The position numbers were made by a program, and so were the translations under genes. From Bacteroidota bacterium (GTDB lineage: Bacteria > Bacteroidota > Ignavibacteria > UBA10030), in assembly GCA_026416125.1 (NCBI GenBank), contig JAOAFT010000019.1, positions 1 to 41,510 on the forward strand: a stretch of DNA of 41,510 bases, read 5' to 3'. The notes below the pieces were generated by a model that saw nothing but the letters and a program-made list of their open reading frames with translations, was not told the DNA's origin and did no database searches. Below, piece after piece: positions 1 through 41,510 of the stretch (its first letter is position 1; every line of letters starts with the position of its first letter).

Positions 1-1366
1 CCGACGTGGTATTACACCAGCTACAGATTACCACTATAAACCCACTCAATATCCTGTTCAAGTACGTTGGCCGTTACCGGAAAACTTTGCATATACGCAA
101 CCAGCAAACTTACTCACAGCTGGTACCGACGGCTTACCACTAGGGGACTTAAACTGGTTCCCAACTGCAAAAGCTCAGTTTGAAGCAAACAAAGCGCAAT
201 ACATTGCTCAATTGCAAGATTTAGCTGGACCACGAATTGTAATCACGCCAGTTGCCGACTACGAATGTGAAAACGGTGTTCTCAGTGGTACGGCAACTAT
301 TAAAACGTTCTCCGGTTTTGCGTATTTCCAAATGGATGGTGGCGGATGGATACAGTGGGATTTCGACTTAGCACAAGCTGGCCAATATGACCTGAACATA
401 TGGACACACCTCCGTGGTAATAGTATGCGTGGACAACGAATTATTGTCAATGGTACAAGTATCCATGACCCCAAGGGATGGGGTGAGTACATTTGGGCAC
501 CAGATGAGGTAGGTCACCCAACTTATGGGATGCCAAAGAATGAATGGACATGGACAAAGATTCGTCAATCTGAAATCTTAGAACCTGGAGCTCTCACGTT
601 GCGTGCAGGGAGAAATACGATCCGAATTGAATCGTCGTGGGGTTGGCAGAATTTTGCAGGGATCGATGTAATACCTGCAGGTCAAACCACCCCAGCTGTT
701 CAACTCCGTGCATGGGATGCAACGTACGAAATTGTACAACTCAAGGCAGAAGGTGCTCCATGGGTTCCAAGCAAATTTAAGTCGGTTGCCCTTGGTCCTA
801 ATGGAACTGTGACGTTGAGTATCAATGCCGCTACTGCAGGAAATTACTTGTTTGCTTTGTACTACCAAAATGGGTCAGCGAGTGCAAAGACAATTTGGTA
901 CAAGGTTGACAACGGCTCTGCTGTTGAAATGTTGTTACCAGGACGAACAGATTCAGCAGGACTGACAAAGACATCCAATGTTTTCCCATTGACTGTAGGA
1001 ACCCATACGATTACGATTGGTGGTGGCGATGGAGTTAACGTCGATTACATTAAATTGAATAAGCAAGAAATGGTTACAGATGTAGAATCTGTAAACCTCC
1101 CTTACACCTTCAGTCTTGAGCAGAATTACCCCAATCCATTTAACCCAGCAACTACGATCAACTTTACGATTGGTAAATCATCGAATGTGAAACTTGTTGT
1201 CTATAACCTTCTAGGTCAGAAAGTTGCGACACTTGTTGACACGAGAATGGATGCTGGACAACACACAATCATATTCGATGGTGCACACCTTGCTTCAGGC
1301 GTTTATTTCTACAAACTCGAAGCGGGTGACTTCCGTGCTGTTAAGAAAATGCTCTTGCTGAAGTAA
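1..1366 (+). CDS. T9SS-exported carbohydrate-binding protein, 5'-truncated
   Basis: The reading frame is open from base 2 to the stop at 1364-1366, so the start lies outside the window; about 454 residues are visible. Near the visible start is a GTDGLPLGDLNWFP stretch, similar in style to the DGxPxGDPRW motif that I associate with the end of pectate-lyase-like beta-helix proteins, so the missing part could be a beta-helix lyase (inference). Two carbohydrate-binding-like beta-sandwich modules follow, at roughly residues 78-225 and 235-355; both are Gly/Trp-rich and end in a DYIKL- or IDVIPA-type strand as in CBM6/CBM35. The last 80 or so residues are a T9SS type-A sorting domain (QNYPNPFNP, VYNLLGQ, GVYFYKLEAG), so the protein should be secreted or displayed on the surface. 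A strong terminator follows 25 nt after the stop, ending this transcript or attenuating the operon downstream. The catalytic function is unknown because the N-terminus is missing. Confidence 0.75.
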   Translation, partial: RRGITPATDYHYKPTQYPVQVRWPLPENFAYTQPANLLTAGTDGLPLGDLNWFPTAKAQFEANKAQYIAQLQDLAGPRIVITPVADYECENGVLSGTATIKTFSGFAYFQMDGGGWIQWDFDLAQAGQYDLNIWTHLRGNSMRGQRIIVNGTSIHDPKGWGEYIWAPDEVGHPTYGMPKNEWTWTKIRQSEILEPGALTLRAGRNTIRIESSWGWQNFAGIDVIPAGQTTPAVQLRAWDATYEIVQLKAEGAPWVPSKFKSVALGPNGTVTLSINAATAGNYLFALYYQNGSASAKTIWYKVDNGSAVEMLLPGRTDSAGLTKTSNVFPLTVGTHTITIGGGDGVNVDYIKLNKQEMVTDVESVNLPYTFSLEQNYPNPFNPATTINFTIGKSSNVKLVVYNLLGQKVATLVDTRMDAGQHTIIFDGAHLASGVYFYKLEAGDFRAVKKMLLLK

Positions 1367-1391
1367 GGAGTTTCGTTGCAGTACCCTTAAG

Positions 1392-1448
1392 AAGCTTGCC
1401 GGTGGGCGAATAAAACTAAGTGTGCCCATCGGCAAGCTTTGTTTTCTT
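1392..1448 (+). terminator. Rho-independent terminator after the first gene
   Basis: A 16-bp stem (1392-1407 with 1424-1439) contains one G-U wobble and a 16-nt loop. It is followed by a T-rich run (TGTTTTCTTT). It lies just downstream of the first gene and only 47 nt before the GH3 start at 1487, so it ends the upstream transcript or acts as a partial terminator inside a longer operon. Confidence 0.8.
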
Positions 1449-1486
1449 TAGATTCGATGTTCTTTTCATGCAAGTGGAGCGGTTCT

Positions 1487-3589
1487 ATGTTCAAAGAATG
1501 TTTTTCTCATCTCATTCTTCTTATACTCGTTAATATGATAACAATGAACGCACAAGACTTTGTTCCTCGCTCATACACTGAAGCGTTGCAATTGGCTGAT
1601 TCTATTATTGCACTCATGACTGAAGAAGAACTCTTGAGCTATATTGGAGGAGATCGGTCGTTTTTTATTCGCCCAATTCCACGACTTGGAATTCGTGAAG
1701 TGTATATGACCGATGCAACGCAAGGTGTTCACATTCGGGAAAAGTTCCATGATGCAGATTTGTCAAAGTATGCTCTTAGAAAATCGACAGCGTTCCCGTG
1801 TCCTTTAGCACTTACTGCAACATGGAATACTGAATTGGCTTATAAGTATGCTCGAGCAATTGGTGAAGAATGTCGTGCTGGTGGAATAGGCATTCTCCTT
1901 GGTCCTGGATTAAATCACTATCGTCACGCTCAGTGTGGTAGGAATTTCGAATACTTCGGGGAAGATCCTTTTCTTCGTTCTCAACTCATTGCTGCATACG
2001 TACAAGGTGTTCAAAGCACAGGAACAGTTGCAACACTAAAACATTTTGTCGCGAATAATACTGAATATTACCGTCGGAAAAGTAACTCAATTATTGATGA
2101 ACGAACACTTCACGAAATATACCTCCCAGGATTCAAAGCAGGTATTGATGCAGGCGCTACAGCAGTAATGACATCATATAATTTGCTCAATGGGGAATGG
2201 TGCGGACAGAGTGAATATGTGATCAATGTACTGCTACGGAAAGAATTAGGATTTAAGTACCTTGTGATGACTGATTGGTGGTCGGTCTATGATGGGACGA
2301 AAGTAATAAAAAGCGGCCAAGACTTGGAAATGCCATGTGCGCTTGCGGTTAAAAATGCCAGAGAACTTGTAGTTGATGGAAAAGTTTCGATGGATGATAT
2401 TCGGCGCATGGTACGGAACATTCTTACAACGTACTTCAGAATGCGACTTGATAAACGAAAGCCAGATCCTCAATACTATGAAACGTTCCCGTATCATGAA
2501 CATCTTGCTCTTGAGGTAGCACGGGAGTCAATAGTGTTACTGAAAAACGAGAATAAAATCCTCCCCATCAAAAATACTGTAACAACAATTCTTGTGACTG
2601 GTGAGTATATTGAAAAGCTTGCAATGGGTGGTGGTTCTGCTGAAGTAAAAGGGTACAATACAATAACACTTCTCGATGCACTAAAACAAGAATTTCACGA
2701 TCGAATCGTATACAAGAAAGCTCCTACCGATGAAGACATACGAACAGCTGATGTGGTACTCTGCAATGTTGGTACGTTTGATAGTGAAGGCTGGGACCGT
2801 CCGTTTGAATTACCTGCCCCACAAGAAGATCTTGTAAATCGTTGTGTTACGCTTAATCCACGAACAATTGTCGTCGTGACCTCAGGAGGTGGTGTGCGAA
2901 TGACAGCGTGGGCTCCTCGTGCAAAAGCTATCCTCTATGCGTGGTATGGTGGGCAAAATGGAAGTATAGCAATTGCAGAAGTGCTCAGTGGAAAGGTAAC
3001 ACCATCAGGGAAATTGCCAATTACCATCGAGCGTGAATTTTGTGATTCACCAGGGTACGGATATATCCCAATTGGTGAAAAACTCTATACAGGTTGGCAT
3101 GGTGAAGAGGAAAAAGAGCATCCAGTGTACAACATTGAATATAAAGAAGGAATTTTCACTGGTTACAGATGGTACGACGCGAAAAACATCGAACCACTCT
3201 ATCCATTTGGATTTGGGTTGTCGTATACAACGTTCGAGTATTCGGATATAAAGGTTTCGCAGGAAAAAATAAAACAAGGTGAAACACTCATTGTTTCATG
3301 TAAACTTAAGAACATAGGTATGGTGAATGGGAAAGAAATTGTACAAGTGTACATTCGTGATGTGCAGTCATCGGTACCGAGACCACCTAAAGAGTTAAAA
3401 GGGTTTGTTAAAGTTGCACTGAACGCAGGTGAACAAGTAAGGATCGAAATTCCATTAAAAACTGAATCGTTCGCTTTTTGGAGTCCGCAGGAAAGGAAGT
3501 GGGTTGTTGAGCCTGGAGAATTTGAACTACTCATTGGTACATCGTCACGTGATATCCGCTTGAAGAAGACAATCGTCGTAGAGGATTGA
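1487..3589 (+). CDS. bglX: GH3 family beta-glucosidase
   Basis: A 700-residue exported glycoside hydrolase family 3 enzyme. It would release terminal beta-linked glucose (or a related sugar) from oligosaccharides, probably in the periplasm. I chose ATG 1487 because a GGAG lies 7 nt upstream and translation then begins with a signal peptide (hydrophobic LILLILV, cleavage near NAQ). Possible starts at 1439 and 1457 overlap or abut the terminator. The TIM-barrel domain has the nucleophile Asp263 in VMTDWWS and the substrate-binding KHF motif. The second alpha/beta domain carries SEGWDR, where Glu434 is the likely acid/base. The C-terminus is the fibronectin-III-like domain typical of GH3 (about 600-690, ELKGFVKV). 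No T9SS domain is present, so it is probably not surface-displayed. Substrate specificity (beta-glucoside versus another beta-glycoside) cannot be read from sequence alone; the gene symbol is by similarity of architecture. Confidence 0.9.
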   Translation: MFKECFSHLILLILVNMITMNAQDFVPRSYTEALQLADSIIALMTEEELLSYIGGDRSFFIRPIPRLGIREVYMTDATQGVHIREKFHDADLSKYALRKSTAFPCPLALTATWNTELAYKYARAIGEECRAGGIGILLGPGLNHYRHAQCGRNFEYFGEDPFLRSQLIAAYVQGVQSTGTVATLKHFVANNTEYYRRKSNSIIDERTLHEIYLPGFKAGIDAGATAVMTSYNLLNGEWCGQSEYVINVLLRKELGFKYLVMTDWWSVYDGTKVIKSGQDLEMPCALAVKNARELVVDGKVSMDDIRRMVRNILTTYFRMRLDKRKPDPQYYETFPYHEHLALEVARESIVLLKNENKILPIKNTVTTILVTGEYIEKLAMGGGSAEVKGYNTITLLDALKQEFHDRIVYKKAPTDEDIRTADVVLCNVGTFDSEGWDRPFELPAPQEDLVNRCVTLNPRTIVVVTSGGGVRMTAWAPRAKAILYAWYGGQNGSIAIAEVLSGKVTPSGKLPITIEREFCDSPGYGYIPIGEKLYTGWHGEEEKEHPVYNIEYKEGIFTGYRWYDAKNIEPLYPFGFGLSYTTFEYSDIKVSQEKIKQGETLIVSCKLKNIGMVNGKEIVQVYIRDVQSSVPRPPKELKGFVKVALNAGEQVRIEIPLKTESFAFWSPQERKWVVEPGEFELLIGTSSRDIRLKKTIVVED

Positions 3590-3610
3590 TTTATATAAGG
3601 GAGTACGACT

Positions 3611-5791
3611 ATGAAAAATGTGTGTAATTCGATCGGTGTTTTGCTTATGGTGTTTCTTTGTGTAGTTTTTCATGCACAAAGCCAAACACTTACGAGAATT
3701 CCATACAATAACCAGCAACTGTTCCTCAGTGGTGTGAATATGGCGTGGATGAGTTTTGCAAATGATATTGGCCCAGGTAGTGATAATTATGAGGCCTTTG
3801 CTGACTTCTTCCTTGCCGTTCACGACAGTGGTGGGAATGCTGTGCGGTGGTGGCTCCATACCGATGGTACAGTAACACCAGAATTTGATGCACATGGATT
3901 TGTTGTAGGACCAGGGAGCGGAACAATTCAGGATTTAAAAACAATTCTCGATCTTGCCTGGCAACGAGAAGTAGGTATTATACTCTGTCTATGGTCATTT
4001 GACATGCTCCGAAGTTCAAAACCGGCAGTAGTACTAAACCGAAATACAAAACTGCTCACAGATACTGCATACACAAATGCATACATTAGAAATTGCCTCA
4101 TTCCAATGGTAGACTCCCTCAAAGGTCATCCTGCAATTATTGCATGGGAAATCTTCAACGAACCAGAGGGGATGAGTACAGAATTTGGTTGGAGTGAAAT
4201 TAATCGAGTACCGATGTCGTCAATTCAACGGTTTGTGAACCTGTGTGCAGGTGCAATTCATCGCACTGATCCCCGTGCTCTTGTTTCAAATGGCTCCGTG
4301 AGTATCAAGACATTAACGGATGTAACGCCTAGTGCATCCGTTGCTAAGATTAGTGAACAACAACAACGAGAAATAGCAGCATATATTAAGCAAAAGAACA
4401 ATCTAATGGCATCGGTGGAAGAAATTTCCATTCATCTCAATCGACTCGCCACATTGGCGAATTACAACTACTACAGCGATGAACGGTTAGTTGCAGTTGG
4501 AGGGGATGCTCAAGGATACCTTGACTTCTACATGTTTCATTACTATGGAGCAGATCTTACCTCATCTCCATTTGTAAAGTCGGCAACAACATGGAATTCT
4601 TCAAAGCCACTCGTTGTTGGTGAGTTCCATATGACGACAACGAATGGTATTCCGAAAGAGAATCTTTACCATGTGCTATATGGAAACGGGTATGCCGGTG
4701 CACTTTCCTGGTCTTGGACAGACAATGCTGTCTCGCAAAAGACAGATATTCTTAAAGCACTTGGTGCGATGTACCGTTTATTCAAGAACGATATCGATGT
4801 TAACGGCATTAGTGGAGATTGGCCCAATGTAACGCTTGTTTACCCTCGAAATAATGCACAATTTAGTTCTGGAGCACTGATTACCCTCGTTGCAAGAGCA
4901 ACCGATACAGATGGAATCATTACCCGTGTCGAATTCATAGTTAATGATACATTATTGATTGGAATCGATTCTACAGCTGATTCGACGAATTATTATTCAT
5001 ATACGTGGACAGGGATGAGAGATGGATTGTATACTCTGAAAGCAAAAGTATACGATGATCGTGGTAATTACAGAACCTCCGCGAAAGTAAGTATACAGGT
5101 TGGACTTCCACCGTTTATTCGATACGAGGCGGAACGGGCAGTACGCGTTGGTCTCAACATGACAGTGAAGAGTGATCCTAATGCAAGCGGTGGTTATTTT
5201 GTTGATGTGGCAACGAATGCACCAGGTACTACTATTACGTGGAAGATTGTGAATGTTCTCGGTCCTGGTACATATCCGATTATTTTTGGATACAACTTGT
5301 ACTATAACACACCTAAAGGACAATTCATTAATGTTAACGGTGTCCGAGTTACGGAATTGATGTTCGATGGTCCAGTAAAGGTTTGGCAGGAAAAGTCGAT
5401 TAATGTGTTTCTAAAAGCGGATACAAATACTATTCAGATGGAGATGTCATGGGGGTGGATGTACGTCGATTACTTAGCAGTTCCACGTGAGGTCGTAACT
5501 GATCTTGAGGAAACAAAAGAAATTATTACGGAATTTTCCCTTGAACAAAATTATCCCAATCCATTTAATCCAGTTACAAGAATTCGCTATGTAATCCCCT
5601 TGAAAACTCATGTACGGTTAACAATCTACGATATTCTTGGACGGCAGGTGTGCCGATTGGTGGATGACATTCTCCCTGCTGGGGTATATACTACTGCGTG
5701 GTCCGCTGCAAATCTCCCGAGTGGTGTGTATTTCTATCGGCTTGAAGCTGGCTCGTTTGTACAAAGTCGAAAAATGCTTGTTTTGCGGTAA
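3611..5791 (+). CDS. Modular GH5 endo-glycanase (mannanase/cellulase-like), T9SS-exported
   Basis: A 726-residue multidomain enzyme starting 21 nt after the GH3 gene, with AGGGAG before the ATG. Domain order: signal peptide (about 1-24, cleavage near HAQS); GH5 catalytic barrel (about 25-390) with acid/base Glu184 in WEIFNEPEG and nucleophile Glu338 in VVGEFH; an Ig-like domain (about 405-500, DTDGIITRVEFIV); a CBM35/CBM6-like module beginning at YEAE (about 502-625); and a T9SS type-A sorting domain (about 643-726, QNYPNPFNP, LPSGVYFYRLEAG). The RWWLHTDG and LCLWSFDML segments belong to a GH5 group I cannot place in a subfamily. Given the GH26-epimerase fusion two genes downstream, an endo-beta-mannanase or glucomannanase role is plausible, but cellulase activity is possible. 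Expected location is the cell surface or outside the cell. Confidence 0.85.
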   Translation: MKNVCNSIGVLLMVFLCVVFHAQSQTLTRIPYNNQQLFLSGVNMAWMSFANDIGPGSDNYEAFADFFLAVHDSGGNAVRWWLHTDGTVTPEFDAHGFVVGPGSGTIQDLKTILDLAWQREVGIILCLWSFDMLRSSKPAVVLNRNTKLLTDTAYTNAYIRNCLIPMVDSLKGHPAIIAWEIFNEPEGMSTEFGWSEINRVPMSSIQRFVNLCAGAIHRTDPRALVSNGSVSIKTLTDVTPSASVAKISEQQQREIAAYIKQKNNLMASVEEISIHLNRLATLANYNYYSDERLVAVGGDAQGYLDFYMFHYYGADLTSSPFVKSATTWNSSKPLVVGEFHMTTTNGIPKENLYHVLYGNGYAGALSWSWTDNAVSQKTDILKALGAMYRLFKNDIDVNGISGDWPNVTLVYPRNNAQFSSGALITLVARATDTDGIITRVEFIVNDTLLIGIDSTADSTNYYSYTWTGMRDGLYTLKAKVYDDRGNYRTSAKVSIQVGLPPFIRYEAERAVRVGLNMTVKSDPNASGGYFVDVATNAPGTTITWKIVNVLGPGTYPIIFGYNLYYNTPKGQFINVNGVRVTELMFDGPVKVWQEKSINVFLKADTNTIQMEMSWGWMYVDYLAVPREVVTDLEETKEIITEFSLEQNYPNPFNPVTRIRYVIPLKTHVRLTIYDILGRQVCRLVDDILPAGVYTTAWSAANLPSGVYFYRLEAGSFVQSRKMLVLR

Positions 5792-5831
5792 TAGTGAGAT
5801 TAACAATAACCTACTGAAAGGAAAAAACCAT

Positions 5832-6659
5832 ATGCTGAAGATGTTCCTCTGTTCTGTTGTTCTTATTCAATCGAATTGTTTTTCTCAAGGAATACTACCC
5901 GATACCCTTACAAAAGGGTACAACTTCATTCAAACAACTGTGTATTCAGCAGAAGAGGATATGAAGCTCTTAAAACTCTTTGAAGGATTACGTGTTGCTG
6001 ACATCTCCGATGCAATGGATATCGTGGGGTTACCGAACACAGGCCTTGTCGACCCATCGATCCATCCTGATTGGATTGATGAAAAGGAACTCACACATCA
6101 ATTCCGGGGTATTGCTGTCACTGCTCGGTACGTCCCTACCCAGCGTCCCGATCGTCCAGCACCAGGGCAAAAGTTTTCAGAATGGGAAGGACACTTCTAC
6201 ACAGCATATTCCCACGAGGCATTCGCAAAGCTTATTCGTCCAGGAACAGTTGTTGTAATTGATGATGTAGAAGAGAAAGACATTGGTTCGATCGGATCGT
6301 ACAATATTCTCTATTGGAAGAGTCTTGGAGCTGTTGCTGTTGTAACCGATGCAACAGCACGGGATACAGACGAAATAGCACTTGAACGCGTACCACTCTA
6401 CCTCAAGAAGAAAGGGCGTGGAATTCGACCTGGGCGGAATGAGTTAGAGTCTGTTAACCGTCCTGTTGAAATTGGTGGTGTACTAGTTTGCCCAGGCGAT
6501 GTTGTGGTAGGAGATCGAGACGGTGTTGCTGTTGTCCCACGTGCTGTTGCGGAACAAGTTGCCAAAGTGGCTCGGGAAATTCTTGAAAAGGATAAAGATG
6601 CGCGTACACACCTCTACAAGCAACTCGGACTCCCAACGGATAAAACAGTGAACAAATAA
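5832..6659 (+). CDS. Exported RraA-like protein (HMG/CHA aldolase fold)
   Basis: A 275-residue RraA-family protein. Family members either inhibit RNase E or are class II 4-hydroxy-4-methyl-2-oxoglutarate/oxaloacetate-type aldolases or related lyases. I chose ATG 5832 (AAAGGA about 9 nt upstream); the longer open frame from 5637 lies inside the GH5 gene. This start gives a short signal-peptide-like N-terminus (MLKMFLCSVVLIQ...CFSQG), unusual for a family normally found in the cytoplasm. Family features seen: EGLRVADISDAMD, a GSYN segment preceding GAVAVVTDATARDTDE (metal/substrate-binding Arg-Asp pair), and GDVVVGDRDGVAVVP near the end. A role on keto acids or lactonised sugar acids derived from uronates would fit GH105 in the same operon, but that is inference. 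Other RraA-like proteins have no known reaction. Confidence 0.8.
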   Translation: MLKMFLCSVVLIQSNCFSQGILPDTLTKGYNFIQTTVYSAEEDMKLLKLFEGLRVADISDAMDIVGLPNTGLVDPSIHPDWIDEKELTHQFRGIAVTARYVPTQRPDRPAPGQKFSEWEGHFYTAYSHEAFAKLIRPGTVVVIDDVEEKDIGSIGSYNILYWKSLGAVAVVTDATARDTDEIALERVPLYLKKKGRGIRPGRNELESVNRPVEIGGVLVCPGDVVVGDRDGVAVVPRAVAEQVAKVAREILEKDKDARTHLYKQLGLPTDKTVNK

Positions 6660-6706
6660 TTCTTGCACAACAGCATACTCGAGATTGTTGAGAGGAGAAA
6701 TTGGCA

Positions 6707-9052
6707 ATGAGTTCCAAAGCTTCTGAGTACTCAGGGTGGTGGTCGCTTCTTCACCTGTGTTTCGTTGCTCTAATTCTATCATCCAATGGTTCTCTCAGTG
6801 CAGACAGCACAAAAACACTTGCTCGAACAGTACAGCACGAAATGTTCAATGTTTTAACGAAGGAATTTACTTGTTGGTATCCACGTGCAATCGATACTGT
6901 GTACGGCGGGTTTTTGAGTGATTTCAATTCGCTCTGGCAACCCGAGGGTCAACAGAACAAAATGATAGTTACACAAGCTCGGCATGTATGGTCCACATCG
7001 AATGCAGCGATGTTCTACCAAAAGGATAATAGCTTCAAAACAATTGCTCAGCATGGTGTACAGTACTTGGCAACTACACTGTGGGATTCAATATACGGTG
7101 GGTTCTATACCTATGTTACGCGGGAAGGAGTGCCGATTGAACTGAGCGGGACCAGTGCAAAGACAGCGTACGGGAACGCGTTTGCACTCTATGGACTCGC
7201 AACATACTTTTGGGCAACACACGATACCAGTGCTCTTGAGTTGGCAAAGAGGACATTTCGATGGTTAGAAGAACATAGTTACGATCCTGTGTACGGCGGA
7301 TACTTCCAGTTTCTCTCACGAGAAGGAACCCCGTATGTTACTGGTTATGGTGTAACCCCACCTAAAGATTACAATTCTTCAATTCACCTCCTCGAAGCAT
7401 ATACTGCCCTGTACCGTGTATGGAACGATTCATTGCTCAAAGTACGACTTGCTTCGCTCCTTCATATTGTTCGTGATACTCTCTGCGATCCTCGTGGATT
7501 TTTAAAGATGTTTTTTACACGAGAGTGGCGTCACGTTTCGTTTCAAGATTCGTCCGATGAGGTAAGGAAACGGTTTGCATACTACGATCACATTTCATTC
7601 GGTCATGACATCGAAACTGCATACTTACTTCTCGAAGCATCCGAAGCCCTCTATGGAGAGTACGATGCCATAACATTATCGGTGGCAAAAAAACTGGTCG
7701 ATCATTCAACCACCTACGGATGGGATACACGGGTAGGTGGCTTATTCGATCGGGGATACTATTTCAAAGGACAGACAAAGCCAACAATACTCCAAGAAAC
7801 AAAAGAATGGTGGGGACAAGTTGAAGCACTCAATTCGCTTCTCTTATTTTCAACGCTCTATCCAAACGATCCTCATCGGTACTTCCAACAATTCCTTGCA
7901 CAGTGGGAGTATTGTAAACGATACCTCATCGATAGTGTTAACGGAGGATTTTATTGGGGTGGAATTGATCGAGAACCATACCATCGTAAAGGTCCTAAGG
8001 CTTCAATTTGGAAAGGGAATTATCATACATCACGTGCGCTCATCAATTGCATCCAACAGCTTCGTACGCTGAGTTTATCGTATGGTGATGCACGATATGC
8101 TCCTGCCAATCCGAACGCAACACAAGAGGCACGTAAACTTCTTGCGTTTCTTTATTCTATCAAAGGGAAACGCATCATTGCAGGGCACCACAATGATGTA
8201 CGTACTCCTGATGAATATCCTCGGCGTTTGAAAGAAATTACAGGGAAGAGGCCTCTCTTGTGGGGTGCCGATTTTATTCACTACTATCTTCCCGGAAATG
8301 CCCAAGCCGTTGTCGATGAAGCGTACCGGAAGTACAAAGAAGGATACATTATTACGTTGATGTGGCATGCTGGTCGCCCTCAAGATGATCCCCCGTTTGG
8401 TTGGAAAGAGAGCATACAAGCAAAACTCACCGATGATGAGTGGAATGAGTTAATAACACCCGGGACTCGGTTACATACGCGATGGCTTGCACAAGTGGAT
8501 ACTATTGCCTTCTACCTTAAACAACTCAAAGCAAGAGGAGTACCGGTACTGTGGCGACCCTACCACGAACTCAATGGAATCTGGTTCTGGTGGGGAAATC
8601 GTAAAGGTGAAAACGGTTCGGCAAAATTATTCCGTATGATGTACGAACGGTATGTGAATGTCCATCATCTCGATAATCTCCTGTGGGTCTGGAATGCGAA
8701 TGCACCACGCCAACGAATGAATGATGAAGCGTATGCATACGAAGACTATTTTCCTGGTCTTGCGTACGTCGATGTTTTAGGCTCCGATATTTATCGGAAT
8801 GATTATCGACAAAGTCACCACGATGAGCTTGTAGAATTAGGGAAAGGAAAAATTATTGCACTTGCTGAAGTAGGTCAAGTACCAACGCCAAAAATTCTAC
8901 AACGTCAGCCATATTGGTGCTGGTTTATGGTGTGGAGTTTTTTCATCGAGAGCCAGTACAACAGTCAAGAAGTCCTACGCCTTCTCTACAACGACCCGCG
9001 TACAATAACGTGGGAAGAGTATAGCGCCAGTACCAAAACGGAGCAACGATGA
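6707..9052 (+). CDS. AGE-type 2-epimerase fused to GH26 beta-mannanase
   Basis: A 781-residue two-enzyme fusion. ATG 6707 is preferred: AGGAG sits about 9 nt upstream, whereas TTG 6701 would be too close. A signal peptide occupies about 1-34 (LLHLCFVALILSSNGSLSA). Residues about 37-455 form an (alpha/alpha)6 AGE-superfamily domain like cellobiose/mannobiose 2-epimerase: QARHVWSTS, GNAFALYGLA, GHDIETAYLLLEA (His300, catalytic in the family), ETKEWWGQVEAL and WKGNYHTSRAL (His440). Residues about 466-770 form a GH26 domain: IIAGHHND, LMWHAGRP, WRPYHELNGIWFWWG with acid/base Glu621, and ALAEVG with nucleophile Glu721. GH26 cuts beta-1,4-mannan; the epimerase converts a reducing-end mannose to glucose (or the reverse) in a beta-1,4 disaccharide. 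Both sets of catalytic residues look intact. The stop is followed after 1 nt by the next gene's ATG, implying translational coupling. Epimerase substrate preference is not readable from sequence. Confidence 0.92.
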   Translation: MSSKASEYSGWWSLLHLCFVALILSSNGSLSADSTKTLARTVQHEMFNVLTKEFTCWYPRAIDTVYGGFLSDFNSLWQPEGQQNKMIVTQARHVWSTSNAAMFYQKDNSFKTIAQHGVQYLATTLWDSIYGGFYTYVTREGVPIELSGTSAKTAYGNAFALYGLATYFWATHDTSALELAKRTFRWLEEHSYDPVYGGYFQFLSREGTPYVTGYGVTPPKDYNSSIHLLEAYTALYRVWNDSLLKVRLASLLHIVRDTLCDPRGFLKMFFTREWRHVSFQDSSDEVRKRFAYYDHISFGHDIETAYLLLEASEALYGEYDAITLSVAKKLVDHSTTYGWDTRVGGLFDRGYYFKGQTKPTILQETKEWWGQVEALNSLLLFSTLYPNDPHRYFQQFLAQWEYCKRYLIDSVNGGFYWGGIDREPYHRKGPKASIWKGNYHTSRALINCIQQLRTLSLSYGDARYAPANPNATQEARKLLAFLYSIKGKRIIAGHHNDVRTPDEYPRRLKEITGKRPLLWGADFIHYYLPGNAQAVVDEAYRKYKEGYIITLMWHAGRPQDDPPFGWKESIQAKLTDDEWNELITPGTRLHTRWLAQVDTIAFYLKQLKARGVPVLWRPYHELNGIWFWWGNRKGENGSAKLFRMMYERYVNVHHLDNLLWVWNANAPRQRMNDEAYAYEDYFPGLAYVDVLGSDIYRNDYRQSHHDELVELGKGKIIALAEVGQVPTPKILQRQPYWCWFMVWSFFIESQYNSQEVLRLLYNDPRTITWEEYSASTKTEQR

Positions 9053-9053
9053 A

Positions 9054-10163
9054 ATGGAACGGCGAGAATTTCTCAAACGCAGTGGATTGGCAGTTGTGGG
9101 CATGGTTGTAACACACGTAGGGTGTCAGCCCAGTGTACTCCGTGAAAATCCTATGGAACGATTTCGGCGATACTATGGATTCAATCTCACGGAAAAAACT
9201 GGTGGACTCGGACCACGACGAAAATTCAATGAACGCGATTTCGAGATGATGGCTGAGTGGGGATTCAACTTTGCACGAATTCCGATGTCGTACTGGAACT
9301 GGTCATCACCACAGGATTGGTATACGATTCAGGAGGATGTATTTGATGATATTGATGAGGTTATCGAATTCGGAAGGCAGTACGGCATTCACATCAATTT
9401 AAACTTCCATCGAATACCTGGGTACTGCATTAACGGACGCGACCGGGAACCGATGGATTTGTTCGACGACACACCAGAGCGTATGGCGAAAGCACTGGAG
9501 GCAGCAGCGTACCATTGGAAGTACTTTGCGCGGCGCTACAAAGGGATCTCGAGTACACTCCTCAGTTTCGATTTGCTAAACGAACCACCGAAGAATACAA
9601 ATGATCAGCGGTACGAAAAAATCGTTCGCACATTGGTCCAAGCAATCCGTGAAGAAGATCCTGAACGCCTCATCGTAGTTGATGGGAAAGATATTGGCCG
9701 TACTCCGATGACTGGAATTGTTGATTTAAATGTTGTGCAAAGCACACGTGGCTACGATCCAATGGCTGTAAGCCACTACACAGCGTCGTGGGTGCCCGAT
9801 GATGAGAAAGAAACGTTCAAAGCACCAACATGGCCACTTCTTGCGGATAACGGAAAGTTATGGGACAGAGACGCTTTGCGGGAAAAACTTATCGACCGTT
9901 GGACACCTGTTACCTCCCGCGGAGTTGTAGTGCACGTTGGTGAGTGGGGATGCTTCAATAAAACACCACATACAGTATGTTTAGCGTGGATGAAAGATAT
10001 CCTTTCACTGTGGCGAGAAGCACGATGGGGCTGGGCTCTATGGAATTTACGTGGGAGTTTTGGAATACTCGATAGCGAACGAACTGATGTTTCGTACGAA
10101 GAGTTTCGAGGACATAAACTCGATCGGAAGATGCTTGAACTCTTGCTGGAATATAAAACATGA
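9054..10163 (+). CDS. GH5 family hydrolase with Tat-like signal
   Basis: A 369-residue single-domain GH5 endo-glycosidase (cellulase/mannanase clan GH-A). The start is fixed by the 1-nt gap from the upstream stop and a GGAG 10 nt before it. The N-terminus MERREFLKRSG matches the twin-arginine RRxFLK pattern, followed by a hydrophobic segment and a Cys in HVGC, which may be an imperfect lipobox. Export as a folded, possibly lipid-anchored protein is therefore likely. Catalytic residues: acid/base Glu177 in LLNEPP and nucleophile Glu297 in HVGEWG; NLNFHRIPGYCING supplies the typical barrel histidine. No CBM and no T9SS domain, pointing to periplasmic action on oligosaccharides. The stop overlaps the next start (ATGA), so the two GH5 genes are translationally coupled. 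Exact substrate unknown. Confidence 0.87.
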   Translation: MERREFLKRSGLAVVGMVVTHVGCQPSVLRENPMERFRRYYGFNLTEKTGGLGPRRKFNERDFEMMAEWGFNFARIPMSYWNWSSPQDWYTIQEDVFDDIDEVIEFGRQYGIHINLNFHRIPGYCINGRDREPMDLFDDTPERMAKALEAAAYHWKYFARRYKGISSTLLSFDLLNEPPKNTNDQRYEKIVRTLVQAIREEDPERLIVVDGKDIGRTPMTGIVDLNVVQSTRGYDPMAVSHYTASWVPDDEKETFKAPTWPLLADNGKLWDRDALREKLIDRWTPVTSRGVVVHVGEWGCFNKTPHTVCLAWMKDILSLWREARWGWALWNLRGSFGILDSERTDVSYEEFRGHKLDRKMLELLLEYKT

Positions 10164-12118
10164 TTCGGAAAATCTTATTCTGTATTCTTTTTGCGTTTGG
10201 CATTCCGCACTGGATGGAAGCTCAACGCGCACCCTTTACCAGAGGTGTGAACTTGACAAACTGGTTTCAAGTAGATGCTCCAAGGCAAATTCAGTTTACG
10301 AAATACACGAAACAGGATTTTCAGAACATCAAAGCTCTTGGTGCAGATGTTATTCGATTACCAATAAAACTCCACGCTATGACAAATGGTGCACCATCGT
10401 ATACACTCGATCCGCTTTTCCTCATGTTTCTCGATAGTGCTGTAACATGGGCAGAAGAGTTGGATATCCACTTAATTTTGGATAACCACACGTCCGATGG
10501 GACACAACCAACCGATACTGCTATTGGCAATGTCTTAATACCCGTCTGGACACAAATGGCGCAACACTACAAAAATCGATCGAGGAAAATTTACTATGAA
10601 GTACTGAACGAGCCACAAGGAATATCTGATGCAAAGTGGAATGAAATACAGCAACGTGTCGTTGCCGCCATTCGTACTGTCGATACTATTCACACAATTG
10701 TGGTAGGTCCGGCAAATTGGAACAGTTACTACAACTTATCTGCAATGCCTGTCTATAGTGATACAAATTTAATTTATACTTTTCACTTCTATGATCCCTT
10801 CGTTTTCACACACCAGGGAGCAGGGTGGACGAGCCCAAGCCTGGTGAATCTTCAAGGAGTGCCATTTCCCTACGATGCAGCACGCATGCCAGTCTGTCCG
10901 AGTGATTTGAGAGGAACATGGGTTGAAACAAGTTTGCAATATTACCCTACCGATGGTACAGTGCAGAAAATTCAGGAACGAATTAATGTAGCACTCAACT
11001 TTCGCTCGCTGCGCAAGGTACCGATTTTCTGTGGTGAATTCGGGACTCTCATGACGTACGCACCAGAAGCTGATCGAGCATACTGGTACAATGTTGTTCG
11101 TTCGTATTTCGACCAATATGATATTCCATGGACAATCTGGGATTACCAGGGCGGCTTTGGACTCTTTAAAAAGAATAGCAACGAACTGTTTAATCACGAT
11201 CTCAATGTACAATTACTCGAAGCATTGGGATTCAACATTCCATTGCAAACGCCATACGTACGGAACCCGGATTCAGGTGCATGTGTAATCTATACAGATT
11301 ACATCGGGAAGGGAATTGTGAACTCATCATACACCGCGGGTCAATTTGATTTGTATAATACTCAGAACCCTGCTGTTGGGCAATTCTGCATTTACTGGAG
11401 TGGTGCGCAGCAATACCAAGCATTGTCTTTCGATTTCAGTCCGAACAAAGATTTATCGTACCTCAAAAGCAGTGGGTACGTTCTCGATTTTTGGGTAAAG
11501 GGGAGTGGTGCAACGTCGATCGATGTTCGTTTCGTCGATTCGAAAACGAGCGAGACTGACCACCCGTGGCGAATGCGAGTTACACTTAATAGTTCCGTTG
11601 TAAACTTCAATAATCAATGGCAACATCTTCGCATACCTCTTTCAAATTTCGTTGAACATGGTGCGTGGGATAACAATACATGGTACTCGCCCCAAGGTTT
11701 GTTCGATTGGACAGACGTCGATAAACTTGAAATTGTCGCTGAGTACGGAGCACTTACCAATGTTCAGCTCTGGTTTGACGAGATAGTTATTACACAACCT
11801 ACAAGCGTTGTTGTATACGAACCACTGTACATTCCACGACAATATGCACTTCTTCAGAATTTCCCGAATCCTTTCAATCCAATAACGACCCTTGCATTTT
11901 CTCTTGCCGGAGAAGCGAACGTTACATTAGCAGTGTATGATGTGCTGGGGAGAGAACTCCGAACGCTTCTGAATGAACGGAAGGGAGCTGGGAGCTACTC
12001 AGCAGTGTTCGATGGGAGTGATTGTGCATCAGGAATCTATATTGTGCGCTTCTCTGCAATGCCGGTTGATGGAAAGGAAGTGTTTGTTCAATCCAGGAAA
12101 ATACTGTTGTTAAAGTAG
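10160..12118 (+). CDS. GH5 endo-glucanase-like enzyme with CBM and T9SS domain
   Basis: A 652-residue secreted enzyme whose ATG overlaps the previous stop by 4 nt. Domains: signal peptide (about 1-21, cleavage after MEAQ); GH5 barrel (about 24-355) with GVNLTNWF at the first strand, acid/base Glu151 in YEVLNEPQG and nucleophile Glu293 in FCGEFGT; a galactose-binding-like beta-sandwich (about 370-550) with alternating aromatic residues and the ending VQLWFDEIVI, resembling CBM11/CIA30-type modules; and a T9SS type-A domain (about 570-652, QNFPNPFNP, VYDVLGRELRTLL). The GVNLxNW opening is common in GH5 cellulases and beta-glucanases, so it may attack the beta-1,4-glucan part of glucomannan or cellulose. 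It is expected at the cell surface, unlike its partner at 9054-10163, which lacks a sorting domain. Confidence 0.87.
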   Translation: MIRKILFCILFAFGIPHWMEAQRAPFTRGVNLTNWFQVDAPRQIQFTKYTKQDFQNIKALGADVIRLPIKLHAMTNGAPSYTLDPLFLMFLDSAVTWAEELDIHLILDNHTSDGTQPTDTAIGNVLIPVWTQMAQHYKNRSRKIYYEVLNEPQGISDAKWNEIQQRVVAAIRTVDTIHTIVVGPANWNSYYNLSAMPVYSDTNLIYTFHFYDPFVFTHQGAGWTSPSLVNLQGVPFPYDAARMPVCPSDLRGTWVETSLQYYPTDGTVQKIQERINVALNFRSLRKVPIFCGEFGTLMTYAPEADRAYWYNVVRSYFDQYDIPWTIWDYQGGFGLFKKNSNELFNHDLNVQLLEALGFNIPLQTPYVRNPDSGACVIYTDYIGKGIVNSSYTAGQFDLYNTQNPAVGQFCIYWSGAQQYQALSFDFSPNKDLSYLKSSGYVLDFWVKGSGATSIDVRFVDSKTSETDHPWRMRVTLNSSVVNFNNQWQHLRIPLSNFVEHGAWDNNTWYSPQGLFDWTDVDKLEIVAEYGALTNVQLWFDEIVITQPTSVVVYEPLYIPRQYALLQNFPNPFNPITTLAFSLAGEANVTLAVYDVLGRELRTLLNERKGAGSYSAVFDGSDCASGIYIVRFSAMPVDGKEVFVQSRKILLLK

Positions 12119-12131
12119 AAAAGGTTCCTCT

Positions 12132-14615
12132 ATGCGTGTGTACGTATTGCTCATTCTTGTGAGTATTTCTCCAGGGTTTCTTTTTTCACAAGTATCCGTT
12201 CAAGACAAGTTCATAGTGAATGAACGAGGATACTACGAAGCATCGAATGCAACAATAACGGTCTTCGATGATTTCTATCCTGAGGGTCACCAAGGTGGGA
12301 TTACGCTTATCCAATGTGGAAAACGACTTGCTGCAAATGGCGATGTACGTCTTGAAGATGCTCCGGGTCAATGGTCTCCTGTGCCTAAGTTTGGAAACAA
12401 AGAAATTGATAGAGTGAAGGGAACAATAACTGTACGTCTCTGGTTTCCCGACTCAAGTAAGAATCGAAAAGGGTTCAATCCCATTGAGTACCCCGATGTA
12501 ACATTTCGATATCGCATTGTGACAATACCTGACGGACACAGTATTCGTATACGGGTTACTCTTGAAGATTCGCTGCCAAAAATTTGGAGAGACAAGGTTG
12601 GGTTCAATCTCGAAATATTTCCTGGTGAATACTTTGGTGAAGCATTTCTTATGGATACTGTTGCTGGAATATTCCCACGCCAGTTCAATGGTCCAGTGGT
12701 ACGAACGTTGGGAAAAGAACTACGAATTGTACCGTTAGCTCAGGGTAAACGGTTAATCGTAGCACCTGGGAACAACACCAAACAATTTTCAATATCATCC
12801 CTGCGTAATACACTCACACTTCTCGATGGTAGGGCATTCCATAATAACGGTTGGTTTGTTGTACGTTCAACATTCGGCAGTGCACCAGTGATTGAGTGGG
12901 TACTCACACCAACGATTCAACCAGGGTGGCGTTCTACGCCTGTCATTCAAGTATCGCAGGTCGGATTTCATCCTCTCCAACCCAAATTTGCTGTCGTTGA
13001 ACTTGACGCAAGGACAACAACCTATCAATCACTTGAACTGGTGCGCATTGATGGAGAATCTCCTCTGCCAAATGTGAACGAAATCGTAGTGAAAAAGGAT
13101 ACAGTACCAAATGTGTGGGGCGATTTCTTACGTTCAAAATATCTTCGTTTTGATTTCAGTGAAATCGAAAACGAAGGATTGTATAAAATTCGGTATGGTA
13201 CTATTTCCTCCCACACTTTCCCGATTCGTAAAGACATATACGAAACAATCTGGCAACCGACGTTGCATACGTTCCTTCCAGTACAAATGTGTCACATGAG
13301 GGTAGAAGATCGTTATAAAGTATGGCATGGTCTCTGTCACATGGACGATGCACGGATGGCTCCGTGTAATCACATCCACTTCGATGGGTACCAGCAAGGA
13401 AATACAACGCTGACGCGTTTTCAACCAGGTGATCACGTTCCCGGACTCAACGAAGGCGGATGGCACGATGCAGGTGACTATGATTTGCGCATAGAATCCC
13501 AGGCAGAAACAGTGTATAAACTTGCGTTAAGCTTTGAGTTATTTCCGAATGAGTATGATGAAACGACGATCGATCAGAAACGCAAACTGGTTGTACTTCA
13601 CCAACCAGATGGAATACCAGATTTTCTGCAACAAATTGAACATGGAGTACTTTCAATTGTCAATGCGTACGATTCAATGGGTCGATTGTACCGTGGAATT
13701 ATTTGCCCAACACTCAAGCAGTACGTGCATCTTGGAGATGCTGCAACAATGACCGATAACCTTGTGTATAAGGTACGCTCATATGATCCCATTCTTCAGA
13801 AGCCACTTCCGGAAGACGACCGATGGGTTTTTACAGAGCATAATCCTCAGCGTGAATTATATGTTGCACAATGTCTTGCTGCAGCTTCGAGAGTACTTCG
13901 TACTTCAAATTCACAGCTTGCCGCAAAGTGTCTTCGAGTGGCTGAAAAACTCTTTTGGGAGAGTGATTCCTCAGCACCGGTTGCGAAGTACTGTGTCGCT
14001 GCAGAATTACTGATGACGACCGGGAAACCAGAATACAAAAGCTACGTTCTCGATCACTTCAACCTGCTGGAAACGAATCTTCCTTCTTGCCTTGAGATTG
14101 TGGGCAGAGTTGTCAATGCACTTGGTGAACCAACACTTCGTCAGCGGATGGAACCGATTGTTCAGAAAGTACAAGAATACTTTGAGGAAGAAAGAACTAG
14201 AAATCCTTACAATGTTCCATACCATCCGAGAATATGGGGTGCCGGATGGGAGATCCAGTCTATTGCAGTAAAAAAGTATCTTCTTGCTCTCGGCTTTCCG
14301 AATACCTTTGATCGAACATCAATATTTTATGCATTGAATTTTCTTTTTGGATGTCATCCCGGGGAGAATACAGCTTCCTTTGTTTCAGGTGTTGGAGTAA
14401 ATTCGGTTACGGTGGCGTATGGTGTAAATCGAGATGAGTGGTCATATATACCAGGAGGCATTGTGAGTGGTACCGCTCTCATTCGTCCTGATGTTCCAGA
14501 GTTGAAAGTGTGGCCCTATTTATGGCAACAATCGGAATATGTCCTTGGTGGTGGCACCGGTGATTTTCTCTTTTTAATGTTGGCTGCTGAAGCAGAAATG
14601 AAAAAACTTAAATGA
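12132..14615 (+). CDS. GH9 family glycoside hydrolase (endoglucanase-like)
   Basis: An 827-residue exported inverting glycosidase, 13 nt after the previous gene, with AAAGG before the ATG. The signal peptide ends near FSQ (about residue 20). An additional N-terminal beta-rich region (about 22-270) precedes the CelD_N-type Ig-like domain (about 275-365, QVSQVGFHPLQPKFAVV). The (alpha/alpha)6 catalytic domain follows, with GGWHDAGDYD (Asp446 and Asp449, catalytic-base motif). Near the end are LFGCHPGENTASFVSGVG and a Glu at 802 in QQSEYVLGGGTGDF, the likely proton donor. GH9 enzymes cut beta-1,4-glucan; some exo-acting members cut glucosaminides or decorated glucans. The long extra N-terminal region and the lack of a T9SS domain are notable and suggest a periplasmic oligosaccharide-acting enzyme. 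Exact specificity unknown. Confidence 0.87.
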   Translation: MRVYVLLILVSISPGFLFSQVSVQDKFIVNERGYYEASNATITVFDDFYPEGHQGGITLIQCGKRLAANGDVRLEDAPGQWSPVPKFGNKEIDRVKGTITVRLWFPDSSKNRKGFNPIEYPDVTFRYRIVTIPDGHSIRIRVTLEDSLPKIWRDKVGFNLEIFPGEYFGEAFLMDTVAGIFPRQFNGPVVRTLGKELRIVPLAQGKRLIVAPGNNTKQFSISSLRNTLTLLDGRAFHNNGWFVVRSTFGSAPVIEWVLTPTIQPGWRSTPVIQVSQVGFHPLQPKFAVVELDARTTTYQSLELVRIDGESPLPNVNEIVVKKDTVPNVWGDFLRSKYLRFDFSEIENEGLYKIRYGTISSHTFPIRKDIYETIWQPTLHTFLPVQMCHMRVEDRYKVWHGLCHMDDARMAPCNHIHFDGYQQGNTTLTRFQPGDHVPGLNEGGWHDAGDYDLRIESQAETVYKLALSFELFPNEYDETTIDQKRKLVVLHQPDGIPDFLQQIEHGVLSIVNAYDSMGRLYRGIICPTLKQYVHLGDAATMTDNLVYKVRSYDPILQKPLPEDDRWVFTEHNPQRELYVAQCLAAASRVLRTSNSQLAAKCLRVAEKLFWESDSSAPVAKYCVAAELLMTTGKPEYKSYVLDHFNLLETNLPSCLEIVGRVVNALGEPTLRQRMEPIVQKVQEYFEEERTRNPYNVPYHPRIWGAGWEIQSIAVKKYLLALGFPNTFDRTSIFYALNFLFGCHPGENTASFVSGVGVNSVTVAYGVNRDEWSYIPGGIVSGTALIRPDVPELKVWPYLWQQSEYVLGGGTGDFLFLMLAAEAEMKKLK

Positions 14616-14627
14616 GGAGGAAGATCT

Positions 14628-16820
14628 ATGAGCAGGATGATATATGTATTGGTGGTATGCGTTGTTGTTCCAATACCACTTTTTGCTGCAGTAACCATTG
14701 ATGCTGACAATCCCTACATCCAGTACTACGGTCGGTGGGATTTTTCAAATCCAAAAATCCCAACACACTCCTGGCCTGGGGTATACATTTACACGAAATT
14801 TGAAGGAACAAGCATCGGGTGGATTACGAACGATAACGGTTGCTGGTACAATGTTTTCATTGACGATTCACTCTACCTCGTCTTCAAAGGAACCTCCTCA
14901 GCATACACAACATACACGCTTGCAAGCGGATTGAGGGATACGGTCCATTCACTCCTCATTACCAAACGAGGTGAAACAACGTGGACGAAGTTTGGTTTCA
15001 AAGGTTTTGTGCTCGATGACGGGAAAAAGCTTGTTGAACCACCACAGAAGCCATCCCGTAAGATTGAATTCATCGGTGATTCGTACACGAGTTGTTCTGG
15101 TAATGAGTGGACGGAAGCAGGTGCTCCGCCGAATGATTCATATACAAATATCTACAATGGCTTTCCATCAATTACGGCACGACACTATGGTGCACAGTAC
15201 CATGTAACAAGTCGAAGTGGATTTGGGCTTGTTGTCGACTATCAAGCGAATTATAATAACAACCTTCCCGATTATTTCGATCGAACGCTCTATGCTTACT
15301 CAACACCCAAGTGGAATTATGACCAATGGATTCCCAATGTTGTTGTCATTTGTCTTGGGTTGAATGATTACAATGGTTGGGGAGGGTACTCAGGTCCTGT
15401 TCATCCGGATTACGCTGCACTCTACAAGAAAAAGTACCATGAATTTATTGGACGCCTGATGGATGTGTATCCCGGTGCAAAAATTCTCTGTGTGGCGGCA
15501 AATGACGTTGCATGGATTAAGCAGCAAGTATCGGAAGTTGTTACCGAAGAGCGTGGTCGAGGCAATATAAATGTGTTCTATACGTATTTTCCGTACTACA
15601 CTGGTGAGTACGTCAATAATGGACACCCAAACGTTAGTGCACACAACAAAATTGCTCAAGTGCTAATTTCTGCTCTCGATTCTATGGATGCCTGGACACC
15701 GTACATCGATACCATTCCTCCGGCGTTTGTCAATGTACCGGAAACCACTATTACAGCAACATCTCTTCCGTTCGTCCTCTCAGTCTCAACAGATAGTTAT
15801 GCGAACGTTCGCTTGAGCACCAACGATACACCATACGCACTGATGGAGACAAATTTCACAACAACAGGTACCCGTACACATAGTATTACACTCTCAGGTG
15901 AACAGGGGAGGGAGTACACATACTACCTGCGTGCAATTGATCGGTATGGTAATGAAACTCCAACTTCGACAGTGCTACGTGTTCGTGTGGATACTGTGAA
16001 GCAATCGGTTCGCTGGAGCACGTTTACGTATGATCATTCAATGTGGAAAAGTGGGAGTTCACCGTTGGGAAACGATGGATCAACTTCAATTGTCACTGCA
16101 GTACAACCTGCATCGGTTGTGTATTTCCGAAAGGAATTTGACATTCCTGATCCTTCGAAAACAGGTGGTGGAATTCGTATTCACATTAAAGGTCACGATG
16201 GTGCTGTGGTCTATCTCAACAATACCTACCTTCAGAGTATTAACCTTCCAACTGGGGCAAATCCGGCATACTCTGTCTTTGCAATCCAACCCAGAACACT
16301 CAATGACTCTGTTGTGTTGAACTATAGCAATCCACTAAATTTCCTCCGTGTTGGAAAAAATGTTGTTTCAATAGAAATTCACTCACGGTACTCACTAACA
16401 CCATCGATCCTCTTTGACGGAAAAGTGTACGATAGGGCTGGGAACATTTATGCCGATTTCGGATCAAGGTGGTACTACTTTGATGCCGGGTATACTCCTG
16501 TTGATCAACTGATTGATAAATCAACGAATAGTATTGTTCAGGAGGGTTTCGTTCCACACACACTCGTGCTTCAACAAAACTATCCCAACCCATTTAATCC
16601 TTCTACAACAATAACATTTACTCTACCGCGTTCTTCAAATGTCCAATTGCACATTTACAATCTCTTGGGCCAATGTGTATCCACTGTTGTAGATACGAAA
16701 CTCGAAGCTGGTGAGCATAGGATCAATTTCGATGGTTCGTCATTTGCGGCTGGGGTGTACTTTTATCGTTTAAAAACAGAAGAACAAACTGTAACAAAAC
16801 GAATGGTGCTTTTGAAGTAA
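14628..16820 (+). CDS. CE2-type SGNH acetyl esterase, modular, T9SS-exported
   Basis: A 730-residue esterase predicted to remove acetyl groups from mannan, glucomannan or xylan. GAGGAGG lies just before the ATG. Domains: signal peptide (about 1-20, cleavage near LFA); an N-terminal jelly-roll (21-140) as in CE2; the SGNH hydrolase domain (about 145-355) with EFIGDSYTSC (nucleophile Ser152), ICLGLNDY (block III) and NGHPNVSAH (His333); an Ig/FN3-like domain (about 362-455); a second beta-sandwich (about 460-610) with GHDGAVVYLN; and a T9SS type-A domain (about 645-730, QNYPNPFNP, AAGVYFYRL). At the usual SGNH Asp position, three residues before His, there is Asn; several CE2 enzymes are known to work as a Ser-His dyad, so activity is still plausible. 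Its place among mannan/glucan enzymes supports deacetylation at the surface before GH26 and GH5 action. Confidence 0.83.
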   Translation: MSRMIYVLVVCVVVPIPLFAAVTIDADNPYIQYYGRWDFSNPKIPTHSWPGVYIYTKFEGTSIGWITNDNGCWYNVFIDDSLYLVFKGTSSAYTTYTLASGLRDTVHSLLITKRGETTWTKFGFKGFVLDDGKKLVEPPQKPSRKIEFIGDSYTSCSGNEWTEAGAPPNDSYTNIYNGFPSITARHYGAQYHVTSRSGFGLVVDYQANYNNNLPDYFDRTLYAYSTPKWNYDQWIPNVVVICLGLNDYNGWGGYSGPVHPDYAALYKKKYHEFIGRLMDVYPGAKILCVAANDVAWIKQQVSEVVTEERGRGNINVFYTYFPYYTGEYVNNGHPNVSAHNKIAQVLISALDSMDAWTPYIDTIPPAFVNVPETTITATSLPFVLSVSTDSYANVRLSTNDTPYALMETNFTTTGTRTHSITLSGEQGREYTYYLRAIDRYGNETPTSTVLRVRVDTVKQSVRWSTFTYDHSMWKSGSSPLGNDGSTSIVTAVQPASVVYFRKEFDIPDPSKTGGGIRIHIKGHDGAVVYLNNTYLQSINLPTGANPAYSVFAIQPRTLNDSVVLNYSNPLNFLRVGKNVVSIEIHSRYSLTPSILFDGKVYDRAGNIYADFGSRWYYFDAGYTPVDQLIDKSTNSIVQEGFVPHTLVLQQNYPNPFNPSTTITFTLPRSSNVQLHIYNLLGQCVSTVVDTKLEAGEHRINFDGSSFAAGVYFYRLKTEEQTVTKRMVLLK

Positions 16821-16825
16821 AGAGA

Positions 16826-17905
16826 ATGGGTGTCGGTATGGAGCGAAGAGATTTTTTAGGAGTACTACCACTTACGATTGCTTCTCTCAAAGTAGCTAAA
16901 TGGGGAAGTGCTATGAGTGATGAACGACAACTCAGGTGTGTTGCCGCAGTGCGCGGAACAATACAAAAAGTGATGCTTGCAATGCTCACAATGCAAAGAG
17001 CTACGTGGGAACAGGGAGTTGCTATGCAAGCACTTCTTGAATTAGGTGCAGAAGAACATGTTATTCTTATGGCAAAGGATGCTGTACTACGTCAGTCGGA
17101 GGATGGTCGCCTGGCAATGTTGGGAGAAGATTTTGCACTGACGGATGCCTGTGCAGCTGGAGAAGCAGTACTCTGGAGTGGAAAGAAAACGAGAGATCCT
17201 TCCTTTCAGCGGGCAATAGATAAACTCCTCGCATACATCGAAACGAAAGCACCACGGTGTGATGATGGTACCATCTACCACTTTACGAACATTCCACAAA
17301 TCTGGAGCGATGCAACGTACATGCTACCACCATTCTTGGCTGTTGTGGGAAAATACGAGGAGGCTGTGAGACAAATTCTTGGAATTAAGAAAGTGTTATG
17401 GAATTCGGACAAGAAGCTTCTTTCTCATATGTGGGACTGTGAAAAGAAGCAATTCGCACGCAAAGACTGTTGGGGTGTGGGAAATGGGTGGACTGCCGCA
17501 GGTGTAACGAGAGTCATTCGTCTTCTCCCACCGTCGATGGTACACGAACGTACGCAACTCGTTGCGTATGTACGCGATATTCTTGATGGGTGCCTTGCAC
17601 ACATGCGGAGTGATGGATTGTACCATAATATCGTCGATAATCCACAGTCATTCGTCGAAACGAATCTCTCGCAAATGCTTGCCTATAGTATCTATCGAGG
17701 AATACACGGTGGATGGATTGAGCAGTCATACAAAACATTTGCCGATACAATGCGTGCCGCTGCTCACGCAAAGGTTGATGTCTATGGATTAGTTCAAGGT
17801 GTCTGTGGCTCACCGGAATTCGATCATCCCGGCACTGCCACTGAAGGGCAAGCATTCTTCCTGATGATGGAAGCAGCGTACTACGATTTGGAAGGAGGAC
17901 GGTAA
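16826..17905 (+). CDS. GH105 family unsaturated glucuronyl/galacturonyl hydrolase-like
   Basis: A 359-residue (alpha/alpha)6 protein of the GH105 (YteR/YesR) family, which removes the unsaturated uronic acid left at the non-reducing end by polysaccharide lyases. Seen motifs: PQIWSDATYMLPPFL (Asp162, aligned by motif with the catalytic Asp of YteR), WGVGNGW, FVETNLSQMLAYSIYRG, and PGTATEGQAFFLMMEAA at the end. The start is uncertain. ATG 16826 is kept here, but ATG 16838 would give MERRDFLG..., a neat Tat-like start resembling MERREFLK of the gene at 9054. The hydrophobic stretch after it is weak. The gene begins 5 nt after the CE2 gene and is the last in the packed run. No polysaccharide lyase is visible in the window, so its substrate source is unclear. 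Confidence 0.82.
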   Translation: MGVGMERRDFLGVLPLTIASLKVAKWGSAMSDERQLRCVAAVRGTIQKVMLAMLTMQRATWEQGVAMQALLELGAEEHVILMAKDAVLRQSEDGRLAMLGEDFALTDACAAGEAVLWSGKKTRDPSFQRAIDKLLAYIETKAPRCDDGTIYHFTNIPQIWSDATYMLPPFLAVVGKYEEAVRQILGIKKVLWNSDKKLLSHMWDCEKKQFARKDCWGVGNGWTAAGVTRVIRLLPPSMVHERTQLVAYVRDILDGCLAHMRSDGLYHNIVDNPQSFVETNLSQMLAYSIYRGIHGGWIEQSYKTFADTMRAAAHAKVDVYGLVQGVCGSPEFDHPGTATEGQAFFLMMEAAYYDLEGGR

Positions 17906-17938
17906 TATAGTTCCGATAACACGACCATATGCACAGTG

Positions 17939-17950
17939 TTGTTTAAACAA
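17939..17950. promoter_or_regulatory. Perfect 12-bp palindrome in the gap before the second enzyme unit
   Basis: TTGTTTAAACAA is a perfect inverted repeat within the 163-nt gap (17906-18068) that separates the two enzyme units. It closely resembles the 11-mers found upstream of the hemerythrin and aldolase genes, but lies about 118 nt from the next ATG. It could be an operator or part of a promoter; function is inferred from position only. The same gap holds two weak stem-loops, near 17953-17971 and 18004-18025. Confidence 0.3.
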
Positions 17951-18068
17951 ACATCGTTACGTTTACGATGATAATCGAACAAAGTAAAACGTGTATCACA
18001 AGGTTTCTCAAGGGAGCTTGGAAACAGATTAAAAGTAATGTTCTTTCTTTTGTTTGAAAGGTCGAGTT

Positions 18069-19772
18069 ATGCATAGATATAAATTCTTGTTAACTATAGT
18101 CGTTGTTCTAGTTCTTCCTATTGCACTTGTCGGTCAAACAGTACAGCGGCCGCAGAAAGGCACACAGTACGAGCCTGTGATTGTTGTACTCAACGAAAAT
18201 CTGAACTTTAGTAATCCATTTGATCTCATTCAGAATCAAGTTGAACTCCACATGCTGCTCCCTGATAACACACGGCGTACACTCTCTTTTTTTTACGATG
18301 GACAATGGAATGGGCGAGAGCGGTGGGAAGCACGATTTACACCAAAGCAAGCCGGACTTCATCGTTTTTCAGTTATTGTCCATGGTGTTGTGCGTGATAC
18401 ATTCTCAGTTCTTATTGCGAAGAACACACGGCAGAAACAGGGTGGCATAACGCTCTCGGATCGGCACGGCACATTTCAGTACGAAAGTGGGGAAGCGTTC
18501 CGTGGTATTGGGCTGAATGTCTGCTGGGCTGATGACTACGAGTACTACTTCCGAAAAATGCAACAGGCGGGGATCAATGTTGTGCGAATATGGATGTGTC
18601 CGTGGCACCTCTCCTTTGAATGGCAGGAAACGGGATTGGGAAGGTACAACCTCGAAACTGCAAAACGACTCGATACAATTCTAACACTCGCTGAACGCTA
18701 TGGAATTTATATTGATCTTTGTTTCGACTATCATGGCATTGCACCGAAGGGACTTGGGTTCTTCAGAGAAGATCGATGGCGTGTCAATCCGTACAATGTT
18801 CTCAATGGTGGTCCGTGTAACGATCGCATCGAATGGTTTACCAACACTGATGCGAAACGATTTCAGAAGCAACGATACAAGTACCTTGTTTCCCGCTACG
18901 GGTACAGCAATGCGCTCTGCACATGGGAGTTTTTGAATGAAGCTGACCTCATGGCAGGGCATTCGAAAGCAATTAATGCATGGCACATTGAAATGGCAGA
19001 GTATGTGAAATCGATCGATGTACATAAACGACTGGTAACATCAAGTTCAACACGACGGTACGTTGAGAAACTTGTTGATGCATTCAAGTCACCTGCGTTC
19101 GATTATATTCACTTCCACGATTACAACATGCACGACGTTGCAGCACATTGTACCTATCTCCATGAAGCAACCCTCGAGTACTACGATAAACCAGTTGTCA
19201 TGGGTGAATTTGGGATTGAGTATCGTGGGGGTGAGCTAACATACAAGCTCGATTCACTTCACGTTGGGTTACACAATGGTATTTGGGCTGGATTCTTCAA
19301 CGAAACTCCAATTATACCTATGAGTTGGTGGTGGGATAGTTACATCGACAAATACGATCTGTGGCATGAGTATAATAATCTAACACGCTTTGCTCAATTC
19401 ATCGATTTCAATTCGAAGAATCTTCGTTTTATAACCCTCACTGCAGGCTATGAGCGAGCAAAGCCAAGTGAACAAGTATCTTGCTTTGTCCGTGCCCTCT
19501 ATTTCGGAACGAACTGTGCACTCTGGATTAAGAATGACGCCTATAAATGGTGGTTGCTCTCCGAAGGGAAAGAACCAGCAATAGTACCATCGTTTGTTCA
19601 ACCTGTTCCAGCAATGCTCCCTGGAACCTATACCGCACACTGGTACGATCCACAAACGGGTTCATTTTCTACGACCGTAGATACTGTGGTCGTTGATAGT
19701 AATGGCAGTGCTGTAGTTCAGGTGCCACCTGTTAAGTACGATATTGCGTGTTTGTTAACAAAAATTCGATAA
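18069..19772 (+). CDS. DUF5060 plus GH-A clan (GH5-like) glycosidase
   Basis: A 567-residue exported hydrolase. ATG 18069 has AAAGG 7 nt upstream; the TTG at 18054 would overlap that site. Layout: signal peptide (about 1-24, cleavage near ALVGQ); a DUF5060-type Ig-like domain (about 28-120; FYDGQWNGRERWEARFTP and AGLHRFSV are typical); a TIM barrel (about 130-465) with acid/base Glu291 in WEFLNEADL and nucleophile Glu380 in VMGEFGIEY, plus MSWWWDSYI near the end; and a C-terminal beta domain (about 470-567) with AHWYDPQTG, like the collagen-binding-type domain of DUF4038/GH140 proteins. This architecture occurs in many putative glycosidases of Bacteroidota-like bacteria whose substrates are mostly undetermined. 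No T9SS domain, so it is probably periplasmic. It is the first gene of a three-gene unit. Confidence 0.82.
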   Translation: MHRYKFLLTIVVVLVLPIALVGQTVQRPQKGTQYEPVIVVLNENLNFSNPFDLIQNQVELHMLLPDNTRRTLSFFYDGQWNGRERWEARFTPKQAGLHRFSVIVHGVVRDTFSVLIAKNTRQKQGGITLSDRHGTFQYESGEAFRGIGLNVCWADDYEYYFRKMQQAGINVVRIWMCPWHLSFEWQETGLGRYNLETAKRLDTILTLAERYGIYIDLCFDYHGIAPKGLGFFREDRWRVNPYNVLNGGPCNDRIEWFTNTDAKRFQKQRYKYLVSRYGYSNALCTWEFLNEADLMAGHSKAINAWHIEMAEYVKSIDVHKRLVTSSSTRRYVEKLVDAFKSPAFDYIHFHDYNMHDVAAHCTYLHEATLEYYDKPVVMGEFGIEYRGGELTYKLDSLHVGLHNGIWAGFFNETPIIPMSWWWDSYIDKYDLWHEYNNLTRFAQFIDFNSKNLRFITLTAGYERAKPSEQVSCFVRALYFGTNCALWIKNDAYKWWLLSEGKEPAIVPSFVQPVPAMLPGTYTAHWYDPQTGSFSTTVDTVVVDSNGSAVVQVPPVKYDIACLLTKIR

Positions 19773-19787
19773 CTGGAGGAAGAACCT

Positions 19788-20687
19788 ATGAAGAAATATA
19801 TTATCAACAGTGTCTGTGCACTCCTTGTACTGCAGTGTTGTTCTCAGCATCTTGAGGCACAGTGTCGAACCGGGATTGTAAAAGAGGGGTTGATCGTGAA
19901 GAGCAAAATTCTTGGGAAAGATGTTCGTTACACAGTGTACCTGCCCTACGATTATGAAACTTCTTCGCGTTTCTACCCGGTTGTTTATCTTTTCCATGGG
20001 TACACGGATAATGACAACGCTTGGATTCAGTTTGGCGAAGCACAGCGCTTAGCAGATCAAGCAATTCTGAGCGGAGAAATACCGCCGATGATTCTCGTTA
20101 CACCTGATGCAGGAGTGAGCTGGTATATCAATAATTACGATGGGTCAGTACGGTATGAGGATTTCTTTTTTCAGGAGTTCATTCCAACGATCGAAAAGCA
20201 GTGGCGAATACGGAGTGAGAAACGGTTTCGGGGTATCGCCGGTCTATCGATGGGTGGCTACGGGGCAACACTCTATGCTCTCAAACATCCCGAGTTGTTT
20301 GCAGCATGCGCAGCTTTCAGTGCAGCATTGTTTACTGAAGAAGAGATTGTAAAATTTGACTCTATACAGTGGAATAAAATTTCTACAGTTCTCTATGGTC
20401 CCAACCTGCTTGGCGAAGAACGATTAACACCACACCTGCGAGCGAACAATCCATTCTTCATTATTCGTGCACTTCCCGTTGAGAAGTTGAAAGAAGTGCG
20501 ATGGTACTTCGATTGCGGTGATGATGATTTTCTGTACAAAGGAAACTCAACACTACATATTCTCCTTCGAGATTTGAAAGTACCGCACGAGTTCCGGATG
20601 CGCGATGGTGGTCACCAATGGTCCTACTGGCGCACCGGGCTCATCGAAGGACTAAAATTTATTGGAACAAGTTTTCACCAACCATAA
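19788..20687 (+). CDS. CE1-type alpha/beta-hydrolase esterase
   Basis: A 299-residue exported esterase of the esterase-D/feruloyl-esterase-like CE1 family. GGAGG precedes the ATG. The N-terminus is a signal peptide (MKKYIINSVCALLVLQC..., cleavage near LEAQ); the CC at 17-18 could alternatively be a lipid attachment site. Alpha/beta-hydrolase features: VVYLFHGYTDND (oxyanion region), GIAGLSMGGYGA with nucleophile Ser154, DCGDDDF with catalytic Asp around 245-247, and GGHQWSYW with His276. Such proteins hydrolyse acetyl or feruloyl esters on hemicellulose side chains. Lying between two glycosidases, it probably deacylates imported oligosaccharides in the periplasm, complementing the surface CE2 enzyme. 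Acyl group preference is unknown. Confidence 0.85.
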   Translation: MKKYIINSVCALLVLQCCSQHLEAQCRTGIVKEGLIVKSKILGKDVRYTVYLPYDYETSSRFYPVVYLFHGYTDNDNAWIQFGEAQRLADQAILSGEIPPMILVTPDAGVSWYINNYDGSVRYEDFFFQEFIPTIEKQWRIRSEKRFRGIAGLSMGGYGATLYALKHPELFAACAAFSAALFTEEEIVKFDSIQWNKISTVLYGPNLLGEERLTPHLRANNPFFIIRALPVEKLKEVRWYFDCGDDDFLYKGNSTLHILLRDLKVPHEFRMRDGGHQWSYWRTGLIEGLKFIGTSFHQP

Positions 20688-20710
20688 TGACACGTCAAAG
20701 GATAAACGTC

Positions 20711-21808
20711 ATGCAACGGATCTTGTTGGTTATAGTGGTCGTAGTTAGTATTCTTACGAGAGGGTATACACAAGGAGGAACTATGGAAAAAATGGGCTTC
20801 TATCTTCGGGCAGGTGTCAATGTAAGCCACTGGCTTTCTCAGAGCGACAAGCGTGGTGAAGAGAGGCGCGCGTACATTACAAAACACGACTTCGATCAAA
20901 TAGCAACAATGGGCTTTGATCACGTGCGAATCCCTATTGATGAAGAGCAACTGTGGGATTCTTCTGGCACAAAGGATAGAGAAGCATTCGAACTCCTCCA
21001 CAGTGCACTCAAGTGGGCACGAGAAGCGAAGCTGCGGGTAATTGTCGATCTTCACATTCTCCGTTCACACTACTTCAATGCAGAAAACAATCCGCTGTGG
21101 ACTGATCCGAAAGAACAACAAAAGCTTGTTAATCTTTGGCTCCAACTTTCTGATGAATTGAAAAACTATCCGACATCTGATGTTGCATACGAAATTCTTA
21201 ATGAAGCAGTTGCACCCGATCCTGAAGCATGGAACAATCTTCTCAATAATGTTATTACAGCACTTCGACAACGGGAACCACACCGATACATTGTCGTTGG
21301 TTCAAATTTGTGGCAAATTCCTGCAACGTTCCCACAGTTGCGATTGCCAGAGAATGATCGGAATATCATTCTCAGTTTTCACTTCTACACGCCATTAGCA
21401 CTTACTCATCATACTGCACCGTGGACACCACTTGCTGAATACCGTGGTCCAGTCAACTATCCGGGCATTATTGTCGATACAGCTGAGTATAAAAATCTTT
21501 CGCCCTCAACAGTGCAGTTTATGAAAGAAGTTGCGAACGGGTACTTCGACAAAGAACGTCTCCGGCAGGAAATGATGCCTGCTATTGAAGTTGCGCGGAA
21601 CCACAACCTACCACTCTACTGTGGAGAGTTTGGCGTATATCCAAAAATACCAGAGGAGGTGATGATGCGGTGGTACCGTGATGTATGTGATCTCTTCCGT
21701 GAGTATTCAATTGCCTACTCGCACTGGTGTTACAAAGGTGATTTTCCGATAGTCAGTGAGGATGGTAGTCCGAAGAAACGTCTTGTTGATGTATTGACTC
21801 AACGTTGA
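20711..21808 (+). CDS. GH5 family glycosidase (endo-glucanase-like)
   Basis: A 365-residue exported GH5 enzyme. I chose ATG 20711 because AAAGGA lies 8 nt upstream and the product then starts with a clean signal peptide (MQRILLVIVVVVSILTRGYTQ). ATG 20687 overlaps the previous stop but lacks a site. The barrel opens with GVNVSHWLSQ and contains DHVRIPID, VIVDLHILRSHYF, acid/base Glu165 in YEILNEAV, and nucleophile Glu306 in YCGEFGVYP. NIILSFHFYTPLALTHHTAPW is similar in layout to the GH5 at 10160-12118, suggesting the two are paralogs of the same subfamily, one surface-exported and one periplasmic. No CBM or T9SS domain. It closes the second enzyme unit. Confidence 0.86.
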   Translation: MQRILLVIVVVVSILTRGYTQGGTMEKMGFYLRAGVNVSHWLSQSDKRGEERRAYITKHDFDQIATMGFDHVRIPIDEEQLWDSSGTKDREAFELLHSALKWAREAKLRVIVDLHILRSHYFNAENNPLWTDPKEQQKLVNLWLQLSDELKNYPTSDVAYEILNEAVAPDPEAWNNLLNNVITALRQREPHRYIVVGSNLWQIPATFPQLRLPENDRNIILSFHFYTPLALTHHTAPWTPLAEYRGPVNYPGIIVDTAEYKNLSPSTVQFMKEVANGYFDKERLRQEMMPAIEVARNHNLPLYCGEFGVYPKIPEEVMMRWYRDVCDLFREYSIAYSHWCYKGDFPIVSEDGSPKKRLVDVLTQR

Positions 21809-22132
21809 GTATTTGGTTTAGATGACATGTGCAACTATCAAAGCCGCGAAGAGGTAGTGCAGACATTACTTATCAGCTATAGGGTGGATATATTTGAGTA
21901 CGTTACTTTGTCCATTCTAGGACTTTTCCAATTGAAGTTGTTAACTTTCTGCGGAATATTATTGTGGTGCAATTTTGTTCTGTTGTAACAGATGTTGTGT
22001 ATAGTTTCTGAATTTAAATTACCGATAAGTGAGGTTAAAAAAGTTTTAGTATAGGAAAATAAAATGTGTTCATATAATCGTGTGATTCACTCTTTTACTC
22101 GTGTCATATGCGTATTCGATGGCACGTTGGCT
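21809..22132. other. Intergenic gap between GH5 and alanine racemase, no gene seen
   Basis: This 324-nt AT-rich stretch lies between two convergent genes. I see no convincing gene and no classic hairpin-plus-T-run terminator. An imperfect dyad, TCTGTTGTAACAGA, is at 21979-21992. A 56-codon open frame from ATG 22062 has an AGGAAA before it but runs into the racemase gene on the opposite strand and looks spurious. Confidence 0.6.
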
Positions 22133-23287
22133 CTATTCTTGGTCAATGTAAATACGTGGTACTCGATTGGTGATAGTACAGAGGACCTCGTAGGGTATAG
22201 TACCAATCTTTTCGCAGAGTTTTTCTAAAGGAATTGAGAATCCATCCATTTCTCCAAAAATTAGCACGTCATCACCATTGTATGCTGTGCCATCCATACC
22301 AATATCGACCATACATTGGTCCATGCAAATTGTTCCAACTATGGGATACTCTTTACCACGAATAATTACAGTTCCTTTGTTTGAAAGGTGCCGACTATAT
22401 CCATCACCATAACCAATCGGCAGGGTAACTATTCGCGTTTGTGACTTTGTAACGTATGTATGATTATAGCTGATGCCAGTGTTTGGCGGTACCACTTTGA
22501 AGTAGGCAACTTTTGTTTTTAGCGTCATGACAGGCTTCAATGTTCGACCATTGAACGAAACGTTAGGAAAATATCCCCTGGGATGATAACCATACAACAT
22601 GATACCTGGTCGAACCATTGTATAGTGAGCATGAGGGTAGTACAAGATACCAGCAGAATTTGCAATATGAATGAGAGGAGGAAGTAAGTTTTTCTTATCC
22701 ATTCGTTCAAGTACTGAGTTAAAACGTGTGATCTGTTCTTCGGTAAATGTGGCATCTGATTCTGCTTTCGCAAGGTGTGAAAAAACCCCACGAACGATAA
22801 TCGAATCAAGGTTGTATGTTGTATCAATAAATTTCTCTGCGTTGTACCAGTGGACACCTATACGCTCCATCCCTGTGTCAATTTTCAGATGGACAATTGC
22901 CTTCTTGCCAAGTTGATGTGCGACAGCATTGATAGCTTGAGATTTATCGATTGAAGAACTTGTTATTTCAATATTATGCTCTATGAATTCAGCAATTTGG
23001 TCTGAGTTTATTGCACCGAGTACAACAATAGGAGCAGTGATGCCACAGTGTCGGAGGTAGAGAGCCTCCTCCAAAAATGCTACACCAAGGTAATGGACAC
23101 CATGGGCTAAAAGTTCGCGGGATATTTCGAATAATCCATGGCCATATGCATTCGCTTTCACAATGGCCATAATGTGAACATCTGGTTTGATGAGTGATTG
23201 AACGATCGCGAGGTTGTTTCGGAGATTAGGCAAAGAAATTTCTGCTCGTGTCGGTCTATTTCGATACGGCTCGAAGGTCGTTGTCAC
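22133..23287 (-). CDS. alr: Alanine racemase
   Basis: PLP-dependent enzyme interconverting L- and D-alanine to supply D-Ala for peptidoglycan; cytoplasmic. I prefer the GTG at 23287 (384 residues) because AAAGGAG then lies 5 nt upstream; the GTG at 23293 overlaps that site. Motifs: RAEISLPNLRNN at the N-terminus, AIVKANAYGHG with PLP-binding Lys44, KIDTGMERIG, RPGIMLYGY, GISYNHTY with the second catalytic Tyr (about 270), LPIGYGDGY and GTICMDQCMVDIG. Length is normal for the family. It is transcribed divergently from the sensor operon that starts at 23416 and convergently toward the GH5 gene. Nothing suggests a functional link with the sugar enzymes. Confidence 0.95.
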   Translation of the reverse strand: MTTTFEPYRNRPTRAEISLPNLRNNLAIVQSLIKPDVHIMAIVKANAYGHGLFEISRELLAHGVHYLGVAFLEEALYLRHCGITAPIVVLGAINSDQIAEFIEHNIEITSSSIDKSQAINAVAHQLGKKAIVHLKIDTGMERIGVHWYNAEKFIDTTYNLDSIIVRGVFSHLAKAESDATFTEEQITRFNSVLERMDKKNLLPPLIHIANSAGILYYPHAHYTMVRPGIMLYGYHPRGYFPNVSFNGRTLKPVMTLKTKVAYFKVVPPNTGISYNHTYVTKSQTRIVTLPIGYGDGYSRHLSNKGTVIIRGKEYPIVGTICMDQCMVDIGMDGTAYNGDDVLIFGEMDGFSIPLEKLCEKIGTIPYEVLCTITNRVPRIYIDQE

Positions 23288-23415
23288 TCTCACTCCTTTC
23301 TCTCATTTTGTACTTGAAAATACTGAGGAAAGGGAAGAACAGCAATGAAAAACCACAAGCTTCTTGAAGAAACAGGAATATTCATCTACATTATAACTTG
23401 AAAGGAAGGGAACGT

Positions 23416-24630
23416 ATGGGTAAATCCCATGTATTGCTCGCCTGTCTTCTAATAAGTATTGTGTTCTACAGTGTCAGCTCTCGTCAAAAGAATGAATCAG
23501 CTGCTCGAATGTTTTTGGATGATTTCTCTGGTCCTTCGCTACAGTATGACCCACGAGGCATTGATGGGTGGTCCTTTTTTACTGGTGATGGTCGCGCACG
23601 CATGACATTGACAGTGTCAGGTGAAGGATATGCAACAATCACCGTCGATGCCTCTGATGATAAGCTTGGTATTTGGTGGGCACTGATCAAGCGCTGTGTT
23701 TCTCGGACAATGAATTTAGCACTTCTTCGCGATCCACACTATGAATTCAGGATTGAAGCACGCATTCGGGTGAGTGATGCGCCTAAACGTGTAAATCTTC
23801 ACTTAAATACTCAGCGAACAACGGATTTCCATACACACCTTATGGAATTTGACATTCCCGATACTGTATCGTGGCATATCATTAGTATGACAACACAAAA
23901 CTTCGATGCCGGACCTGGTGATACAGTATTCGGTCAGCTTGCGCTTATGGATTGGGGATTTGAACAGTATCGAGTAGATATTGACTACTTTAAAGTATCA
24001 ATCGTTCACGTCGATTCCATAGGACCGGATCAGGGAGTACAGGTACCATACCATCCACCACTTCCAAATTTTGAAAGCATGTCACACCACATTCCTGTAC
24101 TCGAAGCAGCGACAGTTGATACAATATACACTGATACCAATTTCTCATCCTGGTATTGCGCAGATAACGAACATCACTCGGACCTCCTCGTTGTTGGAGA
24201 TAGTAAAATCGTTCTCTTGCGGTGGGATGTGAGTACACTCAAAGGGAAACAAGTACGCGGACCAGGAGTGTTAGAGTTAACGACCCATGCAATTCAGCGA
24301 CTGAGTGATCGCACGCGAGACTTTGGGATTCTGCGTGTATGTGAAATCATCGGCGGACAGGAACAGTGGGATTCAAGAACAGTAACTTACGAATCGTGGA
24401 AAAACCAAGCACCATTCGCTCGTGTGGTAAATTCGCAAATGATTATTGATGTGCCTGTTACAGAACAACGTGGTGGGAAAACGTACTGTACTCTCTCGAA
24501 CCCTGTACTACAACGGTTACTTGATACACGAACGAAAGGTATCGCACTCCGAGCATTGGGATTACTACACGTAACATTCTTTAAAGACTCTGTTAACCGA
24601 CCCGTTCTTCATTGTACTGTTGATCAATGA
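23416..24630 (+). CDS. Secreted protein with CBM96/DNRLRE-like C-terminus
   Basis: A 404-residue exported protein that I do not recognise as an enzyme. ATG 23416 is preceded by AAAGGAAGG. Residues about 5-22 are a signal peptide. The N-terminal half (about 35-200; FLDDFSGPSL, then alternating beta-strands, DYFKVSIV) looks like a concanavalin/jelly-roll carbohydrate-binding fold. The C-terminal part (about 235-404) has the shape of a CBM96/DNRLRE domain: TDTNFSSWYCADN, LLRWDVSTLKGKQVRGPGVLEL, WDSRTVTYESW and RTKGIALRALG. The stop overlaps or closely abuts the next gene, which encodes a sugar-binding protein, then a kinase and a regulator. It may be an accessory glycan-binding component of that sensor operon (inference from operon position). 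No catalytic motif identified and no T9SS domain. Confidence 0.7.
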   Translation: MGKSHVLLACLLISIVFYSVSSRQKNESAARMFLDDFSGPSLQYDPRGIDGWSFFTGDGRARMTLTVSGEGYATITVDASDDKLGIWWALIKRCVSRTMNLALLRDPHYEFRIEARIRVSDAPKRVNLHLNTQRTTDFHTHLMEFDIPDTVSWHIISMTTQNFDAGPGDTVFGQLALMDWGFEQYRVDIDYFKVSIVHVDSIGPDQGVQVPYHPPLPNFESMSHHIPVLEAATVDTIYTDTNFSSWYCADNEHHSDLLVVGDSKIVLLRWDVSTLKGKQVRGPGVLELTTHAIQRLSDRTRDFGILRVCEIIGGQEQWDSRTVTYESWKNQAPFARVVNSQMIIDVPVTEQRGGKTYCTLSNPVLQRLLDTRTKGIALRALGLLHVTFFKDSVNRPVLHCTVDQ

Positions 24631-24641
24631 GGGAATGCCAT

Positions 24642-25982
24642 ATGAATTCCACAACAACAGGATCGTCTGAACAAGAGCGAATTCTTTCTCGAAAACACGT
24701 TATAGGACTCATTATTTTAGTTATTGTTGTATTAAGCTACGTTGCTCTTTTTACAGTGCTCTCCCACAGCTCAAGTGAGCATCCCGTTGAAATTTACTTT
24801 GCAGATCGAATGACGGAGGGGCATCGTATACTCATCGAACGGTTCAATACTCTCAATGAAGGAAAATTGAAGGTTGTACCGGTTGATTTCCCGTTTTCAG
24901 AATTTAGTACCGACGCACGAAAAGAAGTACTTGCTCGTTCGCTGCGAGGTGAAGATGATGCGATTGATATTTTTGCAGTTGATATTATTGGGGTTCATCG
25001 CTTTGCGAAATGGAGTGAGTCGCTCGAAGCACATTTCTCACAGGCAGAACGCGAACAAATATTGCCACTCGCTTTGCAAACGTGTATATATAACAATGAG
25101 CTTGTTGCAATGCCATTCGATCTTGTGCAAGCGGTACTGTACTATAGAGAAGATTTGTTGAAAACAACAGCTATAGGACGCAAGCTCCTTGAAAAAATTC
25201 AAGCAGGTATTACATGGGAAGAATTTATGAGGTACGGCACTGCGTTACGTTCTCCGTATCCTTACTATATCTTTCCGGCTTCGGATTATGAAGGATTCGT
25301 TTGTAGCTATATCGAAAATTTACTGAGTCTCAAGCCCAATTACTTTGAAACCCATGGGTTTCGTTTTACGACGCCTGAAGGAAAAGCTGCTTTGGCATAT
25401 TTAGTAGCTCTTGTCCAACAAACACGTCTTTCACCGCCAATTGTAACAACGTTTACAGAGCAGAACAGCTTTCAATATTTTATTAAGAATAATGGACTCT
25501 TCATTAGAGGATGGACAATATACGACAAAGATTTTCAAGCTGAGCCTGTAGATAGTGAGAAACAAAAATATCTACGGAAAGCAATGCTCCCGTACCCAGC
25601 TGGCGGGAGACCAGCATCACTATTCGGTGGTTGGAACTTGATGATTTCGAAAACGAGCAAAAAGAAGGATGCCGCAATTAAGTTCTTAAAATTTCTCCTT
25701 TCCGAAGAATCTCAGGAAATTATGTACACCGCTTCTGGATACTACCCTGTACTCAAACGGTTTTATACTGATTCTACATACATGCTCCGATACCCAGAAG
25801 TTGAGCATATGAAGAAGTTTATGACCTATGGAGTTCTTCGCCCAGTACAAGAAAACTATACAAAGTACTCTAAAATCATGGCACGGTACTTCTCTCTTGC
25901 TGTAGCAGGGAAACTATCCATTGATGAGGCAATCCGTGAAACACAAGCTGCCATCGATATCGAAGAACAACGTACGCAATAG
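24642..25982 (+). CDS. Membrane-anchored ABC-type sugar-binding protein
   Basis: A 446-residue family 1 extracellular solute-binding protein. Instead of a cleavable signal it has a cytoplasmic tail of about 18 residues and one transmembrane helix (about 19-41, HVIGLIILVIVVLSYVALF). ATG 24642 has AGGGA upstream; the ATG at 24627 overlaps the previous stop but has no site. Family features: VEIYFADRMTEGHRILIERFN at the start of lobe 1, DDAIDIFAVDII, FDLVQAVLYYREDLL, FGGWNLMISKTSKKKDAAIKFLKFLLSEESQ, and SGYYPVLKRFY near the end. These match ABC sugar-binding proteins of the maltose/oligosaccharide group. No permease or ATPase gene is adjacent; instead a histidine kinase and response regulator follow. 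A sensory rather than transport role is likely (inference). It would sit in the inner membrane with its binding domain in the periplasm. Confidence 0.85.
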   Translation: MNSTTTGSSEQERILSRKHVIGLIILVIVVLSYVALFTVLSHSSSEHPVEIYFADRMTEGHRILIERFNTLNEGKLKVVPVDFPFSEFSTDARKEVLARSLRGEDDAIDIFAVDIIGVHRFAKWSESLEAHFSQAEREQILPLALQTCIYNNELVAMPFDLVQAVLYYREDLLKTTAIGRKLLEKIQAGITWEEFMRYGTALRSPYPYYIFPASDYEGFVCSYIENLLSLKPNYFETHGFRFTTPEGKAALAYLVALVQQTRLSPPIVTTFTEQNSFQYFIKNNGLFIRGWTIYDKDFQAEPVDSEKQKYLRKAMLPYPAGGRPASLFGGWNLMISKTSKKKDAAIKFLKFLLSEESQEIMYTASGYYPVLKRFYTDSTYMLRYPEVEHMKKFMTYGVLRPVQENYTKYSKIMARYFSLAVAGKLSIDEAIRETQAAIDIEEQRTQ

Positions 25983-25993
25983 TGAGGTGGACC

Positions 25994-27496
25994 ATGAAAT
26001 TCCTCTCAATTACGCTGCCAACACATATTCGTGAAAAACTATCACGCTACCAATTTGAAATTAGTCACATTATCATTATCTTCATTGTTCTCATATCATT
26101 CCAAATTGCGCTTATTTTTCTTCAGAAGACTACACTGAACAACTTTTTACGCGACACACAGCGATGGTTTCAAAAATACTATGCAGAGCGTCTTGCGCTC
26201 GTTGCGACAACGAGTGTCGAAATGCTCTTCGAAAATCAGCAACGCCAACGGGTACAACGCGAGGGTTCTGATATAACAATGGCGTACGCACTCAATGTTA
26301 TTATGAAACAGCAACGTATTCACCGGAGCGTCGATGATATTTCGTTGTTCCTCGTTAAGGGGAATAACATTTACATTGTTGATAGTGGGTTGAAACTCGC
26401 AGCATTCTTCAATGGAACACTTCAACCAACGCATAATCAATACACAGGCGACCATGAGGCAGGACTTCGCCTCTTCGTTACTGAGCAGGAATCGATGCGG
26501 AAAAATGAACGAATTTTAAGTGTCGTAACACAGGAAAAAACATTCGATGTCCTTGTTCCCTTTGTCCCTGATGGCGAGTACCTCGGTGTTCTCTATATGC
26601 GCGTAACTCCAGATTTTTCATTCTTAACATCAGAAATCCAAGCAAGTTTCGACAAAGTATTCTTAATTATTACGCTCCTTATTCTCGGTGGACTTGTAGG
26701 GATCTTCATTGTATCATCACGTGCTGTACAAGAGCGAAATCGAGTTCAAGAGCAACTCTTTAAAGAACATGAACAAAATTTAGAACGCCAAATTCGGTTG
26801 GAGAAAGAATCACTCTTCACAAAGAGGATCTACCATACACACCACAAAGCGGAAAAAATCATGGGATTTATCAAAGAAGATGTCCGGAAAATGAATCCTC
26901 ACAACCTCAACGAACTTAAACACCGTGTTATTACATACTCAAACTTTATTTCTCGAATCATCTACGATATGAAGTGGTACGATCAAGATATTAACACAAT
27001 CGTCAACCCAATGTTTAAAACGAACGTTAACGCTGTCATCGAATTTATCGTAAAGCACGTGTTCCTCCGTATTTCAAGCAAGAATGAAATGTTTGAATTG
27101 AAATTAGATCTCGATCCCTCGTTACCGTTAGTCCATGTTAACGAGTTTACTGTATGGGAAATTCTCGAACCTCTCATCCAAAACAGTATCGATCATTGCG
27201 GTGTGCCTTTTGTGACCATCAAAATTAAAACATACCATGACAAACAAACGGATATTTCCTATATTACAATAGAAGATAATGGAAATGGCATAGCTCCAGA
27301 GCTCCTTGAAGTCAATGAAAACGGTGTAAAGAAGTTGTTCCTTGAACACGAAACAACGAAGAAACTCTACAGTGTTCACTCAGGTTATGGGTGCTACATT
27401 GCTCATCAACTCGCAGTAGGAAAATGTGGATGGCATCTCGATGCAGAGAATTTACCAGGCAAAGGATGTCGATTTACAATAGTAATTCAGCATTAG
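25994..27496 (+). CDS. Membrane sensor histidine kinase, atypical H-box region
   Basis: A 500-residue kinase-like protein. ATG 25994 follows a GAGGTGG; a GTG at 25982 is possible. Two transmembrane helices (about 24-44 and 220-242) enclose a periplasmic domain of about 175 residues with a Cache-like ending (VPDGEYLGVLYMRV). A coiled-coil-like stretch follows (EQLFKEHEQNLERQIRLEKE). The C-terminal HATPase domain has an N-box (EILEPLIQNSIDH, near 390), DNGNGI (about 427), SGYGCYIAHQL (about 463) and a final GKGCRFTIVI strand. A standard HExxxP H-box is absent; the only His cluster in the right place is YHTHHKAEKIMGFI (His281, 283, 284). The kinase probably responds to the sugar-binding protein encoded 11 nt upstream and phosphorylates the regulator encoded 13 nt downstream. 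Both are inferences from operon order. Confidence 0.85.
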   Translation: MKFLSITLPTHIREKLSRYQFEISHIIIIFIVLISFQIALIFLQKTTLNNFLRDTQRWFQKYYAERLALVATTSVEMLFENQQRQRVQREGSDITMAYALNVIMKQQRIHRSVDDISLFLVKGNNIYIVDSGLKLAAFFNGTLQPTHNQYTGDHEAGLRLFVTEQESMRKNERILSVVTQEKTFDVLVPFVPDGEYLGVLYMRVTPDFSFLTSEIQASFDKVFLIITLLILGGLVGIFIVSSRAVQERNRVQEQLFKEHEQNLERQIRLEKESLFTKRIYHTHHKAEKIMGFIKEDVRKMNPHNLNELKHRVITYSNFISRIIYDMKWYDQDINTIVNPMFKTNVNAVIEFIVKHVFLRISSKNEMFELKLDLDPSLPLVHVNEFTVWEILEPLIQNSIDHCGVPFVTIKIKTYHDKQTDISYITIEDNGNGIAPELLEVNENGVKKLFLEHETTKKLYSVHSGYGCYIAHQLAVGKCGWHLDAENLPGKGCRFTIVIQH

Positions 27497-27509
27497 GAGA
27501 GTATGTTGT

Positions 27510-28961
27510 ATGAATACCTCGACTGTTATCAAGGTCATGTTAGTTGATGATGAAGAGTTCGATGTACGACGAGTCCAAAACACTGTGGCGTTGTCACCAA
27601 CGAAAATTCAGGTAGAGTGTGTACTCTCAAATGGTCGTGCAGCACTCGAACATATCCAAAAGTACCCCGATCGCTACGATGTTGTTATCTTGGACTACCA
27701 AATTTCTGGTGGGTTACGAGGCGAAGATCTCATCCGTCAAATGAAAGATGCTGATCCATTTCTGCAAATCATTGTCATTACAAAAATGACCACAAACACT
27801 ACAGATTTTGAATTTGCGAATAATCTCCTCAAAGCTGGTGCATTTTGGTACTGCACCAAGTATCCTGGCAATATAGAGGAGTACATTTACCAACCTACAG
27901 ATTTTATCTTGAGCATTGTGAATGCGTATGAGAAGAAAAAACTTGAAAAACAAAAGATGAAATCGGATAAACGCCTCATGCAAAGTATAGAGAGCATGCT
28001 CGAGGCAAAGAAAATTATCGGTGAGTCGAAACCGATGGTTGAACTCCGCGCTGCTATTGAGAAGTATGCGAAAAGTGATGCGAACATACTCATTAGTGGT
28101 GCCTCAGGGACAGGGAAAGAACTCGTTGCATGGAATATTCACCTCAAGAGTAAACGGAGGTATGAAAAGTTTATTCCAATTAACTGTGGAAGTATTCCTC
28201 ACGAACTCGTTGAGAGCGAATTGTTTGGGTACGAGCGTGGTGCTTTTACTGGCGCCGTCGGTACAAAACCAGGACTCTTTGAGGTTGCAAATAACGGTAC
28301 TGTGTTTCTCGATGAAGTCTCTGAGTTGCCTCTTTCAGCGCAAGTCAAGCTCTTGCGAGTTATCCAAGAAGGCGAAATTGAGAAAATTGGAAGAACCGGA
28401 AGTCTTTCCGTTAACGTTCGTATTATTGCAGCAACAAACAAAAACCTTGCTAAGGAAGTAAGTGAAGGTCGTTTTCGGGAAGATCTCTACTATCGACTCA
28501 ATGTTATTCCGATCGATGTTGTCCCACTACGACAACGGGGGGAAGATATTATCCTTCTGTTTAAACACTTTGTTGAGTACTTCAGTAACGACATGGGCAC
28601 ACCACCGCCAGAGATCGATCCCAAAGCATACGATATTCTTATGAATTACCAGTGGCCAGGGAATGTACGTGAGCTCCGGAATGTTGCACAACGTTTGGTT
28701 CTAAGTGGTGCAGAAAAAATTGGTGTAAAAGAAGTGAGTGACCCTATGATTTTGAAAAACACTATTCTTCCAAAGGACTTGTCGTTCGAAGAGTTTTACA
28801 ATGGTCAAGTACTCACGTTACGGGAAATGGAACGCGCCTTCCGTCTAAAGTACTTTAAGTACGTACGCAGTATTTCGAGTTCCGATGCAAACGCTGCAGA
28901 AAAGCTAGGCATTGCACCATCGAACTACTACCGTATGTGTAAAGAACTGGGGTTAAAGTAG
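27510..28961 (+). CDS. Sigma-54-dependent response regulator, NtrC family
   Basis: A 483-residue transcription activator. An N-terminal receiver domain (about 6-135) has the acidic DDEE pocket and phospho-acceptor Asp62 in VVILDYQ. The AAA+ domain (about 165-400) has Walker A GASGTGKE (197-204), GAFTGA (244-249, the sigma-54 contact loop), Walker B GTVFLDEVSEL and RLNVIPIDVVPLRQR. The C-terminal Fis-type helix-turn-helix (about 440-483) includes NAAEKLGIAPSNYYRMCKELG. All residues needed for ATP hydrolysis and sigma-54 contact appear intact. It lies 13 nt after the kinase gene, so the two form a two-component pair. Likely targets are sigma-54 promoters of glycan-related genes, but I found no clear -24/-12 promoter by eye in this window. 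A terminator hairpin follows the gene. Confidence 0.93.
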   Translation: MNTSTVIKVMLVDDEEFDVRRVQNTVALSPTKIQVECVLSNGRAALEHIQKYPDRYDVVILDYQISGGLRGEDLIRQMKDADPFLQIIVITKMTTNTTDFEFANNLLKAGAFWYCTKYPGNIEEYIYQPTDFILSIVNAYEKKKLEKQKMKSDKRLMQSIESMLEAKKIIGESKPMVELRAAIEKYAKSDANILISGASGTGKELVAWNIHLKSKRRYEKFIPINCGSIPHELVESELFGYERGAFTGAVGTKPGLFEVANNGTVFLDEVSELPLSAQVKLLRVIQEGEIEKIGRTGSLSVNVRIIAATNKNLAKEVSEGRFREDLYYRLNVIPIDVVPLRQRGEDIILLFKHFVEYFSNDMGTPPPEIDPKAYDILMNYQWPGNVRELRNVAQRLVLSGAEKIGVKEVSDPMILKNTILPKDLSFEEFYNGQVLTLREMERAFRLKYFKYVRSISSSDANAAEKLGIAPSNYYRMCKELGLK

Positions 28962-28969
28962 AAACAAAG

Positions 28970-29010
28970 GAAGCCTTCCACCGTAAGGAGGAGAACCAGT
29001 GGAAGGCTTC
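28970..29010. terminator. Bidirectional terminator between convergent operons
   Basis: A perfect 12-bp stem (28970-28981 with 28999-29010) has a 17-nt loop. It lies between the stop of the response regulator and the cheW stop on the other strand. On the minus strand the hairpin is followed by a T-rich run (CTTTGTTTCTACTTT), so it best serves the chemotaxis operon; on the plus strand the T-run is weak. Confidence 0.75.
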
Positions 29011-29019
29011 TGAGGGTGG

Positions 29020-29478
29020 CTAGTTGTTGACGACTTTTTCAAGATCAAGGAGAGTTAACAAACGATTCTCGAGTTTCCCAACACCAAGGATGTACTCTGC
29101 ATTCGAACCAACTGCTAATGGGGGTGGAGGCTCTGTTATCGATTTTGGAATTCGAAGCACTTCTTTCACCTCATCAACAATAAATCCAACTGTTTTTTTC
29201 TCTAGTTCAACCACAATAAGACGTGTGTTTGAGTTTTGTTCCTTGATGGGGAGGCCGAAGCGTTTCCGTAAATCTATAACGGGAATAACTTTCCCGCGGA
29301 AGTTAACAACTCCTTCAATGTCTGGTGGAGCATCGGGAATTTTGGTTATCTCCATCATCCGATTTATTTCCTGTACTTTGAGAATGTCGATGCCAAATTC
29401 TTCATCACCAACCTTGAAGCTAACAAGTTGGAGTATATCCTCTGATGTTTTTTGTTGTATGGATTTCTCTGTTGCCAT
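29020..29478 (-). CDS. cheW: Chemotaxis coupling protein CheW
   Basis: A 152-residue cytoplasmic adaptor that links methyl-accepting chemotaxis proteins to the CheA kinase. AAGGAG precedes the ATG. CheW features: LVSFKVGDEEFGIDILKVQEI at the start, ITKIPDAPPDIEGVVNFRG, VIPVIDLRKRFGL, RLIVVE, VGFIVDEVKEVLRI and LTLLDLEKV at the end. It is translated just after the MCP gene at 29493-31208 (14-nt gap), so the receptor and adaptor are co-expressed. CheA, CheY, CheR and CheB are not in the window. Confidence 0.95.
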   Translation of the reverse strand: MATEKSIQQKTSEDILQLVSFKVGDEEFGIDILKVQEINRMMEITKIPDAPPDIEGVVNFRGKVIPVIDLRKRFGLPIKEQNSNTRLIVVELEKKTVGFIVDEVKEVLRIPKSITEPPPPLAVGSNAEYILGVGKLENRLLTLLDLEKVVNN

Positions 29479-29492
29479 TGCGAAAACTCCTT

Positions 29493-31208
29493 TTATACGT
29501 TAACAAGCTTACCATTGTGTCGGACAGCTATTGTAGAGCGTTTCTGCTGTGACTGAGATTCACGTACACCACGCTGATCATTTGACGAGACCTTGAATTG
29601 CTCAACGGTTCGTTGCAATTGCTCAGTCAGTTGGCTTAAACTTTCTGCTGCCTGCGCAATTTGTTGAATACCAGCTGTCGATTGTTGTACAATATCAGAA
29701 ATCGAGGTGATGTTCTTACTAATTTGCTCTGCCGTGCTAGATTGTTGCTCGTTGGCAACAGCAACTTGATTGACAATGTCAGAAAGCTCACTTGCTGCTT
29801 TAATAATCTGCTCAAGGACCTCTCCGCTTCGGTTTACCAGTGCTTTTCCATTTTCTACTTCCTTTGTCCCTTGTTCCATCGCTGCCACAGCATTCATTGT
29901 ATCTCTCTGAATTTCTTTGATCATTTCGGCAATTTCTTTCGTTGCCTTCGTTGTTCGTTCTGCAAGTTTTCGTACTTCATCTGCTACAACAGCAAATCCG
30001 CGCCCCTGTTCGCCAGCGCGAGCTGCTTCGATAGCAGCGTTCAGCGCTAAAAGATTAGTCTGATCGGCAATGTCGTTGATAACTTGTACGATCTCTCCAA
30101 TCTTATCGCTATTTGTACCAAGGGTATAAACGAGTTTTGCAGACTTCGTAACAACGTCATCGATACGGTTCATCCCCTCGATCGTTTGCTTAACTACAGT
30201 TCCCCCTTCCTTTGCTTTGTCACCTGTAGCTTTCGACCGTTCCGCTGCCATTGTTGCGTTCTTTGAATTTTCAACGATTGTCTTACTCATTTCCTCAATG
30301 GCACTTGCAATTTCTGCTATTTGCGATGATTGTTCCTGAGCCCCAGCCGCTGTTTCTTCGCTACTCGATGAGATTTGAGTTGCTGCATTTGCTGTTGAAT
30401 GGATTACTTCCACTAAGTTTAAAATAATACCACGCAAATTGGTAACAACAGTATTGAACGATTTGGTGAATTGACCAAGTTCATCGTTTGTCTTCACTTC
30501 GATTGTAACGTCTAAGTTCCCTTGCGCTACCTCTTGAGCTGTCGTTTGTAATGTCGTGAGCGGTTTCGTAATGCTCCGGATTGTGTAACTCGATATGAAC
30601 GCAACAGTTGCGAAGATGGTGATTACAAGTGCAATGATAATGGTTCTGGTTTGTGCAACAATGGTAACAGTTACATTCGAAACAGACTTTGCTCGTTCTT
30701 CCTCATCATCAATAAATTTTTGCAATGCATCGAAGTATGCATTTTGTGCATCGCGGAGTGTTCCAAAGAGCATCGCTATTGCTTTCTCACGTGCACCAGC
30801 GCGAACCAGTGCGAGATATTCTTCTCGTACTTCGAAGTATTTCTCACGAGCAGAAGTAATTTTTGCAAACTGAGCTTGTTCTTCTGATGTGGTGAGAACA
30901 CTTTTTAACTTTTGTAATCGATCGTCTACAATCCGACGAATATCGTTAAAGCGGTTCATTTCTTTCTGAATTTCGATCGGATCCGTTAACAGAACAAGAT
31001 TTCGAAGCACCCGAGCATTAATATTTACTTGGTCAATGATCTCGTTTGCCCAAATTACTTTAGGCAATAATTCGTTCGCTACTTGCTGAACGTGCTCGTT
31101 TATTGTTGAAATCCGCCATAATCCAATTGCAGCAACTGTAAGAAGTCCACCCATTGCAACTATACATGAAATAGTTAATCGCTTTTTTATGGTAATGTTT
31201 GAAAACAT
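29493..31208 (-). CDS. Methyl-accepting chemotaxis protein with 4-helix-bundle sensor
   Basis: A 571-residue receptor. A strong GGAGGAG precedes the ATG. Transmembrane helix 1 is about 10-31; the periplasmic sensor (about 32-185) is almost all helical, in the manner of 4HB_MCP domains ([31 protein letters not shown]). Transmembrane helix 2 is about 187-209, followed by HAMP (about 210-262, [10 protein letters not shown]). The cytoplasmic signalling domain contains the conserved tip [20 protein letters not shown] followed by [21 protein letters not shown]. The ligand is unknown. It forms an operon with cheW. The signalling tip is nearly identical to that of the MCP at 31301, so both receptors should share the same CheA/CheW array. 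Confidence 0.93.
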
Positions 31209-31300
31209 TGTGATCTCCTCCTCGCTATTAATTTAATATATGGTTTAATTAGGTATCATTCGGGGGTACAACAAACGAATTCTTCATACGCTTATTCTCC

Positions 31301-33022
31301 TTATGCATGTTGAAGACGATATGACTTTGCAGTGTGCGTTCCCTGTCGTCGTTTTTGGGAGACAGGCTCAGGTTGTGGTTCGTCGTCAGATTGTAAGCGA
31401 AATTGTGCAACGATCTGGTTGAGTTGCTCCGTCAGTTTGCTAAGTTCGTTTGTAGCTTGAGCAATTTGTTGTGTTGCTCGAGCTGTTTGATTTGTGACTG
31501 TAGAGATAGCTTCAACATTTTTGGAAATCTGTTCACTAGCGCTCGATTGTTCTTCACTAGCTGCTGCAATTTGGTTTACCATATCCGTCACTCGTTGGCT
31601 AATAGCAACAATTTCCTGCAGAGCAGCACCAGCTTTATCGGCAGAGGCAATCCCTTCGTCGACTTTGAGAGTGCCTTGTTCCATTGATTGTACTGCGTTG
31701 TGTGTTTCGCTCTGGATATGTTTAATCATGCCTGCAATTTCTTTTGTTGCTTTTGTTGTACGTTCAGCGAGCTTTCGTACCTCGTCAGCAACAACAGCAA
31801 AGCCACGACCTTGTTCACCGGCTCGTGCTGCTTCAATAGCTGCGTTTAATGCAAGAAGGTTAGTTTGATCGGCGATATCGTCAATTACTCGAATAATTTC
31901 TCCGATTTGATCGCTCGAAGCACCAAGGGTCTTCACTGTTTCCGCAGATTTCCGAACGACATCTGCAATTGATCGCATTTTCTCAATCGTTTCTTTGACA
32001 ACAATGCCACCGTGCTCAGCAGCATCTTTTGCTTGCCGAGCGGTTTCAGCTGTGTAGTTTGCGTTCTTTGAGTTTTCAATGATTGTTTTCGTCATTTCCT
32101 CGACGGCACTAGCAACTTCGTTCGCTTGTGTTGTTTGTTCTTGTGCACCTGCAGCCATTTGTTCGGTGCTACTCGATATTTGTACGGAAGCAGTTGCTAC
32201 TTCGCGAGAGACATGGGCTACATTGAGAAGGGTCTCTCTAATGGAACGGACAAAGTCATTGAAAGCAGATTGGAGATGACCTATTTCGTCAGTACGATCA
32301 ATTTCAAACTGTGTGTTTACATCTGCGTTCTTCATGTGTTCAGTAACATCAAGGATAGGTTTTACAAGTTTCTTCCCGGTGTAATAACTGAGAAAGACCA
32401 TAACAGCAATTATTGCAATAAGACTAATCAAGATTTCAACAACAAGGGATTTAAGTTGTTCTTCAATACTATCGATGTAGATGCCACTTCCAACGACCCA
32501 CTTCCACTCGTTTACATTTTTTACATACGAGAGCTTCGGACTTGATGTTGTCGAGTTTGGCTTGTTCCAAACGTACTCAAAAAAACCTTCCCCTTGACGT
32601 TGACATATATTGATTGCTTCAACAAAAACTCGTTTCCCATGAGGATCTTGTAAGTTACTTTGTGACTTACCAATGAGTCCTTCGTTGGGGTGAGCTAGTA
32701 CGATAGCGTCGTAATCGTTAATCCAGATATAATTCCCATCGTCATAACGCATCGATTGTAATGCTTCGAGTGCGCGTTTTTGGGCTTCAGCGGTTGTAAG
32801 TACACCCTGCCGTGCAAGGGAGACATATCTCTCAATTGTACTGTGGCCAACATCTACAATGTGGCGGACTTGTTCAAGCTTTTCATCCCACAAATGGCGC
32901 TCGACCTTTGGTAAAATATAAACGTAAATGAATATTCCCATCAGTACGATTGCTATGCTTGGTAACAATGCAATGCGTGTAACGAGAGAAAAGTTATTAA
33001 TCATCCGTCTGATATGAGTCAT
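31301..33022 (-). CDS. Methyl-accepting chemotaxis protein with single Cache sensor
   Basis: A 573-residue receptor. AAAGGAAGG lies upstream of the ATG. After transmembrane helix 1 (about 15-37) a periplasmic sCache_2-type domain spans about 40-190: [33 protein letters not shown], and [22 protein letters not shown] are the typical segments. This domain commonly binds small organic acids or amines. Transmembrane helix 2 (about 193-213), HAMP, and the signalling domain with [20 protein letters not shown] follow. The C-terminal tail is charged and glutamine-rich. It lies between the other MCP and the hemerythrin gene on the same strand; a 92-nt gap to the next MCP suggests possible internal transcription starts. 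Ligand not determined. Confidence 0.93.
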
Positions 33023-33040
33023 AAAACACCTTCCTTTTAT

Positions 33041-33448
33041 TTACCGAACATTTTTTGATTCAAAGAATGGAGCGTATGCTTTATCAGTTTTTTGAATGTG
33101 GTTGGTAAGCCATTGTTTTAAGAAATTCATTACCTCCATTGTTAATGTTGTTGTGTTGCTTAGGAGTTTCCGTTGAAGATCTTGAAGTTCTTGGACGAAT
33201 TTGTCGTGTTGAATTTTTTGAATTGTATAGCCTGGGTAGTTGTACTGCTTCATGAGCGCTTCTTCGTCTGCAAAGTGTGTTTTTGTGTATTGCATCATAT
33301 CTTCAAGGATTTTGTGAAGTATCTGATTCCCTTTTCCTACTTTCATAGCATCGTGGAGCTCGTTAATGAGATCAATGAGGCGTTTATGTTGTGTGTCAAA
33401 CTTCGAAACATTCACACTCAAATCGCTTGTCCATTGGATTAATGGCAT
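33041..33448 (-). CDS. Bacteriohemerythrin, one iron ligand substituted
   Basis: A 135-residue single-domain hemerythrin-like protein, a four-helix bundle that normally binds O2 at a di-iron site. Expected ligands His21, His58, Glu62, His81, His117 and Asp122 are all present with standard spacing (HFADEE, HDKF, HIQKTD). The remaining position, 77 in the YP-x4-H-x3-H motif, is Gln (CAA codon) instead of His. Length matches the family. Being 18 nt upstream of an MCP gene suggests a role in oxygen-related taxis, as with known MCP-hemerythrin pairs (inference). AAAGGGA precedes the ATG, and a TTGTTAAACAA palindrome lies 17 nt upstream of the start. Confidence 0.9.
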   Translation of the reverse strand: MPLIQWTSDLSVNVSKFDTQHKRLIDLINELHDAMKVGKGNQILHKILEDMMQYTKTHFADEEALMKQYNYPGYTIQKIQHDKFVQELQDLQRKLLSNTTTLTMEVMNFLKQWLTNHIQKTDKAYAPFFESKNVR

Positions 33449-33465
33449 ACTCTATCCCTTTCGCT

Positions 33466-33476
33466 TTGTTTAACAA
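33466..33476 (-). promoter_or_regulatory. Palindromic 11-mer upstream of hemerythrin
   Basis: TTGTTAAACAA on the minus strand ends 17 nt before the hemerythrin ATG. The identical 11-mer occurs at exactly the same distance from the aldolase start (34740-34750). It may be an operator, a promoter element or a leader feature; the function is not known. Confidence 0.4.
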
Positions 33477-33662
33477 GCAGAAGTATATAAGACAAATAGA
33501 GTGCCATCTATTGTAATCAAAAAAATGTAAGAATAAAGAGTATATCGGATGTGGATATGAAGGCTATTCGCCACGTGCACAATATTTGACATTTGTGTTC
33601 TTCAGGTCAGGGAAGATTGCCCTTTGGCAAACGAAGATACATAATTTGATTAGCGCATGGCG

Positions 33663-33696
33663 AAAAAAAATCCCGCTCGCACAGGAGCGGGATTTT
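33663..33696 (-). terminator. Rho-independent terminator of the aldolase gene
   Basis: An 8-bp G+C-rich stem (33671-33678 with 33685-33692, TCCCGCTC/GAGCGGGA) with a 6-nt loop. On the minus strand it is preceded by AAAA and followed by an uninterrupted T8 run. It is 34 nt beyond the fba stop, the clearest intrinsic terminator in the window. Confidence 0.92.
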
Positions 33697-33729
33697 GCTT
33701 ACTATGCCCTTTTGTGGTAATCTGGTGGA

Positions 33730-34722
33730 CTATGCTTGTCCAGCACTACCAAGGACGTTAATAATTTTATGTTTATAGAGCTCTTTGAGTTGTTCGCGGG
33801 CAGGACCAAGGTACTTTCGTGGGTCAAATTCTGCTGGATTTTCAGCCAGGTACTTTCGGACTGCTGCTGTTACAGCGAGTCGTCCATCGGAATCGATGTT
33901 AATCTTACACACAGCGGATTTAGCGGCACGTCGGAGTTGGTCTTCGGGAATACCGACAGCATCTTTTAATTTTCCGCCGAATGTATTGATTGTTCGCACA
34001 AGATCAACTGGAACAGAAGAAGCCCCATGGAGTACAATCGGAAAGCCTGGAATACGTTTTTCGATTTCCTCAAGGATATCGAAACGTAAAGGTGGGGGAA
34101 TAAGAACGCCGTCTTGAGTACGGGTACATTGTTCAGGTTTAAACTTGTTTGCTCCATGGGAGGTACCAATTGAAATTGCAAGGGAATCAACACCTGTTTT
34201 GCTTACGAAATCTTCGACTTCCTCTGGTTTTGTATAATGGGTTACTTCACTTGCAACATTGTCTTCGATGCCTGCCAGCACACCCAGTTCACCTTCAACT
34301 GTGACATCGTACTGATGTGCGAAGTCGACAACTTTTTTTGTGAGTTTGACATTTTCCTCATACGGAAGGTGCGAACCGTCGATCATTACAGAAGAAAACC
34401 CAGATTCGATACACGACTTGCAAAGTTCAAATGAGTCACCATGATCGAGGTGGAGTACGATAGGAATTGGATAACCGAGCTCCTGCGCGTATTCCACAGC
34501 ACCTTTTGCTAAGTGTTTCAGCAGGGTCTGGTTTGCATATTTCCGTGCTCCACTTGAAACTTGGAGAATTACAGGTGACTTAGTTTCAACGCAGGCAGCA
34601 ATAATTGCCTGGAGTTGTTCAAGGTTGTTGAAGTTAAATGCAGGAATTGCATAGCCACCTTTAATAGCTTTTGCAAACAGTTCTCGTGAGTTCACGAGTC
34701 CTAATTCTTTATAGTGTGTCAT
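33730..34722 (-). CDS. fba: Fructose-bisphosphate aldolase, class II
   Basis: A 330-residue metal-dependent aldolase of glycolysis/gluconeogenesis, cleaving fructose-1,6-bisphosphate to DHAP and glyceraldehyde-3-phosphate in the cytoplasm. Motifs: PAFNFNNLEQLQAI, VILQVSSGA, VLHLDHGDSFELC (metal-binding His and catalytic Asp), GFSSVMIDGSHLPYEEN, EGELGVLAG, SIGTSHGANKF, FPIVLHGASSVP and CKINIDSDGRLA. The length and a NINTDxDxR-like segment match the class II family well. AAAAGAGA precedes the ATG, and the shared palindromic 11-mer lies 17 nt upstream. A strong terminator follows. Together with the adjacent phosphofructokinase this is a small glycolytic cluster. Confidence 0.95.
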   Translation of the reverse strand: MTHYKELGLVNSRELFAKAIKGGYAIPAFNFNNLEQLQAIIAACVETKSPVILQVSSGARKYANQTLLKHLAKGAVEYAQELGYPIPIVLHLDHGDSFELCKSCIESGFSSVMIDGSHLPYEENVKLTKKVVDFAHQYDVTVEGELGVLAGIEDNVASEVTHYTKPEEVEDFVSKTGVDSLAISIGTSHGANKFKPEQCTRTQDGVLIPPPLRFDILEEIEKRIPGFPIVLHGASSVPVDLVRTINTFGGKLKDAVGIPEDQLRRAAKSAVCKINIDSDGRLAVTAAVRKYLAENPAEFDPRKYLGPAREQLKELYKHKIINVLGSAGQA

Positions 34723-34739
34723 AGTCCAATCTCTTTTCG

Positions 34740-34750
34740 TTGTTTAACAA
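34740..34750 (-). promoter_or_regulatory. Palindromic 11-mer upstream of fba
   Basis: TTGTTAAACAA on the minus strand, 17 nt before the fba ATG. It is the same sequence and spacing as upstream of the hemerythrin gene. Confidence 0.4.
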
Positions 34751-34780
34751 ATACTCCCACACAGTCTAATACTCTGAGAG

Positions 34781-34816
34781 ACCATACGAGGTGTGTGGTA
34801 TTGAACCTCGTATGGT
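34781..34816 (-). terminator. Perfect 12-bp hairpin between pfk and fba
   Basis: ACCATACGAGGT (34781-34792) pairs perfectly with ACCTCGTATGGT (34805-34816) around a 12-nt loop, 63 nt after the pfk stop. No T-run follows on the minus strand, so it may be a weak terminator, a processing/stabilising hairpin, or an operator upstream of fba. Confidence 0.5.
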
Positions 34817-34879
34817 CACACCACAGTGTACTCTAGCTTCTTCCACATGCGCACGCAACGTTGTACTCTTGGCTCCCTC

Positions 34880-36037
34880 TTAGTATAAGAACATTGGTTT
34901 TCCAAGTAAGTGAGCCACTTTCGGTCGGTATTGGTCAACGTTGTAAAGTTCGTCGACATCGACTCGTTTTTTTCCTTCAGTAATAGTACTAGCAGAAACA
35001 GTCGTATATTTTCCATCTCGGAGTGCAACCATACGGCCCGATTTCTTCTGTAAAAGTAAATCAGCTGCTAGGTACCCATAAGTTGTTGCTACCATACGAT
35101 CGAGAGCATCAGGGGCACCACTTCGCATAAGGTAGCCCAACTGTTGAACCATAACACCAATACCAGTTTTCTTTTCAATTTGTTTTCCTATGAATTCACC
35201 AATACCACCAAGTTTTTTATGACCATAGGCATCCTCTTCACCGCTTAGGAACATTTGCCCACCTATTGGTTTTGCACCTTCGGATACAGTCATAATTGCA
35301 TAGTGGCTTGGGTTTTTTCTGCGATCTTCGACGAGGAAATTAACAAGTTTATCAATATCGAAGTCTACTTCAGAAATAATTGCACGATCAACATTAGCAA
35401 GGTATGCTGAAATGAGTGATGTTTCGCCAGAGTATCGACCGAACAGTTCGATCACACCGATACGCTCATGAGAACCTACAGGTGTACGCATAGCGTGGAT
35501 GAATTCAACGCTTCGAGTAACTGCAGTCGAGAAACCAATGCAGTAATCAGTACCATAGACGTCGTTATCCATCGTTTTTGGTACACACACAATGGGAACA
35601 CCTTCCTTATGAAGGCGTACTGCATAGCTGAGGGTGTCGTCTCCACCGATCGCAATCAATGCATCAAGTTGTAAATGTTCGATTACCCTCAAGGCATGAG
35701 GTGTGCAATCTGCCGGCTCTGTTCCATTTGGGTGTTCAAATTTTCCCTTGAGGAACTCAGGCATATCTTTTGGTTTTACCCTACTCGGGTTTGTACGAGA
35801 GGTATGAAGGAATGTACCACCCGACCGATCGATTGTTCGGATTACATTGAAGTCGAGAGGGAGAACGTACTCTTTATGAGTTGTTGGGTCGTCAGGGTTA
35901 TAGTATAGGAGAGCAGCCCAACCACGTCGTAAGCCAACAATTTCATGCCCTTCTTCCATAATTCGCGTTGCAGCAGCTTTCATACACGAGTTCAGCCCAG
36001 GTACATCACCGCCACCAGTAAGAATTCCAACACGCAT
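34880..36037 (-). CDS. pfp: 6-phosphofructokinase, probably PPi-dependent
   Basis: A 385-residue PfkA-superfamily enzyme phosphorylating fructose-6-phosphate. The key residues point to pyrophosphate use: GGDD at 131-134 (ATP enzymes have GGDG) and Lys154 in PKTMDND (ATP enzymes have PGTIDND). Other family motifs: [35 protein letters not shown] and [18 protein letters not shown]. It is longer than the 320-residue bacterial ATP-type enzyme. GAAAGGAT precedes the ATG. A reversible PPi enzyme would serve both glycolysis and gluconeogenesis alongside the adjacent class II aldolase. Cofactor choice is inferred from these residues; the gene symbol follows that inference. Confidence 0.87.
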
Positions 36038-36276
36038 GGTTCATCCTTTCGTAAGTGAAACAAACTGTACATTAATGAGTCAAATATTTTAGAGCCACCC
36101 TTTCTCTGGATATGGAACAGTTAATTTGTGTAGTCCTACAGAAAGGGGATGCCTTAAAAGTGACAAACTATTTAAATTAAATAAATGAATGCTTCAAAAT
36201 CCATTTAAAAGATGTAAAAATACCAAAACCGCGACTTGATTTCTCCATGGAGCTCGGATGTGATAACCTACTTTCC

Positions 36277-36305
36277 TTGACAAAGGTACTATTTATGGTT
36301 AACTT
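36277..36305 (+). promoter_or_regulatory. Candidate promoter of the hrcA operon
   Basis: TTGACA (36277-36282), a 17-nt spacer and TAACTT (36300-36305) resemble a standard -35/-10 pair. The hrcA ATG is only 13 nt beyond, and no ribosome binding site is visible, so the transcript would have a very short leader. No CIRCE element (TTAGCACTC-N9-GAGTGCTAA) was seen in the 281-nt gap 36038-36318. Confidence 0.4.
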
Positions 36306-36318
36306 TTACTGAATTAGT

Positions 36319-37368
36319 ATGGAAAAACGTGGAGAATATCCGAGAAAATTAAATGAACGTGAGCAGAGTATCCTTCGGCACGTTGTACACAATTATATAA
36401 AGACTGCCACGCCGGTTGGATCCCGATACATTTCGAAGCATTTTGAGTCGTCGCTGAGTCCCGCGTCGATTCGGAATGTATTAGCGGATCTCGAAGAGGA
36501 AGGGTACCTTTCTCATCCACACGCTTCAGCGGGACGTGTCCCAACGGATTTGGGGTATCGTTTCTATATCAACTACTTAATGAAAATCGAAGAAATTTCT
36601 GAGGAGGAACGAAAAAGAATTCAGCAACAGCTCGATCAGGTACAGGATACCGAGGAACTCTTGCGAGAAACCTCGAAACTTTTAGGGCAAATTTCACGTC
36701 AGTTAAGCGTGGTAACATCACCACAGCTTAGTAGCGGAATTTTTGAGAAAATTGAGTTAGTACAAATATCAAGTTCGAAAGTATTAGTCATTATTTCAGT
36801 TCGGCGTGGTATTGTTCGTACTATTATGATGGAAGTAGGGTGTGAAGTAAAACGGGAGAATCTTGAAGAGATGAGTCGTACGTTAAACGAACGACTCTAT
36901 GGGTTAACATTGAAAGAAATTAGAGACACGTTTGTTGACCGTGTTCGCGACCTTCAAGCAGAACCATTAGGTCTTGTTCGATTATTTATTGATTCTGTCG
37001 ATGAACTCTTTACAGATGCGAAAGAACGCGAACGTCTTCATATCGGGGGAACGAAGAATATCATCGAACAACCTGAGTTTATTGATCCGAAAAATTTTCG
37101 GAGCGTTATTGAACTTATTGAAAATGAAGATATTATTGTTCACTTACTCGAAAAACATAGTGAACAGCAAAAAGGGGCAGTTGTTACAATAGGATCTGAG
37201 AACGAAGAGGAATCAGCGAAAGATTATAGCATCATCACATCGACTTATGAAGTCGATGGTGTTGTTGGAAAAGTTGGTGTTATTGGACCAACCAGAATGA
37301 ATTACTCTAAGGTGATTCCTCTTGTTGATTACGTTGCACAAACGATCGCAAAAATGCTTGGGAGTTAG
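36319..37368 (+). CDS. hrcA: Heat-inducible transcription repressor HrcA
   Basis: A 349-residue repressor of heat-shock (groE/dnaK-type) operons that binds CIRCE operators. An N-terminal winged helix spans about 1-80 (RKLNEREQSILRHVVHNYI, GSRYISKHFESSLSPASIRNVLADLEEEGYLSHPHASAGRVPTD-type sequence, diagnostic of HrcA). The central GAF-like region (SKVLVIISVRRGIVRTIMMEV) and the C-terminal segment (GVIGPTRMNYSKVIPLVDYVAQTIAKML) are also typical. The ATG has no clear ribosome binding site. It is first in a hrcA-grpE-dnaJ run and is divergent from pfk. Confidence 0.95.
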   Translation: MEKRGEYPRKLNEREQSILRHVVHNYIKTATPVGSRYISKHFESSLSPASIRNVLADLEEEGYLSHPHASAGRVPTDLGYRFYINYLMKIEEISEEERKRIQQQLDQVQDTEELLRETSKLLGQISRQLSVVTSPQLSSGIFEKIELVQISSSKVLVIISVRRGIVRTIMMEVGCEVKRENLEEMSRTLNERLYGLTLKEIRDTFVDRVRDLQAEPLGLVRLFIDSVDELFTDAKERERLHIGGTKNIIEQPEFIDPKNFRSVIELIENEDIIVHLLEKHSEQQKGAVVTIGSENEEESAKDYSIITSTYEVDGVVGKVGVIGPTRMNYSKVIPLVDYVAQTIAKMLGS

Positions 37369-37394
37369 TACTAGAAGAAGGAGTACGTTCTGTT

Positions 37395-38012
37395 ATGCAG
37401 GAAGTTCAAAAACCTATTGAGGAGAAACAAGAACGCGTTACACTCGAAACACAATCAGCACAGGGAGAACTCCCTGAAGCTACTCCACCACTCGTGGAGC
37501 TTGAAGAACTTCAAAAAGAGGTTGAACGGTACAAAGATTTGTTGTTACGAAAAGCAGCTGAGTTTGAGAATTATAAGCGACGCGTCGAACAAGAAAACGC
37601 GACACTTGTAAGGTATGCGAATGAAGATTTATTAAGTCAGCTTCTACCAGTGCTTGACGATTTTGAGCGCTCACTTACTCATAGCAAAGAAGCGAAAGAC
37701 GTTGATGCACTCATCAAAGGGATTGAACTTATTTACCAAAAGTTCATGAAAGTTTTAGAAGCAAATGGTGTAAAAACTTTTGAGTCTGTTGGAAAGCCAT
37801 TTGATGTTCAGTATCACGATGCTCTCATGCAGATTCCACGGACAGACGTTCCTCCCTTTACAGTACTTCAAGAAGTAGAGAGAGGATACATGCTCTATGA
37901 CAAGGTACTTCGACATGCCAAGGTCGTTGTGTCAACGATACCTGTCGAAGAAGAATCCAACAAAGCTAACATACAGCAGGTAAGTTCTTCGTCTGCTCCG
38001 GAGAGTAAATAA
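37395..38012 (+). CDS. grpE: Nucleotide exchange factor GrpE
   Basis: A 205-residue co-chaperone that releases ADP from DnaK. A charged, poorly ordered N-terminus (about 1-30) is followed by a long coiled coil (about 30-95; [28 protein letters not shown]). The C-terminal beta domain ends near [12 protein letters not shown]. Conserved stretches [30 protein letters not shown] and [15 protein letters not shown] are present. AAGAAGGAG lies about 10 nt upstream of the ATG. It sits between hrcA and dnaJ; the partner dnaK is not in the window. Confidence 0.95.
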
Positions 38013-38014
38013 GT

Positions 38015-39181
38015 ATGGTAAAGCGAGATTACTACGAAATACTAGGTGTTTCCCGTAATGCTACTCAGGATGAAATTAAGAAAGCCTACCGACAGATGGC
38101 ATTGAAGTACCATCCGGATCGGAACCCCGGCAATAAAGAGGCCGAAGAGAAATTCAAGGAAGCAGCCGAAGCATACGAAGTACTGAGTGATCCTGAGAAA
38201 CGGCAGCGGTACGATCAATTTGGACACGATGGATTACGTGGTACAAATTATCGTGACTTTACGAACGTTGAAGATATTTTTAGTGCGTTCAGTGACATAT
38301 TCTCAGGAGGTTTTGGTGGTTCTATTTTTGATGAAGTTTTTGGGACCGGACAGCGCAGGCGTCGGAGTACAACACAGGGTCAGCCAGGGTCTGATTTACG
38401 AGTTCAACTTCCCCTTACGTTAGAAGAGATTGCCAAAGGAGTCGAAAAGAAAATTAAAGTTAAGAGACAGAAAAAATGTGATGCTTGTGGTGGAAGTGGT
38501 GCGAAGTCATCTGCTGGGAGAACAACGTGTCCTCAGTGTGGAGGCACAGGCGAAATACGACAAGTATCGCGTTCGATGTTTGGGCAGTTTGTGAACATTA
38601 CTACTTGTTCGATGTGTGAAGGAGAAGGAAAAATTATTAAGGAACCGTGCTCAGTATGTCGAGGAGAAGGGCGCGTTCATGGCGAAGCAACAATAAAAGT
38701 TAATGTTCCAGCCGGCGTTCAGGATGGTAATTACATACCGCTTCGTGGACAAGGGAATGCAGGTCGCCGTGGTGGACCTGCTGGTGATCTGATTGTTGTC
38801 ATCCAGGAAGTTCCTCACGACTATTTTAAACGTAATGGTGATGACATTATTTACGATTTATGGATCAGTTTCCCCACAGCAGTACTGGGTGGTGAAGTTG
38901 AAATCCCAACATTGAATGGAAAAGCTAAGCTTGTTATAGATCCAGGTACTCCTGCAGGACGAATGCTTCGAATGCGGGAGCGAGGTATTCCTCACCTCAA
39001 TGGGTATGGGCGAGGTGATCAACTCGTTAGGGTGAATATTTGGGTACCAACAAAACTGAATGCACGAGAGAAAGAATTACTCCGTGAACTTGCACGAGGC
39101 GAACACATCAATCCAACCGAAGAAGAACAACGAAATTCAAATCGTTCTTTCTTCGATAAAATGAAGGACGTATTTTCATAA
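38015..39181 (+). CDS. dnaJ: Chaperone protein DnaJ
   Basis: A 388-residue type I J-protein. The J domain (1-70) includes [21 protein letters not shown] and the HPD triad in [10 protein letters not shown] Gly/Phe-rich region (about 75-130) follows. Four zinc-binding motifs [24 protein letters not shown] and CSVCRGEG lie at about 152-215. The C-terminal substrate-binding domain includes [22 protein letters not shown] and [14 protein letters not shown]. It starts 2 nt after the grpE stop, implying translational coupling. Complete, with no missing key residue. Confidence 0.97.
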
Positions 39182-39185
39182 TACA

Positions 39186-39617
39186 ATGTTCCAGCGTTTT
39201 GCTGAATGGCTTGCACTGACGAAAACAGAGCAGAATATTATTCTGTTCCTTTCTGTAGCTTTTATGGTAGGTATTACCGTCAAATTATTCAAGCCATCGA
39301 AAAGCACTTCCGACTCTTACAATTATAGCAGGAGCGATAGCATTTTTACAGCCCTTAGTTCAGTGCCTGATGATAGCCTTAAAGAACTTCGTACCACAAA
39401 GAGAACAAAGCAATTTGAAGTAGGTGGTATTAACATTAACACAGCAACACAAGAAGAGCTCGAATCCTTACCGGGGATAGGTGCGACGCTTGCACGACGA
39501 ATTATTGAGTACCGAGAGACAAGCGGGTCTATTCGTAATGTCGAAGAGTTACATAATGTAAAAGGGATTTCGAAGAAGAAACTTGAGAAACTTAAGCCAT
39601 ACATTCGTGTTCAGTGA
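39186..39617 (+). CDS. ComEA-like membrane-anchored helix-hairpin-helix protein
   Basis: A 143-residue protein with one N-terminal transmembrane helix (about 16-35, NIILFLSVAFMVGITVKLF), a Ser-rich linker (about 38-70) and a C-terminal double helix-hairpin-helix domain (about 82-143; ININTATQEELESLPGIGATLARRI and KGISKKKLEKLKPYI). This is the layout of ComEA, which binds double-stranded DNA during natural transformation. Bacteria of this type also carry many HhH proteins of unclear role. It starts 4 nt after dnaJ and precedes a PilM-like gene. Confidence 0.85.
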   Translation: MFQRFAEWLALTKTEQNIILFLSVAFMVGITVKLFKPSKSTSDSYNYSRSDSIFTALSSVPDDSLKELRTTKRTKQFEVGGININTATQEELESLPGIGATLARRIIEYRETSGSIRNVEELHNVKGISKKKLEKLKPYIRVQ

Positions 39618-39635
39618 GGGTTAAAGGATAATTTT

Positions 39636-40553
39636 ATGAAACCAGTACGGTACCTTGGAGTTTCCTTCTTTGATAACAAACTTCAATGCGCGGAAGTCGA
39701 ACACGGTAAAAAAGTCACCGTAACAGCACTTGCGGAAGTTCCCGTCGATGTTCACTTAGTTGGGATTGGTGAAACAAATGGGGATCAAGACCAAATATTA
39801 AAAGTACTGAACCGTGAACTCCTAAACATTATCCGTCGACAAAAGCTCTTAGCGGAGTATGTATCGTTTGCTGTTCCTACAAGGTCTGTGTTTATTAACG
39901 TAATCCCACTCGATGCATCCTTGACAACAGCGGAGGTGCCAAGTTACCTTCAGTGGGAATTTTCCCAGTACTACCCCGATAAAGATCCTAAAGAAATGAT
40001 ATTTGATTACCATTCACTACCAGCAGTCAGTGGTGAAGCGCATCAGACATTTATTGCAGGAGTCCCACGAGCACTTATAAAGCTCCTTCAAAAATTAGCA
40101 CAGAGTATTCGCCTCAAACTATGCATTGTCGATATTGATCAATTTAGCACTGAAAAGACACTGCTGATAAACTACCCTGAAATTGCAGACCATGATATTG
40201 CGCTCATTGGTATTCGACCAGGACAGGTTGATGGTAGTCTAATTCATAATGGTGAGATGGCAGATTATCGGTTGTACAAGCTCGAACAGAATGAGTTACC
40301 AACAAAAGTTATTCGGGATTATTTACAGTATATTAAAAATAAATTCTCTACAACTCCTGAAGCATTGTTGTTGCATGGTACTCACTTTACCCAAAACTAT
40401 GTTACAGTACTGCGCAATGAAACTGGTATAACCCAAACAGTTTCCCTCAATTCTTTGCGGAAATTAAGAAAAGCAGAGACAATTCCACCGCAAACCTTAA
40501 AAGAAAATCATCGATATGCTTCTGCAATTGGAGTCGCACTTCGAACCAAATGA
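39636..40553 (+). CDS. PilM-like actin-fold protein
   Basis: A 305-residue cytoplasmic protein. The opening YLGVSFFDNKLQCAEVEHGKK and the central EYVSFAVPTRSVFINVIPLD resemble the PilM/FtsA actin-like fold, which ties type IV pilus assembly proteins to the inner membrane. The segment WEFSQYYPDKDPKEMIFDYH is the typical PilM region between subdomains. Similarity is weaker than for a standard PilM, and pilN/pilO are not adjacent; the next gene is rsmD, overlapping by 4 nt (ATGA). With the ComEA-like protein just upstream it may belong to a DNA-uptake or pilus apparatus (inference). Confidence 0.65.
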   Translation: MKPVRYLGVSFFDNKLQCAEVEHGKKVTVTALAEVPVDVHLVGIGETNGDQDQILKVLNRELLNIIRRQKLLAEYVSFAVPTRSVFINVIPLDASLTTAEVPSYLQWEFSQYYPDKDPKEMIFDYHSLPAVSGEAHQTFIAGVPRALIKLLQKLAQSIRLKLCIVDIDQFSTEKTLLINYPEIADHDIALIGIRPGQVDGSLIHNGEMADYRLYKLEQNELPTKVIRDYLQYIKNKFSTTPEALLLHGTHFTQNYVTVLRNETGITQTVSLNSLRKLRKAETIPPQTLKENHRYASAIGVALRTK

Positions 40554-41140
40554 GAATTATTAGCGGGAAGTTTCGTGGCAGGCGTCTAAAAACTGTACGT
40601 GATCGCTCTGTACGTCCGACAACAGATCGTGCAAAGCAATCGATATTTGATATTCTTTCAAACCGAATCTACTTCGAAGGTATTTGTGTACTCGACCTGT
40701 TTGCTGGGAGTGGAAGTTTAGGATTAGAAGCATTGAGCCGAGGGGCATCTTCTGTTGTCTTTGTGGAACATTCTTCGACTGCACGAAATGTACTTGAAGA
40801 GAATGTTCGTTCACTCGGTTGTTCTCAACAAGTCACAATAGTACAGGACGATGTGTTTTGGTACTTACAGCATACTACAGATGTTTTTGACCTTGTTTTT
40901 GCTGATCCGCCTTACAAATTAGAAGGAATTGCTACCATACCTAATGCTATTTTTTACGCTGGTGTGCTCCACGAAAATTCATACGTCGTTATGGAACACA
41001 GTAAAGAATCCATGGTAGACCTAGATGAGTCAAAATACGACGTTCTTATGAAACCCTTTGGTCAAACAACGGTTCTCATTTTACGGGCGCGGTCCTGTTT
41101 TTGTAATAGATTGAAAAGTTGTACTTCTGCAGATAAGTAA
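40550..41140 (+). CDS. rsmD: 16S rRNA (guanine(966)-N(2))-methyltransferase RsmD
   Basis: A 196-residue methyltransferase that modifies G966 of 16S rRNA using S-adenosylmethionine. Diagnostic segments: MRIISGKFRGRRLKTV, RPTTDRAKQSIFDIL, VLDLFAGSGSLGLEALSRGA (SAM site), VVFVEH, and FADPPY (catalytic motif IV, DPPY). Length is normal, with a few extra residues at the C-terminus. The ATG overlaps the stop of the PilM-like gene (ATGA), so translation is coupled. Confidence 0.93.
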   Translation: MRIISGKFRGRRLKTVRDRSVRPTTDRAKQSIFDILSNRIYFEGICVLDLFAGSGSLGLEALSRGASSVVFVEHSSTARNVLEENVRSLGCSQQVTIVQDDVFWYLQHTTDVFDLVFADPPYKLEGIATIPNAIFYAGVLHENSYVVMEHSKESMVDLDESKYDVLMKPFGQTTVLILRARSCFCNRLKSCTSADK

Positions 41141-41420
41141 GAGCCATTTATTGTTGCATGATATACTTCCCACAATAATAAACCTAATCTTCTTTTCTGC
41201 GTGTGATTTGTGATGTCCTCGATACTCTTCCATCTGTTGTTGGATAATAAAATTAGTCAACTCACTTTACTCACTTGTTAAGTACGGAAGATGAGTTTTA
41301 TATGTAAAGAGACAGGAAATACTACGTCATTGTTCGTGTATTAAAGAGACTATTATGATTCATGGACCTATGTATTATTTAAGACATAGGGGCAAAGGAG
41401 ATTAGTAAGAAAATATAATT
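41141..41420. other. Gap at the right end, no gene seen
   Basis: An AT-rich 280-nt stretch between convergent genes. It contains a 7-bp inverted repeat (CCTATGT at 41367-41373 with ACATAGG at 41384-41390, 10-nt loop). No T-run follows on the plus strand. I see no convincing coding frame. Confidence 0.5.
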
Positions 41421-41510
41421 TTAGTTATTTAAATCACCGTGTAACTTGTTTGCTGGTTCAATCCGGTACGAATGCGTTATCGGTACACCTGCTTCGAGCT
41501 GTGCTGATAC
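41421..41510 (-). CDS. C-terminal end of an unidentified protein, truncated
   Basis: On the minus strand a frame open from the window edge encodes 29 residues and ends in a stop at 41421-41423. The visible end reads AQLEAGVPITHSYRI then EPANKLHGDLNN. Codon use looks like the neighbouring real genes. I cannot assign the family from so little sequence. Confidence 0.5.
   Translation of the reverse strand, partial: VSAQLEAGVPITHSYRIEPANKLHGDLNN

Follow-up and report, generated by a model that had tools for sequence, protein, structure and literature searches.

A predicted exported protein joining an AGE-superfamily 2-epimerase to a Muricauda GH26A-type GH26 domain in Ignavibacteria-type bacteria and Bacteroidota

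Published models of mannan use in Bacteroidota describe a cascade that runs from mannanase to epimerase to phosphorylase and in which the epimerase is a cytoplasmic enzyme (PMC6643232, PMC6784887), and the first-pass annotation of the DNA studied here had cited this cellular location correctly. The Bacteroides fragilis-type route (Senoura 2011, as cited by PMC6643232 and PMC4285296) combines a mannobiose 2-epimerase with a mannosylglucose phosphorylase; its epimerase and GH26 enzyme are separate, and the epimerase is taken as cytoplasmic. Among GH26 enzymes, the stand-alone GH26A of Muricauda sp. MAR_2010_75 (PDB 6q75) is most likely periplasmic according to its authors and carries an extra loop that blocks the +2 subsite. 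This enzyme was inactive on the commercial mannans and manno-oligosaccharides tested and active on a bloom mannan, and its authors' guess is that it is reducing-end specific and acts on manno-gluco-oligosaccharides (PMC9860051). The open-licence literature searched, with subscription journals mostly outside its scope, describes no fusion of an AGE-superfamily epimerase with GH26 and no exported epimerase of such type.

The locus presented here has a mannosylglucose phosphorylase, an epimerase and a GH26 domain in its genome, as in the B. fragilis-type route, and differs in that the epimerase and GH26 are fused behind a signal peptide. The window (the whole stretch of DNA analysed) is a contig of 41,510 bases from a 2.41 Mb genome that is 98.65% complete and comes from an uncultured lineage, its kin being Ignavibacteria-type bacteria. 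A single uninterrupted frame on the forward strand (ORF 6701-9052), with an ATG at 6707 and a purine-rich GAGGAG in front of it, encodes in 6707-9052 a signal peptide, a full AGE-superfamily epimerase and a full GH26 domain, in that order. Its features are as follows, with residues counted from the M at 6707.

6707..6802, forward strand, plausible signal peptide (MSSKASEYSGWWSLLHLCFVALILSSNGSLSA), hydrophobic core 2.93 over 9 residues
6836..8074, forward strand, AGE-superfamily 2-epimerase domain, residues 44-456 (Pfam PF07221; AF2 fold match)
7385..7387, forward strand, H227, third active-site histidine, at the position of CsCE H188 (kept in 83/83 rows; PMC5726027)
7604..7606, forward strand, H300, acid/base histidine, equivalent to RmCE H259 and CsCE H247 (83/83 rows; PMC5726027)
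8024..8026, forward strand, H440, acid/base histidine, equivalent to RmCE H390 and CsCE H377 (83/83 rows; PMC5726027)
8075..8101, forward strand, short inter-domain linker of about 9 residues (alignment of six fusions and N-termini of unfused Rufibacter GH26)
8102..9025, forward strand, Muricauda GH26A-type GH26 domain (Pfam PF02156; match to 6q75)
8567..8569, forward strand, E621, catalytic Glu in RPYHELNG (invariant in six fusions)
8696..8746, forward strand, loop insertion around NAPRQRMNDEAYAYED, common to 6q75 (alignments)
8867..8869, forward strand, E721, catalytic Glu in ALAEVG (invariant in six fusions)

The first-pass annotation had proposed one signal-bearing protein made of both enzymes, and this is confirmed by a hydrophobic N-terminus and by complete Pfam profiles for both halves, each well above its cut-off: GlcNAc_2-epim at residues 70-423 (E 9e-34) and Glyco_hydro_26 at residues 470-772 (E 2e-52), both in the numbering of the 6701 frame. 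The residues that it named (H300, H440, E621, E721) and the motif EWWGQVEA are likewise all in place. A heuristic rather than SignalP finds at the N-terminus a cleavage-like site at A32|D33 and a hydrophobic core, LCFVALILS, whose mean hydropathy is 2.93, making a type I signal peptide plausible; the signals of homologues such as L053, L056 and L058 were called, again by heuristic, as SPI-like or of the lipoprotein type. The GH26 part begins at xAPVNPNAT, the motif that opens mature unfused GH26 proteins of Rufibacter. An AlphaFold2 (AF2) model of the fusion, built from 50 sequences, has a pLDDT of 92 and a pTM of 0.80.

The epimerase half belongs to the AGE superfamily by its PF07221 score (117.7 bits against a gathering cut-off of 23.4) and by its (alpha/alpha)6 barrel with two catalytic histidines and a third histidine, whose catalytic roles are taken from PMC5726027. 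The barrel, the triple-histidine centre and the N and WW positions are shared with RmCE, the cellobiose 2-epimerase (CE) of Rhodothermus marinus (3wkf; 9l8i with mannobiose), and the AF2 model superposes on 9l8i with a Z of 53.4 and an rmsd of 2.1 Å over 396 residues. Residues R92, Y155, F159, N223, E303, W368, W369, W435 and Y439 are conserved across the set and identical in RmCE. The fusion's epimerase differs from RmCE in being only about 28% identical, in its signal peptide, in its fused GH26 domain and in a longer loop before SFGHD. The Runella slithyformis mannose 2-epimerase RsME (8h1k) has the same fold, and its phmmer score to the AGE half is about equal to those of the CEs; it has D and F at the positions of N223 and W368, where the fusion clade is CE-like. 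The loop before SFGHD, its length read by eye from the sequences, has 22 residues in the fusion, between the 7 of RmCE and 5zig and the 30 of RsME. The WGWD motif of the RsME loop (Trp251, Asp254), which we take to be specific to mannose epimerases, was sought in the AGE half and is absent from its 22-residue loop. With 145 bits against a cut-off of 800 for the NCBIfam EpiA equivalog, the AGE half is not filed as EpiA. Judged by sequence, the clade of the fusion is CE-like but distinct, and the intermediate loop length means that disaccharide specificity of the AGE half is not assured.

The GH26 half combines the Pfam profile, a TIM barrel and two catalytic glutamates, and 6q75 is its nearest PDB entry by a wide interval (371 bits and 51% identity, the next entry scoring 161 bits). 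Its AF2 model matches 6q75 with a TM-score of 0.94 (target length) and a Z of 45. Close sequence, close structure and a loop insertion thus place it with Muricauda GH26A, with which it shares the catalytic glutamates; the Muricauda enzyme stands alone, whereas the domain described here is fused to an epimerase. In alignments the insertion around NAPRQRMNDEAYAYED is shorter in 3zm8, 3wdq, 7eet, 6hpf and GH26C-type proteins, and it probably corresponds to the loop reported to block +2. The first-pass call of a GH26 mannanase therefore holds as regards a complete GH26 domain and fails as regards an ordinary mannanase, since in the closest relative +2 is blocked and no activity was seen on commercial mannan (PMC9860051). 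One Bacteroidales MAG carries GH26A-type and GH26C-type domains in tandem in one ORF (L131:4464-6542).

A frameshift or assembly join at 8060-8110, which the first-pass annotation had considered, is ruled out as an explanation of the fusion, as the architecture recurs in several genomes. Single ORFs with both domains, at 55-60% identity, are present in G062, G192, G181, G258 and G264, and the architecture is also found in the named contigs L052-L056, L058 and L059, several of the G- and L-labelled carriers being the same genome under two names. MAG contigs with the full fusion include PLMK01000026, DMMN01000235, JADLEA010000097, JAFGLB010000219, PMJQ01000051 and PMCM01000265 (55-60% identity) as well as JAOZLK010000087 (45-57%). 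The carriers are Ignavibacteria-type and Bacteroidota MAGs, and H300, H440, E621 and E721 are invariant in an alignment of six full-length fusions. Partial copies also occur: in PMMO01000133 (L057) the epimerase runs into GH26 with the remaining GH26 in a second frame, L060/G170 stops at a contig end and G216 is interrupted by N runs. The AGE-GH26 fusion is a real, conserved and recurrent architecture made from known families.

The pairing has also arisen in other forms. A Tannerellaceae MAG (L086, JAISZY010000206.1) encodes a CE-type AGE followed by a GH26A-type domain with the same insertion, behind a lipoprotein-type signal. The order of domains is that of our fusion, and the difference lies in the AGE half, which scores 338 bits to RmCE, groups with RmCE in the tree and is 28% identical to that of the source fusion; from these relationships L086 is an independent fusion whose epimerase comes from the classical CE group. 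It is a single MAG contig, and a search of 395 genomes of the phylum gave no second fusion of its type. In the GH26 tree (in which the row L014_2_fus was mis-segmented and is disregarded) the Ignavibacteria-type fusion halves form one group (81/82) whose sister is L070, where the two genes are adjacent and not fused, and L058 (Bacteroidales) pairs with a GH26 that is not fused to AGE. A quick tree of the AGE halves, from which L086 was left out, rejected a single clade of all fused rows and with it a single origin (AU p 7e-6). Part of that rejection may be due to nested rows that have lost their GH26 half. Hence, we claim an independent origin only for L086 and regard one for L058 as possible.

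Unfused neighbours complete this picture. In Rufibacter (L085, L098) the AGE and GH26 are overlapping separate genes and, on their ORFs, were rejected as fusions; in L070 and G007 unfused AGE and GH26 genes are adjacent. Among 294 genomes of the class, with fused ones left out, a close AGE is found in 4/5 of those with GH26A and in 14/281 of those without (Fisher p 5e-5), counts that are approximate, with the top candidates per genome scored. G203 and G369 have GH26A-type genes, and no close exported AGE was found in them. A search of viral contigs gave no result.

Signals for export are also present on epimerases outside the fusion. An N-terminal hydrophobic signal was called by heuristic in 73/81 AGE rows with a judgeable N-terminus. 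Among the 8 rows that lack one, four (L073, L078, L079, L080) are cytoplasmic paralogues beside an exported copy and one (L123) is an AGE internal to a GH9-AGE fusion. In those four loci the exported and cytoplasmic paralogues lie in tandem. Hosts of the exported form include Mucilaginibacter, Rufibacter, Pontibacter, Spirosoma, Chitinophagaceae, Prolixibacteraceae, Calditrichota and Gemmatimonadota. On these N-terminal signals, members of a large AGE clade spanning Bacteroidota, Ignavibacteria, Calditrichota and Gemmatimonadota are as a rule exported, which makes the AGE-GH26 fusion one variant within a broader exported module. Among the neighbours of exported AGE observed in this analysis GH9 is the most frequent, with relatives in 35/79 loci, mostly less than 400 bp away, and in the neighbour survey every unfused AGE locus with GH26A in its flank also has GH9. 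In L123:7616-11332 and L137:8032-11874 a single ORF, about 1240-1280 aa long, encodes both GH9 and AGE, a fusion of the epimerase to its other frequent neighbour, and GH94 genes lie near AGE in L061, L065 and L071. The AGE ORF L043:9131-10657 has an N-terminus that weakly matches the RraA-like protein of the present cluster (36%, E 3.6e-7), possibly through a deletion joining the RraA signal region to AGE.

Around the fusion, the window holds a cluster of genes whose products were assigned by Pfam.

1439..3589, forward strand, GH3 enzyme
3611..5791, forward strand, GH5-CBM35 with T9SS tail, candidate surface depolymerase
5832..6659, forward strand, exported RraA-like protein, upstream gene (PF03737)
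9054..10163, forward strand, GH5 with Tat-like N-terminus, downstream gene (PF00150)
10160..12118, forward strand, GH5 with CBM30-like region and T9SS tail
12132..14615, forward strand, GH9 enzyme
14628..16820, forward strand, CE2 esterase with T9SS tail

Four proteins of the cluster carry T9SS tails (a CBM35 protein, GH5-CBM35, GH5/CBM30-like and CE2), and the fusion, GH9, GH5 and GH3 have none, a division that suggests cutting at the surface and trimming in the periplasm. The first-pass proposal that release of manno-oligosaccharides and conversion of their reducing end are coupled outside the cytoplasm stands in so far as both domains are complete and predicted to be exported; the absence of a T9SS tail from the fusion, set against the four proteins that have one, makes oligosaccharide processing in the periplasm more probable than extracellular release from the polymer. 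The RraA-like neighbour is 73-78% identical to proteins beside exported AGE in L049, L053, L055, L069, L141 and L142, and the downstream GH5 is 65-66% identical in the AGE clusters of L049, L069, L141 and L142. This RraA-like protein (aldolase/regulator fold) is conserved more than the enzymes. At 24627-28961 lies a cassette of a solute-binding protein, a membrane histidine kinase and a sigma-54 response regulator, possibly an oligosaccharide sensor, which is found again next to the fusion or to an exported AGE in L054, L055, L059, L061, L065, L066 and L071.

Genes for the use of Man-Glc lie elsewhere in the genome. On contig C66 (L051) a GH130 scoring 496 bits to the B. fragilis mannosylglucose phosphorylase (3was) directly follows an SSS-type symporter. 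Homologues of this phosphorylase cluster with exported AGE in L049 and L055, and in Agaribacillus (L064) one lies 46 bp after the exported AGE. The presence of the phosphorylase together with these neighbourhoods makes Man-Glc a sensible product. On contig C33 a GPH symporter and a GH94 accompany a GH130 of the mannooligosaccharide-phosphorylase type (L048:1139-6007). This GH130 was rejected as a mannosylglucose phosphorylase, being nearest to TM1225 and mannooligosaccharide phosphorylase, and the GH94 scores higher against the chitobiose phosphorylase 8bou than against cellobiose phosphorylases. The genome has two AGE genes: the fusion, which is not a cytoplasmic stand-alone epimerase of the B. 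fragilis type, and a separate cytoplasmic paralogue on C33. No match to PF07980, the SusD family sought as the mark of a canonical SusCD-type PUL, was found in the 98.65% complete genome.

The reading that we favour, tentatively and at somewhat less than an even chance, is that the fusion is a periplasmic bifunctional enzyme acting at the reducing end of (gluco)manno-oligosaccharides and feeding Man-Glc to the cytoplasm. T9SS-exported GH5 enzymes would cut acetylated (gluco)mannan at the cell surface, and the fragments would enter the periplasm. There the AGE half would open the reducing-end ring and convert Man and Glc into one another at C2 to yield Man(n)-Glc, and the GH26 half, its +2 side probably blocked, would trim that same end, preferring or needing an epimerised end at +1. 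Repeated rounds would leave Man-Glc for import by the symporter, and the GH130 mannosylglucose phosphorylase would split it into Man-1-P and Glc. Among the possible benefits listed in the first-pass annotation (hiding the product, avoiding inhibition, a preferred import form), the last agrees best with this reading. The enzyme activities, the specificity at +1, the sequence of steps, the placing in the periplasm and the transporter are what we infer from complete epimerase and GH26 active sites with AF2 matches to RmCE and 6q75, from the CE-like N223 and W368 that set the AGE half apart from RsME, and from Muricauda GH26A, which has the insertion in common, is blocked at +2, inactive on commercial substrates and suggested to use manno-gluco substrates. 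The same reading draws on the independent L086 fusion, the unfused neighbours (Rufibacter, L070, G007) and the co-occurrence, as well as on the B. fragilis-type phosphorylase beside the SSS symporter and the occurrence of such phosphorylases near exported AGE. Against it stand the intermediate length of the AGE loop before SFGHD, the GH26A-type genes of G203 and G369, for which no close exported AGE was found, the cytoplasmic AGE on C33, which could perform the epimerisation, and the missing PF07980 SusD, which leaves entry into the periplasm unexplained. An epimerase making Glc-ended manno-oligosaccharides would supply the very substrate guessed for Muricauda GH26A, and from that guess, the orphan activity and the convergent pairing we hypothesise that GH26A may require Glc at +1. 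A stricter version, which we consider rather doubtful, makes the GH26A subfamily a reducing-end exo enzyme that accepts only, or strongly prefers, Glc at +1; the epimerase would rewrite each new end from Man to Glc, and the pair would walk along the oligosaccharide releasing Glc until Man-Glc is left.

Nearly as likely as the favoured reading, and itself unlikely if taken alone, is the conventional order in a new compartment, in which GH26 hydrolyses mannan oligosaccharides first, without an epimerised end, and AGE then converts mannobiose and mannotriose to Man-Glc and Man2-Glc for import and phosphorolysis. The known order of mannanase, epimerase and phosphorylase (PMC6643232, PMC6784887), the mannosylglucose phosphorylase of this genome and the bloom mannan cut by Muricauda GH26A (PMC9860051) all agree with it, but the closest characterised GH26, blocked at +2, did not act on commercial mannan or manno-oligosaccharides. 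The pre-SFGHD loop, whose 22 residues come closer to the 30 of RsME than to the 7 of the CEs, and an RsME sequence score about as good as those of the CEs would fit a mannose 2-epimerase that equilibrates Man and Glc in the periplasm after GH26A has freed the reducing-end monosaccharide; this we think improbable, given the lack of WGWD, an N223 and W368 as in the CEs and unlike RsME, the unmistakable CE-type domain of the independent L086 fusion and the mannosylglucose phosphorylase in the genome.

It is slightly less probable again that cello- or gluco-oligosaccharides are the main target, with AGE serving the neighbouring GH9 and GH94 and GH26A dealing only with occasional Man. GH9 in 35/79 exported AGE loci, the GH9-AGE fusions of L123 and L137 and the GH94 genes of L061, L065 and L071 speak for such a role; however, GH26A is the partner of AGE in most fusions of the set, and the mannosylglucose phosphorylase, CE2 and CBM35 indicate mannan. 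Least probable, and by our estimate very improbable, is that one half is catalytically silent, a scaffold or binding module, so that nothing is coupled: Muricauda GH26A did seem inactive in most assays, yet throughout the fusions both halves keep the same catalytic residues.

If the stricter version of the favoured reading holds, a reducing-end exo enzyme that reads Glc at +1 would also explain the apparent inactivity of Muricauda GH26A. The predicted signals place a reducing-end 2-epimerase, taken to be cytoplasmic in the published mannan models covered, outside the cytoplasm across many environmental Bacteroidota and relatives, and the fusion joins it in one protein to a GH26 subfamily in which the member with a known structure shows an unexplained inactivity. 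Their main value is that the substrate question of Muricauda GH26A becomes testable with one cheap substrate, epimerised manno-oligosaccharides. The recurrence of the epimerase/GH26 pairing in other bacteria suggests that swapping Man for Glc at a chain end is coupled, outside the cytoplasm, with cutting that chain, and the exported epimerase/GH9/GH26A module is a candidate glucomannan processing unit.
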